Assembly: GCF_023231945.1 (NCBI RefSeq)
Contig: NZ_JAJLJH010000001.1
Location: 496,001-560,000 of the forward strand
Length of the DNA: 64,000 nucleotides
Direction of reading: 5' to 3'
Source of the DNA: Scleromatobacter humisilvae
Lineage (GTDB): Bacteria; Pseudomonadota; Gammaproteobacteria; Burkholderiales; Burkholderiaceae_C
Position numbers and translations under genes: made by a program. This document shows positions 1 to 64,000 of the stretch, piece by piece; position 1 is the first letter of the stretch, and every line of letters starts with the position of its first letter. Under the pieces are notes generated by a model. That model was given only the letters and a program-made list of their open reading frames with translations, was not told the origin of the DNA and made no database searches.

Positions 1-24
1 GGCGATGCGCTGCGGATCGGCCAT
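1..24 (-). CDS. 5' end of the next paa-operon gene (partial, runs off the window)
   Basis: An ATG at 24-22 on the minus strand overlaps the paaG stop codon by one base (TGATG), the usual sign of translational coupling. Only eight codons are visible, reading MADPQRIA. The position directly after paaG and the start would suit a PaaI-type hydroxyphenylacetyl-CoA thioesterase, whose N-termini often read like this, but eight residues cannot prove it. PaaH or another paa enzyme is possible. Confidence 0.4.
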
Positions 25-851
25 CAGCGATCCTTGAAGACGGCGGGACGCTTCTGCTGGAACGCCGCGACGCCCTCGGCGAAGTCGTGCGCGCGGCCCA
101 GCTCGCCCTGCACGCGGGCCTCCAGCGACAGCGCGTCGGCCAGCGACAGCGACTGCGACGCGTCGAGCGCCTGGCGCGTCGCGACCAGCGCCTTGCTGGG
201 TTGCGCGGCAAGACGCATCGCCAATGCGAACGCCTGTGCCTGCAGGTCGGCGTCGTCCACCACCTGCCAGATCAGCCCGAAACGCTCCGCGTCGGCGGCC
301 GACAGCTTGTCGCCCGTGAGCGTCAGCGCCAGCGCGCGGGCGCGTCCGGCCAGGCGCGGCAGCAGCCAGGTGCCGCCACAGTCGGGAATCAGGCCGATCC
401 TGGAGAACGCCTGGATGAAGCTGGCCGAGCGCGCGGCCAGCACGATGTCGCAGCAGAACGCGAAGTTGGCGCCCGCGCCGGCGGCCACGCCGTTGACGGC
501 GCAGACGACCGGCACCGGCATGGCCTGGATGCGCATCGCGAGCGGGCGGTAGTTCTTCTCGATGACCGCCGCGATATCCGGCTTGCCGTCGGCGCCGGCG
601 GCCATGCCGGGGTCGTTCAGGTCCTGTCCGGCGCAGAAGCCGCGGCCGGCGCCGGTGATCAGCACGGCGCGCACGTCGGAGTCGCCGGCGGCCGCGTCGA
701 GCGCGGCGCGCAGCTCGGCGTGCATGTCCTGCGTGAAGCTGTTGAGAGCGGTGGGACGGTTGAGCGTCAGCACCCGCACGTGACCCCGCTGCGCGATCTG
801 GATCAGCGCGTCGGGCGAGGAAATCGGCGTCGAATCGAGCAGGTCGAACAT
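24..851 (-). CDS. paaG: Enoyl-CoA hydratase/isomerase, PaaG-type (ring 1,2-epoxyphenylacetyl-CoA isomerase)
   Basis: A 275-residue crotonase-fold enzyme of the phenylacetate pathway, predicted to isomerise ring-1,2-epoxyphenylacetyl-CoA to the oxepin-CoA in the cytoplasm. Visible crotonase signatures are the oxyanion-hole segments GFCAGQDL and NGVAAGAGANFA, and the acidic active-site segment IGLIPDCGGTW, which is typical of PaaG rather than of plain hydratases. The frame stays open to 935, but the start at 851 (MFDLLDSTP) is preferred: it gives the family length of about 262-275 residues, and the longer version would reach almost into the operator at 940-959. The stop overlaps the next gene by one base. 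paaY is divergent across the shared operator. Assignment to PaaG rather than another isomerase rests on sequence plus context. Confidence 0.85.
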   Translation of the reverse strand: MFDLLDSTPISSPDALIQIAQRGHVRVLTLNRPTALNSFTQDMHAELRAALDAAAGDSDVRAVLITGAGRGFCAGQDLNDPGMAAGADGKPDIAAVIEKNYRPLAMRIQAMPVPVVCAVNGVAAGAGANFAFCCDIVLAARSASFIQAFSRIGLIPDCGGTWLLPRLAGRARALALTLTGDKLSAADAERFGLIWQVVDDADLQAQAFALAMRLAAQPSKALVATRQALDASQSLSLADALSLEARVQGELGRAHDFAEGVAAFQQKRPAVFKDR

Positions 852-939
852 GGTGAGCCTCGCGTCGGGATCGTGGATCCCTTCAGAATGGGTGGTGCCG
901 GGGAGTCGATGACCGAGATCTGGCGGGTTCGCCAATTCT

Positions 940-959
940 TTGACCGACCGGTCGGTTAA
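940..959. promoter_or_regulatory. TetR/PaaR-like operator between paaG and paaY
   Basis: The core ACCGACCGGTCGGT (943-956) is a perfect 14-bp palindrome, extended by TT/AA on both sides with one mismatched pair. Palindromes of this type are known from phenylacetate promoters controlled by the TetR-family repressor PaaR in Burkholderia. It lies between the divergent paaG and paaY genes and covers the -35 and spacer of the paaY promoter, so a bound repressor would block RNA polymerase. No paaR gene is in the window. Confidence 0.75.
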
Positions 960-968
960 TCTTAGACT
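940..968 (+). promoter_or_regulatory. Sigma-70-type promoter for paaY
   Basis: TTGACC (940-945) and TAGACT (963-968) are separated by exactly 17 bases. The -35 box and spacer overlap the palindromic operator. The expected transcript would start about 50-55 bases before the paaY ATG at 1030. Confidence 0.65.
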
Positions 969-1029
969 GAGGTCACGGCGGACGCAAGCCCGCCCGACAA
1001 ACGCGGCCTTTATCTCGAGGAAACCCCGA

Positions 1030-1638
1030 ATGCCCTGCTACGAAATCGACGGCCTGCGCCCGGTCGTGCACCCGACGGCCTACGTCCACCCGACCGCCGT
1101 GCTCATCGGCGACGTGGTGATCGGCCCCGGCGCCTACATCGGCCCCTGCGCCAGCCTGCGCGGCGACTTCGGCCGCATCGTCCTTCAACGCGGCTGCAAC
1201 GTGCAGGACACCTGCGTCATCCACGGCTTCCCGGCGTCCGACACGCTGCTGGAGGACAACGCGCACATCGGCCACGGCGCGGTGCTGCACGGCTGCGTGA
1301 TCCGCGCCGACGCGCTCGTGGGCATGAACGCCGTCGTCATGGACGAGGCGGAGATCGGCGCCGGCGCCTTCGTCGCCGCCAGCGCCTTCGTGCGCGCCGG
1401 CCTGAAGGTGCCCGCGCGCTCGCTGGCCGCGGGCGTGCCCGCCAAGATCCTGCGCGAGCTGAGCGACCAGGAACTCGCGTGGAAGCGCGAAGGCACCGCG
1501 ACCTACCAGCGGCTGACCGAGCGCTGCCTCGCGACGATGAAGGAATGCGCGCCGCTCGCCGCCGAGGAGCCGGATCGCCCGCGCCTGGACGGCGGCAGCG
1601 TGCAGCCGCTGGTGGCGACGAAGCGGGCCGGCGACTGA
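1030..1638 (+). CDS. paaY: Phenylacetate-pathway hexapeptide-repeat protein PaaY
   Basis: A 202-residue left-handed beta-helix protein of the gamma-carbonic-anhydrase/hexapeptide family. PaaY proteins are thought to act as thioesterases that remove dead-end CoA esters in phenylacetate breakdown. Hexapeptide repeats run from about residue 15 to 150. H65, H82 and H87 have the spacing of the trimer-interface metal ligands of gamma-carbonic anhydrases. The C-terminal helix ([18 protein letters not shown]) is typical of PaaY. The start at 1030 has a GAGGA ribosome-binding site and excludes about 30 upstream codons that would lie inside the promoter. The gene is divergent from paaG. It ends one base before the stop of the convergent gene at 1640. 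Confidence 0.9.
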
Positions 1639-1639
1639 G

Positions 1640-3841
1640 TCACTTCAACGACCACGCCTGCAGCGTCGCGTGGTCGGGACAGGTGTTGTCGTCGCACGTC
1701 TCGACCAGCAGCAGCCGCGCGTCGGCCAGCACGCGCAGCCAGGTCGCGAGCTGCCCGGAGCCCAGGGCAACCTGGCCGAGCTCGCGCCGGCCGTCGATGT
1801 CGAACGCACGCACCGTGCGCTGGTCGACCGCCGCCGCGAGCGGGCCATCGACGCTGGTCAACCGGCGCTGGGGGTCGTCGCCCGCGCCCTCGAGCGGGCG
1901 CGGCGCGATGTCCAGGCCGAACCAGGCCGTCGTCACCGTCGCCTCGCCCGGCGCGCAGCGCGTCGCGCGCAGGCTGCCGAGGGCGTCGAAGCGCCAGTCG
2001 GTGCCCGTCGTCGCGCCCTGGTCGTCACGGCAGCGAGGCAGCCATTCGGTGGACCACGCCGTTTCGGACTCGTCCTCGATGTCGTAGCCGCCCGCGTCCT
2101 GCAGGAATTCGCGCAGCCGCCTGCCCGACGCCGCGTCGTAGAGCACCACCGCCAGGCTTCCCTGCACGCCGTCCTTCGTGCGCACCGGCGTGCCTTCGTT
2201 GGCGTGCCAGACGACGCGCACGCTGCGCGCGAGCGGCCGCACTTCGTCGACCGTCCAGCCGGGCCGCACGTCGACCAGGCGCTTGCCTGGAACGGCCTGC
2301 CGCGCCAGGTCGAACGGTCGCCAGCTGAGCGTGTCGCCCTGCATGTTGAAGAAGCCGTCGGATGCCGGCACGGGCATGCTGCGGATCTTGTCGCTGCGCG
2401 GCGTCGGCAGCGTGCGCACGGTCTTGCCGCTGGACAGGTCGAGCTGCGCGATGGTGCTGCCCTGGTCGAGCCACAGCGTGCCGTCGCGCATCACGAAGGG
2501 CGCGCCGGAGCCGTCGATGGGCGTGGCGTGCGTGCGCGCCTGCGGCCAGGCGGGCGCGAGCGCGCGCGTCACGCGCGCGGGCGCACGCGCGCCGGGCGCC
2601 TCGTCCTCGATGCGGCAGGGCGTCGCGTCCCAGGCCTGCGCGGTCGTCTTCGGTGTCGACAGCGCCGCCACGTCGACCTCGAACGAGCGCACCTCGTCCG
2701 ACGCCGACTGCGCGAGGATCGTCGCGCCATCGGGCGTCGCGACCAGGCCGCGAAGCTGCTCGCGCAGCGCCACCGTCGAGACCGTGCGGCGGCTGTCGAT
2801 GTCCGTCACGACCAGCCGCGCCACGTCGCCGCCCGGCTTCGTGTCGTCGATCGGCCGCAGTTCGGCGACCCAGCGACCCCAGGGATCGACCACGAGCTCG
2901 CCGTCCGGCCTGGACGGCAGCGGATAGCGCACGATCGCCGGCGCCCCGCAGCGGCCCGGCCGCTCCTGCACCAGGTCGTAGGGCGGCGGCGGCGACTTCT
3001 CGGGATTCCAGGCGCCCGAGTTCAGGACGTCGCGGTAGCGCCGCGTGTCGACCCACGTGAAGACGCCGGTCTGCGGCGAGAAGTCCGAGAACAGCGCGTG
3101 CATCGAATCGTTGTCCGCGTCGACGTGGCTCAGCAGGTTGAACAGCGCGTGCGTCGCGACGTCCCACACCGCCAGCCGCAGGTCGCTCGGACTGCCCAGG
3201 CCCTCGTCGACCTCGCCGAAGCGGCCGCTCAGCACCAGCAGCTTGGTGTCGCGGTCGGCGAAGCGCAGCTTCAGCACGACGGGGCTGAAGTAGGCGTCGT
3301 CGCTGAGCGGCAGCGTCGCGACGCGCTGGTGCGTCTCGGTGTCGATCACCTCGCGACGCGTCGCGAGCAGCCGCCCATTGGCCGACAACGCCACCGCGCG
3401 GTGCTGCCACGGCGCGACGCTCGCGCGGCATTCCGTCGGAAGGGCGTCCGTCCATGACGCGGGTGCGCTGCCATCGGGGCCGGGCGGCGGCTGCCAGGTC
3501 GTCCGCGTCGACGGCGCGGCGCCCGTGCCGAAGTCGACGAGGCCGACGCAGCCCGTCGTCGTGACGAACCCGACCTTCTGGCCGCTGCGCGACGCCGACA
3601 GCAGCCAGACCGGCAACGGCAGCGCCGCGGTGCGATGCTGCGCGGGGTCCGCCAGGTTGACACGATGCAGCACGGACTGCGCATCCACGTGCAGGCGCCA
3701 CTGGCCATCTGCCGACAACGTCAGCGGCGCCAGCGACGCGTCGAACCGGGTGCGCGCCTCGTCCTGCGCGGTGTTGCCGCCGGCATGGGCGCCCGCGACG
3801 AGCAGCATCGACAGCACGGCGGCCAGGGAACGGGGGGTCAT
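1640..3841 (-). CDS. Exported WD40/YVTN-like beta-propeller protein, function unknown
   Basis: A 733-residue protein with a clear signal peptide (about residues 1-21, hydrophobic LAAVLSMLLVAG then AHA-GG). The rest is beta-rich, with recurring propeller-like units such as LSADGQWRLHVDAQS, LSANGRLLATRREVIDTET and VATPDGATILAQSASDEV, in which a residue run is followed by a stored value. This resembles WD40/YVTN-type propellers, which usually bind partners rather than catalyse. The frame is open far upstream to 4459, but the signal peptide fixes the start at 3841. It stands alone, convergent with paaY and divergent from the gene at 3980. No catalytic motif was seen. It should be regarded as an exported protein of unknown role. 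Confidence 0.75.
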   Translation of the reverse strand: MTPRSLAAVLSMLLVAGAHAGGNTAQDEARTRFDASLAPLTLSADGQWRLHVDAQSVLHRVNLADPAQHRTAALPLPVWLLSASRSGQKVGFVTTTGCVGLVDFGTGAAPSTRTTWQPPPGPDGSAPASWTDALPTECRASVAPWQHRAVALSANGRLLATRREVIDTETHQRVATLPLSDDAYFSPVVLKLRFADRDTKLLVLSGRFGEVDEGLGSPSDLRLAVWDVATHALFNLLSHVDADNDSMHALFSDFSPQTGVFTWVDTRRYRDVLNSGAWNPEKSPPPPYDLVQERPGRCGAPAIVRYPLPSRPDGELVVDPWGRWVAELRPIDDTKPGGDVARLVVTDIDSRRTVSTVALREQLRGLVATPDGATILAQSASDEVRSFEVDVAALSTPKTTAQAWDATPCRIEDEAPGARAPARVTRALAPAWPQARTHATPIDGSGAPFVMRDGTLWLDQGSTIAQLDLSSGKTVRTLPTPRSDKIRSMPVPASDGFFNMQGDTLSWRPFDLARQAVPGKRLVDVRPGWTVDEVRPLARSVRVVWHANEGTPVRTKDGVQGSLAVVLYDAASGRRLREFLQDAGGYDIEDESETAWSTEWLPRCRDDQGATTGTDWRFDALGSLRATRCAPGEATVTTAWFGLDIAPRPLEGAGDDPQRRLTSVDGPLAAAVDQRTVRAFDIDGRRELGQVALGSGQLATWLRVLADARLLLVETCDDNTCPDHATLQAWSLK

Positions 3842-3979
3842 GCGGAATCGCGAAGCCGGGTGTCGCGATTCTGGCGCAAGCCACCGTCCGCCAGGGCGCG
3901 GGCGCGAGACTTGCCCGGCCGTGGGATTGGACGCGTGCCCCGCGCCGCGCAAGAATGAGGCCGGACTTCTGGAGCAGAC

Positions 3980-4351
3980 ATGGATCATCGCGAGTTCGAG
4001 GCCGTCGTCGACGAGTTCGGCGCCAGCACGAAGGACCTGGTCGAGCTCGTCGAGCAGGCCCGCTACGAGCAGCCGACCGCGCTCGAGATCTCGCGCCTGC
4101 TCGACGCGCGCGAGGACCTGCTGGCGCTCATCGGCAAGCTCCCCGCCCTGCGCGCGGTCGATCCGCCGGTCGACGTCCCCGTCTCGCTCGCCGACCTGCG
4201 CGGGCGCATCGCCCACGCGCGCGCCGCGCTGAAGGCCAGTCCCGACTCCAAGGAGATCCTGCAGCTGGTCACCGAGGTCGGCGAGACGTTCGCCGCCACC
4301 GTCGCGCCGCTGCAGGCGCAGGGGCGATGGCCGAAGGGACGCTCGCGCTGA
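3980..4351 (+). CDS. Small alpha-helical hypothetical protein
   Basis: A 123-residue cytoplasmic protein with no signal peptide or membrane segment, rich in Glu, Asp, Leu and Ala, and predicted to be mostly helical. I do not recognise a family. A GGAG ribosome-binding site precedes the ATG. It is the first of three closely spaced genes on this strand: the endonuclease V-like gene begins 19 bases after its stop and a methyltransferase follows. The neighbourhood hints at nucleic-acid work but gives no specific function. Confidence 0.65.
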   Translation: MDHREFEAVVDEFGASTKDLVELVEQARYEQPTALEISRLLDAREDLLALIGKLPALRAVDPPVDVPVSLADLRGRIAHARAALKASPDSKEILQLVTEVGETFAATVAPLQAQGRWPKGRSR

Positions 4352-4370
4352 TCGCGGCGAGAATGCGTCC

Positions 4371-4883
4371 ATGAAACTGGTCATGGACGTCCACATCGAG
4401 GCCGACACCGCCCGCGTCGCCGCCGTCGCCTTCGACGACTGGGCCGCGGTCGAAGGCACGAAGAACTACGCGCTGCGCATCGAGCACGTCGAGAAGCCCG
4501 CCAAGGGCGAGCTCGACCTGCGCGAGCTGCCCTGGCTGGTGCAACTGCTGGACGCCAATCGCCTGCAGCCCGAGGTCATCGTGTTCGACGGCTTCGTGCA
4601 CCTCGACGCGCAGGAGACGCCCGGCCTCGGCCTGCGCCTGCACGACACCCTCGGCGGACGCACGGCCGTCATCGGCGTGTCGAAGAGCCTGTTCAAGGGC
4701 AGCGAGACACCCGACCAGCTCTGCATCTTCCGCGAGGACGAGACGCCGCCGCTGGTCGTCACCTGCGCCGGCATCGACCTCGGCGCCGCGAAGGCGCGCG
4801 TGCGCATGATGCACGGCAGGAAGCGCGTGCCGACGCTGATGAAGCTGGCGGCGCGCATCGCCAAGGGCAGCGTGGACGCCTGA
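4371..4883 (+). CDS. Divergent, short endonuclease V-like protein
   Basis: A 170-residue protein resembling endonuclease V, the enzyme that cuts DNA near deoxyinosine. Matches to the family order are MDVHI with D6 (catalytic Asp segment), the DLRELP segment with E52, VFDGFVH with D73, and AVIGVSK (99-105). The C-terminal segment 131-164 also aligns. The usual Ser/Thr-x-Gly-His motif near the C-terminus reads TCAGIDL here, so the conserved His is missing, and the PYIPG wedge region is not recognisable. It is also about 50 residues shorter than typical enzymes, starting directly at the first catalytic strand. It may be inactive or have a changed role. It is co-directional with 3980-4351 and with the methyltransferase 12 bases downstream. 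Confidence 0.7.
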   Translation: MKLVMDVHIEADTARVAAVAFDDWAAVEGTKNYALRIEHVEKPAKGELDLRELPWLVQLLDANRLQPEVIVFDGFVHLDAQETPGLGLRLHDTLGGRTAVIGVSKSLFKGSETPDQLCIFREDETPPLVVTCAGIDLGAAKARVRMMHGRKRVPTLMKLAARIAKGSVDA

Positions 4884-4895
4884 TCGCGCCGGGCC

Positions 4896-5486
4896 ATGGA
4901 CGCCGCCACCCTCGCCGCCTACGACGCCGACGCCGCCGCTTACGCCGCCGACTGGCTGGCGCAGGAGCCGCCCGAGGACATGTACGCGCTGCTGCGCGCG
5001 CACTTCGCGCCGGGCCCGACCGCCGACGTCGGCTGCGGCGCGGGGCGCGACACGGCCTGGCTCGCGGCCAACGGATTCGATGCGCGCGGCTTCGACGCGT
5101 CGACCGGGCTTCTCGACCAGGCCCGCGCCGCCCATCCGGCGCTGCGCTTCGACCAGGCCGCGCTGCCCGAACTGGCCGGCGTCGCGCGCGGCGCGTTCCG
5201 GAACGTGCTGTGCGAGACCGTGGTCATGCATCTCGATCCCGCGCTGGTCGGCGCGTCGGTGCGCAGCCTGCTGTCGCTGTTGCGCCCGGGCGGCACGCTG
5301 TACCTCAGCTGGCGCGTGACCGATGGCGAAGGCAAGCGCGACCCCGTGGGCCGTCTCTACGCCGCCTTCGACAAGCGAACCGTGACCGATGAACTCGCGC
5401 CCGGCGACACGATCCTGCACGACGAGGATCGCATCAGCGTCTCCTCGGGCAAGCGCGTGCAGCGTCTGGTCGTGCGGCGCGCGTGA
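4896..5486 (+). CDS. Class I SAM-dependent methyltransferase
   Basis: A 196-residue cytoplasmic methyltransferase. The SAM-binding glycine motif DVGCGAGRDTAWLA lies at about residues 44-57, followed by the acidic strand-2 loop ARGFDAS and a motif-IV-like stretch NVLCETVVMHLDP. Near the end of the fold, LLRPGGTLYLSWR is the usual post-motif segment. The substrate is unknown. These features are shared by many small-molecule methyltransferases. The gene closes a three-gene run with 3980 and 4371 and is convergent with the hydrolase at 5490, only three bases away. Confidence 0.8.
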   Translation: MDAATLAAYDADAAAYAADWLAQEPPEDMYALLRAHFAPGPTADVGCGAGRDTAWLAANGFDARGFDASTGLLDQARAAHPALRFDQAALPELAGVARGAFRNVLCETVVMHLDPALVGASVRSLLSLLRPGGTLYLSWRVTDGEGKRDPVGRLYAAFDKRTVTDELAPGDTILHDEDRISVSSGKRVQRLVVRRA

Positions 5487-5489
5487 GGT

Positions 5490-6422
5490 TCACGCGAGGA
5501 CGCGGCGGTCGACCTCGTCGTCGTGGAACAGGTAGGCCGACTCGTGCGAGTCCGGCACCGCGAAGCGGCGCACGAACGCCAGCGCGGTGTCGGCGACCTC
5601 GCGCCAGCCGTGGTCGATGGTCAGCGAGTGGCCGCGGTTGGCGATCTCCACGATCTCGGTCAGGCCCGGGTTGGCCTGCTGCTGCCTGAACGACGCGTTG
5701 GCGATGGACCAGGGCACCGTGTTGTCCTTCTCGCCGGAGATGATCAGCAGCGGGCCGCGCTCGTGGTTGTCCGTGTCGACCTGCGCCTCCGTCCACGGGT
5801 TGACGTTGGCGATGGCCGCCTGGAACAGCGGCGCGCCCGGCGCGGGCACCGCGTAGTTCACGTACAGCTGCTGCGCCTCGTCGTCGCTGACCGCGTTGGC
5901 GAACGCGTAGCGGAACTGCTCGAACGTGAGCGGCACCGCGCGGTTGCGGTTGGACGGGTTGCCCAGCACGGGCCACGCCGCGCGCAGCGCCGACAGCGGC
6001 AGCGGCAGCACGCCGCGGAACGGCGCCGGGTCGATGGCGACGGTGACGGCCGACCGGCCGCGCCCCGCGATGATCTGCGCCAGCAGGCCGCCGAACGAGT
6101 GGCCGATGACGGCCGGCTTGCGTTCGAGCTGCGAGATGACGTGCGAGATGTGGTCGACGACCTGGCCCACCGTCTTGCCCGCCATCACGTCCGGATTCGC
6201 GTTGGCCTCGGCCACGCTGGCCGGGTCGTCGGGCCACTCGGGCATCAGCGCGATGTAGCCGGCCTCCTCGAAGGCCTCGGCCCAGCGCTGCCAGCTGCCC
6301 GGAAGCAGCCACAGGCCGTGCACGAAGACCACCGGATGCAGGCCGGAGACGTTGGCGCGCTGGATCTGCGCGCGTTCGGAGGCCGAGATCGCCCCGGTCG
6401 TTGACGAAGTCGAATCGCTCAT
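5490..6422 (-). CDS. Alpha/beta hydrolase
   Basis: A 310-residue alpha/beta-fold hydrolase. The nucleophile elbow is GHSFGG (S109), with the acid at D233 (GEKDNTVP) and the base at H265 (NRGHSLTID), so the triad is complete. HG of FVHGLW (about 34-36) forms the oxyanion-hole side. There is no signal peptide, so it is probably cytoplasmic. The substrate is not evident. An esterase or lipase-like activity is the safe reading. A good sigma-70 promoter lies 60-90 bases upstream. It is transcribed alone. Confidence 0.85.
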   Translation of the reverse strand: MSDSTSSTTGAISASERAQIQRANVSGLHPVVFVHGLWLLPGSWQRWAEAFEEAGYIALMPEWPDDPASVAEANANPDVMAGKTVGQVVDHISHVISQLERKPAVIGHSFGGLLAQIIAGRGRSAVTVAIDPAPFRGVLPLPLSALRAAWPVLGNPSNRNRAVPLTFEQFRYAFANAVSDDEAQQLYVNYAVPAPGAPLFQAAIANVNPWTEAQVDTDNHERGPLLIISGEKDNTVPWSIANASFRQQQANPGLTEIVEIANRGHSLTIDHGWREVADTALAFVRRFAVPDSHESAYLFHDDEVDRRVLA

Positions 6423-6483
6423 ACGCCTGCTCCCCAGCGCCGCAAACTGCGCCTCGACATGAGGCGTGTGTCGGCTTCGACTT

Positions 6484-6511
6484 ATCGTATCCAGATGTAG
6501 CGGCGCGTCAA
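6484..6511 (-). promoter_or_regulatory. Sigma-70-type promoter for the alpha/beta hydrolase
   Basis: On the minus strand TTGACG (6511-6506) and TACGAT (6489-6484) are 16 bases apart. Transcription would begin around 6477, giving a leader of about 55 bases before the hydrolase ATG at 6422. Confidence 0.55.
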
Positions 6512-6554
6512 CGGGCTAGTGTCGCGAACCCCTGTTCCGGGGAGGTCCGTTACA

Positions 6555-9158
6555 TCATTGTGTGGCGATCCAGCGCCCGGCCTGCGGCAGGCGCTCGTCG
6601 CGCACGGTCGCGCGATAGCCGATCAGCGCGGCGTTCTTGACGATGCGCCCGCGCGTGGCGGCCGGCACGTGGGCGGCGACGAAGGCGTCCAGCTTGGGCA
6701 GCATCGCGCGGTCGGCGCCGGTGTCGAAGAAGCGCGCCGCGATGGTCGCGCCGGCGCCGTCGCCGAACAGCGGCTCGACCGCGGCCCAGTGTGCGCTCAC
6801 GAAGTCCAGCGTCGCGGCGGGATGCGTGACGCCGATGCTGCGCAGCAGCCGGCCCGCGATGGTCTCCGGCGGTTCGCCCGAGACCGCGAGCGTCAGCGCG
6901 CGCTGCGCCAGGTCGGGGTCGTGCGCGTAGCCGAGCAGCTCGTAGTAGCGGGCCTTCTCGAGCTCCGTGGGCGCGGCCTTGGCGAGCGCGTGCAGCGTCT
7001 CCCAGGCTCGGGCGTCGGCGCGGATCGCGATGACCTTGAGCACCGCGTCGAGCGCGTCGCCCTGCAGGCTGGCGTGATCGGCCTGGAAGCGCTCGAAACG
7101 GCGCTGCGCCTCGGCCACGACGGCGGCGTCGTCGAAGGTGCCGAGCGCCAGGATCAGCTCGACGCGCAGCGTGGCGATGTCGCCGGCCTCGCCCTCCGCG
7201 GGCTGCCAGCCGACGCTGGCGAAGATCGGGGCGAGCAGGCCGCGAGCGAAGACGCGGAACGCAGGTCGCGACGGCAGGCCGGCATGCAGGTTGTCGAGGT
7301 CGGTCAGCTGGTCGATCAGCATGCGGATCACCAGCGGATCCTGCTGCGCGGGCACCTGGCGCATCAGCCCCAGCCACGCGCCCATCGGCAGCTGGCCCGC
7401 GAGCGCGAGCGCCTGCGTGTCGGCGAGCAGGCCCAGGCGGTCGTCGGCCGACAGCTGCGGGAAGCGCTGCGCGAGCGCCGCCAGGCCGGCGTCGGAATAG
7501 CGCACGCGCAGGTAGCTCGCCTGCCCCGCGTTGATCACCAGCGGCCCGCAGCCGTCGACGCTCACGCGCTGCGGCGCCGCACCGGCGATCACGGCCCGCG
7601 CGCTGCCGCCGCCCAGCACCTGCAGCGCGACCGGCGCATGCCACTGCGCCACGCGCGGCGCGCCGACGCTGAACTGCTGCTGCGACAGCGTCGCCACGGT
7701 GCGGCCGTCGACGCAGCGCGCGTCGCGCTCGACGATCAGCGGCACGCCGGGCTGCAGCGTGAGGTCGCGCGCGATCGCGCGCACGGGACGCGCCGCGTGC
7801 GCGTCGAGCGAGCGCCACAGGTCGTCGGTGACGGTGTTGCCGTACGCGTGCGCGGCGATGTAGCGGCGCACGCCGTCGCGGAACGCGTCATCGCCCATCG
7901 TGGCCTCGAGCGTGCGCACGACCTGCGAGCCCTTCGCGTAGGTGATGGTGTCGAACGCGCCCTCGGTCTGCGTGACGTCGTCGATGCGCATGATCACCGG
8001 ATGCGTGCCGCGGCGCGCGTCGATGTCCAGCGCCTGCTGCTTGCGCGCGGCCACCTGCGGCCAGCCGGCCCACTCGGGATGCAGTTCCTGCGTGGCCTTG
8101 ACCTCCATCCAGCTCGCGAAGCCTTCGTTGAGCCACAGGTCGTCCCACCAGGCCATCGTCACCAGGTCGCCGAACCACTGGTGCGCGACCTCGTGCGCGA
8201 TGGTCTCGAACACGCGGTGCTTGTCCTCCTGGCTCGCGAGCTTGTCGTCGATCAGCAGGTCGCGCTCGAAGTAGAAGATCGCGCCCCAGTTCTCCATCGC
8301 GCCGAAGGTGACGCTGCCGCCGGCGCCGGCCACCATGTCCAGCTTGGGCAGCGGATACGGCGTGCCGAACCACGCGTTGTAGTACGGCAGGATGCGCGCG
8401 GCCGCGTCGAGCGCGTAGGCCGCCTGCGCGGTGTCGCCGCGCTTGACGATCACGCCGACGTCGACGCCGGCGACCTCGCGATGCACGCGCTCGAAGTCGC
8501 CCAGGCCGAAGAACAGCAGGTAGGTCGACATCTTCGGCGTCGTCGCGAAGCGCACGCGCTTCAAGTTGCCGGGCAGCGCCTCGCTCGATGCGATGGGCAT
8601 GTTGCCGACGGCCATCAGCTCGGCCGGCACCGTCACCGTCAGGTCGAAGGTCGCGCGGCGCGCGGGCTCGTCCCAGCTCGGCACGAAGCGGCGGGCGTCG
8701 GAGTCCTCGAACATCGTGTAGAGCGACGTGACCGGGCCCTGCGGCGTCGCGTGCTGCAGCTTGAACAGGCCGGAGGCCTGGTCGTTGATCTTGCCGCTGT
8801 AGACGATGCGCAGCGTGTGGCGGCCCAGCGGGATCGCGTGCGCGAACGTGAAGGTCGCGCGCTCGCGTCCGGCGTCGAGCGCGATGGATGGCGCGGCGGT
8901 GCCGGCGTCGAGCGTCGCGCCGGCGATGGCCAGGTCGGCGCTGTCCAGCACGATGCGGTCGGTGCGGCGGCGCACCTGGACGTCGATCTCGACCGTGCCG
9001 TCGAACGTCGCCTGGTCGGCATGCGGGGTGATCGCGATGCGGTAGGCCTCGGGCAGGACGTCGTCCGGCAGGATCATCCGGTTCGCGGTCGCGGCCATCG
9101 CGTGCGCGCCGAAGCAGGCGAGGACGCCGAGGACGAACCGGGGAAGAATCTTTTGCAT
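6555..9158 (-). CDS. Exported M1-family metallo-aminopeptidase
   Basis: An 867-residue zinc aminopeptidase that removes N-terminal residues from peptides, probably in the periplasm. The signal peptide is residues 1 to about 22 (MQKILPRF, hydrophobic core, AHAMA). The substrate-binding GAMEN motif is at 286-290. Zinc ligands form the HEXXH-x18-E pattern H322, E323 (catalytic), H326 and E345 (NEGFA). A C-terminal ERAP1-like helical domain fills the last 350 residues. Upstream Met codons at 9188 and 9230 would lengthen the N-terminus, but the signal peptide favours 9158. The gene is divergent from the VOC-ArsR operon and may share its regulatory region. Length and motifs match the family. Confidence 0.9.
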   Translation of the reverse strand: MQKILPRFVLGVLACFGAHAMAATANRMILPDDVLPEAYRIAITPHADQATFDGTVEIDVQVRRRTDRIVLDSADLAIAGATLDAGTAAPSIALDAGRERATFTFAHAIPLGRHTLRIVYSGKINDQASGLFKLQHATPQGPVTSLYTMFEDSDARRFVPSWDEPARRATFDLTVTVPAELMAVGNMPIASSEALPGNLKRVRFATTPKMSTYLLFFGLGDFERVHREVAGVDVGVIVKRGDTAQAAYALDAAARILPYYNAWFGTPYPLPKLDMVAGAGGSVTFGAMENWGAIFYFERDLLIDDKLASQEDKHRVFETIAHEVAHQWFGDLVTMAWWDDLWLNEGFASWMEVKATQELHPEWAGWPQVAARKQQALDIDARRGTHPVIMRIDDVTQTEGAFDTITYAKGSQVVRTLEATMGDDAFRDGVRRYIAAHAYGNTVTDDLWRSLDAHAARPVRAIARDLTLQPGVPLIVERDARCVDGRTVATLSQQQFSVGAPRVAQWHAPVALQVLGGGSARAVIAGAAPQRVSVDGCGPLVINAGQASYLRVRYSDAGLAALAQRFPQLSADDRLGLLADTQALALAGQLPMGAWLGLMRQVPAQQDPLVIRMLIDQLTDLDNLHAGLPSRPAFRVFARGLLAPIFASVGWQPAEGEAGDIATLRVELILALGTFDDAAVVAEAQRRFERFQADHASLQGDALDAVLKVIAIRADARAWETLHALAKAAPTELEKARYYELLGYAHDPDLAQRALTLAVSGEPPETIAGRLLRSIGVTHPAATLDFVSAHWAAVEPLFGDGAGATIAARFFDTGADRAMLPKLDAFVAAHVPAATRGRIVKNAALIGYRATVRDERLPQAGRWIATQ

Positions 9159-9225
9159 GGTCTCGGGAAAGGATCGGCGCGTGCGCATTCTAGGGTCTTG
9201 CATTTGATTAACGAATCGGTTTACC

Positions 9226-9243
9226 ATCAACGCATCCGTTGAT
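9226..9243. promoter_or_regulatory. ArsR-type operator candidate upstream of the VOC-ArsR operon
   Basis: ATCAACG (9226-9232) and CGTTGAT (9237-9243) form a perfect inverted repeat with a 4-base spacer. It sits 19 bases before the VOC start codon, where a repressor would occlude the promoter. Autoregulation by the ArsR protein encoded in the operon is inferred. Confidence 0.6.
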
Positions 9244-9262
9244 CATCATGCCGAGGTACCCC

Positions 9263-9736
9263 ATGCGCAAACCGCCGCCCTCCGGCTGGCCGCAAGCCAG
9301 CTCCAGCCTGTTCTACCGCGAGCCCGCGAAAGCGATCGACTGGCTGTGCGAGGCCTTCGGCTTTGAATGCCGCCTCAAGGTCGAGGGCGAGCCGGGCGAG
9401 ATCATCCACAGCGAGCTGACCTACGGCGGCGCGCTGGTCTCGGTCAGCGGCGCCGCGAAGCCGGGCGAGGCCTTCGAACTGGGCCGCGAGTTCAAGGCGC
9501 GGCACGCGAGCCCGCTGGATGTCGGCGGCCGCGTGACGCAGGCGCTGTGCCTGTTCGTCGACGACGCCGACGCGCACTGCGCGCAGGCGCGCGCGCACGG
9601 CGCGACGATCACCTCCGAGCCCGCGACGCACGACTACGGCGACGACTATTGGAGCGACCGCAGCTACGGCGCCACCGACTGCGAGGGCCACGCCTGGTGG
9701 TTCATGCACCGGCTGCGCGACCAGCCCGCGACGTGA
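9263..9736 (+). CDS. VOC (glyoxalase/bleomycin-resistance) family protein
   Basis: A 157-residue protein with two VOC beta-alpha-beta-beta-beta modules: SSSLFYREPAKAIDWLCEAFGFE at the start and a second half ending EGHAWWFMH. Such proteins bind metals and act as dioxygenases, isomerases or antibiotic binders. This one resembles the PhnB-like VOC proteins that often accompany ArsR and SRPBCC genes. The ATG at 9263 is chosen because GAGG (9253-9256) precedes it at the proper distance. ATG 9248 lacks such a site. Its stop overlaps the ArsR start by four bases (GTGA). The substrate is unknown. Confidence 0.8.
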   Translation: MRKPPPSGWPQASSSLFYREPAKAIDWLCEAFGFECRLKVEGEPGEIIHSELTYGGALVSVSGAAKPGEAFELGREFKARHASPLDVGGRVTQALCLFVDDADAHCAQARAHGATITSEPATHDYGDDYWSDRSYGATDCEGHAWWFMHRLRDQPAT

Positions 9737-10116
9737 CTCGCCGCGCCGCGCCCGCGCCGGTCGACGACGGCACGCTCGACCGCACGCTGCAGGCCCTGGC
9801 CGAGCCGACGCGGCGCGCGGTCGTCGTGCTGCTGCGCGACGGCCCGCAGCGCGCCGGCGAGATCGCCGACGCGCTCGCGATGTCGCGCCAGGCCATGAGC
9901 CGCCACCTGCGCGTGCTGCGCCAGGCCGGCGTCATCCACGAGGTCGGCGCCGCCAGTGCCGCCGACGATGCACGCGCCCGCACCTACCAGTTGCAGGCGC
10001 AGCCGCTGGCCGACCTGCAGGCCTGGCTCACCGACGTGCAGGCGTTCTGGGGCACGCAGATGCAGGCGTTCCGCAAGCACGCGGAGCGTGTCGCCAAAGA
10101 GCGAGGCGCGCGGTGA
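9733..10116 (+). CDS. ArsR-family transcriptional regulator
   Basis: A 127-residue winged-helix regulator starting with GTG that overlaps the VOC stop codon. The signature is ALAEPTRRAVVVLL, then IADALAMSRQAMSRHLRVLRQAG as the recognition helix, at about residues 20-66. It lacks the CVC metal motif, so it is the non-metal ArsR type that is usually linked with SRPBCC proteins. The C-terminal helix carries two Gln/Trp-rich segments. It probably represses its own operon through the palindrome at 9226-9243. Its stop overlaps the fusion gene by four bases. Confidence 0.9.
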   Translation: MTRRAAPAPVDDGTLDRTLQALAEPTRRAVVVLLRDGPQRAGEIADALAMSRQAMSRHLRVLRQAGVIHEVGAASAADDARARTYQLQAQPLADLQAWLTDVQAFWGTQMQAFRKHAERVAKERGAR

Positions 10117-11021
10117 GCGGCGATCGCGTCAGCGCCAGCGTCTTCGTCGAGGCGCCGCCCGACATCGCGTTCGAGGTCTTCGCCGAGCAGATCGACCGCT
10201 GGTGGCGCCACGGCCTGAAGTTCCGCGACGGCGAGCGCGGGTTGAGCGTGCTGCATCTCGAGCCGAAGCTCGGCGGCCGCCTGTTCGAGACGATCGCGGC
10301 ACCCGATTCGGACGCCACGCACGTCGTGCAGACCGGCACCGTCACCGAATGGAATCCGCCGCACGCGCTGCAGATCGAATGGCGCGGCGGCAACTTCGCG
10401 CCGCACGAGAAGACGACGGTGTCGGTGGCCTTCGAGCCGCGCCGCGACGGCACCCAGGTCACGCTGGTGCACGCCGGCTGGGCCTCGCTGCCGCCCGACC
10501 ACCCGGTGCGCCACGGCCAGCCGGTGCCGCGCTTCATCGCCAGCATGGGGTTGTGGTGGTCGGACCTGATGACCTCGCTGCGCATGATCGTCGACGAGGA
10601 GCGCCAGGCGCCCTGGCTGCGCGTCGCCCGCGGCGAGCTCGGCGTGCGCAGCTTCCCGGGCGGCAGCAGCAACCCGCGCGTCACCGGGTACCACGCCGGC
10701 ACCAACATCGCCGGCTACGACGACAAGGCCAACTGGTGCTCGTCGTTCGTGCAGTGGACGCTCGCGCGGGTCGGCATTGCCGGCACCGGCTCCGCGCTGG
10801 CGCGCAGCTGGCTCGCGTGGGGCGTCGCACTGGACGAGCCGAGAGTCGGCTGCATCGCGGTGTTATGGCGCGACGACAAGCACAGCTGGAAGGGCCACGT
10901 CGGCTTCTTCCTGCGCTTCGACGGCGAGACAGTGGTGCTGCTCGGCGGCAACCAGCTGGAAGCGGTGCGCGAGCACGGCTATCCGCGCACCCAGGTGCTG
11001 GCCTGGCGCTGGCCGGCCTGA
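10113..11021 (+). CDS. SRPBCC (AHSA1-like) domain fused to a TIGR02594-type cell-wall hydrolase-like domain
   Basis: A 302-residue two-domain protein. Residues 1-163 form an SRPBCC/AHSA1-like domain (EAPPDIAFEVF, then the WWSDLMTSL helix), as expected after an ArsR gene. Residues 166-302 match the TIGR02594 family of NlpC/P60/CHAP-like proteins: PWLRVARGELGV, SSNPRV, NWCSSFVQW with the likely nucleophile C209, RSWLAWG, GHVGFF with H262, and LGGNQ. No stop or start codon lies between the parts, so this is one reading frame. It starts with GTG overlapping the ArsR stop. No signal peptide is present, which is odd for a peptidoglycan enzyme. The domain pair is unusual in my knowledge. Confidence 0.85.
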   Translation: MSGDRVSASVFVEAPPDIAFEVFAEQIDRWWRHGLKFRDGERGLSVLHLEPKLGGRLFETIAAPDSDATHVVQTGTVTEWNPPHALQIEWRGGNFAPHEKTTVSVAFEPRRDGTQVTLVHAGWASLPPDHPVRHGQPVPRFIASMGLWWSDLMTSLRMIVDEERQAPWLRVARGELGVRSFPGGSSNPRVTGYHAGTNIAGYDDKANWCSSFVQWTLARVGIAGTGSALARSWLAWGVALDEPRVGCIAVLWRDDKHSWKGHVGFFLRFDGETVVLLGGNQLEAVREHGYPRTQVLAWRWPA

Positions 11022-11028
11022 ACGACGA

Positions 11029-11052
11029 AGGGCGCGACCCGCGCCGCGCCCT
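11029..11052. terminator. Bidirectional hairpin between convergent genes
   Basis: AGGGCGCG (11029-11036) pairs perfectly with CGCGCCCT (11045-11052) around an 8-base loop. It sits between the stop codons of the fusion gene and of the convergent low-complexity gene. No U-tract follows on either strand. Confidence 0.4.
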
Positions 11053-11073
11053 CGTCCCGCCCTGGGCCGTCGC

Positions 11074-11976
11074 TCAGTTCGCGCCCTGCGCGCCGCCGTT
11101 CGCCGAACCGTTGGCGCCGACGCTCACGCCGCCCTGGCGCGAGGCCGAGCCCTGCAGCGCGCCGTTGCCGGAGCCGCCGGCGGCCACCGAGCGGCGCGTC
11201 GTGGACGGCGTCGCGGACGTCGGCGAGTTGTTCGTGTGGGGCGTGGTGTCCGGCGCATCGCTGCCGCCGTTTCCATGGCCCGCAACCGTGGCCGGGCGCG
11301 CGGGCTGGGTCGAGGCCGGCTTGATGAGCGACCTGGCCGGCGATGCAGCGCTGCGGGTGCCGGTTGTCGCCGGAGCAGCAGCCGCGGGCGCGGTCGGGGT
11401 GGACGGCATCGCTGCGGTCGGCGCATTGCGCGAAGCCGAACCGGCCACGTTGCCCGCGCCCGCGAGCGTGCCCTGCGAGCCGCTCAACGCGCCATCGGCG
11501 CTGCCCGCGGCCGAGCCGGCCGCGCCGCCCAGCGCGCCGTTGGCCGAGCCCTGGACGTTGCCTGCCGCACCGCCGACGCCCGAACCCGCGCCGCCGGCCG
11601 TCGACGCGACGCCGCCGGCCGCGGCCTTGCCGTCCGCCACGCCGCTGGCCGCGGTGGCCTTGGTGGCCGAGGCCACGCCCTTGCCGTTGCTCACCGCGTC
11701 GCCGACGGCGGCCTTGCCCGAGCCGACGAGGTTGCCGGCCGCGTCCTTGACGGGCGAGGCGTCCGGCGTCGACACCGTGCCGGTCGCATTGCCCGCGACG
11801 TTGCCGACCAGCCCGCCGTGGCCCGCGCCACCCATGCCGCCCAGTCCACCGCCGAGGCCGCCGCCGTGCATGCCGCCGCCCAGCAGGCCGGCATGCGCCG
11901 AAGTGGAGATCGCGACGCAGACGGTCGACAGGGCCATCACGGCGATGGTGCGGAATGCGGATTGGTTGCGGATCAT
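11074..11976 (-). CDS. Exported Gly/Ala/Ser-rich low-complexity protein
   Basis: A 300-residue protein with a signal peptide (about 1-29, ending STSAHA-G). The mature part is almost entirely Gly, Ala, Ser, Thr and Asn, beginning with a Gly-rich run (LLGGGMHGGGLGGGLGG) and continuing with loose repeats of the type GNVxGSANGALGG. Pro/Thr-rich segments follow near the C-terminus. It has no catalytic motif and may be a surface or matrix protein. An AAAGGTG ribosome-binding site precedes the ATG at 11976. The frame extends to 12438 without support. Its biased composition makes homology detection unreliable. Confidence 0.65.
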   Translation of the reverse strand: MIRNQSAFRTIAVMALSTVCVAISTSAHAGLLGGGMHGGGLGGGLGGMGGAGHGGLVGNVAGNATGTVSTPDASPVKDAAGNLVGSGKAAVGDAVSNGKGVASATKATAASGVADGKAAAGGVASTAGGAGSGVGGAAGNVQGSANGALGGAAGSAAGSADGALSGSQGTLAGAGNVAGSASRNAPTAAMPSTPTAPAAAAPATTGTRSAASPARSLIKPASTQPARPATVAGHGNGGSDAPDTTPHTNNSPTSATPSTTRRSVAAGGSGNGALQGSASRQGGVSVGANGSANGGAQGAN

Positions 11977-12086
11977 GATGTTCACCTTTGCTTGATGTCG
12001 ATGGGCTCGCGAACGATTTCGTGGCCTGCAAAGGGAGAACGCCGGGCGAGCGCGGTTTCTTCCGGCGCGCTTGAAAAGAGTTGTAA

Positions 12087-13400
12087 CTAGCGCGCGAGCG
12101 CGACGGCGTCGAGTGGCGTGCGCAGGCTCTCGGCGACCAGCCCGCGGCCGATGCCGTCGCGCGGTGCCTGCGGCAGGTCGCGCGCGCCGGCCGCGAGGCG
12201 CGCGAGCGCCGCGCGCGCGCCCTCGGGCGTCGCCGCCTGATAGCCGGCCGCCAGCAGGCCGGCGACGAAGGGCGCCGCGAACGAGGTGCCTCGCACCGGC
12301 GCGAACGCGCGCGTGCCGCTCGCGGCGGCGGCCATGTCCGCGCCCGGCGCGACGAACATCACCTGGGGCCCGCGCGCGCCTTCGGGCAGCAGCCGCAGCT
12401 TGCCGTCGACGGCACCCACGCCCACGACGCCGGGCCACGACGCCGGATACAAGGGCGGCGCGGCCGGCCCGTCGTTGCCCACCGCCGCGACGATCAGCAT
12501 GCCCTGCGCGACCGCGCGCTCGACGATCCGCTGCAATATCTGGTTAGCAGGTCCGACCAGGCTGATGTTGACGACCGCCACCTTCATGCGTGCCAGCCAC
12601 GCCAGCTCGCGCGCGATCGCCTCCACCGAGCCGCCGGTGGCGGCGTCGCAGTAGGCGTCGCCGGCGTAGAGGACGGCGCGCGGCAGCGCCGAATTGAAGT
12701 GGTCGGCCGAGCCCACCATCAGCGACGCCACCGCCGTCCCGTGCGGCGCCGGGTGCGCGCCGTCCTCGCAGCCGTGGCGCCGGATCTCGGCATGGCGCAG
12801 GCTCGGGTGCGCCTCGTCGACGCCGCTGTCGATCAGGCCGACCTGCAGCGGACCGGCGCTCGCGCGCGAAGCCGGCTCCGCGATCGATGCCGCCGCGCCC
12901 CTCGCGCCCGCGCTGCCGCTGCCCAGGTAGATGTGATGGAAGTCGTAGGCCCCGGCCGGGTCGATCGCCCGCGCCCGCGCGACCGCGTCGGCCAGGTCGA
13001 GACCGGAGGGGGCGCTCATGACGACGAACGCGTCGTCGAGACCGTCGAGCGACTCCTCGCGCAGCGGCCGGAAGCCGGCGGCGAGCAGCGCCTCGCGCGC
13101 CGCGGGGCTCGACGGCTGCGCCAGCAGCTCGGCGCGCACGATCAGCTCGCCCTTGGGGTCGCGGTCGAGGTCACGGCGATGCGCGCGGGCGAGCTGCGTC
13201 GCGGCCGCCAGGCGCGCGGTGGCGAGGTCGACCGGCGCGAGCACGGCGTCGACGGCCGGGTCGAGCCGCTGCAACGCGGGCGTGCGCGTGATCGGCGACA
13301 GCGTCGAGCCCAGCGAGGGCAAGCGCAGTTGCGCGTGGGCTGTCGCGACGCACGCCGACGCGGCCGCGAGCGCAAGGAATCGGCAAGTTCGGAAGCTCAT
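12087..13400 (-). CDS. Exported S8 (subtilisin-like) serine protease
   Basis: A 437-residue secreted subtilase. Signal peptide is residues 1 to about 23 (ATAHA-Q). A propeptide-like region of about 150 residues precedes the catalytic domain. The triad is D191 (GLIDSGVD), H220 (HGTAVA) and S373 (GTSFAAP), with the oxyanion Asn N309 (AVGNDG). Paired Cys at 211 and 251 could form a disulfide. The gene is divergent from an ECF sigma/anti-sigma pair 62 bases away, which suggests that the sigma factor controls it or that the protease acts in the same stress response. Function in nutrition or envelope signalling is not decided. Confidence 0.9.
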   Translation of the reverse strand: MSFRTCRFLALAAASACVATAHAQLRLPSLGSTLSPITRTPALQRLDPAVDAVLAPVDLATARLAAATQLARAHRRDLDRDPKGELIVRAELLAQPSSPAAREALLAAGFRPLREESLDGLDDAFVVMSAPSGLDLADAVARARAIDPAGAYDFHHIYLGSGSAGARGAAASIAEPASRASAGPLQVGLIDSGVDEAHPSLRHAEIRRHGCEDGAHPAPHGTAVASLMVGSADHFNSALPRAVLYAGDAYCDAATGGSVEAIARELAWLARMKVAVVNISLVGPANQILQRIVERAVAQGMLIVAAVGNDGPAAPPLYPASWPGVVGVGAVDGKLRLLPEGARGPQVMFVAPGADMAAAASGTRAFAPVRGTSFAAPFVAGLLAAGYQAATPEGARAALARLAAGARDLPQAPRDGIGRGLVAESLRTPLDAVALAR

Positions 13401-13462
13401 GTTGGAGATAACGTCGCAGGGATGGAAGAAAATCCCTTGCCACGCCGTTTTCCCATCATGTC

Positions 13463-13966
13463 ATGAGCCTGTCGCCCCTTGCGTTGCGCGCGGAGATCGC
13501 GGCCCTGCTGCCGCGGCTGCGCCGTTTCGCCCGCAGCGTCACCCGGCATCGGGAGGACGCGGACGACCTCGTGCAGATCGCGGTCGAGCGTGCGCTGAAG
13601 CACCTCGATCATTGGCAGGATGGAACCCGACTGGACAGCTGGCTGTTTCGAATCATGAAGAACGCGTGGATCGACGAGGTGCGTGCGCGCGGCCGCCGCG
13701 ACGAGGTGCTGGCGCCCGAGGAGGCCGGCGAGCACGTCGGCTTCTCCGAGACCGGCAGCCGCGACATCCGGCTATCGATCGAGAAGGCGATGGGCCGCCT
13801 GCCCGAGGACCAGCGCATGGCCGTGAGCCTGGTGCTGGTCGAGGGCCTGCCGTACAAGGAGGCTGCCGAAGTGCTGGACATCCCGATGGGCACGCTGACC
13901 AGCCGCCTCGCGCGCGGCCGCGACGCACTGCAGGCGATGCTGGGCGATGGAGACCTGACGCCATGA
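13463..13966 (+). CDS. ECF-type RNA polymerase sigma factor
   Basis: A 167-residue sigma-70-like factor of the extracytoplasmic-function group. Region 2 spans about residues 18-80 (HREDADDLVQIAVERAL, DSWLFRIMKNAWID) and region 4 about 110-160 (LPEDQRMAVSLVLVEGLPY, MGTLTSRLARGRDAL). It lacks region 1 and 3. The stop overlaps the anti-sigma start by four bases (ATGA), so the two are coupled. Divergent to the S8 protease. The target promoters cannot be derived from the short intergenic space, where no clear GGAAC-type box is seen. Confidence 0.92.
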   Translation: MSLSPLALRAEIAALLPRLRRFARSVTRHREDADDLVQIAVERALKHLDHWQDGTRLDSWLFRIMKNAWIDEVRARGRRDEVLAPEEAGEHVGFSETGSRDIRLSIEKAMGRLPEDQRMAVSLVLVEGLPYKEAAEVLDIPMGTLTSRLARGRDALQAMLGDGDLTP

Positions 13967-14760
13967 GCGACCTGACCGAAGACGACCGCCTCCTCGCGAT
14001 GGCCTATGTCGACGGCGAACTGCCGACCGGCGAGCACGCCGCATTCGAGCAGCGCCTCGCGCACGAGCCCGCGCTCGCGGGCGCGGTCGGGCGCGAGCGC
14101 GCGCTGCGCGCGAGGCTGCAGTCGGCCTACGCGCCCGCGCTCGACGAGCCCGTGCCGGCGGCGCTGCTCGACCTGCTCGCGGTGTCCGAACCCGCGCCCG
14201 TGGCGGCCAACGACACCTTGCCCACGGCCATCAACGACGCCCACCGCGCCACCCTGCCGCACGCACGACGCTGGGCCTGGCCGCAGTTCGCCGCGATGGC
14301 CGCCTGCCTGGTGCTGGGAGTCCTCTTCGGCACGCGCGTGTTCGCGCCGCATCCCGCGAGTGGCGGCGATCAGCTGGCGCTCAACGTGGCCGCCGACGGC
14401 GCGATCACCGCGCAGGGCGCGCTGCGCGACGCGCTGGAGCAGGACGTCGCCGGCACCGTGCTCGACCCGAACGCGAAGGTCGGCGTCGGCCTGACCTTCC
14501 GCGACCACGCGAAGGACTATTGCCGCACGTTCACGCTGGACAGCGCGTCGTCGGGCATCGCCTGCAAGCAGCGCGACGGCTGGGTGGTGGCTCACCTCGA
14601 GCACGCGACCAACGCGCGCGAGGGCGAGGCCGGCGCCTACCGCACGGCCGCCAGCCCGCTGAGTCCGGCGCTGCTGCAGGCCATCGACGCGATGCGCGAC
14701 GGCGACACGCTGGACGCGACTGCCGAGGCCGCAGCCAAGGCAAAGGGCTGGAAGCCCTGA
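13963..14760 (+). CDS. Membrane-bound anti-sigma factor
   Basis: A 265-residue protein with an N-terminal anti-sigma domain (DLTEDDRLLAMAYVDGELP then AAFEQRLAHEP) without the zinc HxxxCxxC motif. One transmembrane segment (about 107-128, AAMAACLVLGVLFG) is followed by a C-terminal periplasmic domain containing two Cys (CRTF and IACKQR) that could make a disulfide. It should hold the ECF factor at 13463 until an envelope signal releases it. The ATG overlaps the sigma stop codon. The gene ends 10 bases before the convergent MFS gene. Confidence 0.85.
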   Translation: MSDLTEDDRLLAMAYVDGELPTGEHAAFEQRLAHEPALAGAVGRERALRARLQSAYAPALDEPVPAALLDLLAVSEPAPVAANDTLPTAINDAHRATLPHARRWAWPQFAAMAACLVLGVLFGTRVFAPHPASGGDQLALNVAADGAITAQGALRDALEQDVAGTVLDPNAKVGVGLTFRDHAKDYCRTFTLDSASSGIACKQRDGWVVAHLEHATNAREGEAGAYRTAASPLSPALLQAIDAMRDGDTLDATAEAAAKAKGWKP

Positions 14761-14770
14761 GCCTTGACGC

Positions 14771-16012
14771 TCACGCGGCCGCCGACCGCGCGGCGCGCGT
14801 GCGCAAGGTCAGTGCCGTCGTGCACATCAGCGCCGCGGCCACCAGCATCGAGCCATGCACGCCGATGGCGCTGCCGATCACGCCGACGATCACGCCGCTG
14901 AAGGTGCGCATGCCGAGCGAGGCCATGTTGAACAGGCCGATCACGCGGCCGCGGATCGCGGCCGGGGCGTTCAACTGCACCAGCGTCTGCACCATGCTGC
15001 TGAACGACAGCTCGAGAAAGCCGGCCGCGAACAGCAAGGCCAGCGCGAGCCCGTAGGCGTGGGCCTGCGAGAAGGCGCCGAGCGCCAGGGCCCAGCCCGC
15101 CGCGATCGCCATCGCGGTGCGCGGCGCGGGCTTGAGCCGGCCGACGCTTTCCAGCAGCACGCCCGCCAGCAGCGCGCCGGCCGCGTCGGCGCCGAGCAGC
15201 GCGCTGTACGACACGCCCGGGTCGCCGTGCCCGAGGTCGTGCGCGAACGCGGGCATCTGCGCCTGGTAGCTGTTGCCGATGAAGAACGACGCGGCGCCGG
15301 CCAGCGCCAGCATGCCGGTGAGCAGCGGGTCGGGAGCGATGTCGCGCAAGGTCTGCGTGATGTCGGCGAAGCCGCGCACGGCGCGCGGGCTGGGCTTGTG
15401 GTCGCTGCGGAAGCGCGGCCCGTACGGCGCGTTCACCAGCCACAGCAGCAGCGGCAGGTAGAACGCCGCGTTGACAAAGATGCCGCGCGTCGGCCCCAGC
15501 ACGAGCATCAGCAGGCCGCCGACCGCCGGGCCGACCAGCACGCCGAGACTGCGCGCGGTGGCGTTGAGGCGGACGGCGCTCTGCAGCGTGTCCTTGGGCA
15601 CGATGTCGTGCAGCAGCATCTGGCTCGACGTCTGCCACAGCACGCCCGCGCAGCCGTGCAGCACCAGCAGCAGCATCGCATGCCACATCTGCAGCGTGTC
15701 GGTGAGGAAGAACAGGCCCCAGCCGAGCGACGCCGTGATGAACAGCGCCATGCCGACCTGGATCAGCCGGCGCGGGTCGAAGCGGTCGGCGAGCGCGCCC
15801 GCGGGCACCGCGAACAGCAGGAACGGCAGCCAGTGCGAGACCACCGCGAAGCCGCCGAGCGCCGGCGAGTGGAACTTCTGCCAGCACATCCAGTAGCTGA
15901 TGACGTGCTCGATGTTGTCGGCCATCATCGCCAGCAGGTACGTCGTGAAGTGGGCGCGGTAGCCGCGGATGCGCAGCGCCGCGAAGGCCGGCGTCGCCGG
16001 CGGAGCCGTCAT
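14771..16012 (-). CDS. MFS transporter under PadR control
   Basis: A 413-residue major facilitator protein with about 12 predicted membrane segments. The motif-A-like loop between TM2 and TM3 reads GALADRFDPRRL. Architecture is like the MFS_3/enterobactin-exporter-type drug efflux proteins. The start at 16012 overlaps the stop of the PadR gene by four bases (ATGA), so regulator and pump are one operon. PadR genes often control efflux pumps that respond to phenolics or drugs. The substrate is unknown. Confidence 0.85.
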   Translation of the reverse strand: MTAPPATPAFAALRIRGYRAHFTTYLLAMMADNIEHVISYWMCWQKFHSPALGGFAVVSHWLPFLLFAVPAGALADRFDPRRLIQVGMALFITASLGWGLFFLTDTLQMWHAMLLLVLHGCAGVLWQTSSQMLLHDIVPKDTLQSAVRLNATARSLGVLVGPAVGGLLMLVLGPTRGIFVNAAFYLPLLLWLVNAPYGPRFRSDHKPSPRAVRGFADITQTLRDIAPDPLLTGMLALAGAASFFIGNSYQAQMPAFAHDLGHGDPGVSYSALLGADAAGALLAGVLLESVGRLKPAPRTAMAIAAGWALALGAFSQAHAYGLALALLFAAGFLELSFSSMVQTLVQLNAPAAIRGRVIGLFNMASLGMRTFSGVIVGVIGSAIGVHGSMLVAAALMCTTALTLRTRAARSAAA

Positions 16013-16662
16013 GCCTCGCCCCGCACCTGCGCGGCGGCGCGGCGCACGATCGCGACGACGCGCGCGACCGCCTCCGGCGAGGCGCCGTGCTGCGCGCGCA
16101 GCGCGTCGCGCAGCTCGTGCATCGCGGCGTGCAGCTCGGAGCGGCCTTCGCCGACGTCGCGCGCGAAGCGAGCTTCCTCGCGCACGTGTCCCATGCGCTC
16201 GGCGAAGCGGGCGAGCTGCGTCCACAGCGCCTCGACGGACGCGCGCTGCTCGTCCAGCCAGGCCAGGCCCGCCACGCTGATCGTGTACAGCTTCTTCGCG
16301 CCTGCCGCCTCGACGCTCGCGTAGCCCGCGTCCTCGAGGTAGCTCAGCGCCGGATAGACCATGCCCGGGCTCGGCACGTACCAGCCGCCCGAGCGCTGCT
16401 CGATCTCCTTGATGAGCTCGTAGCCGTGGCGCGCGCGCTCGGCCAGCAGCGCGAGGATCAGCAGCTGCAGCTCGCCGGAGCCGAACTTGCGGCCGCGTTC
16501 GAAGCCGTCGAAGTCGCGGCCGTGGTCGGAGCGGTCGCCATGGTGGCGGCCGAAGCCGTCGTGCCCGCCGCGACGCATGCAGTGGCGGTCGCCGTGGCGG
16601 CCGCGGTGATGAGGATGGCCACCATGGCCGGAGAAGAAGGCGTGGAACGGGTTCATGATCAT
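16009..16662 (-). CDS. PadR-family regulator with a His-rich N-terminal tail
   Basis: A 217-residue regulator. The PadR winged helix is at about residues 57-125 (GELQLLILALLAERARHGYELIKEI, then VYPALSYLEDAGY), followed by a dimerisation helix region. Residues 1-50 are exceptional: about 14 His in the first 46 residues (GHGGHPHHRGRHGDRHC and so on) with Arg, Gly and Asp, plus one Cys. This looks like a metal-binding tail and suggests control by a divalent metal, which is inference. Start codons at 16662 and 16656 are both possible. The gene is co-transcribed with the MFS pump and divergent from the aldo/keto reductase at 16761. Confidence 0.88.
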   Translation of the reverse strand: MIMNPFHAFFSGHGGHPHHRGRHGDRHCMRRGGHDGFGRHHGDRSDHGRDFDGFERGRKFGSGELQLLILALLAERARHGYELIKEIEQRSGGWYVPSPGMVYPALSYLEDAGYASVEAAGAKKLYTISVAGLAWLDEQRASVEALWTQLARFAERMGHVREEARFARDVGEGRSELHAAMHELRDALRAQHGASPEAVARVVAIVRRAAAQVRGEA

Positions 16663-16697
16663 GTCTTTCGATAGTGTCGTAAGACATATCTTAAGAT
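16661..16697. promoter_or_regulatory. Candidate PadR operator in the divergent region
   Basis: ATGTCTT (16661-16667) and AAGACAT (16681-16687) form a perfect inverted repeat with a 13-base spacer, directly at the PadR start codon. Next to it ATCTTAAGAT (16688-16697) is a perfect 10-bp palindrome. PadR sites are typically of the ATGT/ACAT type. The region is AT-rich compared with its surroundings and lies between the divergent PadR and aldo/keto reductase genes. Confidence 0.5.
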
Positions 16698-16760
16698 CTA
16701 TTCGAATTCCCCGTCAACAGGCGGCGCAGAATCGGCGCCTTGCCTTTTGGAGGACGATCC

Positions 16761-17618
16761 ATGCGCCACCTTCCGCTGCCGCGCGGCGCGACGCCGCTGT
16801 CCCTGCCCGTGCTCGGCCTGGGCACCTGGCGCTTCGGCGAATCGCGTGCCGCGCGCCGTGCGGAGATCGCCTCCGTCCGCACCGCGCTCGAGCTGGGCTA
16901 TCGGCTCATCGACACCGCCGAGATGTACGGCGAGGGCGGCGCCGAGGAGGTCGTGGGCACCGCGCTGAACGACGCCATCCGCGCGGGCGACGTGCGCCGC
17001 GACGAGGTGGTCGTGGTGAGCAAGGTCTATCCGCACAACGCGAGCCGCGCCGGCACCCGGGCCGCCTGCGACCGCAGCCGGCAGCGCCTGGACCTCGACC
17101 ACATCGACGTCTACCTGCTGCACTGGCGCGGCCAATATCCGCTGGCCGAGACCGTCGATGCGATGCAGGCGCTGGCCGCGGCGGGCCACGTCCGGCGCTG
17201 GGGCGTCAGCAACTTCGACGTCGACGACATGGAGGAACTGGCCGCGATCAGCAAGGACTGCGCCTTGAACCAGGTCTGGTACTCGCTGGGCGAACGCGAT
17301 CCGGAGTTCGCCCTGCTGCCGTGGCTGCGAGCGTGCGGCATGCCGTTGATGGCCTACAGCCCGATCGACCAGGGCCGCGCGGCGGAGGACCCGGTGCTTG
17401 GAGACATTGCCGCATCGCGCGGCCTGACAGCGGTGCAGGTGGCGCTGGCGGCCATCCTTGCGCATCCCGGCGTGATCGCGATCCCGAAGGCGACGGGCGC
17501 GGCGCACCTGCGCGAGAACCTCGCGGCCGTCGACATCGTGCTGAGCGATGCCGAGTTGCAGGCGATCGATCGGCGGTTCCCGCGGCCGTTGCGCAAGGCG
17601 CCGCTGGCGATGAATTGA
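16761..17618 (+). CDS. Aldo/keto reductase
   Basis: A 285-residue NADPH-dependent reductase with a (beta/alpha)8 barrel. The catalytic tetrad is D51 and Y56 (IDTAEMYGEGG), K88 (VVVSKVYP) and H121 (YLLHWRG). Cofactor-binding segment KATGAAHLRENLAA is near the C-terminus. The GGAGG ribosome-binding site at 16749-16753 fixes the start at 16761. It reduces aldehydes or ketones, but the substrate is unknown. Divergence from the PadR-pump operon across shared palindromes suggests common control, for example in detoxification. Confidence 0.9.
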   Translation: MRHLPLPRGATPLSLPVLGLGTWRFGESRAARRAEIASVRTALELGYRLIDTAEMYGEGGAEEVVGTALNDAIRAGDVRRDEVVVVSKVYPHNASRAGTRAACDRSRQRLDLDHIDVYLLHWRGQYPLAETVDAMQALAAAGHVRRWGVSNFDVDDMEELAAISKDCALNQVWYSLGERDPEFALLPWLRACGMPLMAYSPIDQGRAAEDPVLGDIAASRGLTAVQVALAAILAHPGVIAIPKATGAAHLRENLAAVDIVLSDAELQAIDRRFPRPLRKAPLAMN

Positions 17619-17640
17619 AGCGTGCGAGCGACGCAGCCTG

Positions 17641-17666
17641 CGCGAGCCTCGCGCGCCGGGCTCGCG
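17641..17666. terminator. Bidirectional hairpin between convergent genes
   Basis: CGCGAGCC (17641-17648) pairs perfectly with GGCTCGCG (17659-17666) around a 10-base loop. It lies between the ends of the aldo/keto reductase and the convergent cobalamin-binding-like gene. No U-tract is visible. Confidence 0.4.
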
Positions 17667-17670
17667 GGTG

Positions 17671-18471
17671 TCAGCCGCCCCGCCGCGCCGCCCACCCGGC
17701 GCACAGGCGGTGCAGCTGCTCGAGGCCGTCCGTCAACGCGGCCGGCCCGGGCTGCAGGATGTCGCAGGACTTGATCTCGTGCAGCTCGCCGCCGGCCACG
17801 GCCGGCACGTCCTGCCAGCCCGCGCGCGCCGCCACGTTGGCGCCGCGAAACTTCTTGCCGCACCAGCTGCCGACGATCAGGTCGGGCGCGCGGCGCGGCG
17901 GCTCGGCGAGGTCGTGCACGACGCGATCCTTGCCGCCGGCCATCAGGCCGAGTTCGGCGAAGACGTCGACACCGCCCGCAATCACGATCAGCTCCGACAC
18001 CCAGCGGATCGCGCTGATCATCGGATCGTCCCACTCCTCGAAGTAGACGCGCGGACGGCGCGGCCACGCGGCCGACGCCGCCGCGATCTCGGCGTGGCGC
18101 GCCTGGCAGGCGGCGATCCACGCCTCCGCGCAATCGCTCGCCTGCACCAGGCCGGCGACCAGCCGCAGCGTGGCGAAGATCTCGGCGACGCTGCGCTGGT
18201 TGGTGATGAACACGTTCAGGCCGGCGCGGATCAGCTTGTCGGCGAGCGCGGCCTGCATGTCGGAGAAGCCGATCACCAGGTCGGGCTCGAGCGCGACGAT
18301 CTTGTCGATCTTGCCGTCGAGGAAGGCCGACACGCGCGGCTTCTCCTCGCGCGCACGGCGCGGCCGCACGGTGTAGCCGGAGATGCCGACGATGCGGTGT
18401 TCCTCGCCGAGCAGGTAGAGCCACTCGGTGGTTTCCTCGGTGAGGCAGACGATGCGTTGCGGGCCGGTCAT
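17671..18471 (-). CDS. BtuF-like cobalamin/iron-chelate binding protein without signal peptide
   Basis: A 266-residue protein of the periplasmic-binding-protein class III fold (BtuF/FhuD-like). Diagnostic segments are RIVCLTEETTEWLYLLGEEHRIVG, then VSAFLDGKIDKIVALEPDLVIGF, and the C-terminal helical domain with RVYFEEWDDP. The N-terminus (MTGPQRIV) has no signal peptide, and the next upstream codons do not supply one, so it is predicted to be cytoplasmic, unlike classical BtuF. It has no transporter genes next to it. The gene is divergent from the MFS gene at 18586. Solitary BtuF-like proteins of this kind occur in Burkholderiales. Their ligand is not shown here. Confidence 0.75.
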   Translation of the reverse strand: MTGPQRIVCLTEETTEWLYLLGEEHRIVGISGYTVRPRRAREEKPRVSAFLDGKIDKIVALEPDLVIGFSDMQAALADKLIRAGLNVFITNQRSVAEIFATLRLVAGLVQASDCAEAWIAACQARHAEIAAASAAWPRRPRVYFEEWDDPMISAIRWVSELIVIAGGVDVFAELGLMAGGKDRVVHDLAEPPRRAPDLIVGSWCGKKFRGANVAARAGWQDVPAVAGGELHEIKSCDILQPGPAALTDGLEQLHRLCAGWAARRGG

Positions 18472-18585
18472 GCGGGCATTGTCGCCGCGCTGCCTGCGAC
18501 CCGCGCGCCGCGGGCGCTCGCTAACCCTCGGGAGTCGCGCCAGACCGAACGGGGACAATCGGACCACCGTTTCCCTGGATCCGAA

Positions 18586-19878
18586 ATGTCCTCTGATTCC
18601 GCGGCGCCCTCGGCAGCCGCCCACAAGGCCACCCACCCGTTCCTGTTCCTCGTGCTGTTCATCCCGTTCGGCGCGGTGCCGGGATTCCTCACGGTGGCGC
18701 TCGCCTACGAGCTCAAGAAGAAGGGCATCGACACCGGCGACATCGCGATCCTGGTCGGCCTGAGCTACATCTGCCTGCTCTTCAGGTGGGTCTGGGCACC
18801 GCTGGTCGACACGCTGCTCACGCGCAAGATCTGGTACGTCGGCTCGACGCTCCTGTGCGGCCTCGGGCTGTGGCTGGCCGGACGCGCGGCCACGGGGCAG
18901 CATCCGTCGCTGGTGCTCATCAACGCAGCGCTGGCGATGAGCACGTTCATGTCGACGCTGCTCGCGATGGCTGTCGAGAGCCTGATGGCCGCCACGATCC
19001 CCGACGACAAGCGCGGCAGCGCCGGCGGCTGGTCGCAGGCCGGCAACCTCGGCGGGCAGGGGCTGGGCGGCGGCCTGGCGCTGTGGCTGGTCGAGAGCTG
19101 CGGCCTGAACGAATCGCAGTCCGGCGCGGTGCTGGGACTGGTGTGCGCGCTGTGCTGCCTCGCGCTGCGCTGGGTCGACGACACCAGGCCGCTGCTGAAG
19201 GTCGAAGGCCACGTCGAGGCCGCCGGCCACCTGGGCGTCGCCGCCAACCTGAAGGCGATCGGCAGCGACTTGTGGGAGCTGCTGCGTTCGCGCATCGGCA
19301 TCCTCGCGCTGATGATCTGCCTGCTGCCGATCGGCAGCGGCGCCGCGCAGAACCTGTGGTCGCCGATCGCCGGCGAATGGCACGCGTCGGCCGACGTCGT
19401 CGCCTTCGTCACCGGCGCGATGAGCGGCGTGATCTCCGCATTCGGCTGCCTGGCCGGCGGCTGGATCTGCGATCGCATCGACCGCAAGGTCGCCTACAGC
19501 CTGTTCGGCTTCGGGCTCGCGGTCGTCGCCGTGGGGATGGCGCTGTGCCCGCGCACGTCCAGCCAGTACGTCTTCTGGACGTCGGCCTACGCCTTCGTCG
19601 TCGGCCTGTGCTACGCCGCGTACTGCGCGGTGGTGCTGGAGGCCATCGGCCAGACCGCCGCCGCCACCAAGTTCAGCTTCATGTCGGCCGTGTCCAACAC
19701 GCCCATCATGGTGATGACCTTCGTCGACGGCGCGGCCAATACGCGGTGGGGTACCAACGGCATGCTGTGGACGGACGCATGGTGCGGCGTCATCGGCATC
19801 GTGGTGTTCGCTCTGGTGGCGGGCGCGACGCGGCGCCGCGCCACGGCGGCCCCGTCCGGCCTGTCGCCGGTGCACTGA
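18586..19878 (+). CDS. AmpG-like MFS transporter
   Basis: A 430-residue inner-membrane protein with about 12 membrane segments. The N-terminal part (FIPFGAVPGFLTVALAYELKKKGID, then WAPLVDTLLTRKIWY) resembles AmpG and the acetyl-CoA/PAT group of MFS permeases. The central loop around residue 200 is hydrophilic (EGHVEAAGH). AmpG proteins take up anhydro-muropeptides. This member is more distant and may carry another solute. It is followed after five bases by the small membrane protein at 19884, which is likely co-transcribed. Confidence 0.75.
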   Translation: MSSDSAAPSAAAHKATHPFLFLVLFIPFGAVPGFLTVALAYELKKKGIDTGDIAILVGLSYICLLFRWVWAPLVDTLLTRKIWYVGSTLLCGLGLWLAGRAATGQHPSLVLINAALAMSTFMSTLLAMAVESLMAATIPDDKRGSAGGWSQAGNLGGQGLGGGLALWLVESCGLNESQSGAVLGLVCALCCLALRWVDDTRPLLKVEGHVEAAGHLGVAANLKAIGSDLWELLRSRIGILALMICLLPIGSGAAQNLWSPIAGEWHASADVVAFVTGAMSGVISAFGCLAGGWICDRIDRKVAYSLFGFGLAVVAVGMALCPRTSSQYVFWTSAYAFVVGLCYAAYCAVVLEAIGQTAAATKFSFMSAVSNTPIMVMTFVDGAANTRWGTNGMLWTDAWCGVIGIVVFALVAGATRRRATAAPSGLSPVH

Positions 19879-19883
19879 CGGCG

Positions 19884-20306
19884 ATGGACACGAAGCGACG
19901 CGGCGCGCTCGCCGTCACCTTGCTGTGGCTGCTGGGCGTCGCCCTGGCCGCGCGCGGTGGAAGTTCGCACGGACTGGTCGCTCCCCATGTCGATCGCGCG
20001 GCCTTGCCCTACGAATGGCGCGGCGTCGCGTTCGAGTCGGTCGTGATCGGCGCCGAGGCGTTCGCGCTGTTCTGGCTGCTGCTCCGGATGACGCGATGGA
20101 GCCCGCTCGTGCGCACCTTCGCCGCCGGCGCGCTGTTCGTGGCGCTGGCGACCTTCTGCATCCTGACGACCGTCACCGACATGCCCGGCTGGTACTACGT
20201 CAACACCTTGTGGACGATGCTGGTGCTGCTGATCCTGGCGGTGCGGCTGGTGCTCGAGCTGATCGCGCTGGCGATCGGGCGCGGGCGCGCGCGCCGTCGC
20301 GCGTGA
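19884..20306 (+). CDS. Small multi-spanning membrane protein, function unknown
   Basis: A 140-residue hydrophobic protein with about four membrane segments: 6-23, 49-67, 76-95 and 105-130. It ends in a short Arg-rich tail (GRGRARRRA). No family was recognised. It starts five bases after the AmpG-like gene and is convergent with fahA. Its context suggests an accessory or stand-alone membrane role, but no function is offered. Confidence 0.65.
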   Translation: MDTKRRGALAVTLLWLLGVALAARGGSSHGLVAPHVDRAALPYEWRGVAFESVVIGAEAFALFWLLLRMTRWSPLVRTFAAGALFVALATFCILTTVTDMPGWYYVNTLWTMLVLLILAVRLVLELIALAIGRGRARRRA

Positions 20307-20328
20307 CGCCCGCGCGCGCGGACGCCCG

Positions 20329-21648
20329 CTAGGCGCGCGCCATCGCCGGCAGGAGCGTCCCAGCGCAGTCGCCGAAGCCGATGCGCCGCGCGGCCGCCGA
20401 CTCGCAGAAGCCGCGCAGGATCACGCAGTCGCCATCCTGCAGGAACGTGCGCGTCTCGCCGTTCTCCAGCGCGAACGGCGCCTTGCCGCCCTGGCTCAGC
20501 TCCAGCAGCGAGCCGCCCTGGTTCGCGGCCGGGCCGCTTTGCGTGCCGCTGCCCATCAGGTCGCCCGGCTGCAGGTTGCAGCCGTTGCTCGCGTGGTGGG
20601 CCAGCAGCTGCGCGGGCGTCCAGTAGGCGTCGGCGAACGAGCTCGCCGACACGCGCACCGCCGACTGCCCCTGTGCGCGCATCTGGTGGGTCTGGATCCA
20701 GACCTCGAGGCCGATGGCAATCGCGCCACGCTCGCGGTTGGTGGCCGAGTCGAGATAGGGCAGCGGCTGCGGATCGGCGGCGTCGCGCACGAACGGCGCG
20801 CGGAACGGCGCGAGCGCCTCCATCGTGACGATCCAGGGCGAGATCGTCGTCGAGAAGTTCTTGGCGAGGAACGGGCCCAGAGGCTGGTATTCCCAGGCCT
20901 GCACGTCCCGCGCCGACCAGTCGTTGAGCAGCGTCGCGCCGAACAGCGAGGCCTCGGCCTGCGCCATGTCCAGCGGCATGCCGGGCGCGTTGGGCGGCCC
21001 GACGAAGAAGCCGAGTTCGAGCTCGTAGTCGAGACGCCTGGACGGTGCGAACACCGGCGCGTCGCCCTCGCCCTTGACCTGGCCCCACGGGCGCGGGAAG
21101 GCCTGGCCGCTGACGCCGATCGACGAGCTGCGGCCGTGGTAGCCGATCGGCACCCACTTGTAGTTCGGCAGCAGCGGGTTGTCGGGCCGAAACAGCTTGC
21201 CCACCGTCGTCGCGTGGTGGATGCCGGTGTAGAAGTCGGTGTAGTCGCCGATGCGGCACGGCAGCGCCATCTCGGCCTCGTCCTGCGGCACGAGCAGCGA
21301 TTCGGCTCTTGCGCGCCACAGCGAGGCGGTGCCCGACGGCTGCGCCGACAGCCCTTCGAACAGCGCGTGGCGCAGCGCGATGCGCGCGGCGCGGCCCTGC
21401 GCCATGAAGCCGTTCAGCTCGCCCTGCGCCATCGAGCCGAGCAGCACGGCGACCTGCGGGTCGAGCTGGCCCAGCGCGTGCAGGTCCAGCACCTGGTCGC
21501 CGATCGCGACGCCCACGCGCACCGCGTCGTGCGAACCCGCGCGGCGGAAGCGGCCGAACGGCAGGTTCTGGATCGGGAAGTCGGTGTCCGCTGCATTGGC
21601 GCAAGAGACCCAGCTCTGCGCGTCCGGCGCGTGTGTGTGATCCAGCAT
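20329..21648 (-). CDS. fahA: Fumarylacetoacetase
   Basis: A 439-residue hydrolase that splits fumarylacetoacetate into fumarate and acetoacetate, the last step of tyrosine/phenylalanine breakdown through homogentisate. An N-terminal SH3-like domain (about 1-110) precedes the catalytic FAH domain. Visible landmarks are DYTDFYTGIHHATTVG, YHGRSSSI, the metal-binding ELELGFFVG and LLNDWSARDVQAWEY, and PGDLMGSGTQSG. Length matches the family. The start lies one base after the hmgA stop, so hmgA-fahA form an operon. Confidence 0.96.
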   Translation of the reverse strand: MLDHTHAPDAQSWVSCANAADTDFPIQNLPFGRFRRAGSHDAVRVGVAIGDQVLDLHALGQLDPQVAVLLGSMAQGELNGFMAQGRAARIALRHALFEGLSAQPSGTASLWRARAESLLVPQDEAEMALPCRIGDYTDFYTGIHHATTVGKLFRPDNPLLPNYKWVPIGYHGRSSSIGVSGQAFPRPWGQVKGEGDAPVFAPSRRLDYELELGFFVGPPNAPGMPLDMAQAEASLFGATLLNDWSARDVQAWEYQPLGPFLAKNFSTTISPWIVTMEALAPFRAPFVRDAADPQPLPYLDSATNRERGAIAIGLEVWIQTHQMRAQGQSAVRVSASSFADAYWTPAQLLAHHASNGCNLQPGDLMGSGTQSGPAANQGGSLLELSQGGKAPFALENGETRTFLQDGDCVILRGFCESAAARRIGFGDCAGTLLPAMARA

Positions 21649-21649
21649 G

Positions 21650-22963
21650 TCAGACCTTGAAGTTGTCCTGCAGCGGTGCCCAGCAATCGGCGTACGACTT
21701 GTCGAGATGGCCGCCGTTCAGCGCGAACGCCGTGGGGCGCAGGCGCCAGCGGCTCTCGACCATGAAGGCCAGCGTGTTGTCCAGCTTGCGCGGCGCGAGC
21801 TCGGCGGCGCTGGCCTTGTTGAACGCGTCGGCGTCGGGGCCGTGCGGCACCATGCTGTTGTGCAGCGACAGCCCGCCGGGCCGGAAGCCCTCTTCCTTCG
21901 CGTCGTACTGGCCGTGGACGAGGCCCATGCATTCGCTCATCACGTTGCGGTGGTACCAGGGCGGCCGGAAGGTGTCCTCGGCCACCATCCAGCGCGGCGG
22001 GAAGATCACGAAGTCGCAGTTGGCCCAGCCGGGCGTGTCGGACGGCGACGTGAGCACCGTGAAGATCGACGGATCAGGATGGTCGAAGCTGACCGTGCCG
22101 ATCGTGTTGAAGCGGCGCGTGTCGTAGACATACGGGGTGAGGTTTCCGTGCCAGGCGACGACGTTGAACGGCGAGGCCTGCGCCGGCGCGCGCCACAGCG
22201 TGCCGCCGAACTTGCGCACCAGCTCCCACGGCTGCGCGGGGCCGTCGTCGTAGGCGGCGTGCGGGGCGAGGAAGTCGCGCGTGTTGGCCAGGCCGTTCGA
22301 GCCGATCGGCCCCAGCTCGGGCAGGCGGAACGCGGCGCCGTAGTTCTCGCAGACGTAGCCGCGCACCGATTCGCCCGGCACGGCCGGGTCGACCTTGAAC
22401 AGCATGCCGCGCGGCAGCAGCACGATCTCTCCCGGCGCCGCGTGCAGCACGCCCAGCTCGGTGGTGACGCGCAACGCGCCTTCCTGCGGGATCAGCAGCA
22501 GCTCGCCGTCGACGTCGACGAACGCGCGGTTGCCCATGGGCCTGCTCGCGCCGTACAGGTGCACCGCGACGCCGGTCTGCGCATCGGGATCGCCGTTGAC
22601 GACCATCGTGCGCAGGCCGTCGACGAAGTCCAGCGACTCGTTGGCCAGCGGGATCGGATGCCAGCGCAGCGGATCGGGCGGGATGTCGACGCCGTCCTTC
22701 GAGCCCGTCTTCAGCAGCGCGTGCGCCATCGGCGCGTACGGGCCGCTGCGCACCGACGGCTGGCGGCGGTAGAGCCAGGTGCGCTGGTTGGCGTGGCGCG
22801 GCGCGGTGAACGCCGTGCCCGACAGCAGCTCTGCATAGAGGCCGAACGGCGCGCGCTGCGGGCTGTTGCGGCCCTGCGGCAGCGCGCCGGGCACGGCCTC
22901 GCTGCTGAAGTGGTTGCCGAAGCCGCCGTGCAGGCCTTCGGCTGGCGTGGACGAGCCCGTCAT
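21650..22963 (-). CDS. hmgA: Homogentisate 1,2-dioxygenase
   Basis: A 437-residue Fe(II) dioxygenase that opens the aromatic ring of homogentisate to maleylacetoacetate. The N-terminus [18 protein letters not shown], then [11 protein letters not shown], and the C-terminal cupin region with [19 protein letters not shown] and [20 protein letters not shown] contain the iron-ligand His and Glu. The ATG at 22963 is preferred over the GTG at 22972 because AAGGGTG precedes it. It is the first gene of the hmgA-fahA operon and is divergent from an IclR regulator. No maleylacetoacetate isomerase gene is adjacent; the GST at 54281 is a distant candidate only. Confidence 0.96.
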
Positions 22964-22975
22964 CGATTTCACCCT

Positions 22976-23001
22976 TGTTGAATCAGTTCACCAATGTTGA
23001 A
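22976..23001. promoter_or_regulatory. Candidate IclR binding region upstream of hmgA
   Basis: TGTTGAA occurs twice as a direct repeat, at 22976-22982 and 22995-23001, starting 19 bases apart, with GTTCAC (22987-22992) between. Together they make a run of related GTTGAA/TTCAC half-sites in the divergent hmgA/iclR region. IclR-family regulators such as HmgR bind such sites near hmgA. Confidence 0.45.
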
Positions 23002-23046
23002 CCGAGGCGCTATCATAGACCGCACCGCCCAGCCCTGTCCATCCAC

Positions 23047-23874
23047 GTGACTCCTCCGCCCAAGACCCCGCCGGCGCGCGACTCCGACCCGCGCGGCATC
23101 CAGAGCATCGAGGTCGGCGGCCGCCTGCTGCTCGCGCTGGCGCACCACGGCCAACCGCTGGCGCTGAAGGATCTCGCGGCCGCGGCCGACATGAGCGCCG
23201 GCAAGGCGCATCCGTATCTGGTGAGCTTCATCAAGCTGGGCCTGGTCGAGCGCGAGACCGAAGGCGGCCGCTACGGCCTCGGCCCGCTGGCGCTGCAGAT
23301 GGGCCTGATCGGCCTGCAGCAGTACGACCCGGTGCGGCTGGCCACCGAGCGCATCGACGAGCTGGCGCGCGAGACGGGCCACACCGTGGCGATCGCCGTC
23401 TGGGGCCATCGCGGCCCGACGCTGGTGCGCATCGCGGAGGCGCCGTCGCCGGTGCACGTGTCGATGCGGCATGGCACCGTGATGAGCATCCCCGACACGG
23501 CCTCGGGCCGCCTGTTCGCGGCGTTCGGGCCGCACGACGCGGTGCAGGAAGCGCTCGACAACGAGGCACGTCTCGCGCCCCTGCGCGCGTCACGCGCGCG
23601 CGCCGGCGGCCGCTTCGGCCTGGGCACGGCCTTCGACCGCGAGATCGCCAAGGTGCGCACCGACGGCGTCGCCTGCATCGACGGCGTCGCGTTGCCGGGC
23701 GTCAGCGCGGTGTCGGTACCGGTGTTCGACGCGCGCGGCCAGCTGGTGCTGAGCCTGACGGCGATCGGGCCCAGCGCGACCTTCGATTCGGCCGTCGACG
23801 GCGCCGTCGCCGCGCGGCTGAAGCCGGCGGCGCTGCAATTGTCGACGCGACTGGGCTGGAAGCCGGCCGCTTAG
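23047..23874 (+). CDS. IclR-family regulator of homogentisate catabolism
   Basis: A 275-residue regulator. The N-terminal winged helix spans about residues 18-75 (GGRLLLALAHHGQPLALKDLAAAADMS, recognition helix around KAHPYLVSFIKLGLV), followed by the effector-binding domain to the end (RIDELARETGHTVAIAVW, VMSIPDTASGRLFAA). The GTG at 23047 gives the natural length. Earlier in-frame codons overlap the divergent operator. In Pseudomonas the IclR protein HmgR represses hmg genes and releases on homogentisate; the same role is inferred here. Its end overlaps the sapC-like gene by four bases on the other strand. Confidence 0.88.
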   Translation: MTPPPKTPPARDSDPRGIQSIEVGGRLLLALAHHGQPLALKDLAAAADMSAGKAHPYLVSFIKLGLVERETEGGRYGLGPLALQMGLIGLQQYDPVRLATERIDELARETGHTVAIAVWGHRGPTLVRIAEAPSPVHVSMRHGTVMSIPDTASGRLFAAFGPHDAVQEALDNEARLAPLRASRARAGGRFGLGTAFDREIAKVRTDGVACIDGVALPGVSAVSVPVFDARGQLVLSLTAIGPSATFDSAVDGAVAARLKPAALQLSTRLGWKPAA

Positions 23875-24629
23875 GCCTTGGCGGCGGCCGCGGCCTGGTT
23901 GAGGCGGCGGTCCAGCAGGCGGCGCATGTTGTTGAGCGACAGCAGGTGGATGTTGAGCAGGCCCAGCATGCCGTTGCGGTAGATCTGCGCGATCTGCGTG
24001 TCTGACAGCTTGCCGACCGCCTCTTCGTCCAGCGTCATGAAGCCGTCGACCGACAGCTGCTCGCCGTTGGCCAGCGTGGCGTCGAAGCGCATCGGCTTGA
24101 GCAGCTTCATCTCCAGCAGCGCGGCGCAGAACTGGCGGGTGCGTTCGAGGTCGGTCTCGAGCTCCTGCACGAACTTGTGCACGTTGTTGAGCAGCTCGCT
24201 CGCCTCGCCCTTGTCGTTGAACAGCGAGATGCCCTCGGTGCGCGACATGCCTTCCCAGGTGTTGTCGAACACCATGGCCCAGCGGTCGGAGCCTTCGATG
24301 CGGGCCATCGTGAACGGGTAGGCGCGCAGCATCGCGGGGATGTAGCTCGCGTCCCACTTCCCGTCCGCCGTGACGAACAGGTTCTCGCCCGGCTTCATGC
24401 CGAAGACGGCCACCGGCGTGACGGTGTCGCGGCCGAGCGCGTCCTGCGCGGCGCGCACGAACAGGATCGGGAAGTTCATCGCGGCGTCGGCGAACTCGCT
24501 CACCGAGATCACGAACGAGGTGAACGGCGCCAGGCGCGGGATCGCGTTCAGTTCATTCTTCAGGCGCAGGTCGCGGTGAAGGACGGTGTCGAGCGCAATG
24601 GGCTCTTTGTGCAGGTTCGTGACGATCAT
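23871..24629 (-). CDS. SapC family protein
   Basis: A 252-residue protein of the SapC group, first described near an S-layer locus. It has no signal peptide or clear membrane segment. Typical features are the N-terminal HRDLRL, PFTSFVISVSEFADAAMNFPILFV, GENLFVTADGKWDASYIPAMLRAYPF, and the C-terminal Q-rich tail. Biochemical role is unknown. A GGAGAAC ribosome-binding site precedes ATG 24629. The start overlaps the corC-like stop by four bases (ATGA), so it is translationally coupled to that gene. Its end overlaps the convergent iclR gene. Confidence 0.8.
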   Translation of the reverse strand: MIVTNLHKEPIALDTVLHRDLRLKNELNAIPRLAPFTSFVISVSEFADAAMNFPILFVRAAQDALGRDTVTPVAVFGMKPGENLFVTADGKWDASYIPAMLRAYPFTMARIEGSDRWAMVFDNTWEGMSRTEGISLFNDKGEASELLNNVHKFVQELETDLERTRQFCAALLEMKLLKPMRFDATLANGEQLSVDGFMTLDEEAVGKLSDTQIAQIYRNGMLGLLNIHLLSLNNMRRLLDRRLNQAAAAAKA

Positions 24630-25930
24630 GGTTGTTCTCCAGGGGAAGTATTCCGGCTCACGAGTACCTTGTCGACTCGCTTGCCGTCGAGGTCGACGAC
24701 CTCGAATCGCCAGTCGCCCCATTCGACCGTGTCGGTCGTGCGGGGCAGGCGTCCCAGCAACAGCATGATCATGCCTGCCAGGGTGTTGTAGCGCCCGCGG
24801 TCTTCCTCGGGCAGATCCTTGATTTCGAGGCGGTCCTTGATCTCGGGCACCGGGATCAGGCCGTCCATCAGCCAGCTGCCGTCCTCGCGGCGCACGGCCC
24901 ACGCATCATCGCCCGATTCGGGGCCGAATTCACCGGTGATGGCCTCCAGCACGTCGCGCAGCGTGATCACGCCCTGCACCGCACCGTACTCGTCGACCAC
25001 GAACACGAGCTGCGCCACGTGCGAGCGGAAGTGATCGAGCAGTTCCATGCCGGACAGCGTCTCGGGCACGAAGACGGGCGGCTCCAGCTCCTCGGTGAGC
25101 ACCGGCATGCGCCCCTCGGCCAGCGGCTTGAGCAGGCCCTGGGCGGTGATGACGCCGATGACGTCGTCGAGCCCGCCGCGGCAGACCGGATAGCGCGCGT
25201 GCGACTCGTCCTCGGCGACGGCCTTGAGCACGTCGGCGATCGGCGCGTTGGCGTCGAGCCAGCTGATTTCCGCGCGCGGGATCATCATCGAGCCGATCTG
25301 GCGGTCGTCGAGGCGGAAGACGTTGCGCACCATCTGGTGCTCCTGGGCCTCGATCACGCCAGCGTCCAGCCCCTCCTCGAGGCTGGCGGCGATCTCCTCC
25401 TCCGTCACCTCGCGCTTGGCGTTGCCGCGCACGCCCAGCAGGCCCAGGATGGCCTCGGTCGTCTTCGACAGCACCACCACCAGCGGCCGCGTGGCCACCG
25501 ACAGCATGCGCATGGTCGGCGCCAGCACGCTCGCCACGGTCTCGGGAAACATCTGGCCGATGCGCTTGGGCACCAGCTCGCCGAAGATGATGGTCACCAC
25601 CGTGATGATCAGCACCACCAGCGCGGTGGCGGTGACGTGGGCCGGGCGCACGCTCAGGTTGAACGTGGCGTGCAGCCATTCGCCCAGCGGCTCCGAGAAC
25701 GCGGCGTCGCCGACGATGCCGTTGAGCACGCTGATCGACGTGATGCCCACCTGCACCGTCGACAGGAACTTGGTCGGATGGTCGTGCAGCTCGATCGCGG
25801 CCTCGGCGCCGCGCTCGCCGGCCTCGAGCATCACCTGCAGGCGCGCCTTGCGGCTCGCCGTCAACGCCATTTCCGACATCGCGAACGCGGCGTTCAGCAC
25901 GATCAGGAAAAAGAGAAGGGCGACGTCCAT
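24626..25930 (-). CDS. CorC/HlyC-type membrane protein (CNNM-CBS-CorC)
   Basis: A 434-residue protein with the CNNM membrane domain (residues about 1-185: MDVALLFFLIVLNAAFAMSEM, then VVLIITVVTIIFGELVPKRIG), a CBS pair (about 215-340: MIPRAEISWLD, FVVDEYGAVQGVITLRD) and a C-terminal CorC domain (to about 425, YNTLAGMIMLLLGRLP). Members take part in magnesium and cobalt efflux or transport. The hemolysin label of older annotation is misleading. The 3' end overlaps sapC by four bases. It is divergent from apaH 90 bases away. Confidence 0.88.
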   Translation of the reverse strand: MDVALLFFLIVLNAAFAMSEMALTASRKARLQVMLEAGERGAEAAIELHDHPTKFLSTVQVGITSISVLNGIVGDAAFSEPLGEWLHATFNLSVRPAHVTATALVVLIITVVTIIFGELVPKRIGQMFPETVASVLAPTMRMLSVATRPLVVVLSKTTEAILGLLGVRGNAKREVTEEEIAASLEEGLDAGVIEAQEHQMVRNVFRLDDRQIGSMMIPRAEISWLDANAPIADVLKAVAEDESHARYPVCRGGLDDVIGVITAQGLLKPLAEGRMPVLTEELEPPVFVPETLSGMELLDHFRSHVAQLVFVVDEYGAVQGVITLRDVLEAITGEFGPESGDDAWAVRREDGSWLMDGLIPVPEIKDRLEIKDLPEEDRGRYNTLAGMIMLLLGRLPRTTDTVEWGDWRFEVVDLDGKRVDKVLVSRNTSPGEQP

Positions 25931-26019
25931 CGAGGGCAGGTAGCGTGGGGTTTCGTCCCGCGAAGGGAAATGCTTGGCCGCGGCAGGGCCAAAGCCCGTG
26001 AGCGTAGCAGAATCGGGAC

Positions 26020-26838
26020 ATGGATTATCTGATCGGCGACCTCCAGGGCTGCTGCGACCCGCTGGAGCAACTCCTCGCCGCCATCGACTTCTCGCCCTCG
26101 CGCGACCGCATCCACGTGCTGGGCGACCTCGTCAACCGCGGGCCGCAGTCACTGGCCGTGCTGCAACGCCTGGCGGCCCTCGGCGACGCCGCCCAGTGCC
26201 TGCTCGGCAACCACGACCTGCACCTGCTGGCCGTCGCGCACGGCGTGCGCAAGCCGGGCAAGGGCGACACGCTCGACCCCATCCTGGCGCACGAGGATCG
26301 CGACGCCCTGCTCGACTGGCTGCGCCATCGCCGCATGGCCGCCGAGGCAAGCGGCTGGCTGCTGGTGCACGCCGGCGTCATCCCGCAGTGGTCGGCGGCC
26401 GACACGCTCGCCTGCGCCGGAGAGATCGAGGCGCTGCTGCGCTCGCCCGACATCGTCGAGTTCCTGCCCACCATGTATGGCAACGAGCCGCGCCGCTGGG
26501 ATCCGGCACTGCAGGGCCCGGATCGCTGGCGCTTCATCGTCAACGTGCTCACGCGCATGCGCCTGTGCAGCGCCGACGGCGAACTCGAGCTGAAGAAGGA
26601 CACGCCCGGCGAGGCGCCGCCCGGGATGCAGCGCTGGTTCTCGCACCCGAACCGCCTCACCCGCGACGTCCCGATCGCCTTCGGCCACTGGTCGCAGCTG
26701 GGCCTGGTCGACACCCCGACCCTGCTGTGCATCGACACCGGCTGCATCTGGGGCGGCCAGCTCACCGCCGTGCGCGTGGACGGCGGCCGCCGCAACGTGA
26801 TCCAGGTGCCCTGCCCGCAGGCCCGCAAGCCCGGCTGA
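26020..26838 (+). CDS. apaH: Symmetrical bis(5'-nucleosyl)-tetraphosphatase ApaH
   Basis: A 272-residue metallophosphatase that hydrolyses Ap4A to two ADP and is also known to remove caps from bacterial RNA. Metal motifs are GDLQGC at 6-11, GDLVNRG at 35-41 and GNHD at about 63-66. The segment AFGHWSQLG is near the end. All are at ApaH positions. It is cytoplasmic. It lies just ahead of tRNA-Ser and is divergent from the corC-like gene. Confidence 0.95.
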   Translation: MDYLIGDLQGCCDPLEQLLAAIDFSPSRDRIHVLGDLVNRGPQSLAVLQRLAALGDAAQCLLGNHDLHLLAVAHGVRKPGKGDTLDPILAHEDRDALLDWLRHRRMAAEASGWLLVHAGVIPQWSAADTLACAGEIEALLRSPDIVEFLPTMYGNEPRRWDPALQGPDRWRFIVNVLTRMRLCSADGELELKKDTPGEAPPGMQRWFSHPNRLTRDVPIAFGHWSQLGLVDTPTLLCIDTGCIWGGQLTAVRVDGGRRNVIQVPCPQARKPG

Positions 26839-26873
26839 CCACGTCCCCTCGGTACAATCGCGGCCTCGATCCT

Positions 26874-26961
26874 GGAAGCGTGGCAGAGTGGTCGATTGCA
26901 ACGGTCTTGAAAACCGTCGGCCTGAAAGGGCCCGTGAGTTCGAATCTCACCGCTTCCGCCA
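26874..26961 (+). tRNA. tRNA-Ser (anticodon TGA, codons UCN)
   Basis: The 88-base sequence folds as a class II tRNA: the acceptor stem GGAAGCG pairs with CGCTTCC, followed by the discriminator G and an encoded CCA (26959-26961). The anticodon arm is ACGGT-CTTGAAA-ACCGT with anticodon TGA at 26908-26910. The long variable arm typical of Ser follows, then the T-arm with GTTCGAATC. A TACAAT -10 box is at 26853-26858; no good -35 was seen at the normal distance. Confidence 0.97.
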
Positions 26962-27059
26962 ATCGTCAGGATTGACCCGATCCGCCCAACGACGATACAA
27001 AGGCCGGCCCGCCCGCCGATGCACCCGCATCCAGCGCACCCCCTACTCGAGAGGCCCTC

Positions 27060-27722
27060 ATGCAGATCCAACGCCGCAATTTCCTCGGAACCATGGGCGT
27101 CAGCGCACTGGCTGCCTCGCTCGACGCTTCAGCGACGCCGGCGCCGGCCACGAGCCCGGCCGCGGACGAGAAGTGGGACACCTCGTGGACCGAGCGCGTC
27201 AACCGCAAGCACCGCGCCACGTTCGACTCGCCGCAGTTCAGCGGCGGCGCCGCGCTGGTCAGGGCGATCAACTGGAAGACCGAATACAAGGAGGTCTACG
27301 GCACGCCGCCCGAGGACATGAGCGCGGTGCTCGTGGTGCGCGGCGAGGGCGTCTGGCTGGCGATGAACGACGAGTTCTGGCAGGCCTACAAGGTCGGCGA
27401 GGAGAACAACTTCAAGAACAAGGCGACGGGAAAATTCCGCACGGCCAACCCGATCGCGAGCGCGCCGGCCGATGCGTCGCCATCGGCGGCGGAAAGCACG
27501 CTGCCGAAGTTCATGGCGGCGGGCAACATCGTGCTCGCGTGCCATCGCGCGTTCGGCTCGGTGGTCGACCTCGTGAAGAAGACCGACAAGCTCGCGACCG
27601 ACGACGAGGCCGAGAAGAAGGCCAGGACCTTCCTGCTGCCGGGCGTGATCCTGCAGCCGTCCGGCGTGTTCGCCACGCTGCGCGCGCAGGAGGCCGGCTG
27701 CCACTACATCCTCGCGAGCTGA
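27060..27722 (+). CDS. Exported DsrE-like protein with a twin-arginine-like N-terminus
   Basis: A 220-residue protein starting MQIQRRNFLG, a short Tat-like signal followed by an Ala-rich stretch. The mature part has the look of DsrE/DsrF-like sulfur-relay folds: AVLVVRGEGVWLAMNDEFW, then LACHRAFGSVVDLVKK, and the C-terminal PSGVFATLRAQEAGCHYI with a conserved Cys. Function in the family is largely unknown. Only the fold assignment is suggested, and the Cys at the end could be functional. A GAGG ribosome-binding site supports 27060. It stands alone after the tRNA gene. Confidence 0.65.
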   Translation: MQIQRRNFLGTMGVSALAASLDASATPAPATSPAADEKWDTSWTERVNRKHRATFDSPQFSGGAALVRAINWKTEYKEVYGTPPEDMSAVLVVRGEGVWLAMNDEFWQAYKVGEENNFKNKATGKFRTANPIASAPADASPSAAESTLPKFMAAGNIVLACHRAFGSVVDLVKKTDKLATDDEAEKKARTFLLPGVILQPSGVFATLRAQEAGCHYILAS

Positions 27723-27749
27723 GGCAAGTGGCCGCCCGGCCTGCGCAGG

Positions 27750-28808
27750 CTAGGGCCGGGCCTCGAGCACCATGTTGAACGGCCCTTCCGTTGCGCGGCG
27801 CACGTGGCGGAAGCCGCCCGACCTGAGGACGGCGGTCAACGTCGCCTCGCCGGCCTGCGCACCGAGCGCCTCGCCCACTTCCTGTGCCAGCGATGTCGGC
27901 ACGCAGATCATGGTCGACGCGTTGTAGTAGAGGCGGCTGACGGGGTTGCCGATCTGCGGCGTGTCGCCCGCGATCGGCTCGACGAGCATCCAGCAGCCGT
28001 CGTCCTTGAGCAGCGTGCGCATGTGCTTCGCGCAGCCGCGCGGGTCGCCCATGTCGTGCAGGCAGTCGAACATGGTGACGAGGTCGAAGTCGCGGTCGCC
28101 GATCGCCTTCGCCGGCGCGACCTCGAAGCGCACGCGATCCTGCACGCCGTGCGCGAGCGCGTGCGCGTTGGCCTGTTCGATCGAGGGCGCGTGGAAGTCG
28201 TAGCCGATGAACCGGCTGTTGGGGAAGGCCTGCGCCATCAGCAAGGTCGAGAAGCCGACGCCGCAACCGATGTCCGCGACCTTGGCGCCCGCATCGAGCC
28301 GGGCGACCAGGCCCTCGATGGCCGGCAGCCACGCCTGCACGATGCTGTTGACGTAGCCGGGCCGGAAGAAGGCGCCCACCGCGCAGAACAGGCAGCCCGC
28401 GCTCTCGCCCCAGACGACCCCGGCACCGGTCCGGAAGCCGTGCTCCACCTTCGGCTCGCCTTCGATCATCGCCGCCACGAGGTCGAAGGCGCCGCGCAGG
28501 TAGACCGGGCTGTCCTCGGCCGCGAACACCATCGCCTGCTCGGCGCTCAGGCCGAACTGCCCGCTGGCCTCGTCGAACGTGATGTAGCCGTTGGCCGCCT
28601 GCGCGAGCGCCCATTCGCGGACGTAGCGTTCCGCGAGGCCCAGCCTCTTGGCGAGCTGCGCGGCGGTCGCACTTCCGTCCATATGCAAGGAATGGAAAAG
28701 CCCGAGCCGATAGCCGATTCGTACCGTGGGCACGCTGAACGCGCCGCCGAGGTCGCCCAGCATCTTGCCGACGAGCGCGTTGAGCGCTTCAGGATCGAGT
28801 GCCTTCAT
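27750..28808 (-). CDS. SAM-dependent methyltransferase with an N-terminal winged-helix dimerisation domain
   Basis: A 352-residue protein. Residues about 20-90 form a helix-turn-helix-like domain (AAQLAKRLGLAERYVREWALAQAANGYI), as in O-methyltransferases that dimerise through it. Residues about 165-345 are a class I methyltransferase fold with the motif VADIGCGVGFSTLLMA and the post-motif LLKDDGCWMLVEP. Substrate unknown. The gene is divergent from an AraC-HTH/hydrolase fusion at 28945, which may regulate it or act in the same pathway. The intergenic space is 136 bases. Confidence 0.8.
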   Translation of the reverse strand: MKALDPEALNALVGKMLGDLGGAFSVPTVRIGYRLGLFHSLHMDGSATAAQLAKRLGLAERYVREWALAQAANGYITFDEASGQFGLSAEQAMVFAAEDSPVYLRGAFDLVAAMIEGEPKVEHGFRTGAGVVWGESAGCLFCAVGAFFRPGYVNSIVQAWLPAIEGLVARLDAGAKVADIGCGVGFSTLLMAQAFPNSRFIGYDFHAPSIEQANAHALAHGVQDRVRFEVAPAKAIGDRDFDLVTMFDCLHDMGDPRGCAKHMRTLLKDDGCWMLVEPIAGDTPQIGNPVSRLYYNASTMICVPTSLAQEVGEALGAQAGEATLTAVLRSGGFRHVRRATEGPFNMVLEARP

Positions 28809-28944
28809 GATTCGCCTCCATGTTGAACATCGTGAGGCGAAGATAGGCCGCGCGCGTCGCGGGCGCTTGATCCTCCAACCGTGATTCTTGATCCAAACGC
28901 CGGATTGCTGCTAGTCTCGTGCGCGAGGTCGGCCGGGAGAGAAC

Positions 28945-30150
28945 ATGCCGGAGGTCGTCACGGATGCTGCCGTCAAGCGGGCGCTGGAACTGATCCACCG
29001 CCAGTACGCGGACGAGCTCACCATCGAGCAACTTGCCCGCTGCGCGGGTCTTTCGCGCACGGTGCTCGCCCAGCGCTTCGACTCGGCGCTCGGCCAGTCG
29101 CCCATGCGCTATTGCGTGGACTGGCGGCTCCGGATGGCGGCGCAGATGCTCGAGCAAGGCCGGCATACGGCCTCCGAGGTGGCCTATGCCGTCGGTTTCG
29201 GCAGCGAGGCCGCGTTCAATCGAGCCTTCCGCCGTCGCTACGGCGAGCCGCCGGCGCGGTGGGGCCGGCAGCGGGCCGCCGACACGCTTCGAGAGTTGCC
29301 CAGGCAGCAAGTCCAGCATTGCGGGGCGAAGGACGGGACGCAGCTGGCGTGGTCGCGCGTCGGGCACGGGTTTCCGCTCGTCAAGACGGCGAACTGGCTG
29401 AACCATCTGGAGTTCGATTGGCAGAGCCCGGTCTGGCGGCACTGGCTGCTCGAGCTGACGCGGCACAACACCCTCATCCGCTACGACGAGCGCGGCAACG
29501 GCCTGTCCGACTGGGACGTCCACGATCTCTCGTTCGAGGCGATGGTCGACGATTTCGAGGCCGTCGTGGACGCCTCCGGCGTGCAGCAGTTCGACCTGCT
29601 GGGGCTCTCGCAAGGCGCCTCCGTCGCGATCGCCTATTCGCTGCGCCACCCCGGCCGCGTCAGGCGGATGGTGCTGCTCGGAGGCTATTCGCAGGGATGG
29701 GCCGTGCGCTGTCGCGGAGAGGAACTCGCCCGGCGCGAGGCGATGGTCACGCTGACCCGCACGGGATGGGGCAGCGACATGTCCGCCTTCCGGCAGATCT
29801 TCGCCAACCTCTACATCCCGGGCGGCTCGTCGGAGCAGATCGCGTGGTGGACGGAGTTGCAGCGGATCTCGACGTCCCCGGCGAACGCCGAGCGACTGCA
29901 GCGTGCGCTGTCCATGATCGACGTGGAGGACATGCTCGCGCGGGTGACCGTGCCGACGCTCGTCGCGCATGCCACCCGGGACCACGTCGTTCCGTTCCCC
30001 TGCGGCGAACGGCTCGCAGCACGCATTCCGGGCAGCCGCTTCGTCAGCCTGGACAGCGAGAATCACGTGCTGCTGAAAAGCGAGCCGGCGTGGTCGGAGT
30101 TCCTCTCCGTCATGCGCGAATTTCTCGGGGCGGCGGCGCCGTCCCACTGA
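28945..30150 (+). CDS. AraC-type HTH domain fused to an alpha/beta hydrolase
   Basis: A 401-residue fusion. Residues about 10-105 match the AraC DNA-binding domain: IEQLARCAGLSRTVLAQRF, then ASEVAYAVGFGSEAAFNRAF. Residues about 135-395 are an alpha/beta hydrolase with a complete triad: S222 (GLSQGA), D346 (ATRDHVV) and H374 (ENHVLL). RYDERGNGLSDW is the strand-4-loop typical of lipases and esterases. A GGGAGAG site precedes the ATG. The usual AraC sensor domain is absent and the hydrolase takes its place at the C-terminal side. It could sense a small ester or be an enzyme with DNA-binding anchorage. Divergent from the methyltransferase. Confidence 0.85.
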   Translation: MPEVVTDAAVKRALELIHRQYADELTIEQLARCAGLSRTVLAQRFDSALGQSPMRYCVDWRLRMAAQMLEQGRHTASEVAYAVGFGSEAAFNRAFRRRYGEPPARWGRQRAADTLRELPRQQVQHCGAKDGTQLAWSRVGHGFPLVKTANWLNHLEFDWQSPVWRHWLLELTRHNTLIRYDERGNGLSDWDVHDLSFEAMVDDFEAVVDASGVQQFDLLGLSQGASVAIAYSLRHPGRVRRMVLLGGYSQGWAVRCRGEELARREAMVTLTRTGWGSDMSAFRQIFANLYIPGGSSEQIAWWTELQRISTSPANAERLQRALSMIDVEDMLARVTVPTLVAHATRDHVVPFPCGERLAARIPGSRFVSLDSENHVLLKSEPAWSEFLSVMREFLGAAAPSH

Positions 30151-30187
30151 GCGTGATGCACGACGCTGGCAACCGCGGCATCCGACT

Positions 30188-31012
30188 TCAGTATCGCGAA
30201 TCCGACGGCTTGTCGCCCTTCGGCCAATCCTTGCCCTTGTCCGCGAAGTCCGGCCGCGGCTGGCGCGTGAAGTAGGCGGCGACGTCCAGCGCCTCCTCGT
30301 CGCTCAAGATTCCGCCCTGCCCCAACGGCATGTTCCAGCGCACGAAGGCCGAGGCGTTGCCCAGTCGGGCCATGCCGGCGCCGATGTTGAAGGACTTCGG
30401 ACCCCACAGCGCCGGAAACGCGTAGCCGCCGTCCGCCGCGGGCAGGCCCTGGCCGTCGGGGCCGTGGCACGCCACGCACTTGTCGGCGAAGACCTGCTTG
30501 CCGTGCGCCTCGTCCGGCACGTGCGCGGAGACGATGCGGCGGAAGCCGCGGCCCTCGACGTCGACGCCCGTGGGCACGCCCTTCGACAGCCACGCCATGT
30601 AGGCCACGATGCCCTCCATCTCGGGACTGTTGTTCGGCAGCGGCTTGCCGTTCATCGAGCGGATGAAGCAGTCGTTGACGCGATCCTGCAGGCTGTTGAC
30701 GCTGCCGCTGCGGCTGCGGTATTCCGGGAACACGCCGTAGATGCCGACCCAGGGTGCCGCGTTGGGCGTGCGGCCCGCGTTCAGGTGGCACGAGGTGCAG
30801 TTCAGGCCGTTGCCGACCCAGGCCTTGGCGTAGACCTGCGTCTGCGTGAGCACGTGCTGGCCGAGGCGGATCGAGTCGCCGAGCGCGCTCGCCGGGATCG
30901 CCGCGGCGTCGGGCGGATCGAACGGCGCGCGCTTCGCAGCCTCGCCGGCCGCGGCGGCGGCACAGGTCAACGATGTCAGGGTCAGGAGGATGAAGCGTCG
31001 CATGCGGCGCAT
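30188..31012 (-). CDS. Dihaem cytochrome c, TsdA-like (thiosulfate dehydrogenase/tetrathionate reductase type)
   Basis: A 274-residue exported protein with signal peptide (about 1-22). Haem motifs are CTSCH (C72, C75, H76) and CVACH (C179, C182, H183). C115 in RVNDCFIRSMNG lies 39 residues after H76, close to the spacing of the unusual Cys axial ligand of TsdA. YRSRSGSVNSLQDR is also TsdA-like. NMPLG (M228) could ligate haem 2. The enzyme would interconvert thiosulfate and tetrathionate in the periplasm. There is no partner TsdB beside it. Other dihaem c types cannot be excluded from sequence alone. Confidence 0.75.
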   Translation of the reverse strand: MRRMRRFILLTLTSLTCAAAAAGEAAKRAPFDPPDAAAIPASALGDSIRLGQHVLTQTQVYAKAWVGNGLNCTSCHLNAGRTPNAAPWVGIYGVFPEYRSRSGSVNSLQDRVNDCFIRSMNGKPLPNNSPEMEGIVAYMAWLSKGVPTGVDVEGRGFRRIVSAHVPDEAHGKQVFADKCVACHGPDGQGLPAADGGYAFPALWGPKSFNIGAGMARLGNASAFVRWNMPLGQGGILSDEEALDVAAYFTRQPRPDFADKGKDWPKGDKPSDSRY

Positions 31013-31059
31013 TCTGTCGGCGTCGGGCCGCGACGGCCATTCCTAGAATCCAGTGCGCC

Positions 31060-31593
31060 TCAGCCGGCGTGCGCTCCGAGCCAGTGCGCCACGAGCCAGG
31101 CGTCGGCCGCGATGGTCGGCAGCGCGGTGAGCGCCATGCCGAACGCCCGCGCGATCGGATAGACCAGGTAGCCGATCCAGAACGCGACGCGCCCGACGAC
31201 GAACAGGGCCGCCATCGCCGGGACGAACGCGAGTGCCGCGTGCGGCGCGCTCACGGCCAGCCCGAGCCAGGCGATCGCGGCCAGCAGCGTCTGTTCGACC
31301 GTATTGCGGTTGTAGCGCAGCGCGATCTCGAGGGCGTGGCTCTTCGGCGTGGGCGTGCCGTCGATGGCGTCGGGATGCAAGCCGCGGCCCGCCGCGACCT
31401 GCACGCCCGCGAGCAGCGTGCAGCCGGGCGCGAGCAGCCAGCGCACGGCGAAGGCCAGGCGGGTCGCGAGATCGTCGGCCGGCGGCACCGTCGCCGCGAA
31501 CAGCGAGCTGGCATGCCACCCGATCGCGACGACGACCATCGCCGCGGCTGCCGACTGCGCCACCACGAGGAGCTGCTTGCGGCGGAACTCCAC
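31060..31593 (-). CDS. MAPEG-like membrane protein
   Basis: A 177-residue hydrophobic protein with about four membrane segments, resembling the MAPEG group of eicosanoid and glutathione-linked proteins (EIALRYNRNTVEQTLLAAIAWL is the telling segment). The start is uncertain: GTG 31593 lies three bases after the stop of the SRPBCC gene and is preferred. The alternative TTG 31632 would overlap that gene by 38 bases. It is the last gene of the ArsR-SRPBCC operon. Function not known. Confidence 0.65.
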   Translation of the reverse strand: MEFRRKQLLVVAQSAAAAMVVVAIGWHASSLFAATVPPADDLATRLAFAVRWLLAPGCTLLAGVQVAAGRGLHPDAIDGTPTPKSHALEIALRYNRNTVEQTLLAAIAWLGLAVSAPHAALAFVPAMAALFVVGRVAFWIGYLVYPIARAFGMALTALPTIAADAWLVAHWLGAHAG

Positions 31594-31594
31594 G

Positions 31595-32098
31595 TCAGGC
31601 CGATCGCGCCGCTTGCGCCAGCTGTCCGACAAGACGGTCGATCTGCTGCGTCCAGCCGGCTTCGGCGTTGCGCGTCCACATCGCGTCGTGCATGCGCTCG
31701 CTGCGGAACGTCATCTCGGTGGCGCTGTCGGAGACCGCACGCAGGTCCATCGAGGCCAGCACCTCGTAGGGCGCGACGCCGGGCACGAAGTCGACGTGGC
31801 CGCGCCAGGCCAGGCGCCGTGGCGGGTCGACCTCGGTGTAGCTGCCGCGGGCGTGGGATTCCAGCGGGATGCCGTGGCCCTCGAGGTAAGCGACCACCTC
31901 GGGCGCGGTGGCCCGCATGACGATGTCGAAGCCGCCGCCCGCGCGCACGTCGAGCGCGTGCACGCGCGAGGCGAACCCGACCGGGCCCCACCACTGCGCC
32001 AGGCCGGCCTCGCTGGTCCAGAAGCGCCAGACCTTGTCCGGCGAGGCGTCGAACACGCGCGTGATCAGGATGCCGGCAGCGGCGTCGGATGTCGTCAT
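31595..32098 (-). CDS. SRPBCC (AHSA1-like) protein
   Basis: A 167-residue lipid- or ligand-binding START-like protein. ITRVFDASPDKVWRFWT is the N-terminal signature, and GWTQQIDRLVGQLAQ the C-terminal helix. Such proteins often follow ArsR genes. The function is unknown. The start at 32098 overlaps the ArsR stop by four bases (ATGA). Confidence 0.88.
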   Translation of the reverse strand: MTTSDAAAGILITRVFDASPDKVWRFWTSEAGLAQWWGPVGFASRVHALDVRAGGGFDIVMRATAPEVVAYLEGHGIPLESHARGSYTEVDPPRRLAWRGHVDFVPGVAPYEVLASMDLRAVSDSATEMTFRSERMHDAMWTRNAEAGWTQQIDRLVGQLAQAARSA

Positions 32099-32403
32099 GG
32101 TTCGTTCTCCAGGGCCTTGGCCAGGCGGTCGAAGGCGTTGTTCCACTTGAGGTGTTGGGCTGCCATCCAGGCGGCGGCTTCCTCGAGCCCGCGCGGGTTG
32201 CGCGAGAGCAGGTGCTCGCGTCCCGCCCGGCGCCGCACGATCAGGTCGGCACGTTCCAGCACCTGGATGTGCTTGGAGACGGCGTTGAGGGACATGGCAA
32301 ACGGCGCGGCGACGTCGGTGACACGCGCCTCCCCGGCCACCAGCCGATCGAGGATCGCGCGGCGCGTCGGATCGGCGAGGGCCAGCAGGATGTCGTCGAG
32401 CAT
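32095..32403 (-). CDS. ArsR-family regulator
   Basis: A 102-residue winged-helix regulator with LADPTRRAILDRLVAGEARVTDVA and SLNAVSKHIQVLERADLI as the DNA-reading helix. No CVC metal motif. ATG 32403 is preferred over the upstream in-frame TTG at 32415, which would run into the operator at 32410-32429. It begins an operon of ArsR, SRPBCC and MAPEG genes. Autorepression through the adjacent repeat is inferred. Confidence 0.9.
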   Translation of the reverse strand: MLDDILLALADPTRRAILDRLVAGEARVTDVAAPFAMSLNAVSKHIQVLERADLIVRRRAGREHLLSRNPRGLEEAAAWMAAQHLKWNNAFDRLAKALENEP

Positions 32404-32409
32404 TTCAAT

Positions 32410-32429
32410 ATTCAACCATTTGGATGAAT
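32410..32429. promoter_or_regulatory. ArsR-type operator candidate
   Basis: ATTCAACC (32410-32417) and GGATGAAT (32422-32429) form an inverted repeat with one mismatch and a four-base spacer, directly upstream of the second ArsR gene. It is AT-rich against a GC-rich background. Confidence 0.5.
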
Positions 32430-32537
32430 ATAGGGCGGCCTCGCCTCGCCGTCAAGCGCCCTGGCCGCTGAACTCCGCCGCCGCGCAAGGGTCGAACGCG
32501 CATCGTCGACACTGCACGTCCACGCCCGGAGATCCGC

Positions 32538-32786
32538 TTGAAACGTCACGCCTGCCTGTTCGCCCTCGCGCTGGCCGCCACATCCGTCAACGCCCTGGCG
32601 ATGCCGCCGGACGGCCATGCCGCTGCGGCGAGCGCCGCCAGCGCCGCCTCGGCGGCGGCGTCGAGTGCCTGCCCCGGGCGGCCCGCGCCGTCGTTGGCCA
32701 CCCATCGCGTCACGAGCAAGGCGCGCCACACCATCGACGATGCCGACCCCTGTGCCGACCCGCACAGTCCACCCGCGCAGCACTGA
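32538..32786 (+). CDS. Small exported hypothetical protein
   Basis: An 82-residue protein with a plain signal peptide (KRHACLFALALAATSVNALA) and a short Ala/Ser-rich mature part ending in an acidic and Cys-containing stretch (DDADPCADPHSPP). It starts with TTG at 32538, preceded by GGAG at 32529-32532 with correct spacing. No homologue is recognised. The signal peptide supports a real gene, but the low complexity leaves doubt. Confidence 0.45.
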   Translation: MKRHACLFALALAATSVNALAMPPDGHAAAASAASAASAAASSACPGRPAPSLATHRVTSKARHTIDDADPCADPHSPPAQH

Positions 32787-32801
32787 GGCCGCACGCCCAT
32801 G

Positions 32802-32827
32802 AAAAAAGGCCGCGACGTGTCGCGGCC
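32802..32827 (-). terminator. Intrinsic terminator of the PEP-CTERM gene
   Basis: GGCCGCGAC (32808-32816) pairs perfectly with GTCGCGGCC (32819-32827) over a two-base gap. On the minus strand the stem is followed by six T (32807-32802). It lies about 50 bases after the PEP-CTERM stop codon. Reading plus, the small exported gene ends just before it. Confidence 0.85.
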
Positions 32828-32875
32828 TTGCTGTCTTGCGCCCGATGCGCCTCGGCGCATCGTCGCCCGGGCGCG

Positions 32876-33457
32876 TCAGCCCTGGTTCTGGCGGCGGCGA
32901 GCCAGCATGCCCATGGCGCCGAGGCCGGCCATCATCAGGGCCCAGCCGGTAGGTTCCGGCACGGGGGCCGTGTCCAGTTCACCGGAGTACCCGCCGCCGT
33001 TCGCGCCCAGAGTGCCCGTGATCTCCAGGTCGTAGGTACCGCTGCCCAGCATCCAGTCGCCGCTGAGGAAGCCCGCATCGACTTCGGAATCGAGCGGATT
33101 GAAATGGGTCGCACCGGTCAGGTCGGTCAGCACGAAGCCCGAGAACGACTTGATGCCGGGAACGAAGGCGCGTCCCACCTTGACGGTGTTGCTCGAGACG
33201 TAGAAAGACACGGACTGCGCGTCGTTGATCTCCAGCAGGTAGTCGTCGTAGAACGTGTCGCCGGACGTGCGCGTCGACACGAGGCCGCCGATGTCCTTGC
33301 CGAGGCTGTCGATCAGGTAGGTCTCGGTGGAGATACCCGCCGTGCCCTCGGTGGTGGGCGAGAGCAGGAAGAGCGTGTCTTCCTCGGCCGCTTGGGCTCC
33401 CGTGACTGCGAAGGCGGCGAAGGCCGTGGCGAGGGCCAGCTTCTTGAAGGAGGTCAT
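32876..33457 (-). CDS. PEP-CTERM sorting-domain protein
   Basis: A 193-residue exported protein. Signal peptide about residues 1-23 (ATAFAAFAVTGAQA). At the C-terminus VPEP (about 167-170) is followed by a hydrophobic stretch (LMMAGLGAMGML) and RRR, the PEP-CTERM signal processed by exosortase (EpsH) in Gram-negative exopolysaccharide-associated sorting. The rest is beta-rich with no known catalytic motif. No exosortase gene is in the window. The gene follows the sedolisin on the same strand, separated by 73 bases that carry a hairpin. An intrinsic terminator ends it. Confidence 0.9.
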   Translation of the reverse strand: MTSFKKLALATAFAAFAVTGAQAAEEDTLFLLSPTTEGTAGISTETYLIDSLGKDIGGLVSTRTSGDTFYDDYLLEINDAQSVSFYVSSNTVKVGRAFVPGIKSFSGFVLTDLTGATHFNPLDSEVDAGFLSGDWMLGSGTYDLEITGTLGANGGGYSGELDTAPVPEPTGWALMMAGLGAMGMLARRRQNQG

Positions 33458-33473
33458 GTGAATTCGATCCGTT

Positions 33474-33520
33474 AAAAAATGAAGTGCTGGAAGGGCGGCG
33501 CGCCGGGTCGACGCGCCGCC
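33474..33520 (-). terminator. Terminator-like hairpin after the sedolisin gene
   Basis: GGCGGCGCG (33494-33502) pairs perfectly with CGCGCCGCC (33512-33520) around a nine-base loop. On the minus strand six T follow about 14 bases later (33479-33474). It starts about 10 bases after the sedolisin stop. Confidence 0.55.
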
Positions 33521-33530
33521 GGCGATCCGG

Positions 33531-35432
33531 TTACTTGGTGAGGGCCGCGTCGAGCGCCGTGAAGTCCACCGAGCCCAGGCCCGAGGCCGGGTTGTAGTTC
33601 GGGGCCGCCTTGTAGTAGTCGTTGTCGCCCACAGTGATCGGCAGGAACGGCGAGCCCGCCGTGTAGCCCTGCGCCTTGAAGGCGGCATACATCTTCGGCA
33701 TCGGGCGGCCCATGCGGCCCTTCGGGTTGCCGGCGGTCGGAGCGATGTCCTGGCTGATCAGCGTCAGCAGGCCATTGAGCTGCGGCGCGACGAAGCTCGT
33801 GCCGCCCCATCCGCCCTGGGCCGCGCCCTTGTACAGCAGGACGTAGCCGCTGGCCGGGTCGGCATTGAGCGCGACGTCGGGCAGGTTGCGGCCGGCGTAG
33901 TTCGGCGCCAGGTCCCACAGGTCCTGGTAGCCGGCGCCGGTGACCGCGCCATCGCACAGCAGGGACTGGGCCGTCGCGGAATTCTGCACGCCCGTCAGGC
34001 TGGCCTGGTAGCTCGGGCGCGCGAAGCGCACGCTCACGCCGCCGCCGCCGCCTTCGGGCAGGTAGGTCGAATAGTAGAGGCCGAGGCCGTACCACTGCGT
34101 GATGTAGTCCTTCAGGTAGTCGCCGCCCCAGGGGCGCTCGTACGGCTGCGCCACGGTGCCGTGCTTGTGCGCGGACACGTTGGGCAGCGAGGTGCCGCCC
34201 GCGGCCAGCACGTACGGGTCGGCGGCCGGGTAGTCGACCGTCAGCAGCGTCGAGCAGTCGGGGTACGGCACGTTGCGGTTGATGTCGTAGGCGCCCGAAT
34301 CGCCGGAGGCGGCGATGACCGGGATGCCCTGCACTGCCGCCTGCTTGAACGTGTTGTGCATCAGCACCAGCGTCGGGTCGCCGTCGTAGAAGATTTCCGG
34401 GCTGCCCCAGCTGGCCGACAGCACGTCGACCTGGTCCTCGTCGATCGCCGTGGCGAAGGTCTCGAGGAAGCCGTTGCCGGCGTTCGGGCCGATGTAGACG
34501 CGCATCTTGGCGCCGGGGGCGAGGCCGCCCGACTGCTCGACGTCGAGCGTGGTCTCGTCGTCGCCGTCCGTTCCGGGTGCGCCGTCGGCCGGATCGACGA
34601 CGATGTCGGTGATGCGGGCCGGATCGACGCTCAGGCCGAGAGCCGCCCAGTAGGCGTAGGCATCAGACTGGGAATAGGTCGCGAGAGTGGCGATGCCGAT
34701 CGTCTTGCCCGCGCCGGTCAGGCCCTTGGCGTACAGCGGGTTGACGTTGTACTTCGCCGCGAGATCCTTCACGGTCCAGGCGCCGACGGGGTTGCCCGCG
34801 CCGGCGGGAACCGCGGTGACGGCGGGCGTCATCGTGTCGCCGGCCAGCGGGCCGGTCATGGGCGCGGTGTGCGCATAGGACATCGGGCGGGCGCGGTTGC
34901 CCATGCCGCCGATGCCGGCGGTCACGCCGGCGATCTGCGCGGGCATCACGGCCGCGGTGGCGGGAGCCTGGAAGGCGGCGCCGGCCTGCGTGTAGTTGTG
35001 GATCTGCGTGCCGAACGTCGCCGCGATCTGGGCATTGGTGCCCTTGAACGTGATCAGCAGGTTGTTCGCGTGGACGTTCGTCACCGTGAAGCCCTGCGAT
35101 TGCAGGTAGGCAACCACTTGAGCCACGACAGCGGGCGTCTGGCCGAATTGCGCGGCAAAGCCGGCAGAGGTGATGAACTGGCGGAAATTCGGGCTCTTGG
35201 GATCGGCCACGCTTTCGACCAGCGCGTCGAGGGCGTCGGAATTGCGGGGCGTCAGGCCGAGGGACAGGGTGCGCACCTGCGTCGGCGAAGCCAGGCCCAT
35301 GTCGACCGGTGCGACCTTCGGAATCACGACGGCCATGGCCTGCGGCGCGGCCACCCCGAGTGCCAGCGCAGCGGCCAGGGAAAGGGCCGAGAACGCCTGC
35401 GGAACGCGTCCGCCAAGTTGCATATTTCGCAT
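33531..35432 (-). CDS. Exported sedolisin (S53) serine-carboxyl protease
   Basis: A 633-residue secreted protease of the kumamolisin/pseudomonalisin type. Signal peptide about 1-34 (MRNMQLGGRV, hydrophobic LSLAAALALGVAAP, QAMA). A pro-domain covers about 35-200. The S53 catalytic set is present: E293 and D297 (DDETTLD), D378 (ASGDSGA) and S546 (GGTSFVAP). A C-terminal calcium-binding region ends the domain (GDNDYYKAAPNYNPASG). Start 35432 is favoured by GAAGAG upstream. Such enzymes work best at acidic pH. It precedes a PEP-CTERM gene and follows the S41-like gene on the same strand. Confidence 0.92.
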   Translation of the reverse strand: MRNMQLGGRVPQAFSALSLAAALALGVAAPQAMAVVIPKVAPVDMGLASPTQVRTLSLGLTPRNSDALDALVESVADPKSPNFRQFITSAGFAAQFGQTPAVVAQVVAYLQSQGFTVTNVHANNLLITFKGTNAQIAATFGTQIHNYTQAGAAFQAPATAAVMPAQIAGVTAGIGGMGNRARPMSYAHTAPMTGPLAGDTMTPAVTAVPAGAGNPVGAWTVKDLAAKYNVNPLYAKGLTGAGKTIGIATLATYSQSDAYAYWAALGLSVDPARITDIVVDPADGAPGTDGDDETTLDVEQSGGLAPGAKMRVYIGPNAGNGFLETFATAIDEDQVDVLSASWGSPEIFYDGDPTLVLMHNTFKQAAVQGIPVIAASGDSGAYDINRNVPYPDCSTLLTVDYPAADPYVLAAGGTSLPNVSAHKHGTVAQPYERPWGGDYLKDYITQWYGLGLYYSTYLPEGGGGGVSVRFARPSYQASLTGVQNSATAQSLLCDGAVTGAGYQDLWDLAPNYAGRNLPDVALNADPASGYVLLYKGAAQGGWGGTSFVAPQLNGLLTLISQDIAPTAGNPKGRMGRPMPKMYAAFKAQGYTAGSPFLPITVGDNDYYKAAPNYNPASGLGSVDFTALDAALTK

Positions 35433-35777
35433 GTAAATCAACTCTTCTCTAGAAAAGACGTCAGGTCGGATCGGGCTGGAAGCGTGATGCGTTTCCGCCA
35501 CGGTCGGGTTGCGTGCAGCCATCGGATGAGCTGCGACGAGGCCACTCTACCGTCGCCAACTGGAAACAAAAAGAAACAGGAGGGCCCTGAGTTAGGGGTG
35601 CAAGAAACTCTGATAGGGCATATTCCATTGACATATCAGGAAGAATGCCAGGCAGATCCGGCAGAAACTGGCGAACGTCAGCGCCGTCGATTCATTCCGG
35701 TTTGGAACTAATTCACGAATAAGCGGGCTTCCGGGCCGACAAGGCGCGCGCCTCCCGGCGCGAGCCATCGGCGATCG
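35433..35777. other. Gene-free region upstream of the sedolisin, unusually AT-rich
   Basis: About 345 bases without a supported gene. From about 35560 to 35720 the base composition falls well below the surrounding 70% GC (stretches such as GGAAACAAAAAGAAACAGG and CATATTCCATTGACATATC). It likely carries the sedolisin promoter and leader, but no convincing -35/-10 pair was found on the minus strand. A TTGACA (35628-35633) on the plus strand lacks a matching -10. No RNA structure was identified. Confidence 0.5.
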
Positions 35778-37199
35778 CTACCGAACGGAAGAGCCGCCCG
35801 AATGCTCGTCGAGGACCCATTCGAGCGCCGCGGACGGCGTCGCTTCGAGGAGCGCGGCGTCCTTCAGGACGGTATCGGGCTCGATGGGCTGACGCTGGAC
35901 CACCCCCACCCGGTCGGCGTCGCGCGTCTCCAGGACGCCCAAGGTGGTGCCATCGGACAGCCGATGCACCCGAACGCCCAAAATCGGGAATCCGGCGGTC
36001 GGCGCCCCGAAAAGGCGGGTGCGCGCCCGGCCGCGGAAGGCAACTGTTACATCTTCGCCGGCGTTGCGGGTGTTGGGCCCGATCAACACCGCGACAGGCC
36101 CGCGAAAGCTCGGCTCCGGCGGCGACTGCAGATCGATCAGCGCCGGCTCGCCAGCGATGCGTGCGACGCCGCGATCGACGATCCAGTCCTGCCGTTCGTG
36201 ACGTCCCACGTACGCACCCACCGCGGGGCCATCGAGCAGCGTCGACAGGCCCGCAAGCGACGCCCACGGGCTGTCGCCGTCGTGGTCGCGCAGGTCGATG
36301 ATCCAGGCGCGCGGATGGCGCGCGGCCAGGTCCGAGATGCCGTCGTGCAGCCGCGCCGCCCACGCGAGCGCGCCGGCGTCGGCGGTCGTCTCCACCGCAT
36401 GCAGGCGGACGATGGCGGTGCCGTCGGCGCGCCACTCGAACTCGGGCGCGCGCGTGGCCAGCGTGCGCCGCGCGGGCACCGCCTCGCCGGGGGCGAACGC
36501 GAAGCCGTGGTCGTCGCGCACGGTCTGCATCAGCCCGCGCATCGTCCACACGACGTCGCCCGCGTCCTGCGCGCCGCTGGCGAGCACGCGCACGGCCTCG
36601 ACCGCCGCGTTCGCATCCGGCAAGGGGTCGGCGAAGTTGTTGAACCAGGTCTTCACGGCCTCGTCGAGCGCGGGCGCGACGGCCGGGGCGAATTCGCCGA
36701 TGTCGAAGCGCGAGTCCGAGCATTCGAGCGCGAACGTCACGCCCACCGGCTGCGCCGGCGTCGAGACGAGCATGCGCACGCCCAGCGTCTTCGCATCGTC
36801 GGCCACGTAGATCGCCAGGCGCTGCGTCGCGCGCGCGTGCGGCGCGACGGCCATCGGAACGCCGGACAACACCGCCGCCGCGCCGCCGTCGGCGCGCGCG
36901 TCGACCACCATCTGCGGGAGCACCTGCGTCGCGGCGTCGCCGTTGTTGCTCGCCTCGAGCGCGATCCAGACGCGGTGGCGCTGCCAGCGGCCCGCGTCCC
37001 AGTTGGCAAGAGCGATCGGGCTCGCGGCGTCCAGGCTCACGGAGAGCGCGTCGGCGTGCTGCGACGCGACGCCGCCGCCGGCCGGGCGCACCGTGCACGG
37101 CGAGCGCACGGCGGCCAGCCCCGGCGACAGTCCGCACGCGATCAGCAAGGCGACGATGGCGACGTCGCGCTGGCGAACGAGGGAAGGCTTCAGCTTCAT
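35778..37199 (-). CDS. S41 peptidase-like protein, probably catalytically dead
   Basis: A 473-residue exported protein with signal peptide (about 1-30, ending GLSPGLAA). A C-terminal S41 (C-terminal-processing/tricorn-like) fold is visible: IDLRDHDG (301-308), FRGPVAVLIGPNTRNAGE (365-382), RLFGAPTAGFP and DADRVGVVQRQPIEPD. The conserved T-x-S-x-G-E nucleophile segment reads TRNAGE, so the Ser position is N379. The canonical GG after DLR is also changed. It may be a pseudo-peptidase. Start 37199 is preferred over the upstream Met at 37229 because of the signal peptide. It is close to sedolisin and PEP-CTERM genes. Confidence 0.75.
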   Translation of the reverse strand: MKLKPSLVRQRDVAIVALLIACGLSPGLAAVRSPCTVRPAGGGVASQHADALSVSLDAASPIALANWDAGRWQRHRVWIALEASNNGDAATQVLPQMVVDARADGGAAAVLSGVPMAVAPHARATQRLAIYVADDAKTLGVRMLVSTPAQPVGVTFALECSDSRFDIGEFAPAVAPALDEAVKTWFNNFADPLPDANAAVEAVRVLASGAQDAGDVVWTMRGLMQTVRDDHGFAFAPGEAVPARRTLATRAPEFEWRADGTAIVRLHAVETTADAGALAWAARLHDGISDLAARHPRAWIIDLRDHDGDSPWASLAGLSTLLDGPAVGAYVGRHERQDWIVDRGVARIAGEPALIDLQSPPEPSFRGPVAVLIGPNTRNAGEDVTVAFRGRARTRLFGAPTAGFPILGVRVHRLSDGTTLGVLETRDADRVGVVQRQPIEPDTVLKDAALLEATPSAALEWVLDEHSGGSSVR

Positions 37200-37244
37200 G
37201 CAGGATCCCGGCCGACGAGGAGCCCGCAATATACGGCGACGCGC

Positions 37245-38057
37245 TCAGGCCATCTGCGCCACGAGCTCGCGGTACTTCTCGCGCACCGCCGACTCGCCGT
37301 ACTTGCGCTCGAGCCGGCGCACCGCGAAGTGGCCGCGCGCCACCGACTGGAAGTGGTCGATGAAGATCGTGTTGATCGTCGCGCCGCCCACCGCGCCGAT
37401 CAGCGGCACCAGCTGTGCCGCCGCCTTCTCGGTGACGTTGACGGAGTAGTGCTCGGCGATCAGCGTGATGAGCCGGATCAGCGCCGGCGCGCCCTCCTTC
37501 GCCAGCCCGTGGCGCGCCAGGTGCGACGCCGCGCTGGAGACGGCGCGTGTCATCGCCTCGCGCACCGCGAAGTAGCCGACCTCGGCCGCGTCGTCGCGCT
37601 TCGAATCGCCGCCGAGCGCCAGCACCATCACGCATTCGAGCTGGGTCTGGCGGTCGGCGAGGTCCGCACCCTCGCCGCGCGCGACGTCGCCGATCGAGCG
37701 CATCATGATCGTCGTCGACACCGGCAGTTCGACCGCCAGCGCCGCGAGCCCGAACGCGCCGCCCACCGCGCCGCTGGCCGCGCTGGCCACCTTGTGCCAG
37801 CCGTTGGACGCCGGCTTCGGCGCGCCGCGCGCCAGCGGGCCGCCGGTCGACAGCGTGCGCAGCGACAGCTCGAGCGCGCCGTGGATGGCCTTGCGCGCGG
37901 CCGCCGAGATCACCGACGTGGCGCGCGCCGGAAGCATTCCCACCACGCGCTCGATCGGCGAGCCCACGACACTGGCGATGCGCGCGCCCACGCTGGGCCG
38001 CTCGATCGCGCGAACGGCATCGGTCAGGGCCAGGACATCGGCGGCTTGCATCGTCAT
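37245..38057 (-). CDS. EcsC family protein
   Basis: A 270-residue protein resembling EcsC of Bacillus and similar proteins found near ABC transporters, but no transporter is adjacent here. Helical, with an amphipathic hydrophobic central segment (GGAFGLAALAVELPVSTTIMMRSI) that could sit at the membrane. Other conserved parts are GYFAVREAMTRAV and LVPLIGAVGGATINTIFIDHF. Function unknown. GAGGAG before ATG 38057 fixes the start. It sits between the S41-like gene and a diguanylate cyclase on the same strand. Confidence 0.75.
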   Translation of the reverse strand: MTMQAADVLALTDAVRAIERPSVGARIASVVGSPIERVVGMLPARATSVISAAARKAIHGALELSLRTLSTGGPLARGAPKPASNGWHKVASAASGAVGGAFGLAALAVELPVSTTIMMRSIGDVARGEGADLADRQTQLECVMVLALGGDSKRDDAAEVGYFAVREAMTRAVSSAASHLARHGLAKEGAPALIRLITLIAEHYSVNVTEKAAAQLVPLIGAVGGATINTIFIDHFQSVARGHFAVRRLERKYGESAVREKYRELVAQMA

Positions 38058-38119
38058 CGAACGCTCTCCTCGGCTGCGACGATACCGCCTCGGCAATCGA
38101 CGCGCCGCACCGGCCGCGC

Positions 38120-39952
38120 TCAGCCGATGCAGGTGCGGTTCTTCCCGGTGCGCTTGGCCTCGTAGAGCGCCTCGTCGGCGCGCTCCAGCGCGGCCTCGAG
38201 CGCCTCGCCCGGCCGGAACTGCGTGACGCCGGCCGAGAACGTGACGAACACCTCGCGCCCGTCATGCATGAAGAGACTGGCCGACAGCGTGCGCTGCAGG
38301 CGCGTCAGCGTGACCTGCGCCTCGTCGACCGGCACGCCGGGCAACAGCACGACGAACTCCTCGCCGCCGAAGCGCGCCACGATGTCGACCGCGCGCAGCT
38401 GCTTCTGCACGTGGCCGGCCAGCGTCTTCAGCGCCATGTCGCCCACCGAGTGGCCCAGCGTGTCGTTGAGCTTCTTGAAGTTGTCGATGTCCAGCAGCCC
38501 GATCGCGAGCTCGCCGCCCTGGCGCTCCAGGCGCGCGGTCTCGACGTCGAACGCCTGCATCAGGCCGCGCCGGTTGGCGACCTCGGTCAGCACGTCGGTG
38601 GAGACCTCGTCGGACAGCCGCCGCAGCTCGCTCTCGAGTGACTGCACCCGCGCCTCGAGTTCGGCCGCGCGCTGGCGGCCCTCGTTGATGCGGCCCTGCG
38701 TCTCGCTGACGAGCCCGTGCACCGCGCGGCCTTCCTCGACCATCTGGCGCACGACGCTGGCCAGGCTCTCCAGCGAGTCGGCGCCGGCGATCGTGTCGAC
38801 GTAGCGCGCGACGTTGTCGGAGAAGCGGCCCGTGTGGTCGCCCAGCGCGTCGAGCTCGGTGAGCATCTGCGAGATCGCGTCCTTCAGCGCCGTGCGCGCG
38901 CTGTCGCGTTCCGCGCGCACGCGCGCCTGGCGCGCACGCGTCTGCGCGAGCATCTCGCTGGCGGCGCGCACCGAGCGCACGCTGGGCGAGTCGCCGAGGC
39001 TCAGCTTCAGGCTCTCGGTCTGGCCCTTGACCCAGCTGCCCTCCTCGGCCACTTCGGCCAGGCCGGCACTCATCTCCAGCGTCAGGCGATGCAGTTCGTC
39101 GACGAGGTGGTGGCGATGCGCGAGCAGCCGGCGCGCGCGCTCGCACACGGCCTCGGCCTGCGCGCGCAGCGGCGCGGTGGCGCCGTCGCGCAGCAGGCCG
39201 GCCTGCAGCTCGCGCAGCTCGCCGGCGATCTCGAGGGCGCGCTCGTCGTCGACGGGCAGCGCCACGTGCAGTGTCGCGTCGTATTGCGACAGCACGGGCG
39301 GCCAGTCGCCGTGCGACACGTCGAGTTCGGACGCGCCGCGATCCGCGGTCGGCTGCGGCGCCGAATCGCTGCCGGAGTCCAGCGTCTCGACGCCCCGGGT
39401 CGACGGCGCGTCCTGGCCGTCGGCGCTCTCGTCGACCGAGATGGTGTCGTCGGTGATGTCGCCGTCCCAAGACGCGACGAGCTGCTTCAGGCGCTGGTGC
39501 AGCCGCGCGATGTCGCTGCGGTTCGCCTCCAGCACGCGCTGCAGGCTGTCCTTCTTGCGCGCGGCCGTCCACTGGCGGCCGCCGCGCTCGAGGCCGCGGG
39601 CGAGCTTCTCGATCGTCTGCGCGAAGCCCTGGGCGAGCGCGAGCTGGGATTCGGCGGCGCGTTCGACGTGGCCGCGCGCCGCTTCCCAGTCGGCGCGCTG
39701 CATCGCCTGCGAGAACTCCTCGCGCTGCGTGCCGTCCTCGAACAGGCGCGCGGCGATGCGGTCGTGGACGTTCTTGGCCTTGGCATTGGACGCGGCCGGC
39801 GCGGGAGCGGCCGGCGCCGGCGCGGCCGCGGGCGGCGCGCCGCCCTCCTCGGCCCAGGCACGGGCGTAGTTCTCGGGCGTGGGCTCCAGCTTGGACAACG
39901 CCAGGCGGCGCAGCGCGGCCTTGGCGGTCTCGGCGGCGGACGGTTTCGGCAT
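38120..39952 (-). CDS. Diguanylate cyclase with long N-terminal helical region
   Basis: A 610-residue cytoplasmic GGDEF protein that makes c-di-GMP. Residues 1-440 are mostly helical with coiled-coil-like heptads and an Ala/Pro-rich linker near 35-58; they contain no known sensor domain. The C-terminal GGDEF domain (about 450-610) has the active motif GGEEF (529-533) and a canonical inhibitory I-site RAVD (520-523) exactly five residues before it, so product inhibition is expected. There are no membrane segments. It lies downstream of the receiver-GGDEF-EAL gene. Confidence 0.92.
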   Translation of the reverse strand: MPKPSAAETAKAALRRLALSKLEPTPENYARAWAEEGGAPPAAAPAPAAPAPAASNAKAKNVHDRIAARLFEDGTQREEFSQAMQRADWEAARGHVERAAESQLALAQGFAQTIEKLARGLERGGRQWTAARKKDSLQRVLEANRSDIARLHQRLKQLVASWDGDITDDTISVDESADGQDAPSTRGVETLDSGSDSAPQPTADRGASELDVSHGDWPPVLSQYDATLHVALPVDDERALEIAGELRELQAGLLRDGATAPLRAQAEAVCERARRLLAHRHHLVDELHRLTLEMSAGLAEVAEEGSWVKGQTESLKLSLGDSPSVRSVRAASEMLAQTRARQARVRAERDSARTALKDAISQMLTELDALGDHTGRFSDNVARYVDTIAGADSLESLASVVRQMVEEGRAVHGLVSETQGRINEGRQRAAELEARVQSLESELRRLSDEVSTDVLTEVANRRGLMQAFDVETARLERQGGELAIGLLDIDNFKKLNDTLGHSVGDMALKTLAGHVQKQLRAVDIVARFGGEEFVVLLPGVPVDEAQVTLTRLQRTLSASLFMHDGREVFVTFSAGVTQFRPGEALEAALERADEALYEAKRTGKNRTCIG

Positions 39953-39991
39953 GGGGCGCGGCAGTCTTGGCGCGGCGGTCCGCGCGGGGTT

Positions 39992-42244
39992 TTACGAGCG
40001 CCGACCGACGTCGACGACATCGTCGGTCCCGGTCCGCGCCTTCGAGGCAGGCGGCATCCACGGCGCCTTGCGGGGCAGGACGACCTGCTCCATCCAGACC
40101 TGGATGTCCTCCGGAGGCAGCGGCTTGCTGAACAGGAACCCCTGCATCAGCGAGCAGCCCTCTCCGTACAGCACGTCCTGCTGCCTCTGGTTTTCGACCC
40201 CTTCGGCCACCACCTTGAGGTCGAGCGACTTCGCCAGCGCGATGATCGCGGTAACAACCGCAAGACTCTGTGGCAGCACCCCGAGATCGCGCACGAAGCT
40301 GCGGTCGATCTTGACCTCGGCGATCGGCAGCGAGGTCAGGTACGCGAGCGACGAATAGCCGGTGCCGAAGTCATCGACGGCGATCTGCACGCCGATCTCG
40401 GTGAGCCGGTGCAGCGACGGGATCACGCGCTGCAGGTCCTTCATCAGGCCCGTCTCGGTGATCTCGAGCTGGATCATGCTGTGCGGGATGCCCTCGTCGC
40501 GCACGGCCGCCGAGATCTGCTCGATCAGGTCGGTGCGCTCGAACATGCGGTTGGGCATGTTGACGGCGATCGAATCGGAGAAGCCGAACGCGTCGGCCCA
40601 GATGCGCGCCTGCTTGGCGGCCTGGCGCAGCGCCCACTCGCTCATCGGAACGATGAGGCCGGTCTCCTCGGCGACGGGGATGAAGTCGGCCGGCTGGATC
40701 AGCAGGTCGCCACGGCGCCAGCGCATCAGCGCCTCGACGCCCACCATCTTGCCGTTGCTGACGTCGACCTTGGGCTGGTAATACAGCACCAGTTCGTCGC
40801 GCTCGATCGCCTTGTGCAGCGCGCTCTCCAGCGCCAGCTTCTCGCGGCCGCGGCCGGCGAGACGAGGCGTGTAGACCAGCGCGTCGTTGCGGCCCTGCGA
40901 CTTGACGGCGTACATCGCGACGTCCGAGTTGCGCAGCAGGTCGGCCACGGTGTTGCCGTCGCGCGGGAACAGCGCGATGCCGACCGACGCGGTGGCGAAG
41001 CAGTCCTGCCCCGCCACGACGACCGGCTCGCGCAGGGCCTCGAGGATGCGAGTGGCGACGCGCTGCGCGTCGGCCTCGTCGGCGACCTCGGGCAGCAGCG
41101 CGACGAACTCGTCGCCGCCGAGACGGCCCACGGCCTCCAGCGTACGGTGCGAGCGCGAGCCCGCGGTCTCGATCACGCCCTCGAACAGCTGCTCGCAATG
41201 GCGCACGCAGCCGCGCAGGCGGAACGCGACCTCCATCAACAGCTCGTCGCCAGCGGCGTGGCCCAGCGTGTCGTTGATGACCTTGAAGCGGTCGAGATCG
41301 ATCAGCAGCAGCGCCACCTGGTGGCCCAGCCGGCGGCCGAATTCGAGTGCCCGCTCGGCGCGCCAGATCAGCTGGCGACGATTCGGCAGGTTGGTCAACG
41401 CGTCGTAGTTGGCCAGGTGGCGGATGCGGTCTTCCGCGATGCGGCGGTCGGTCACGTCCTGCACGATGCCCGTGTAGGCGCAGCAGTGGCCGTGCTCGTC
41501 GAACTCGGGCTCGGCCTCGACGTGGATGATGCGGAAGCGGCCGTCGGGCAGCGTCATCGGCACGTCGGTGGCGATGACGGAGACCTGGTACAGGATCTGG
41601 CGCGCCAGCCGCACCAGCGGCTCGCGGTCGGTGGGCGCGATCATGCGCAGCATGTCGCGCAGGTTGACGCGGTCGTCCGGCCCGTAGCCGAACACGCGCA
41701 AACCCTCTTCCGACAGCTCGAGCCCGTTGACGAAGCTGCGGCCTTCGTCCTGCCACCAGTCGAACGAGCCCATGCGGGCGAGATCCTGCGCGCGGGCGAG
41801 CTTGGCCTTGCTGCGTTCCAGCTCCTGCCGCGTGCGCGACGCGCGCAGCAGGTAGCGCAGGCGCCCGGCGAGCAGGCTCCACTGCGTGGCCTTGACGAAG
41901 AAGTCCGTCGCGCCAACCTGGTAGGCGCGGTTGATCGAGGCCTCGTCGTCGAGGCCGGTCAGCATCAGCACCGGCACGTTGTCGAAGCCTGGCATGTTGC
42001 GCAGCGCGACACAGGTTTCGAAGCCGTCGAGGCCGGGCATGATGGCGTCGAGCACGACGACGTCGGGCGTCCAGCTGGCCAGGCGCGTGAGCGCTTCCTC
42101 GCCGCCGGTGGTGGAGGTGATGTCGAAGCCGCGATCGCGCAGCGCCGCGGCGGTCATCAGGAGGTTGACCTCGTCGTCGTCGACGAGCAGCACCGTCGGA
42201 CGACGATCCGTTGCTTCCAGGCTCACGCCGTGGTGAAGCGTCAT
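39992..42244 (-). CDS. Response regulator with PAS, GGDEF and EAL domains
   Basis: A 750-residue protein. Receiver domain about 16-135 with phospho-acceptor D66 (VVVLDAIMP). A PAS domain about 155-270. GGDEF about 275-470 with GGDEF (376-380); the I-site position reads RTLE (367-370) rather than RxxD, so allosteric inhibition is doubtful. EAL about 475-735 with the motif GVEALMRW (E504, A505, L506) and the YYQPKVD strand. It could both make and degrade c-di-GMP, or only degrade it using the GGDEF as a GTP sensor. The start overlaps the Hpt stop by four bases (ATGA), which indicates a coupled phosphorelay. Confidence 0.93.
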   Translation of the reverse strand: MTLHHGVSLEATDRRPTVLLVDDDEVNLLMTAAALRDRGFDITSTTGGEEALTRLASWTPDVVVLDAIMPGLDGFETCVALRNMPGFDNVPVLMLTGLDDEASINRAYQVGATDFFVKATQWSLLAGRLRYLLRASRTRQELERSKAKLARAQDLARMGSFDWWQDEGRSFVNGLELSEEGLRVFGYGPDDRVNLRDMLRMIAPTDREPLVRLARQILYQVSVIATDVPMTLPDGRFRIIHVEAEPEFDEHGHCCAYTGIVQDVTDRRIAEDRIRHLANYDALTNLPNRRQLIWRAERALEFGRRLGHQVALLLIDLDRFKVINDTLGHAAGDELLMEVAFRLRGCVRHCEQLFEGVIETAGSRSHRTLEAVGRLGGDEFVALLPEVADEADAQRVATRILEALREPVVVAGQDCFATASVGIALFPRDGNTVADLLRNSDVAMYAVKSQGRNDALVYTPRLAGRGREKLALESALHKAIERDELVLYYQPKVDVSNGKMVGVEALMRWRRGDLLIQPADFIPVAEETGLIVPMSEWALRQAAKQARIWADAFGFSDSIAVNMPNRMFERTDLIEQISAAVRDEGIPHSMIQLEITETGLMKDLQRVIPSLHRLTEIGVQIAVDDFGTGYSSLAYLTSLPIAEVKIDRSFVRDLGVLPQSLAVVTAIIALAKSLDLKVVAEGVENQRQQDVLYGEGCSLMQGFLFSKPLPPEDIQVWMEQVVLPRKAPWMPPASKARTGTDDVVDVGRRS

Positions 42245-42651
42245 GAGGCCGCCGCTTCGAGTTGCTGCAGGGTCTGGCGGACGGCGCCGTCCACGCGCTG
42301 GACCTCGGCCTGGAACTGGTCGATCAGCGGCTGCGCGCCGTTGCTGTCGCCGGCGCGCAGCAGGCGCTCGATCTCGGCGCACAGCGCGGACAGCGCCAGC
42401 GCCCCGATGCTGGCCGACGACGACTTGAGCGTGTGGGCGACTCGCGAGACCTGGTCCCAGGCGCCTTCCGTGCGCGCCAGCTGCAGTTGGGCGACCAGCT
42501 TCGCCAGCGAGGTCTGGTAGGTGGCCAGCACGCGCTTGACCAACTGGGCCTTGCCGTCCGGATCCAGCGCCCGCAACTCGGCCATGCAGGCGGCATCCAG
42601 CACCGGCTTCGTCGCCGTGCCATCGATCCCGGAGTTATTCAAATCGACCAT
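42241..42651 (-). CDS. Hpt-domain phosphotransfer protein
   Basis: A 136-residue helical protein with the histidine phosphotransfer motif VAHTLKSSSASIG (H73). It is predicted to carry phosphoryl groups between a hybrid kinase and the receiver of the coupled gene downstream. Four-base overlap with that gene. No hybrid kinase is adjacent, although a simple histidine kinase is divergent at 42952. Confidence 0.9.
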   Translation of the reverse strand: MVDLNNSGIDGTATKPVLDAACMAELRALDPDGKAQLVKRVLATYQTSLAKLVAQLQLARTEGAWDQVSRVAHTLKSSSASIGALALSALCAEIERLLRAGDSNGAQPLIDQFQAEVQRVDGAVRQTLQQLEAAAS

Positions 42652-42951
42652 CGCACCCTGAATATTTGGATCTCATCCATTCTCGCCCTGTAATGTAAGC
42701 ATGTCCGTGCGCGACAAGGGCGTCAATGGCGAAATACTCCGCACGAGGCAGGCCTTTGGCCGGCGGACGGGCGTCGGCCAAGGCTGAGCAATCCGGACGC
42801 CTGCGGGTGCCACGATCGCGTCCGGACGGGAAATCTGTCACGACCTCCCCACACGGCTCTTCGGCAGCGCCAACGATTACTGAAGGGCTCGCGCGCGGGA
42901 TCGTCGATCTTTGCTCCTTACAATCCGCCCCATGTCGCTTCCGCAGACTCG
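42652..42951. other. Divergent promoter region, Hpt operon versus histidine kinase
   Basis: Exactly 300 bases without a gene, between the Hpt start and the histidine kinase start. It contains a TACAAT -10-like hexamer (42919-42924) upstream of the kinase, without a clear -35. The Hpt-side start is flanked by a more AT-rich stretch (42650-42720). No riboswitch, palindrome or small gene was recognised. Confidence 0.45.
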
Positions 42952-44541
42952 ATGACTCCCACACTCGCCGTGTTCGCGATCCTGGCGCTGGCCGGCTTCG
43001 GCGCCATCAGCGCGCTGGTGGGTGCGTTGTGGATGAAGGCCCGCGGCGCCGCCGCGCTGCGCGAGGCCACCGAGGATCGGACCCGCCTGCTCGCGCTGGC
43101 CGACCACTGGATGTGGGAGACCGACGCCGCCCACCGCCTGACCACCTGGCGCCCGCCGGCGCGCCGCCCGGCCGGCTGGAAGATCGGCCCGCCGCTGGGC
43201 GCCGCGCTCACCGCGATCGCCCAGCCGCTGCCCGGCGCCGAGGGCATTTCCGCTGCGACGGCCGGTTCGCCCGCCAGCTCGCCGCTGTCGCGCCAGCTGG
43301 CGGCGCACGCGCCGATCACCGAGCAGCGCGTGCTGCTGCAGCTCGGCGAGACGAGCTCGCTGTGGAGCGTGCGCGGCGAGCCGCGCCACGACGGCGAGGG
43401 GTACTTCCTCGGGTATTTCGGCACGGCCCGGCCGGTCGGCGAGAGCGACGCCGCCGGCTTCGGCCACGCCGCGCTGGTCGAGCTGCTTGCCCAGCCCGAC
43501 GCCACCGTGCTCGTGTTCCGCCGGCTCGACGCCGGCGCGCCCTGGCGCCTCGAGGCCCAGGGCGCGGGCACGCGCGCGCTGTTCGGCATGTCGCTGTCGC
43601 CGGAGGACGAGTTCACCGGCGCGCCCGACTGGGCCGCCGTCTGCGCCCGCCTGCCCGCGGCGATCGACCGCGCGCTGGCCGAGATGCCCGCCGGCGAGAC
43701 GCGCGCAGTCGGCGAATGGCGCGTCAGCTGGACGTACGTCGCCAGCGAGGACGACGCGCACGCCGGCCGCATCGTGATCCTGCGCGCCGCGGCCGCCCCG
43801 GCGGCGCCCGCCCTGCCCGCGCCCGCGCCGCCCGCGGCCGTCGCGGCGGAGCCGTCGGCCGCGACCGCCGCCGACAACGCCGACCAGGAGTCCTTCATCT
43901 ATACGGTCTCGCACGACCTGCGCGCACCGATCCGCGTCGTCGAGGGCTTCGCCCGCATCCTCAAGGAGGACTACGGCCGCTTCCTCGACCGCATCGGCAA
44001 CGACCACACCGACCGCATCCTGGCCGCCGCCGCGCGCATGAACAGCATGATCGACTCGCTGCTCGCGCTGTCGCGCCTGCAGTCGCAGCCGATCAAGCGC
44101 CAGCCGGTCGACCTGTCGCAGCTCGCGCGCTATGTGCTGGAAGACCTTCGCAGCAACGAACCGGAGCGTGAGGCGGACATCCACATCGAGCCGGGCCTCG
44201 TGATCCAGGGCGACCCGACGCTGATGCGCATCGCCATCGAGAACCTGGTCGGCAACGCGTGGAAGTACAGCAGCCAGAGCCCGACCACGCGCATCGAACT
44301 CAAGCGCGAGATGCTCGCCGGCACGCCCACCTTCGTCGTCGCCGACGCCGGCGCCGGCTTCGACATGCGCTTCGCCGACCGCCTGTTCGGCGTGTTCCAG
44401 CGGCTGCACAGCGCCAAGGACTTCCAGGGCACGGGCGTCGGGCTGGCGTCGGTGCGGCGCATCATCCGGCGCCACGGCGGCGACATCTGGGCCGAGTCGG
44501 AAGTCGGCAAGGGCGCACGGTTCTACTTCACGTTGCCCTGA
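42952..44541 (+). CDS. Sensor histidine kinase
   Basis: A 529-residue kinase. One N-terminal membrane segment (about 5-28), then a PAS-like region (about 40-280) with an Ala/Pro-rich linker, then HisKA with the phosphorylated H321 (TVSHDLRAP), and a HATPase_c domain with the N box (IAIENLVGNAWKYSS), the G box DAGAGFD and GTGVGLASVRR. The closing segment GGDIWAESEVGKGARFYFTL is like bacteriophytochrome-type kinases. No receiver domain. Partner may be the Hpt or receiver genes divergent from it. Its end overlaps the convergent lipoprotein gene by 19 bases. Confidence 0.9.
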   Translation: MTPTLAVFAILALAGFGAISALVGALWMKARGAAALREATEDRTRLLALADHWMWETDAAHRLTTWRPPARRPAGWKIGPPLGAALTAIAQPLPGAEGISAATAGSPASSPLSRQLAAHAPITEQRVLLQLGETSSLWSVRGEPRHDGEGYFLGYFGTARPVGESDAAGFGHAALVELLAQPDATVLVFRRLDAGAPWRLEAQGAGTRALFGMSLSPEDEFTGAPDWAAVCARLPAAIDRALAEMPAGETRAVGEWRVSWTYVASEDDAHAGRIVILRAAAAPAAPALPAPAPPAAVAAEPSAATAADNADQESFIYTVSHDLRAPIRVVEGFARILKEDYGRFLDRIGNDHTDRILAAAARMNSMIDSLLALSRLQSQPIKRQPVDLSQLARYVLEDLRSNEPEREADIHIEPGLVIQGDPTLMRIAIENLVGNAWKYSSQSPTTRIELKREMLAGTPTFVVADAGAGFDMRFADRLFGVFQRLHSAKDFQGTGVGLASVRRIIRRHGGDIWAESEVGKGARFYFTLP

Positions 44542-44999
44542 GCTTCGCCCGCGCGGGCCGGCCGTTGCCTGCGCGCGTAGGCGAACAGGCTGAAGGCGAC
44601 GATGAACAGCGGCATGCCGGCGACGACCGCCACGTCGGGCATGTACCAGCCTCGGCGCTGTTCGTAGGCCTGCTGCGGCGTCAGCAGCGTGTTCACCTCG
44701 GGATGCGCCGGATCGTAGAAGACGGTCACCGGATCGCCCTTTCGCGCCGAGTCGCACCGGATCAAACTGGCCGGCGCCTTCGCCCGATGCTCGACGCCGT
44801 TGGCGACGAACGAATAGATCACCAGGCCGTGCGAGCCGCAGTCCACGTCGGCGACCGAGCCCGCGACCGTCGCATTCGATTCGACGAGGCGGCGATATTC
44901 GTGCGCGTCGTTGTAGCAACCGGTCAGCAGGAGACTCGCGCCGACGACCAGTGATGCGACGCGGGCGGCGCTCGATGCAAGGTGTGCGGCGAAGTTCAT
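44523..44999 (-). CDS. Lipoprotein with DUF3592-like domain
   Basis: A 158-residue protein with a lipobox LLTGC (C28) after a hydrophobic N-terminus. The middle part (VVTVF-type segment DPVTVFYDPAHPEVN) resembles DUF3592 membrane proteins, which usually begin with a plain membrane helix. A C-terminal membrane segment (VAVVAGMPLFIVAFSLFAY) remains. It would be a lipid-anchored and membrane-spanning protein. Function unknown. Start 44999 is chosen because it precedes the hydrophobic stretch; earlier Met codons exist. Confidence 0.65.
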   Translation of the reverse strand: MNFAAHLASSAARVASLVVGASLLLTGCYNDAHEYRRLVESNATVAGSVADVDCGSHGLVIYSFVANGVEHRAKAPASLIRCDSARKGDPVTVFYDPAHPEVNTLLTPQQAYEQRRGWYMPDVAVVAGMPLFIVAFSLFAYARRQRPARAGEAQGNVK

Positions 45000-45113
45000 C
45001 GTCGCGATCATAGCCACGGCGTCGACCAGGACCTTTCATGCGCCGGGCTCGGCCGCTCGATCTCGACGCGCGCTTACTTGACGCCGGCAATCGCATCGAT
45101 GCCCTCCGGGAAA

Positions 45114-45133
45114 GAATTTCCGCGAGGGAATTC
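45114..45133. repeat. Imperfect inverted repeat in the 45000-45205 gap
   Basis: GAATTTCC (45114-45121) faces GGGAATTC (45126-45133) with one mismatch and a four-base spacer. It could be a weak hairpin or operator downstream of the trypsin-like gene. Nothing else was recognised in the roughly 200-base gap. Confidence 0.3.
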
Positions 45134-45205
45134 GCGGCTCGCGGGCCGGAGCCGCCGTCAGTGTGACTGGGGCGCCGTCAACGGGTCCTCCAGTCGCGCG
45201 GTCGA

Positions 45206-47257
45206 TCAGCGCGCGCTGCCCAGCACGGCCTTCGCGCGCTCGACCTGGTCGGAGCCCACCACGAGCGCGCCCTCCCCGACGCCCCACTGCAGGGGACGCC
45301 GATCGAACGGCAGGCCTGCCTCGGCCCTCAGCAACTGCAGCTCGAAGCGCAGCGCGGATGCCGCGGCGCAGCACGTCGCCAGCGCAGCTTCCAGCTCGTC
45401 GCGCTGGGCGGCGATCAGGTGTTCCAGCAGCGTGCTCGTCGCGGAGTGCTCGAGCCGGTCCTCGTACACCAGGGCGAGGTCCTGCACGCGCGTGGACGTC
45501 GCGTGGCCGAGCAGCGCGATGCCGCGCTGAACCTTGTCGATGTCGAACGACTCGCGCTGGTCGAAGAACGTCGGCGACACCCAGGCGTCGAGCCACCGTC
45601 CGACCAGGGCGCCGAGCGCCTTCGCATCGGGCCTGCCCGTGCCGACGTAGATCGCATAGTCGGCTTGCGCACCGACGTCGCCGGCCTGGACACGCAGCAT
45701 CGCCTTCTGCTCGCAGCGCAAGTCGTAGAGCACCTGCGTGAACGGCGCCGGTTGGCTGCGCATCTTCGTCAGCGTGTATCGATCCGACACGATGCGCCGC
45801 GCGCTGGGCTCGCCCGAAGACAGCAGCGAGGACGCGAGCGTCGCCTCGCCGATGGCACCCACCCACGCGACGCCACGGCAATCGCCACCGGACGCTGGCG
45901 CCACGACCAGGTGATCGGTCGCATTGCCCGCGTCGAAATCCACCTTGCCTTGCACGAGCGAGCCGCGCAGCAGCGGCGACGCACCCGCCTCGTTCCGATC
46001 CGGGCCGGAATGCTCGTCGGGCGAGAACGGCACGGCCTTGACGAACATCCGCACTTCCTGCGTCCCGCCCGCCTGCGGCAGTTCGGCCAGCACGTTGTCG
46101 GTATAGGGCAGCCGGAGCACCTGCCCCTCCTGCAACTGCCGCAGCGACAGCTGCTGCGATTGCGTGATGTCCTTCCTGCTGATGAACCCGTGGCTCTGGA
46201 CACGCAGCCTGACGTCGCCCAGGCCGTCGACCGGAAGGGGACTGGAGACCACTTCACGAAGATCCTTGGACAGTCCGAACGTGTGCTCGCGCCGGTTCTC
46301 GTCCAGCAGCATCATCTCGACGCCGTTGAACCATCCATCGAAGACGCCCTTCGGCAAGCCGGAGATGCGGCTGATCGAGATCCGGATCCAGCGCTCGTCG
46401 CCGTCCTGCCCGAATCCGCCCCATCGTGTCCGCCGCAAGAAGATCCTGCCGTCGGCGCCCTCGTCCTCGATCGCCGCGTCGTCGCCCGGGCGGGCGGCGG
46501 CCGGCGATGCGGCGAGGGTCGTGGCCGACGGGCCGGCAGCCTCCTGCACGCCGACGCTGAAGCCGCTGCGCCGCAGGAACTCCAGCGCGGATTCGACCGG
46601 CAGCGCCGCGACGGTGGGCGCCTGGGCCACCGCGAGGATCATGCCGACGAGATGCCCGTCGGCGGTGAACAAGCCCCCGCCGGAATGCCCTTCGTGGACA
46701 TAGTCGCTCTGGAACAGGATCCTGTCCGACTCCCGGCGATCGAACAGGTCGGGACGCAGCGGCATCCCCCATCCGAGTCCGCCCGGGTAGCCGACCGGGT
46801 AGACCTCTGTGCGTTGCGGCAGCGCCGAGGATCCCGTGATCAGTTCGAAAGGAAGGCGGGCGGCGCCGTCCAGCCCCGCTTCGTGCAAGCCCCTGATCTC
46901 GATCACCGCAATGTCGTCCCGGAGGTCATGTGCGGGAAGCACCTTCGCGGCGATCGGCGTCCGCGGCAGATCCTTGAAATAGACGTCCGTGCGCGTCGCG
47001 GTCTCCGTCGAACCCTGCGGCGCCGAGGGATCGCGCACCAGGTGATCGGCCGTGAACGCATAGGCCGTGTCGCCCGCCACCGAGAACACGATGCCGGCGC
47101 CCTGGTGCGTGCGCCCGCCCAACCGGGTCTCGATCATCACCACCAGGCGCTGCGCATCGTCCAGTCGCGCGGCCCGCGCCGGAGGATGAAGCGCGGCGAG
47201 CAGCACGAGGCCGCACAGCGCCGCGAGCCACCGGGAACCTGCGCGACGCACGTTCAC
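45206..47257 (-). CDS. Exported trypsin-like (S1/DegP-type) serine protease
   Basis: A 683-residue protein with a signal peptide (about 1-29). The protease domain (about 30-240) has the triad H72 (FTADHLV), D115 (DDIAVIEI) and S192 (GHSGGGLF). The remaining 440 residues are an unrecognised beta-rich region with a second domain of unknown function and no PDZ. The start is uncertain: GTG 47257 overlaps the upstream stop as GTGA and gives a normal signal peptide; ATG 47275 is a second choice. It is the last gene of an overlapping three-gene operon. Confidence 0.82.
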   Translation of the reverse strand: MNVRRAGSRWLAALCGLVLLAALHPPARAARLDDAQRLVVMIETRLGGRTHQGAGIVFSVAGDTAYAFTADHLVRDPSAPQGSTETATRTDVYFKDLPRTPIAAKVLPAHDLRDDIAVIEIRGLHEAGLDGAARLPFELITGSSALPQRTEVYPVGYPGGLGWGMPLRPDLFDRRESDRILFQSDYVHEGHSGGGLFTADGHLVGMILAVAQAPTVAALPVESALEFLRRSGFSVGVQEAAGPSATTLAASPAAARPGDDAAIEDEGADGRIFLRRTRWGGFGQDGDERWIRISISRISGLPKGVFDGWFNGVEMMLLDENRREHTFGLSKDLREVVSSPLPVDGLGDVRLRVQSHGFISRKDITQSQQLSLRQLQEGQVLRLPYTDNVLAELPQAGGTQEVRMFVKAVPFSPDEHSGPDRNEAGASPLLRGSLVQGKVDFDAGNATDHLVVAPASGGDCRGVAWVGAIGEATLASSLLSSGEPSARRIVSDRYTLTKMRSQPAPFTQVLYDLRCEQKAMLRVQAGDVGAQADYAIYVGTGRPDAKALGALVGRWLDAWVSPTFFDQRESFDIDKVQRGIALLGHATSTRVQDLALVYEDRLEHSATSTLLEHLIAAQRDELEAALATCCAAASALRFELQLLRAEAGLPFDRRPLQWGVGEGALVVGSDQVERAKAVLGSAR

Positions 47258-48399
47258 TTGCTGCCGTCCATCCATCGCCACACTCCCAGCAAGACGCCCA
47301 GGATCGCCAGGCCGCTCGACCACGTGAGCAGCAGCAGGTCCTGCGACAACCACCATTCGAGAAGTCGCGGCGTGAGGGACTGGCGCGCGTAGGACGGTCC
47401 GATCTGCACGTCGCGTGCCTTGCCGTCGAAGTCGAGCGATACGGCCGAGGGTGCGACGCGCAGGGTGCGCATCCGGCCGCTGGCCGATTCGAGCCCCAGC
47501 AATTCGTTCTTCTGCAGCGTCCGGGCCGGCGACTTCGCCAAGCCGAACTGCAGCTTGCCCTCGAGAAGCGTGGATTGCACTTCGAGGGTGCCGTCGGGCA
47601 TGCGCTCATCGGCGTACAGGCGAAGGTCCGTCACCGGAAGATTCGGTTGAAGCTCGATCGCGGCCGCGACCGGCGCCATGCGCAGCGTCAGCGCGCGTTC
47701 GGCCGGGCAAGCCGAGCCCGGTGCCTTGCCAACCGTCCCGGTCGTGGCCTCGACGGGTGCGACGACGATCCGTGCCCGCTGCGCCGGCCGCAAGACAAGC
47801 TCGCTGTTCGACACGATCCGCACCGGCCCCGTGGCCTGCAGCGCCAACGGCTCGTCCAGCCCGCACACCGTCAGCCCGATGCTGCCATCGCCGAAGCTGG
47901 CGTCGACGACGACCTGGCTGCCGGCCGGGACGTCGGGCAGCTGCACCTCGAGGTGCGCGCCGGCCGCGTCGCCCGTCGACTCGAGCCGGACGACGCGCGC
48001 CGCGAACGTCGTCGGCGCCTCCTGGTCGGGTGCCACCTGGGTCAACGCCTGGCCTTCGATCGTGATCCAGCGGACCTCGAAATGCCGCGCCAGCGTCACG
48101 GCCTGGCTGGTGACGATGGCTGCCTGCGTCGCCTTGGCATGGAGACCGATGCGCACACTGGGCAGCCGGATGAGTGCGAGGCTGGCGAGGACGAGCGCGA
48201 CCGCAGCGACGATCAGCACGTGAACCATCCGCCGCGGGCGCCGCGGCTCGCGGATCAACGCGAGCGTCTTGCTGAGCGCTTCGCAGTCGGCGAGTTCGTC
48301 CCGGTCGACCTTGCCGTCGGCGGCCAGGACGGCGTCGAGCAGCGCCGCCTTGCGGGCTTCCAGAAGGCTCTCGAGCCGGGCGTCGCCGTCATCGGGCAC
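47254..48399 (-). CDS. Unrecognised membrane protein of the trypsin operon
   Basis: A 381-residue protein. A cytoplasmic N-terminal helical part (about 1-55, containing AADGKVDRDELADCE, which looks like a small TerB- or EF-hand-like helix) precedes a membrane segment (about 58-78, VAAVALVLASLALI), a long beta-rich region (about 80-345), and a second membrane segment near the C-terminus (about 355-375, LLTWSSGLAILGVLLGVW). GTG 48399 with GAGGG before it is the start. It overlaps the trypsin gene and the upstream gene. No family was recognised. It may bind the secreted protease. Confidence 0.7.
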   Translation of the reverse strand: MPDDGDARLESLLEARKAALLDAVLAADGKVDRDELADCEALSKTLALIREPRRPRRMVHVLIVAAVALVLASLALIRLPSVRIGLHAKATQAAIVTSQAVTLARHFEVRWITIEGQALTQVAPDQEAPTTFAARVVRLESTGDAAGAHLEVQLPDVPAGSQVVVDASFGDGSIGLTVCGLDEPLALQATGPVRIVSNSELVLRPAQRARIVVAPVEATTGTVGKAPGSACPAERALTLRMAPVAAAIELQPNLPVTDLRLYADERMPDGTLEVQSTLLEGKLQFGLAKSPARTLQKNELLGLESASGRMRTLRVAPSAVSLDFDGKARDVQIGPSYARQSLTPRLLEWWLSQDLLLLTWSSGLAILGVLLGVWRWMDGSK

Positions 48400-49237
48400 G
48401 GCTTGCGGCCCTCGGCTCCCGCACCGGGTTCGACGGCATCTGGACGACGACGTGCGCACTCGGTGGCGTCATGTTGCTCGCGACGACCGGCTCGCCGACG
48501 ATGTCGAGATAGCAGGGCTCGCGCGACCCGGGCGCGGCGACCTCGAGCGTGACGACTTCGTCCGCCCGGAAGGGGCCGCCGGCCCGACCCCTGGCGACGC
48601 TCTGGGCAGGCATGCCGCTGGATTCGATCCGCAGACACTCCCAGCTGATCGCGAAAAGCGCAACGGTGGACGTGACCAGCACCCGGACGCCCGCGCCCTC
48701 CGTCGCACCGCCGGAAAGCGACAGCGGCAGCAATATGGGCCACGTGACCTGGCCGATCCGGGCGCGCGCCTGGACACGCAGCGCGATTTCATCGCCACGC
48801 AGCGACAGGCCGCGGACCACGTCGGTGGGCCAGTCGAAGCGGCCGCCGCCCAGGCTCGCCGTGGCGTCCATGCGATAGAACAATCCCGGCCGCAGGCTGA
48901 TTGCCTGGATCTGGACGGCATCGCCGATCGCGCCCGACACGCGGCCCGACCATCCGAGGTGCAGCACGCCCTCCCCCGGCAGTGCGGCCGCCGGCGCGCC
49001 GGTCGCCACCGCGAGCACGGTGATGGCCGCATCGGACGCGTGCGGCGACCAGTAGAGTCCCTCGCAGCGGTTGCCGCGCAGGCGATAGCCGAGCGGGTTG
49101 TCGTCCACGGGGCGGATGTCGTCGCGACACTTCGAATCGATCGCGAGCGCCGAGGCCGGCAGCACGAGCGTCGTCCACGCAAGCGCGGCAGCCCACGATC
49201 GCAAGCCGCGCCCGCCGAGTGACAGAAGACTCTTCAC
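48389..49237 (-). CDS. Unrecognised exported protein of the trypsin operon
   Basis: A 282-residue exported protein with signal peptide (about 1-32, TTLVLPASALA). The mature part is beta-rich, beginning with Cys-containing segments (KCRDD, GNRCEGLYWSP), where two Cys could pair. A hydrophobic stretch (VLVTSTVALFAISWECL) lies near the middle. No family was recognised. GGAGGA at 49250-49245 precedes the GTG start at 49237 with correct spacing; ATG 49252 lies within that site. It is the first gene of the operon. Confidence 0.72.
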   Translation of the reverse strand: MKSLLSLGGRGLRSWAAALAWTTLVLPASALAIDSKCRDDIRPVDDNPLGYRLRGNRCEGLYWSPHASDAAITVLAVATGAPAAALPGEGVLHLGWSGRVSGAIGDAVQIQAISLRPGLFYRMDATASLGGGRFDWPTDVVRGLSLRGDEIALRVQARARIGQVTWPILLPLSLSGGATEGAGVRVLVTSTVALFAISWECLRIESSGMPAQSVARGRAGGPFRADEVVTLEVAAPGSREPCYLDIVGEPVVASNMTPPSAHVVVQMPSNPVREPRAASRAR

Positions 49238-49435
49238 CCCATCTTCCTCCATGGAAGTTTCGCCACGGGCCGCCGCGCATGCATCGAATCGCTTCGTCGA
49301 GTTGCATCATGCGACAACACGGCCGGCTCAGGCAACTGTCGCCACGAGCCTCCCCCCATCCTGCATCGCGCGCGGGCAAGGCGACAGGCTCGACGTACCA
49401 TTCGACGGGGCCACGTGGCTCCGTCGGAGGGTTCC

Positions 49436-50137
49436 ATGGCGAGTTCAGGGTCGGTTTCGCTGGCGATCGTCGAGAAGGACGGCAAGCGCGTGCTCGCGAC
49501 CGATCCAGACGCCTCGTCGGCACTTCTCGATCTCCAGGAAGTCACGCTGGCCGAGAAGGGCGAGACGGTGCTGTACGACGTGGTCGGCCGACGCATCGCG
49601 ATCGATCCGGCAGGCGACCTGGTCGCCGAACTGCAGGTGTCGCGGAGAAAGAAGGCGCTCGCCGACCGGCTCGGCGAGCGCCTGTCGACGCTCGTCTCCG
49701 CCATCCTCGCGGCCAGCGCCTTCGGCGGGCTGCTGCTGCTCTGGTACCTGCTCGCGGTCCGCCTCGAGGAGACGGTCGGCTGGGGCGTCGCGCATGCCGA
49801 CTGGGTGGCCTTTGCCACCGTCTTCGGCTACTTCGTCTGGCGGGGTTCCACGGCCAAGGACCCGTTGATCCAGAAGGTCTGCGGCTTCGGGGCCTTCAGT
49901 TTCGGAATCCTGGCGCTGGTGTTCGTCCAGGTGCAGTGGATGGGCGCGGGCGATCCGCAGTGGCGGCGTTCGCTCGCCTACCAGGCCATCGGCGCCGACG
50001 TGCTGGCGCACCGCGAGAAGTGGCTCAGCGCGCTGGCGATCTACGCGCCGACCATCCTGCTCGTGCTCCGGTTCGCGGGCCTCGGGCGCGCGGCCGAGAC
50101 GCTGGAGCGACTCGGCATCGGCAAGGAGAAGAAGTGA
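49436..50137 (+). CDS. Unrecognised membrane protein divergent from the trypsin operon
   Basis: A 233-residue protein. An N-terminal soluble part (about 1-75) with VEKDGKRVLATDPDASSALL and VGRRIAIDPAGDLVAEL, then about four membrane segments: about 85-105, 120-137, 150-168 and 200-217. A GGAGG at 49426-49430 five bases before ATG 49436 fixes the start. It is divergent from the trypsin operon by about 200 bases and may be part of the same unit. No function can be named. Confidence 0.7.
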   Translation: MASSGSVSLAIVEKDGKRVLATDPDASSALLDLQEVTLAEKGETVLYDVVGRRIAIDPAGDLVAELQVSRRKKALADRLGERLSTLVSAILAASAFGGLLLLWYLLAVRLEETVGWGVAHADWVAFATVFGYFVWRGSTAKDPLIQKVCGFGAFSFGILALVFVQVQWMGAGDPQWRRSLAYQAIGADVLAHREKWLSALAIYAPTILLVLRFAGLGRAAETLERLGIGKEKK

Positions 50138-50159
50138 GCGCCTTCCGGCGCCGCGAGCC

Positions 50160-51602
50160 TCAGCCCGGCTGGCCGGCCGCGCGCAGCAAGGCGCGCTGCG
50201 CACCCGTCACGGCGCCCAGGCGCTCGCGCAGGTAGTCCGCCACCGTCGGCGCCTGGCACATCGCCACGTTGAAGCGGATGTGGGGATCGGCGTTGCCGTC
50301 CGCCATGAAGGTGGCGCCGCGCACCAGCAGGATCTTGTTGCGCAGTGCATCCTGCACCAGCAGGTCGACGTCGACGCCCTCGGGCACCTCGCCCCACAGG
50401 AACAGGCCGCCCTCGCCGGGATGGTCGAAGCGGATGCCCGCCGAGGCGAGCTGCTTCTCGCTCGCGTGACGCGCGCTCGCGAGGCGGCGTTGCAGGCGGT
50501 CGAGGTGCTTGCGCCAGCGGCCGGCGGCGAGCACCTCCAGCATCACGAGTTCGTTGAGCGCCGGCGTGGTCAGCACCGAGTAGATCTTCTGGCGCAGCAG
50601 CACCTTCAGCAGCGCCGGATCGGCCGCGATGTAGCCCATGCGCAGCGCCGGGCTCAGCGCCTTGCAGAAGCTCGAGTAGTAGATGACGCGGTCCAGGCCC
50701 GACAGCGCCGCGAGCCGCGTCGTCTGGCCGGGATGGAAGTGGCCCTGGACGTCGTCCTCGGCGATCAGGAAGCCGTACTGCTGCGCCAGCACCAGCAGCT
50801 TGTGCAGGTTGGCCGCGCTGCTGCCCCAGCCGGTGGGGTTGTGAAGCGTCGTCTGCAGAAACGCGAGGCGCGGCTTGTGCTCGCGGCAGGCGGCCTCCAT
50901 CTGCGCGAGGTCGACGCCGTCGTGCCGGCGCGCGATCGGCAGCACGCGGATGCCCTCCTGCTGCAGGCGGCCGAACATCAGGAAGTAGCCGGGATCCTCC
51001 ACCAGCACCGCGTCGCCGGGCTTGAGGAAGCTGCGGCAGATCATGTCGATCGCGTGCGTGCCGCCGTAGGTGGTGAGGATGCGGCCGGCGTCGACGGGAA
51101 TGCCCATGCCGCGCAGCATCAGCGCGAGCCGCTCGCGCAGTTCCGGCATGCCTTGCGGCGGGCAGCGCGAGGCCATGCCGGCGACGCTGCGCGCCAGCGC
51201 GCGCTGCACCGCGGCGGCGGGCACCGCGTCCTCCAGCCACGCGGGCGGCAGCGCGCCGCTGCTGGCCAGCAGCATGCCGGCGCGCTGGTCGTTGGCCTGC
51301 TGCGCGAGCCAGACGGGCTCCTGTTCCTCGCCGGCCTCGAGCGCGACCTCCTCGGGCATCGCGCCCTGGCGCGCGTTGACGAAGTAGCCGGCGGTGCCGC
51401 GCGCGTCGATCACGCCCGACGCGACGAGGCGGTCGTAGGCCGTGATCACCGTGTTGGGGCTGACCGCCAGTTCGCTCGCGAGCTGGCGGATCGACGTCAG
51501 CCGCGCGCCCGCCGGGAGCTGGCCGCGCGCGACGAACTCGCGCAGCCGCGCCTCGATCTGGTCGGCCAGCGCGATGGGGGACGAGCGATCGAGCGTGAAC
51601 AT
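50160..51602 (-). CDS. MocR-type regulator (GntR HTH plus PLP aminotransferase fold)
   Basis: A 480-residue regulator. GntR winged helix at about 10-75 (RLTSIRQLASELAVSPNTVITAYDRL). The aminotransferase-like domain at about 105-470 has HNPTG (254-258), AEDDVQGHF with D283 or D284 near the PLP pyridine, and the PLP-binding lysine K314 (SFCKALSPALRMGY), so it should bind PLP. MocR proteins activate or repress amino-acid or vitamin-linked genes. The gene overlaps the LysE stop by one base and is its downstream partner. Confidence 0.92.
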   Translation of the reverse strand: MFTLDRSSPIALADQIEARLREFVARGQLPAGARLTSIRQLASELAVSPNTVITAYDRLVASGVIDARGTAGYFVNARQGAMPEEVALEAGEEQEPVWLAQQANDQRAGMLLASSGALPPAWLEDAVPAAAVQRALARSVAGMASRCPPQGMPELRERLALMLRGMGIPVDAGRILTTYGGTHAIDMICRSFLKPGDAVLVEDPGYFLMFGRLQQEGIRVLPIARRHDGVDLAQMEAACREHKPRLAFLQTTLHNPTGWGSSAANLHKLLVLAQQYGFLIAEDDVQGHFHPGQTTRLAALSGLDRVIYYSSFCKALSPALRMGYIAADPALLKVLLRQKIYSVLTTPALNELVMLEVLAAGRWRKHLDRLQRRLASARHASEKQLASAGIRFDHPGEGGLFLWGEVPEGVDVDLLVQDALRNKILLVRGATFMADGNADPHIRFNVAMCQAPTVADYLRERLGAVTGAQRALLRAAGQPG

Positions 51603-52186
51603 CAGCGAAGAATGTCGATGGCCAGCACGACGAGCGCGGCGGCCATCGCGACGTTGAAGACACGCTGCCTGCGCGGATCGCTCAGCACGCCGCGCATCGC
51701 CACGCCGAACAGCGCCCAGGCCGAGATGCACGGAAAGCCGATGACCGCGCCGATCAGGCTGATCGCCAGCCCCGCCGTCAGCGGGTTCGCGCCGGCCGGC
51801 ATGAAAACCGAGGCCAGCGTGATCGCGCGGATCCAGCTCTTGGGATTGAAGGCCTGGAACATCACGCCCTCGAGGAACGTGAGCGGCCGCAGCGCCTGCG
51901 CGTCGCCCATCCGCGACTGCGCCAGCTTCCAGGCGAGCCACACCAGGTACAGCGCGCCGCCGGTGCGCAGCACGACCTGCGCGACGGGGAACGCGACGAA
52001 CAGCTGGCCCAGGCCGTTGCAGGCGATGAGCGTCAGCGCGACGTTGCCCATCACGCAGCCCAGGACCTGCGGCAGCGTCAGGCGATAGCCGAAGTTGGCG
52101 CCCGACGCCGTCAGCATCAGGTTGTTCGGGCCCGGGGTGATCGACATCACGAAACAATACATCATCATCGGCAGCAGCTGCGTCAT
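51602..52186 (-). CDS. LysE family amino-acid exporter
   Basis: A 194-residue membrane protein with about six segments. Start MTQLLPMMMYCFVMSITPGPNN contains the LysE-family signature TPGPNN. The conserved FNPKSW segment is also present. Substrate unknown (amino acid or homoserine lactone type). ATG 52186 is the natural start; the open frame runs to 52246. It is the first gene of the LysE-MocR operon. Confidence 0.9.
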   Translation of the reverse strand: MTQLLPMMMYCFVMSITPGPNNLMLTASGANFGYRLTLPQVLGCVMGNVALTLIACNGLGQLFVAFPVAQVVLRTGGALYLVWLAWKLAQSRMGDAQALRPLTFLEGVMFQAFNPKSWIRAITLASVFMPAGANPLTAGLAISLIGAVIGFPCISAWALFGVAMRGVLSDPRRQRVFNVAMAAALVVLAIDILR

Positions 52187-52315
52187 CGGGTCGGGCTCCA
52201 GGTTGGAGACCGAGCGTAGGGACGATGAGGGCGCCGGCCAAGGCACAGGGCGCGTCGATGGCGGACGCGCTGTATCAGCGTCGACGGGGGTACAGCGGCG
52301 CCCGAGGGGTCTGGC

Positions 52316-53011
52316 TCAGGCGTTGCCCGGGCGCGCCAGCAACTCCACCGCATCCAGCAGCCGCTCGGCCTCGGCCTTCAGCAGCAGGCCGTCGGCCGAC
52401 GCCATGCGGTTCAGGCGGGCCAGCGCCTCGCGGCGCGACAGCGAGTAGCGGTGCATCAGCACGCCCACCGCGACGGCCACCGAGTCGGCCAGCGGATCGG
52501 GCGTGTTGTTGGGCGCGGTGACCGGCGAGGCCGACGGCTCGTGCAGCGCGCCGAAGCCGGAGGTCGGCGCGAACGGGTCGGGGCGGATGTGCTCGGGCGC
52601 GACGTGCGGCGCGGGCGCGGGCGTGAGCGCGCTCGCCCGGCGCGCGCGGGCCGTCACCAGCGCGGCCTCCACGGTCGGCACGATCTGCGCGATGTCCAGC
52701 GGCTTGACCAGGTAGGCGACCGCGCCGAGCGCCTTCACCTGCGCCACGGTGGCGTCGTCGGCGAACGCGGACAGGAACATGAACGGCGTCTGCAGCGACT
52801 CGCGCAGGTACGCGGCGACGTCGAAGCCGCTCATGCCTTCCATGCGGATGTCCAGCAGCGCGAGGTCGGGCCGGTGCTGGCGCGCCAGCAGGATCGCGTC
52901 GTCGCCGTTGTCGGCGTCGATGATCTCGTAGCCGGCCTTGGCCAGGCCGTGCGTGACCGTCGCCAGCACGAGGCGGTCGTCGTCGACGACGAGGATCTTG
53001 CCCTTGCTCAT
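52316..53011 (-). CDS. Response regulator with ANTAR RNA-binding output domain
   Basis: A 231-residue protein with receiver domain (about 4-120, phospho-acceptor D54, and K at VKPL), an Ala/Pro-rich linker, and a C-terminal ANTAR domain (about 175-228, VGVLMHRYSLSRREALARLNRMA). ANTAR proteins bind paired hairpins in leaders to antiterminate transcription. This is the PdtaR/AmiR-type layout. The HisKA_2 kinase at 55790 is the nearest kinase of the right class. It is transcribed alone, after a gap from the cytochrome-like gene. Confidence 0.9.
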   Translation of the reverse strand: MSKGKILVVDDDRLVLATVTHGLAKAGYEIIDADNGDDAILLARQHRPDLALLDIRMEGMSGFDVAAYLRESLQTPFMFLSAFADDATVAQVKALGAVAYLVKPLDIAQIVPTVEAALVTARARRASALTPAPAPHVAPEHIRPDPFAPTSGFGALHEPSASPVTAPNNTPDPLADSVAVAVGVLMHRYSLSRREALARLNRMASADGLLLKAEAERLLDAVELLARPGNA

Positions 53012-53167
53012 CGCAGGCGGCTCCCGCTGGTCGTACGCGACGACGGCGTGCCGTGGGTGACGCTGCGGGGAGGGCGGACGGTGGTCATTGGAGGCCATTT
53101 TGGCCTAATCGGCCAAACGGCGGGTTGCTGTAGGTAAACCGGCGTTCGCCGCCGGGCGCCGTCCGGC

Positions 53168-54133
53168 TCAGCGCTGGTGGCAGGCCATGCAGGCCGCGTT
53201 CGAGTTGGCCAGCATCTGCGGCCCCGGCTTGCCGCGGCCCGCGCCCGGGCCGTTGAAGGCCGCGACGTTGTCCGGCGCGCGGTCGATGCGCTGCTGCAGC
53301 TCCGCCGCGAACGGCCAGTGGGCGAAGTCCGGCAGACGGGTGGCGTTCGCGTAGACCTTGCGCGCCGTCTGCCAGTCGCCCGCCTTCACCAGCATGTCGC
53401 CGAAGTTCAGGTAGAAGCCTTCGACGTTGTGCGGGGCGGCGTCGGTGTCGCCGCAGGCGCGCAGCTTGTCCGCGCTCATCGCCGCGCCGGCGGCGCGGTA
53501 GCGGGCGATGTCGGGATCCGCGCGGTCGACCGGCACGCCGAGGCACGCCTCCATGTCGTGCCACTGCTGCTCGAGGCCCTCGCGGAAGGCCGCCGACTCG
53601 GCCCGCGCGGTGCTCGCCACGAAGCCGGCCGTGAACAGGTTGAATTCGGGCCACGCCTTCACGGCGGCCTGCATCGTCGATTCCCCGCGGCGCATCAGCG
53701 CCGGATCGCGGTGGATGCCGCCCTCGGCCAGCTGCGCCGCGGCGAGGAAGCCCTCGAAGCGCGCGTCGTGCGGATCGAGCGCGACGGCCTCCTCGAAATA
53801 GCGGCGCGCCAGGATCGCGTCGTCGGTGATCGTCGGCAGGCGGTGCTCGAGGCGCCCGCTCTCGGCCAGGCGCCAGATGTGCAGCCAGCCGACATGCGCC
53901 GCGGTCAGCGCGTCGCCGGGATCGGCCAGGTACGCCGCGGTGCTCGCCTGCAGCGCCGCGTCGATGTGTTCGTAGTCGCCGGCGTGCAGCGTGCGCCAGA
54001 AGAGAACATCCGCCTGCAGCGCCTGCGGCGTTCGCGTGACGGACGGCGTCTTCGCCGTGGCGAGCGGTTCGGTGGCGGACACGGCAGCGGCGGCGAAGGC
54101 GGCGGCTACGAGGAAGGCGATCGGACGGAACAT
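53168..54133 (-). CDS. Exported protein with a single C-terminal haem c motif
   Basis: A 321-residue protein with a signal peptide (about 1-20, VSATE). The main body is helical and TPR-like (WLHIWRLAESGRLE, ARRYFEEAVALDPHDARFEGFL). At the very C-terminus CMACH (315-319) is the only haem c motif. This placement leaves almost no residues after the haem. It may attach haem at the end of a scaffold, for example to pass electrons to a partner. I do not recognise the family. Start 54133 is chosen for the signal peptide. Confidence 0.75.
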   Translation of the reverse strand: MFRPIAFLVAAAFAAAAVSATEPLATAKTPSVTRTPQALQADVLFWRTLHAGDYEHIDAALQASTAAYLADPGDALTAAHVGWLHIWRLAESGRLEHRLPTITDDAILARRYFEEAVALDPHDARFEGFLAAAQLAEGGIHRDPALMRRGESTMQAAVKAWPEFNLFTAGFVASTARAESAAFREGLEQQWHDMEACLGVPVDRADPDIARYRAAGAAMSADKLRACGDTDAAPHNVEGFYLNFGDMLVKAGDWQTARKVYANATRLPDFAHWPFAAELQQRIDRAPDNVAAFNGPGAGRGKPGPQMLANSNAACMACHQR

Positions 54134-54280
54134 TCGATGAGGTCGTCGTTGGAATGGCCGCCATGATCGTCGATGCGTCGGCGACGGCGTCAGGGGCGCG
54201 AGACGAATCGACGCCACGCGTCGCGAAAAGACGTCGGCGGCCGACGAGGCGTCGCGCGACGCCGGGCCTCGCGCCCCGTC

Positions 54281-54901
54281 TCAGGCCAGGCCGAGCGCCA
54301 CGCGCTGGGCCGCGTTGCGCGCCTCGGCTCGTTGCAGGGCGGGACGCTGTGCCAGGAGCTCGCCATAGGCCGTGAACGAGGGGCGCGCGTCGATCGACTT
54401 GAAGGCCAGCATGAAGCGGAGCGTGCCGCCGAAGATGACATCGGCCATCGAGAAGTCGTCCCCGAGGACGTATGCGCGATCGGCGATGGCCGACTCCATG
54501 GCGTCCAGCATCGCGTCGTACGAACCCCAGCCGGCCTGCGTTTCCTTGCAGGCCCAGGCCGCCTGTTTCGCCATGACCCCGGGCTCGATCACCGATGGCG
54601 CGAACAGCGACCAGCGCAGATACGTCGCACGCGCGGCGTCATCGACCCGCGGGGCCATGCGCCCGTAGGCGTATCGATCGGCCAGGTAGAGGCCGATGGC
54701 CGCCGACTCGGTCACGACCGTATCGCCGTCGGTCAGCACGGGCAGCTTGCCCATGGGGTTGAGCGCCACCAGGTCCGGCGCCTTCTGCGCGCCTTTCATG
54801 ATGTCGACCGGGCGAAGCTCGTACGGCACGCCGACCTCCTCGAGCATCCAGACGGCGTTCGCGGCACGCGAATAGGGATGGTGGTAGAGCACGATCGACA
54901 T
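54281..54901 (-). CDS. Glutathione S-transferase
   Basis: A 206-residue protein with an N-terminal thioredoxin-like GST domain (HHPYSRAANAVWMLEE, cis-Pro segment GKLPVLTDGD, then VTESAAIGLYLADRY) and a C-terminal helical domain (about 85-200). A Ser at position 11 is the likely glutathione-activating residue. Substrate not known. Neighbours do not form an operon with it. Confidence 0.9.
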   Translation of the reverse strand: MSIVLYHHPYSRAANAVWMLEEVGVPYELRPVDIMKGAQKAPDLVALNPMGKLPVLTDGDTVVTESAAIGLYLADRYAYGRMAPRVDDAARATYLRWSLFAPSVIEPGVMAKQAAWACKETQAGWGSYDAMLDAMESAIADRAYVLGDDFSMADVIFGGTLRFMLAFKSIDARPSFTAYGELLAQRPALQRAEARNAAQRVALGLA

Positions 54902-54977
54902 CTTCGGCAACCTGTCTGGCCCGGGCTCGACGAGTGTAGCCGGAGGCTGGTCGCGAATCTGGACTATCGTGTCCGCC

Positions 54978-55778
54978 ATGCGCATCCAACTGGCATCGGA
55001 CCTGCACCTGGAACTGCTCCGGCGTTGGCCGCACGAGTGCCTGGTCGCTCCGGCGCCCGGCGCCGATGTCCTGGTCCTGGCCGGGGACATCCACCGAGGA
55101 CTGCGCGCGATCGAACGCTTCGCCTCGTGGCCCGTCCCGGTGCTGTACCTGGCGGGCAACCACGAGTACTACGACAGCCAGTGGGAGACGCTGCGCTCGG
55201 AGCTTCGCCGCGCCGCCGACGGCACGGCGGTGCGCTTCCTGGACAACGACGTCGTCACCCTGGGCGGCGTGCGCTTCCTCGGCAGCACGTTGTGGACGGA
55301 CTACCGGCTCGCAGGCGTCCCGCTGCCGGAGGCGATGACAGTGGCGGAGGACTTCTTGCTCGACCATCGGCGCATCCTCACCGGATCCGGCCCGTTCCGA
55401 GCCCGGCAGGCGCTTGACGAGCACGTGCGCAGCCGCGCATGGCTGGCGCGCGAGCTGTCGATCGACCACGCGACGCCGACGGTGGTCGTCACCCACCATG
55501 CGCCGCATCCGCGTTCGATCCACGCGCGCTTCGCCGGCAGCCCGGTCAACGGGGCATTCGTCAGCGACCTGACCGAGCTCGTCGAGCGGGCCGACCTGTG
55601 GCTGCACGGGCACGCGCACGACAGCTTCGACTATCGCGTCGGCCGCTGCCGGGTCGTGTGCAACCCGCGCGGCTATGCGCAGAACCGCAATGACGCCGCA
55701 TCGGTCGACGAACTGGTGTTCGAGAACCAGGCCTTCCAGAGCCAGCTCGTGATCGACCTGCCCGCCGAGGCGCGCTGA
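54978..55778 (+). CDS. Calcineurin-like metallophosphoesterase
   Basis: A 266-residue hydrolase with two-metal motifs: SDLHLE, GDIHRG, GNHEYY, THHAPHP and GHAH, all in order. It is cytoplasmic. It could hydrolyse nucleotides or phosphodiesters; the substrate is unknown. ATG 54978 is preferred over GTG 54969. The gene is divergent from the GST and convergent with the HisKA_2 kinase. Confidence 0.88.
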   Translation: MRIQLASDLHLELLRRWPHECLVAPAPGADVLVLAGDIHRGLRAIERFASWPVPVLYLAGNHEYYDSQWETLRSELRRAADGTAVRFLDNDVVTLGGVRFLGSTLWTDYRLAGVPLPEAMTVAEDFLLDHRRILTGSGPFRARQALDEHVRSRAWLARELSIDHATPTVVVTHHAPHPRSIHARFAGSPVNGAFVSDLTELVERADLWLHGHAHDSFDYRVGRCRVVCNPRGYAQNRNDAASVDELVFENQAFQSQLVIDLPAEAR

Positions 55779-55789
55779 TCGCTTGCTCG

Positions 55790-58700
55790 CTACGGACCCG
55801 CCTCCAGCAACGCCACCGCCGGCGGCGCCAGCTCCAGCCTGGCGACGACCTCGTCGCCGTGCGCCTGAAGCGCCAGCCGCGCGCCCTTGCGCGGCAGCAG
55901 CGAGCGCACCAGCCCCAGCCCCGAGACGCCCGCCGGAATGGCCGCCAGCGAGAACCCGGGCGCGAGCGTCCCCCGATTGGCGATGGCGATCGCCACGGTG
56001 GCGTCGGTGCAGTCGACGCGGCAGCGGATGTCCGTCGCCGCCTCCCCCGCGGCCGGCGTGCTGTGCTTGATCGCGTTGGTGAACAGCTCGTTGACCGTCA
56101 ACGCGATCGGGATCGAGTCGGCCTCGGTCAATGCGAAGCGGTGCGGCGCCGGGCCGTGCACCTCGACGTGGATGGTGCGGCCGAACATGCGCTGCACCGA
56201 TGTGGCGATCGCCTCGACGACGCCGCGCACGCGCATCGGCCCGGTCACGCCCACCTGCAGGCCGTGCACCTGCGCGATCGCGTGCACCTGGCTGACGGCC
56301 TCCGCGATCGCGCCGGCGGCCTCGGGATGCCGTGACGCGCTCTGCTGCAGCAGCCCGGCCACGCCCTGCAGGTTGTTCTTGATGCGGTGGTGCACTTCCT
56401 TGATCAGCATCTCCCGCTGCGCGATCGCGGCGGCCAGGCGCGCCTCGTCGGCGGCGCGCTGCGCGGTGACGTCGGACGCCACCATCAGCAGCTGGTCGGG
56501 CGCATCGGCGGCGGAGCGCAGCGAGACGATGCGGATGTCCCACACGCCGTGCGCGCCCTCGCCGTCCACGCCGGCCGCGGCGCCGTCCGCTGCACGTCGA
56601 AGTTCGCGCTGCACGCTGCCCGGCGTGGCGAGTGCGCGGTGCAGGTCGGCCGACAGTTTCGCGCCCTCGGGCCCGGGCAGCCACTGCGACGGCACGCGGC
56701 CCAGGATCTCCTTCATCGGCCGGCCCGCGAAGGTCGCGGCCATCTGGTTCAGCTGCACCACCTGCTGGCTCGCCGCGTCGAAAAGCGCGATGGCCAGCGG
56801 CGCGGTCTCGATGATGCGCTGCAGGCTGGCGCGCGCCTGCACGATGCTGACCTCGGCCTGGCGGCGGCGCTCGATGTCCAGCAGCGCGTAGGTGAGCTGG
56901 CGGTTGGCCGTGCTCTGTCCGGTGACGACGACGTTGCCGACGACCCAGAAGTGCCGCCCGTCGCGCGCGCGCAGCCGGCATTCGAAGGTCTCGGCCTGGC
57001 CCTCCTCCAGCGTCTCGCCGTAGTCGGTGCGGCGCAGCGGGTGGTCGAGTTCGTCCCCGGCGACCACCGAGATCGGCGCGCCGATGAAGTCGGCCAGCTC
57101 GCCGCCGAACATGCGGCGCGCGGAGCGGTTCATCCACTCGATGCCGGCGTCGCCGACGGTGACGATGCCCACCAGCACCGAGTCGAGGATGGCGCGCGTG
57201 CGGTCGGCCTGCTGCACGAGCGACTCGCGCGCGCGCTGGCGCTCGTCGATGTTGACGAAGGACATGATGGTGCCCGCCGACGGCTTGTCGATGGCCACCG
57301 GCCGCGTGCTGACCTGGGCCCAGAACAACGCGCCGTCGCGCCGCCGCACCTGGCGCTCGCCGTGCGAGCGGCCCAGCGTGGCCATGTCGCGCGTCTCCAG
57401 ATGCACGTAGTGCTGCCAGGCCGCCTCGCTCTCGTACAGGCGCGACATCGGCGAGCCCTTCAACGCCTCCGGCGCGTAGCCCACCAGGTCCGCCATCGCC
57501 TGGTTGGCGCGCTCGATCTGGCCGTCACGCTGGTAGACGATACCCACGTCCGACAGGTTGAACATCAGCTCGCGCTCGCGCGCCAGCGCCTCGAGCTCGC
57601 TCTGCTGCGACTTCATGCGCGTGGCGTCGGCCAGCACCACCACCATGCCGATCGCGCCCGGCGCGGTCTCGTGCGTGCGGCGCAGCGCCAGCGTGCACCA
57701 GATCGCGGTCCGGCGATGCGTGCCCGCCGGCAGCAGCAGCTCGGTCTCGAGCGTGCCGACGTCGCGCACCGCGTCGATCAGCGACGCCACGGTCTCCGCC
57801 GGCACGCCGGCGCTGGCCAGGATCTCGTCGAAGGGCTTGCCCGCGGGATAGTCGCTGCCGCCCAGCAGCGTCTCGAACCGGTGGTTGCAGCGGACAAGCT
57901 CCTCGCCGCGCAGGTAGGCGATGCCGGCGGGGCTGACGTCGAGGATGGTCGTGAGCTCGGTCAGCAGGTCCTGGTTGCGCCGGCGGGCCGTCTCTTCCTC
58001 GGTGACGTCGACCGTCACGACCGAGAAGGCGCCGCGCTGCGGCCCGAGCTCGGCCGGCTCGACGCGCGTCATCAGCCACCGCCGCCCGCTCTCGTGATGG
58101 CGCACGGCGTAGCGCACCTCGATGCGCGAGCGCGTGCGCAGCGCCGCCTGCAGGCGTTCGTAGTCGGCCATCGACTCGGCCTCGACGAGGTCGCGGCCGA
58201 CGGCCATCAGGCTGCCGCCGGCCGACGTGGCGTCGCCGTCGGGCGCGCCCGTGCGCGAGCCGCGCTGCACCGAGCCGACCCAGCCGCGCGCGGCGTCCCA
58301 GGTCGCCACGCCGATGCCGGCGGTTCCCATCAGCGCCTGGATCTCGACGCGGGCGATGTCGCGCTCGTCCTCGATATTGCGATCCTCGAACATCGCGATC
58401 CAGCGCGCGGCGGAGCCGGCGAGCCGGCCGCCGCCCGTGGGCACGCCGCGCACGCGCACCCGCACGCGCAGCGGCTCGCCCGACGCGCTGGCGAGCCAGC
58501 CGTCCTGCGTGCGCGTCGCCGCCACGGCGGGCAGCTCGGCGGGCCAGCCCAGCAGCAGGCGGAATTCGTCGGAGGTCTCGCGCAACTGGCCGGGCAGCGG
58601 GCCCAGCATCTGCGTCAGCGCGGCGTTGTGGCGCAGCACGGCGCCGGATTCGTCGAAGACGACCTGCCCCAGCGGCGACATCTCGAACCAGCCCTGCAGC

Positions 58701-58825
58701 TCGCCGCGCAGGTCCTCGATGGCGGCGGCCGGGCCGGCACTCGTGGCGGCGCCAGGCCCCATCAGGGGCTGGCGCGGCAGCACCGGGGCGCGGGTCTTGG
58801 GAGGCGTGGGCGGGGTGCTGGACAT
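55790..58825 (-). CDS. Cytoplasmic multi-PAS HisKA_2-type histidine kinase
   Basis: A 1011-residue kinase without membrane segments. About five PAS-like domains precede the catalytic part (for example SPLGQVVFDESGAVLRHN near 50, LDVSPAGIAYLRGEELVRCN near 305, SDVGIVYQRDGQIERANQ near 435, LDSVLVGIVTVGDAGIEWM near 555). The transmitter begins at about 805, with the HisKA_2 phosphorylation box EVHHRIKNNLQG (H812 or H813) followed by the ATP-binding domain (NELFTNAIKHS, then ANRGT and GVSGLGLVRSLL). HisKA_2 kinases pair with ANTAR regulators in PdtaS/PdtaR systems. Confidence 0.92.
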   Translation of the reverse strand: MSSTPPTPPKTRAPVLPRQPLMGPGAATSAGPAAAIEDLRGELQGWFEMSPLGQVVFDESGAVLRHNAALTQMLGPLPGQLRETSDEFRLLLGWPAELPAVAATRTQDGWLASASGEPLRVRVRVRGVPTGGGRLAGSAARWIAMFEDRNIEDERDIARVEIQALMGTAGIGVATWDAARGWVGSVQRGSRTGAPDGDATSAGGSLMAVGRDLVEAESMADYERLQAALRTRSRIEVRYAVRHHESGRRWLMTRVEPAELGPQRGAFSVVTVDVTEEETARRRNQDLLTELTTILDVSPAGIAYLRGEELVRCNHRFETLLGGSDYPAGKPFDEILASAGVPAETVASLIDAVRDVGTLETELLLPAGTHRRTAIWCTLALRRTHETAPGAIGMVVVLADATRMKSQQSELEALARERELMFNLSDVGIVYQRDGQIERANQAMADLVGYAPEALKGSPMSRLYESEAAWQHYVHLETRDMATLGRSHGERQVRRRDGALFWAQVSTRPVAIDKPSAGTIMSFVNIDERQRARESLVQQADRTRAILDSVLVGIVTVGDAGIEWMNRSARRMFGGELADFIGAPISVVAGDELDHPLRRTDYGETLEEGQAETFECRLRARDGRHFWVVGNVVVTGQSTANRQLTYALLDIERRRQAEVSIVQARASLQRIIETAPLAIALFDAASQQVVQLNQMAATFAGRPMKEILGRVPSQWLPGPEGAKLSADLHRALATPGSVQRELRRAADGAAAGVDGEGAHGVWDIRIVSLRSAADAPDQLLMVASDVTAQRAADEARLAAAIAQREMLIKEVHHRIKNNLQGVAGLLQQSASRHPEAAGAIAEAVSQVHAIAQVHGLQVGVTGPMRVRGVVEAIATSVQRMFGRTIHVEVHGPAPHRFALTEADSIPIALTVNELFTNAIKHSTPAAGEAATDIRCRVDCTDATVAIAIANRGTLAPGFSLAAIPAGVSGLGLVRSLLPRKGARLALQAHGDEVVARLELAPPAVALLEAGP

Positions 58826-58872
58826 ACCCCACCGGAGTTTACGCGCGACTCACGCCGCGCCCGGCATCCTCG

Positions 58873-59430
58873 TCAGTGCTTGAGGTTGCAGTGGCTGGCC
58901 GACGCCAGTTGCGCGATGCGCGCGATGTCGGCTTCGGACTTCTTCAGCAGCTCGTCGTGCGAGGCCAGCTCGCTGGGCGCGCGCAGCTGCGTGTGGCGAT
59001 CCTGCGCCTCCTCGTTGTCCTGGTTGAGCTTCTCGCAGTTGGTCAGCGGCTTGGGCGCCGGCGTCGGCGCGCCGGTGCGAACCTGGCGGATGATCACGCG
59101 CTTCGGGCCTTGCGACACGATGATGGTCGTCGTCGTGGAGGCACCGGCGACCATCGGCGGCGGAGGCGGCGGCACGGGCACCGGCCGGAAGATGCGTCCG
59201 GTCGCGGCCTGGAACTGCTGGCGATACTGGTCGCTGCGCGCCTGGCGCTGCTCCTGCTCGCTGGGCGTCGGCGGCGCCTGCAGCACCACGTCGCCCGACG
59301 GGCACGGCGTGGACTGGTAGGTCACCGAGCCGTTGACGGTGCACTTGTGCACATCCTGCGCCTGCGCGGCCGTCGCGCCGAAGAGCGCGGCCAGCATCAC
59401 CCCGATGGCGCGTGTTTCGCGTCCGTTCAT
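58873..59430 (-). CDS. Exported DUF4124-like protein
   Basis: A 185-residue exported protein. Signal peptide about 1-24 (GATAAQAQ). An N-terminal DUF4124-type motif (HKCTVNGSVTYQSTPCP) with paired Cys is followed by a Pro-rich linker (PVPVPPPPPPMV) and a C-terminal helical coiled region with CEKLNQ and a final Cys (SHCNLKH). Function unknown. A close paralogue follows at 59492 in the same direction. Confidence 0.8.
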   Translation of the reverse strand: MNGRETRAIGVMLAALFGATAAQAQDVHKCTVNGSVTYQSTPCPSGDVVLQAPPTPSEQEQRQARSDQYRQQFQAATGRIFRPVPVPPPPPPMVAGASTTTTIIVSQGPKRVIIRQVRTGAPTPAPKPLTNCEKLNQDNEEAQDRHTQLRAPSELASHDELLKKSEADIARIAQLASASHCNLKH

Positions 59431-59491
59431 GTTTTCCTCCCCCGAAGATCTTGTTCGATCGCGCGCTCCCCGCGCGCGCTGCCCCGGCGCC

Positions 59492-59995
59492 TCAGCGCAG
59501 GTGGCACTGCGTGTTCGCAGCCTGGTCCTGGACCCGCTTCATGTCGTCGATCGCCCGCTGCAGCGCGGCCGAGCGCGTCGCGCCGCTGCCGGGCGCAGAC
59601 AGCTCGTCGCGCCGGTACTTCGCATCCTGGTAGCTCTGGTTCAGCTGGTCGCAGTTGTTCGACGGCGCGGCCGGCGCGTCCTGCTGCGACGGCGTCAGCT
59701 CGATCAGCAGCGTCCTGTTGCGGTCGTAGCGCCGCGGCGTGGCCTGCGTGGGCGCGGTCGCGCCGGGCTGCACGCTCTGCAGGCGGCCGTTGGCCGTGGC
59801 GTCGAGCAGCTCCTGCTGGCTCGGCGGCGCGGGGATCACCAGCGATTTCTGGTCGTTCGCCGCCGGGCAGGCCGCGGCCTGGTAGACGGCGGCGCCGTTG
59901 ACGATGCACTTGTGCACGGCCTGCGCGTGCGCGGAGCCGCCCAGCGCCAGTCCCGCCAGCGCGATGAAGCCTGCCCATCCAGTCGACCGAACCAT
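59492..59995 (-). CDS. Exported DUF4124-like protein, paralogue of the gene at 58873
   Basis: A 167-residue protein with a signal peptide (about 1-24, GGSAHAQA). It shares with the downstream gene the N-terminal segment HKCIVNGAAVYQAAACP and the C-terminal coiled region with CDQLNQSYQDAKYRRDEL and a final Cys. A product of tandem duplication is likely. The two genes are 61 bases apart. Start 59995 is chosen because of the signal peptide. Confidence 0.8.
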   Translation of the reverse strand: MVRSTGWAGFIALAGLALGGSAHAQAVHKCIVNGAAVYQAAACPAANDQKSLVIPAPPSQQELLDATANGRLQSVQPGATAPTQATPRRYDRNRTLLIELTPSQQDAPAAPSNNCDQLNQSYQDAKYRRDELSAPGSGATRSAALQRAIDDMKRVQDQAANTQCHLR

Positions 59996-60155
59996 CTGAA
60001 ACCTCTCCCGCGGCGCCCTATCGCGCCAGCTCGGGATTTTCCATGCAGTCGCGACCGTCGAGCGAACGGCTCGTCCCCGATCCGAGAAATATTTCTGGAC
60101 CGACGCAATCGCGCTACGCGCCGGCAACAGCCAGCGCTCAGGTTCGGGGCGGCCG

Positions 60156-61352
60156 TCAGCCCTTGGTGAGCGAGTGCGCGTGCACCAGCGACTTGGCCAG
60201 CGCCCGGTTGACGTCGCCCACCGACAGCATCAGCGCGCCGGCGCATTCGCGGATGTCGTAGGCCGATTCCGTCTCGACCGCGCGCGCCAGCGCCAGGAAC
60301 GGCGCGCACGGGCCGGTGTCGTGCGCCAGCGCGCCGGCCACGCTCTCCTGCACGGGGATCGTCTTCAGCAGCTGCTCGAACGGCTGGCCGATCATGCGGT
60401 CGAGCGTGGAGAACACGCCGCAGATGAACAGCTCGTTGCGCAGCGCGTCGTCGCCACTGGGGCGCGCGATCTCCTCCATCAGCAGGCCGCGGCGCACCGC
60501 GAGCTGCATCAGCGGCTTCAGGTCGGGATCGTCGATGGCGCTCGTGACCAGCAGCGCGAGCCAGCGCTTGAGACGCTGGTAACCCAGGATCATCAGCGCA
60601 TGGCGGAACGACGAGATCTCCACCGACAGCCCGAAGCCCGGCGAGTTGAGATAGCGCATCAGCCGGAACGCCAGCGTCGGATCGTTCTTGACGACGGCCT
60701 CCAGCTTCTCGGCCGGCTCCTGCCGGTCGACGCGCTGCATCAGGTCGACGACGGTGGTGACGCCGGCGGGGATCGGCTTGGCCTTGGAGTCTGCTCCCGG
60801 CGCATCGCCGACCGGCCAGCCGACGACGGCCGAGAACCCGGCCTTGAGCGCGCCGGCCGACATCGCCGGGCCGTCGGCACCGACGAAGTAGCGCAGCAGC
60901 GGCTTGCCGCCCAGGCCCGCGGGCAGCGGGTTGCGGATGTTGGCGCGGTCGACGGTGACGGCGCGGAACAGCTGCCACAGGTGCTGCGGCGCGCTGTCGG
61001 GAACGCGTCCGCCCAGCACCAGCGACAGGCCGGTGGCGACGCGCTCCTGCAACGTCGTGGCGAGCTCGGGATCGGACAGCATGAAGCCCGGCACCTCGAT
61101 CATCAGGTGCGGCGCCATCGGCGCGTGCAGCACCGCGCGCAGGCCCGCCTCGTTGGCCACGCTGAGCATCAGCGGGCCGCCTTCGGGCGGGGCGATCACG
61201 TCGATGACCTGGAGCAGGCCGGCGGCGTCGATCGCCGCGTCGGGGCGCTGCGGGAACACCGTCATGTGGGCGGCGACCGGCGCGCGCTTCGCGTCGAACA
61301 GCGAGCTCGCGCCGAGCACGACCTGGTCGAGAACGGGGTGGTCTAGGGACAT
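60156..61352 (-). CDS. HDOD domain-containing protein, YuxH-like
   Basis: A 398-residue protein. The N-terminal 195 residues look like a degenerate EAL-type region without a recognisable EAL motif. The C-terminal HDOD domain (about 205-390) includes VVKNDPTLAFRLMRYLNSPGFG and SSFRHALMILGYQRLKRWL. HDOD proteins of this arrangement are linked with c-di-GMP and motility control. A GAGG site before ATG 61352 supports the start. It lies downstream of flgL on the same strand. Confidence 0.88.
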   Translation of the reverse strand: MSLDHPVLDQVVLGASSLFDAKRAPVAAHMTVFPQRPDAAIDAAGLLQVIDVIAPPEGGPLMLSVANEAGLRAVLHAPMAPHLMIEVPGFMLSDPELATTLQERVATGLSLVLGGRVPDSAPQHLWQLFRAVTVDRANIRNPLPAGLGGKPLLRYFVGADGPAMSAGALKAGFSAVVGWPVGDAPGADSKAKPIPAGVTTVVDLMQRVDRQEPAEKLEAVVKNDPTLAFRLMRYLNSPGFGLSVEISSFRHALMILGYQRLKRWLALLVTSAIDDPDLKPLMQLAVRRGLLMEEIARPSGDDALRNELFICGVFSTLDRMIGQPFEQLLKTIPVQESVAGALAHDTGPCAPFLALARAVETESAYDIRECAGALMLSVGDVNRALAKSLVHAHSLTKG

Positions 61353-61424
61353 GCTTGAACCTCGGAGAACGGTTTTATTGGAATGGCCGGCACGCCGCTC
61401 CCGCATCCGCCTGCCTCGACACGT

Positions 61425-62624
61425 CTAGGCGTTCAGATACTGGAACAGCGACAGCTTCTGGATCGTGGCATAGCTCTGGAGCGCCGCCTGGTAGCCCGTC
61501 TGCTGCTGGTTGAAGCTCGACAGGGCCTTCACCATGTCGAGGTCTTCGGCACTCGAGCGGTCAGTTTGAGCGGAAAGTTCCGTCGCGTCGAGCCGTCCCT
61601 TGACGCCGTCCAGGCGTTGCAGCGTCGTGCCGGCGAAGGCGCGCGCCGAGGAGATCTGGCTGTTGACCTGGTCGATGTTGCGGATGCTGTCCTGTACGGC
61701 TTGTTGCACCTTGGGGCCGCCCTGGCCCGGCTTGGACAGCTGCGCCACCGCATAGTCCAGCGAGTCGAACACCGACAGCGACCGGGTCGACGGCGTCGTC
61801 TGGAAGTCATCGCCGTTGGCCGGCGCGCCGCTGATCGCGAACGACATGCCGTCGACGCTGATCTCCTGCCCGCTCGTGAACGCGTTGCCGGTCGAGACGG
61901 GGTTGCCGTCCTTGAGCACCGAGTAGGTGGTCGTGCCGCCCGAGACGGCGAACTGGATGTCGTAGGTCGAGCTCGTGATCTGGTCGGGCGAGGTGACGCG
62001 GCCGGCGTCGATCCAGGCGTTGCTGGAGTTGGTGTTCTTCGTCACGAACACGCCGTTGCCGGTGTTGGCCGACAGCCAGATGTCGCCGCCGTCCAGCGTC
62101 AGCGGCAGCGGCTCGTCGGTGGCCACGTTGACCTCGCCGCCGACGCCCTGGAACACGACGCCGCCCGGCTTGTCGATGAACGGCGCGCCGCCCGAGCCCT
62201 GGCCGGAGAACACGAAGCCGCCCTGGCCGTCGGGCCGGTTGGCCACCGCCAGCAGCTGCGAGCGGATCGCGGCGATCGCATTGGCCTTGGACGCGCGCTC
62301 GGCGTCGCTGTAGCTCGCGTCGCCGGCGCTCACAAGCAGCTCGCGCGCCTGCTGCAGCAGCTCGCCGGCGTCGCCCAGCGCGCTTTCGGTCAGCGTCATC
62401 GCGTTGCTGCTCGCGTCGACGGCCTTCTGGCTGGACGTGGTGCGCTCCTCGAGCGCGCGGGCGCGCTCCGCGCGCGCGGCCGCGGTCGGGTCGTCGCTCG
62501 CCTTGATGACGCGCTTGCCGCTGGTCATCTGCTCCTGCGTCTCCGTCAGGTGGTCCTGGCGCGACATCAGGTTGCTGAGTGCGCCGTCGTAGGCGTTCGA
62601 GGTCGAGATGCGATTTACGGACAT
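61425..62624 (-). CDS. flgL: Flagellar hook-associated protein FlgL (HAP3)
   Basis: A 399-residue flagellin-like junction protein. N-terminus MSVNRISTSNAYDGALSNLM and the C-terminal helix SFNQQQTGYQAALQSYATIQKLSLFQYLN are typical of FlgL, which joins hook to filament. The centre is a variable beta-rich insert. It follows flgK, as in standard flagellar operons, with a 173-base gap. Confidence 0.95.
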   Translation of the reverse strand: MSVNRISTSNAYDGALSNLMSRQDHLTETQEQMTSGKRVIKASDDPTAAARAERARALEERTTSSQKAVDASSNAMTLTESALGDAGELLQQARELLVSAGDASYSDAERASKANAIAAIRSQLLAVANRPDGQGGFVFSGQGSGGAPFIDKPGGVVFQGVGGEVNVATDEPLPLTLDGGDIWLSANTGNGVFVTKNTNSSNAWIDAGRVTSPDQITSSTYDIQFAVSGGTTTYSVLKDGNPVSTGNAFTSGQEISVDGMSFAISGAPANGDDFQTTPSTRSLSVFDSLDYAVAQLSKPGQGGPKVQQAVQDSIRNIDQVNSQISSARAFAGTTLQRLDGVKGRLDATELSAQTDRSSAEDLDMVKALSSFNQQQTGYQAALQSYATIQKLSLFQYLNA

Positions 62625-62696
62625 CGTGGTGGCCTCAGAACCTGTGAATGAATCCGGCGTGCCCGAGCCGGTCGTCCAAAGGCGTCCAATCTAGGC

Positions 62697-62736
62697 GCAA
62701 ATGCGAGCCGTAGCGGTGCTTACGGCGAGCATTTGC
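62697..62736 (-). terminator. Long imperfect hairpin between flgK and flgL
   Basis: GCAAATGC (62697-62704) pairs with GCATTTGC (62729-62736), and CCGTA (62708-62712) with TACGG (62721-62725), around an 8-base loop and a three-base internal loop. It lies about 60 bases after the flgK stop. No U-tract follows, so it may be a processing or attenuating element rather than a true terminator. Confidence 0.45.
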
Positions 62737-62797
62737 AACGACGAGTGGGCGTCTTTGGGCGGCACGAGCGGGCATGGCGGATTCGTTCGCAGGTTCT

Positions 62798-64000
62798 TTA
62801 GTGGGACGCCATCTGCAGCAGCGTGTCGAAGATGGCCTGCGCCACCTGCAGCACCTTGGCCGCGGCCTGGTAGCCCTGCTGGAACTGGATCAGGCGGCCG
62901 GCTTCCTCGTCGAGGTTGACGCCGCTCTTGTCGGCGACCGCGTCGGCGGCCTGGTCGGACGTGGCCTGCGAGATCGTCGACGCCGTCTTCGCGCTCTGCA
63001 CGCGCACGCCCACGTTGGCGAGCACGCTCGCGTAGGCGTCGGTGGCGGTCTCGCCGTCCTGCAGCGAGCCGTCGATCTGCTTGTCGCGGCCGACGAAGGC
63101 CTCGTCGCGCAGGCCTACCATCGCGAGCGCGTTGCCGTTGTTGCTCTCGGGGTGCGCGGTCTTCGTGACGGTGAGCGTGTCGCCGTTGGCCGGCACGCCG
63201 TTGAGGCTCAGCTGGTAGCCGTTCAGCGCGATCGGCTGGCCCGGCGTCCAGGTGCCGGTGCCCGAGGACGTGACGGCGCCGCTGGCGTCGGTCAGCGTGT
63301 ACGAGTAGCCGCCGGCGGCATCGGTGAAGTTGATCGAGGTGGTCAGCGTCGGGTCGCTGCTGGGGTCGACGACCGTCAGGCCGGACACGGTCGCGGTGCC
63401 CTTGTTGGCCACGCCCATCACGGCCGTCTGCGGCGCGGCGGCGGCGAGTCCGGCGGGATCGTCCAGCACGCGCTGCATGCTCACCGCGGCGCGGCCGACG
63501 GGCTCGAGCTCGAAGCTGTCGTTGGCCGCCGGGGTGCCGCTGAACGTGATCTGGAAGCCGTCCATGCTGCTGCCCATCGCGGCGCCGTCGGACTGCCGCG
63601 TGAACCCGAAGCCGCCGGCGCCGTCGGGCGCCATCGAGAACTTCACGCCGTCGGACTGGCGCGTGACGACGAAGTTGCCGGGCGTCGCGGGATCGGCCGC
63701 GAGCGTGTAGTCGCTGGCCTTGAGCTGCGAGCCGTCGGTCACCGTCATCGAGACGCTGGCCGCGAAGCCGCCGGAGGCGTCGCGCGCGTTGTGCACGTTG
63801 GGGATCGCGATCGGGCCGCCGACGGCGAAGACCGGGTTGCCGGAGCCCGCGGGCGAGCTCATGTCGATGCCCGCGGCCTGCACCTGGTTGACGCGCGCCG
63901 ACACCGCCGCCGCCATCTGCCCCAGCTGGTTGCGCGCCGCGACGAGGTCCTCGTTCTGGTACTTCATCAGCCCGCTGATCGAGCCGCCCACGAGCAGGTC
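62798..64000 (-). CDS. flgK: Flagellar hook-associated protein FlgK (HAP1), partial 3' part
   Basis: About 401 residues of the C-terminal part are in the window; the 5' end lies beyond it. The visible region has the late-FlgK hallmark NGNALAMVGLRDE and the C-terminal helix GVNLDEEAGRLIQFQQGYQAAAKVLQVAQAIFDTLLQM, which forms the D0 coiled coil. The middle is a variable beta-rich domain that repeats the TLTVT/ANGD-type segments also found in FlgL. The frame is open to the edge. FlgK caps the hook for filament growth. Confidence 0.95.
   Translation of the reverse strand, partial: DLLVGGSISGLMKYQNEDLVAARNQLGQMAAAVSARVNQVQAAGIDMSSPAGSGNPVFAVGGPIAIPNVHNARDASGGFAASVSMTVTDGSQLKASDYTLAADPATPGNFVVTRQSDGVKFSMAPDGAGGFGFTRQSDGAAMGSSMDGFQITFSGTPAANDSFELEPVGRAAVSMQRVLDDPAGLAAAAPQTAVMGVANKGTATVSGLTVVDPSSDPTLTTSINFTDAAGGYSYTLTDASGAVTSSGTGTWTPGQPIALNGYQLSLNGVPANGDTLTVTKTAHPESNNGNALAMVGLRDEAFVGRDKQIDGSLQDGETATDAYASVLANVGVRVQSAKTASTISQATSDQAADAVADKSGVNLDEEAGRLIQFQQGYQAAAKVLQVAQAIFDTLLQMASH

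What the first reader, a model, noticed from the sequence alone, without database searches (positions are those of the whole stretch)
45206..50137. Uncharacterised secreted-protease cassette: trypsin-like enzyme with two unrecognised envelope partners and a divergent membrane protein
Three genes on the minus strand overlap or nearly overlap (48389-49237, 47254-48399, 45206-47257). The trypsin-like protein has an intact H72/D115/S192 triad but a 440-residue C-terminal region with no PDZ and no family I know. The two partners, an exported Cys-containing protein and a protein with N- and C-terminal membrane helices, are unrecognised. A fourth unknown membrane protein at 49436 is divergent. The fixed order suggests an envelope proteolytic unit, possibly in defence or quality control. 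The role is inference.
Basis: partly seen in the sequence, partly recalled or inferred. Interest (0 to 1): 0.75.

Follow-up and report, generated by a model that had tools for sequence, protein, structure and literature searches.

The report
Cell-envelope protease and receptor gene cassette
Three neighbouring bacterial genes, for an exported trypsin-like protein, a membrane-spanning protein and an exported two-domain partner, turn out to be a mobile unit found in several phyla, often wired to an immune-type signalling domain, so it may be an undescribed bacterial sensing or defence system that works in the cell envelope.

Summary
The three minus-strand genes are real and form a true cassette: A (48389-49237, exported; relatives predicted all-beta), B (47254-48399, membrane protein with a large domain between two helices) and C (45206-47257, exported trypsin-like protein with H/D/S triad). 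A and B match no Pfam, NCBIfam, PADLOC or PHROGs family. Profiles found the cassette in Burkholderiales, other proteobacteria, Nitrospirales and Acidobacteriota records. In 26 stretches, B is the next gene after A for 19 of 23 A genes, and C the next after B for 21 of 23 B genes. In 14 of 23, B carries a TIR domain; the window's B has a short segment instead. The 16 C proteins put in a tree form one branch; C tails vary (FGE lectin fold, Sel1, WD40, PEGA). In one relative a diversity-generating retroelement mutates the FGE domain of C. Two congeners show a contiguous empty site. The fourth gene (49436-50137) lies in the island but was not found with other cassettes. Best reading: an envelope recognition module passing a periplasmic signal to a cytoplasmic output, probably for conflict or defence. 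Order and composition are shown; function is inferred.

The parts
48389..49237 (-). Gene A: exported protein; a relative is predicted as two beta-sandwich (Ig/FnIII-like) domains
   Evidence: translation; profile of 22 other A proteins finds it at E 1.2e-8, hhalign 97.3%; AF2 model of the relative L064 A, pLDDT 91.8
47254..48399 (-). Gene B: membrane protein; short cytoplasmic N-terminal segment (TIR in 14 of 23 B proteins), helix near 59, large periplasmic domain, helix near 355
   Evidence: translation, hydropathy; profile of 23 other B proteins finds it at E 1.4e-21, hhalign 98.7%; AF2 model of the relative L064 B, pLDDT 86.2
45206..47257 (-). Gene C: exported trypsin-like protein, triad H72/D115/S192, about 440-residue C-terminal part with no family
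   Evidence: in the cassette branch (99/96) of the protease tree
44523..45017 (-). DUF3592 protein with lipobox-like start, downstream of C, in the same island; not found with other cassettes
   Evidence: Pfam DUF3592 6e-7; phmmer finds only itself in 31 stretches
49436..50137 (+). Divergent membrane protein P0004; in the island but not a cassette member
   Evidence: only its own genome among 60; only itself in 31 stretches
44542..50159 (.). Inserted island: about 5.6 kb between a histidine-kinase gene and an aminotransferase-type gene (both named by eye); contiguous empty site in two congeners
   Evidence: limits approximate

Best explanation
The three genes are one member of a conserved, mobile envelope recognition-and-signalling cassette. 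C is exported and uses its variable C-terminal part to bind a ligand or invader component in the periplasm; its trypsin fold then cleaves, or in Asp-less members only grips, a partner. A, an exported protein of two sandwich domains, is the likely adaptor or substrate. B carries the signal through the inner membrane from its periplasmic domain to a cytoplasmic output: in most B proteins found a TIR domain with a WVxxE motif, which would consume NAD or make a signal; in the window a short, probably helical segment that would recruit another cytoplasmic protein. The most likely purpose is conflict or anti-invader defence. Shown by tools: recurrence, order, domain make-up, island insertion, one retroelement-diversified C. 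Inferred: export and topology (from hydropathy), ligand binding, cleavage of A or B, direction of signalling, defence role.
For: Order in 26 stretches: B next after A for 19 of 23 A genes, C next after B for 21 of 23 B genes, TIR on 14 of 23 B proteins. The stretches were fetched because A, B or C matched, so the neighbours, not the hit itself, are the evidence. WVxxE in 14 of 14 of those TIR domains. An unannotated A-like ORF lies just upstream of B on Caballeronia plasmid pSBC2-5, where the model predicts it (best of 41 ORFs but only E 0.007; BLAST to window A 4e-5). The 16 cassette proteases first found form one side of a branch with support 99/96 against 23 other trypsins, and window, pSBC2-5 and L045 proteases group at 97/98. 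C tails vary: FGE lectin fold in 7 of the 20 C proteins given to Pfam (of 37), WD40, PEGA, Sel1 in others. In L108 a bAvd gene, a reverse transcriptase and a template repeat lie beside C; 22 of 23 template-to-variable differences are at adenines (35 of 115 bases), and the variable repeat lies in C's FGE domain. Extra TIR proteins lie near the cassette in L060, L112, L113 and, by eye, L069. Two congeners have a contiguous empty site.
Against: No function was tested. The window's B has no TIR and its C no lectin domain. 26 of 37 C proteins have Gly and 1 has Ser at the Asp position, so cleavage may not be the common function. The retroelement RT was found in 1 of 31 stretches. Several cassettes sit among housekeeping genes (L035, L046; named by eye). 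PADLOC matches are to TIR and trypsin domains only. Window A is linked to distant A proteins mainly through its closest relatives: without that subgroup E is 0.92, hhalign 76%, and against the first ten core A proteins alone 3.3. The model of B resembles no solved structure clearly, so that domain's role is a guess. Three tree rows (L036, L069, L045) are long and their place unsure.
Confidence: 0.5

Rival explanations
1. Envelope stress or quality control: C is a DegS/HtrA-like periplasmic protease that senses damaged proteins and, with A, cleaves B to signal envelope stress inward.
For: Trypsin-like enzyme with intact triad and signal-like start in the window; membrane partner B with two helices.
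Against: No PDZ; sporadic: B and C not found in 3 of 3 congeners (two of them 88-93% complete) and A profile in 5 of 300 order genomes, own included; TIR, FGE and a retroelement-diversified tail are odd for housekeeping; Asp missing in 27 of 37.
Confidence: 0.25
2. Surface structure or adhesion module: A and the lectin-like tails bind carbohydrate or partners in the envelope or matrix, and B anchors or matures them; TIR is only a scaffold.
For: A model resembles Ig/FnIII-type domains, some of adhesins and matrix proteins, weakly (Z up to 6.6); FGE/C-type-lectin fold tails; cellular retroelement targets often carry signal peptides or TM and binding or adhesion domains (PMC8144416, passages).
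Against: TIR domains keep WVxxE in 14 of 14; trypsin His and Ser kept in 37 of 37.
Confidence: 0.15
3. The genes are chance neighbours in a strain-specific island.
For: The island also holds P0004 and a DUF3592 gene not seen with other cassettes.
Against: Same order in genomes of several phyla; co-clustering of the proteases.
Confidence: 0.02

Closest known systems
MoxR-vWA ternary (VMAP, iSTAND) and EAD conflict systems (PMC7159879, PMC8195603; passages seen)
   Same: Mix of trypsin-like peptidases, TIR, FGE-type lectin domains, PEGA and Sel1; some with retroelements; some iSTAND versions placed at the membrane
   Different: Those are centred on NTPases and adaptor domains; here no NTPase was found in the cassette proteins scanned, C looks exported, and the A and B families were not named in the passages seen
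Retroelement-diversified antigen sensors of multicellular bacteria (PMC10907252; passages seen)
   Same: FGE/CLec domain as variable target, trypsin and TIR nearby, some targets predicted secreted or periplasmic
   Different: In the passages seen, trypsin and sensor are separate proteins in NTPase systems; here the exported trypsin itself carries the variable FGE domain (L108), next to a transmembrane TIR protein
Nuclease-protease pairs in antiviral immunity (PMC12799240; passages seen)
   Same: Trypsin-like protease in bacterial immunity; PADLOC LmuA is the best match of the L064 C trypsin domain, 1.8e-12
   Different: Those proteases are fused to defence enzymes and paired with an MBL-fold nuclease; no such match in window A or B
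HtrA/DegS envelope proteases (recalled)
   Same: Trypsin-fold enzyme of the envelope with a membrane partner
   Different: No PDZ; separate branch from the own genome's trypsins that were put in the tree
Animal Toll pathway (recalled, as an analogy only)
   Same: Exported serine protease upstream of a membrane protein with cytoplasmic TIR
   Different: No homology tested or claimed beyond TIR; B ends in a second membrane helix

Membership tests
Trypsin_2 (PF13365) peptidases | match above Pfam cut-off with catalytic H, D, S | tested here: met
   45.8 bits against 27.6; H72, D115, S192
HtrA/DegS | PDZ domain after the protease | tested here: not met
   no PDZ match in P0001 at E up to 5
VMAP/iSTAND ternary systems | MoxR-type NTPase and vWA components | tested here: not met
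   none in window A, B, C nor in the relatives' cassette proteins scanned; other window neighbours were not scanned with Pfam except the DUF3592 gene
Nuclease-trypsin pairs | MBL-fold or NucA nuclease encoded beside the trypsin | tested here: not met
   window A and B have no such match at E up to 5
Thoeris | ThsB-type TIR with ThsA effector | tested here: not met
   the window B has no TIR match and no PADLOC match; four TIR-B proteins match ThsB models only over the TIR, and no ThsA model appears
Diversity-generating retroelement target (relative L108 only) | RT, Avd and adenine-specific template-to-variable differences | tested here: met
   RVT_1 7e-22, bAvd 6e-19; 22 of 23 differences at A. 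Not claimed for the window
The A-B-C cassette described here | A, B and C homologues adjacent in the order A, B, C | tested here: met
   window A 1.2e-8, B 1.4e-21 with the window left out of the profiles; C in the cassette branch
Anti-phage defence systems | protects against phage | not testable with these tools
   needs a plaque or survival assay
Known solved folds for B's domain | clear structural match in the PDB | tested here: inconclusive
   Foldseek probability at most 0.23 in the 50 rows shown; VIA Z at most 4.0; the model is of the relative L064 B

The most novel reading that the evidence does not exclude
A bacterial counterpart of a Toll-type pathway placed in the envelope: exported trypsin-fold proteins with exchangeable, in at least one lineage retroelement-hypermutated, lectin-like recognition domains activate, through a two-sandwich adaptor, a transmembrane protein that fires a cytoplasmic TIR. 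The window holds a branch in which TIR has been replaced by a small adaptor segment.
Probability: 0.33. Interest if true: 0.95.

Novelty: new variant of a known kind. Interest (0 to 1): 0.78.

Why it matters
A conserved cassette that places a trypsin-fold recognition protein outside the inner membrane and links it to a transmembrane TIR protein would mean that bacteria sense invaders in the periplasm and pass the signal inward, in one lineage with a built-in hypermutation device. The related trypsin and TIR conflict systems in the passages seen are built round NTPases, mostly in the cytoplasm. The cassette defines two uncharacterised protein families, gives a testable three-gene system, and makes clear predictions (periplasmic complex, TIR-dependent NAD loss).

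Tried and rejected
Rejected: a four-gene cassette. Rejected as chance or generic: P0001 matches in 18 other genomes of the same family, which cover only parts of query 99-244; weak B hits in G728 and G569, whose regions (L048, L049) showed no cassette by eye, and in G983, which has stops inside and was not looked at further. These three, and the duplicate fetches L059, L062, L063, L066 and L068 of loci already counted, are not among the 26 stretches. Viral contigs: no relative. Plasmids: P0001 in 1 record, P0002 none, L034 B none. First genome-contig scan with P0001 alone found none.

For the tree 25 other trypsins were collected and 2 under 140 residues dropped; they are the own genome's trypsins and hits of P0001, so not a broad sample, and the 21 C proteins fetched later are not in it. 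Foldseek and VIA gave only generic Ig/FnIII-type matches for A (Z at most 6.6) and nothing clear for B; this shows neither a new fold nor an old one. Both AF2 models are of the relative L064, not of window proteins. Profile searches of solved structures with A and B found none. No promoter or terminator match at 49200-49500. A regular-expression scan for reverse transcriptases in 7 loci, run before most Nitrospirota loci were fetched, listed none.

Negative statements on print rest (listings with abstract starts) and on passages of PMC7159879, PMC8195603, PMC10907252, PMC12799240, PMC10053308 and PMC8144416; no paper was read whole, and subscription papers and supplements were not seen.
Full report
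What is there. Three minus-strand genes overlap: A 48389-49237, B 47254-48399, C 45206-47257. C has a Trypsin_2 domain and H72/D115/S192. A and B have no family in four libraries. C and A begin with signal-like hydrophobic stretches; B has two hydrophobic helices with basic residues before the first, which places its N-terminus in the cytoplasm by the positive-inside rule (hydropathy; export and topology inferred).

An inserted island. In congener G003 the DNA matching window 42174-44559 is directly next to the DNA matching 50200-53137, and G001 shows the same order with about 135 bases between; G002 is split over contigs and does not decide. So about 5.6 kb, from the end of a histidine-kinase gene to the end of an aminotransferase-type gene (both named by eye), is absent in two congeners. 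Single-sequence searches found B in 1 of 80 genomes (its own), C in 2 of 80 (own and G063) and P0004 in 1 of 60 (own); the three congeners had none.

Recurrence. G063, found with C, holds two loci with A-like, B-like and trypsin genes in the same order. One of its B proteins begins with a TIR domain (TIR_2 1.5e-22). Profiles made from these found more; each count includes the own or centre genome: B in 7 of 399 genomes of the order at E up to 0.01, two of them weak and rejected; B in 3 of 369 of the class, one weak; A in 5 of 300 of the order; A in 12 of 285 genomes of the phylum of the Nitrospirales record, two of them with an in-frame stop. A scan of genome contigs gave 8 A loci, in records titled Burkholderiales, Nitrosomonas, Nitrospirales (2), Ectothiorhodospiraceae, Acidobacteriota and two less precise proteobacteria. 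These searches overlap in genomes.

Order. Scanning 26 stretches with profiles for A, B, TIR and C (the window's own A and B are rows of the profiles): A was found in 23, and B is the next labelled gene after it on the same strand in 19. One of these, L045, has its B gene split over frames, and only its last piece matched. The four exceptions are L047 (A about 6 kb away on the other strand), L060 (order B, C, A, C), L065 (contig end; its genome has B and two C at the end of another contig, L093) and L114 (A broken, no B found). B was found in 23, with C the next labelled gene in 21 (gaps up to 436 bases); L111 is cut by the contig end and in L117 no trypsin was found. Up to three C genes follow B. 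B carries TIR in 14 of 23. On Caballeronia plasmid pSBC2-5 the B (P0005) and C (P0006, with WD40 repeats) are annotated, and an unannotated A-like ORF overlaps the start of B; that ORF scores E 0.007, hhalign 72%, BLAST to window A 4e-5. Its B is not significant against the first, smaller profiles (E 1.5 and 13) but is at E 1.3e-4, hhalign 95.9%, against the full set. Neither passed the threshold.

Is the window a member? With the window left out, A scores E 1.2e-8 and B 1.4e-21 against all others (22 and 23 rows). With its whole subgroup also left out, B still scores 8.6e-7, but A only 0.92 (hhalign 76%, 2.2e-5). Earlier, smaller sets gave 7.5e-5 for A and 1e-14 for B with the window left out, and 3.3 and 0.0011 against the core rows alone. 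Reversed sequences scored no better than 9.3 in these three calls. Nearest relative is L045: BLAST 2.9e-13 for A and 3.2e-20 for a B fragment. C falls with L045 and pSBC2-5 at 97/98, inside a 16-row cassette branch of 99/96 against 23 other trypsins; the three rows L036, L045 and L069 are long. Membership is well supported for B and C and adequate for A.

Structure. AF2 of L064 A (9 rows): pLDDT 91.8, almost all beta, two sandwich domains by my reading; best VIA match Z 6.6, which is in the range of common arrangements. AF2 of L064 B (8 rows): pLDDT 86.2 for the best of five models (59.2 for the worst), helix 11-34, mostly beta 39-333, helix 346-374; no clear solved relative.

Clues to function. 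In 14 of 14 TIR-B proteins the TIR has W-V-x-x-E, which I recall as the NADase glutamate motif. The window B instead begins with about 55 residues that look like a helical hairpin; pSBC2-5, L045 and L117 look alike there by eye only. Among 37 C proteins, His and Ser are kept in all, Asp in 10, Gly in 26, Ser in 1. Pfam found FGE-sulfatase in 7 of the 20 C proteins given to it (of 37), with WD40, PEGA and Sel1 in others; Sel1 in L034 is just under its cut-off. In L108 the cassette contains bAvd, a reverse transcriptase and a 115-base template repeat; 22 of 23 differences to the end of the neighbouring C gene fall on template adenines. That is the mark of a diversity-generating retroelement acting on the lectin-fold domain of an exported trypsin. 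A relative of that RT was seen in 1 of 31 stretches, some of which overlap.

Mechanism and limits. The exported, variable and once hypermutated tail points to recognition outside the cytoplasm; the two-helix B with TIR points to signalling inward; the island nature and further TIR proteins near some cassettes (L060, L112, L113, by eye L069) point to conflict. The missing Asp in most C proteins argues that binding may matter more than cleavage. The window branch keeps the triad but lacks TIR and lectin domains, so for the window itself the output is unknown. Quality control remains the main rival.

Known or new. The parts (TIR, trypsin, FGE, retroelement) are known from bacterial conflict systems (PMC7159879, PMC8195603, PMC10907252, passages), mostly around NTPases. 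I did not find this arrangement described in the searches listed under Tried and rejected; that is a limited library. I therefore file it as a new variant of a known kind with a new core, and keep the envelope Toll-like reading as the bold case.

Noticed in passing
L108:5954-15181: Cassette with a diversity-generating retroelement whose variable repeat lies in the FGE domain of the exported trypsin (22 of 23 differences at template adenines).
   Followed up: yes
37 C proteins: Catalytic Asp replaced by Gly in 26 of 37 and Ser in 1, with His and Ser always kept; the window's copy is intact.
   Followed up: partly
L036:3847-4758: Unannotated A-like gene directly upstream of B on Caballeronia plasmid pSBC2-5.
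   Followed up: yes
L060:323-3259 and 9688-11997: TIR-WD40 protein and DUF4062 protein flanking a TIR cassette with two trypsin genes (FGE by Pfam in the one scanned).
   Followed up: partly
window 44523-45017: DUF3592 protein with lipobox-like N-terminus; its last codons overlap the end of the neighbouring kinase gene at the island edge.
   Followed up: partly
window 49436-50137: Membrane protein with three hydrophobic stretches and no convincing family, found only in this island.
   Followed up: partly
L117:7362-9586: Window-type A and B followed by two unknown genes; no trypsin found.
   Followed up: no
L045:6575-7715: B gene of the nearest relative is split over frames; real or an assembly fault not decided.
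   Followed up: no
L114:10660-11361: A gene broken by an in-frame stop, with no B or C found near: a possible remnant.
   Followed up: no
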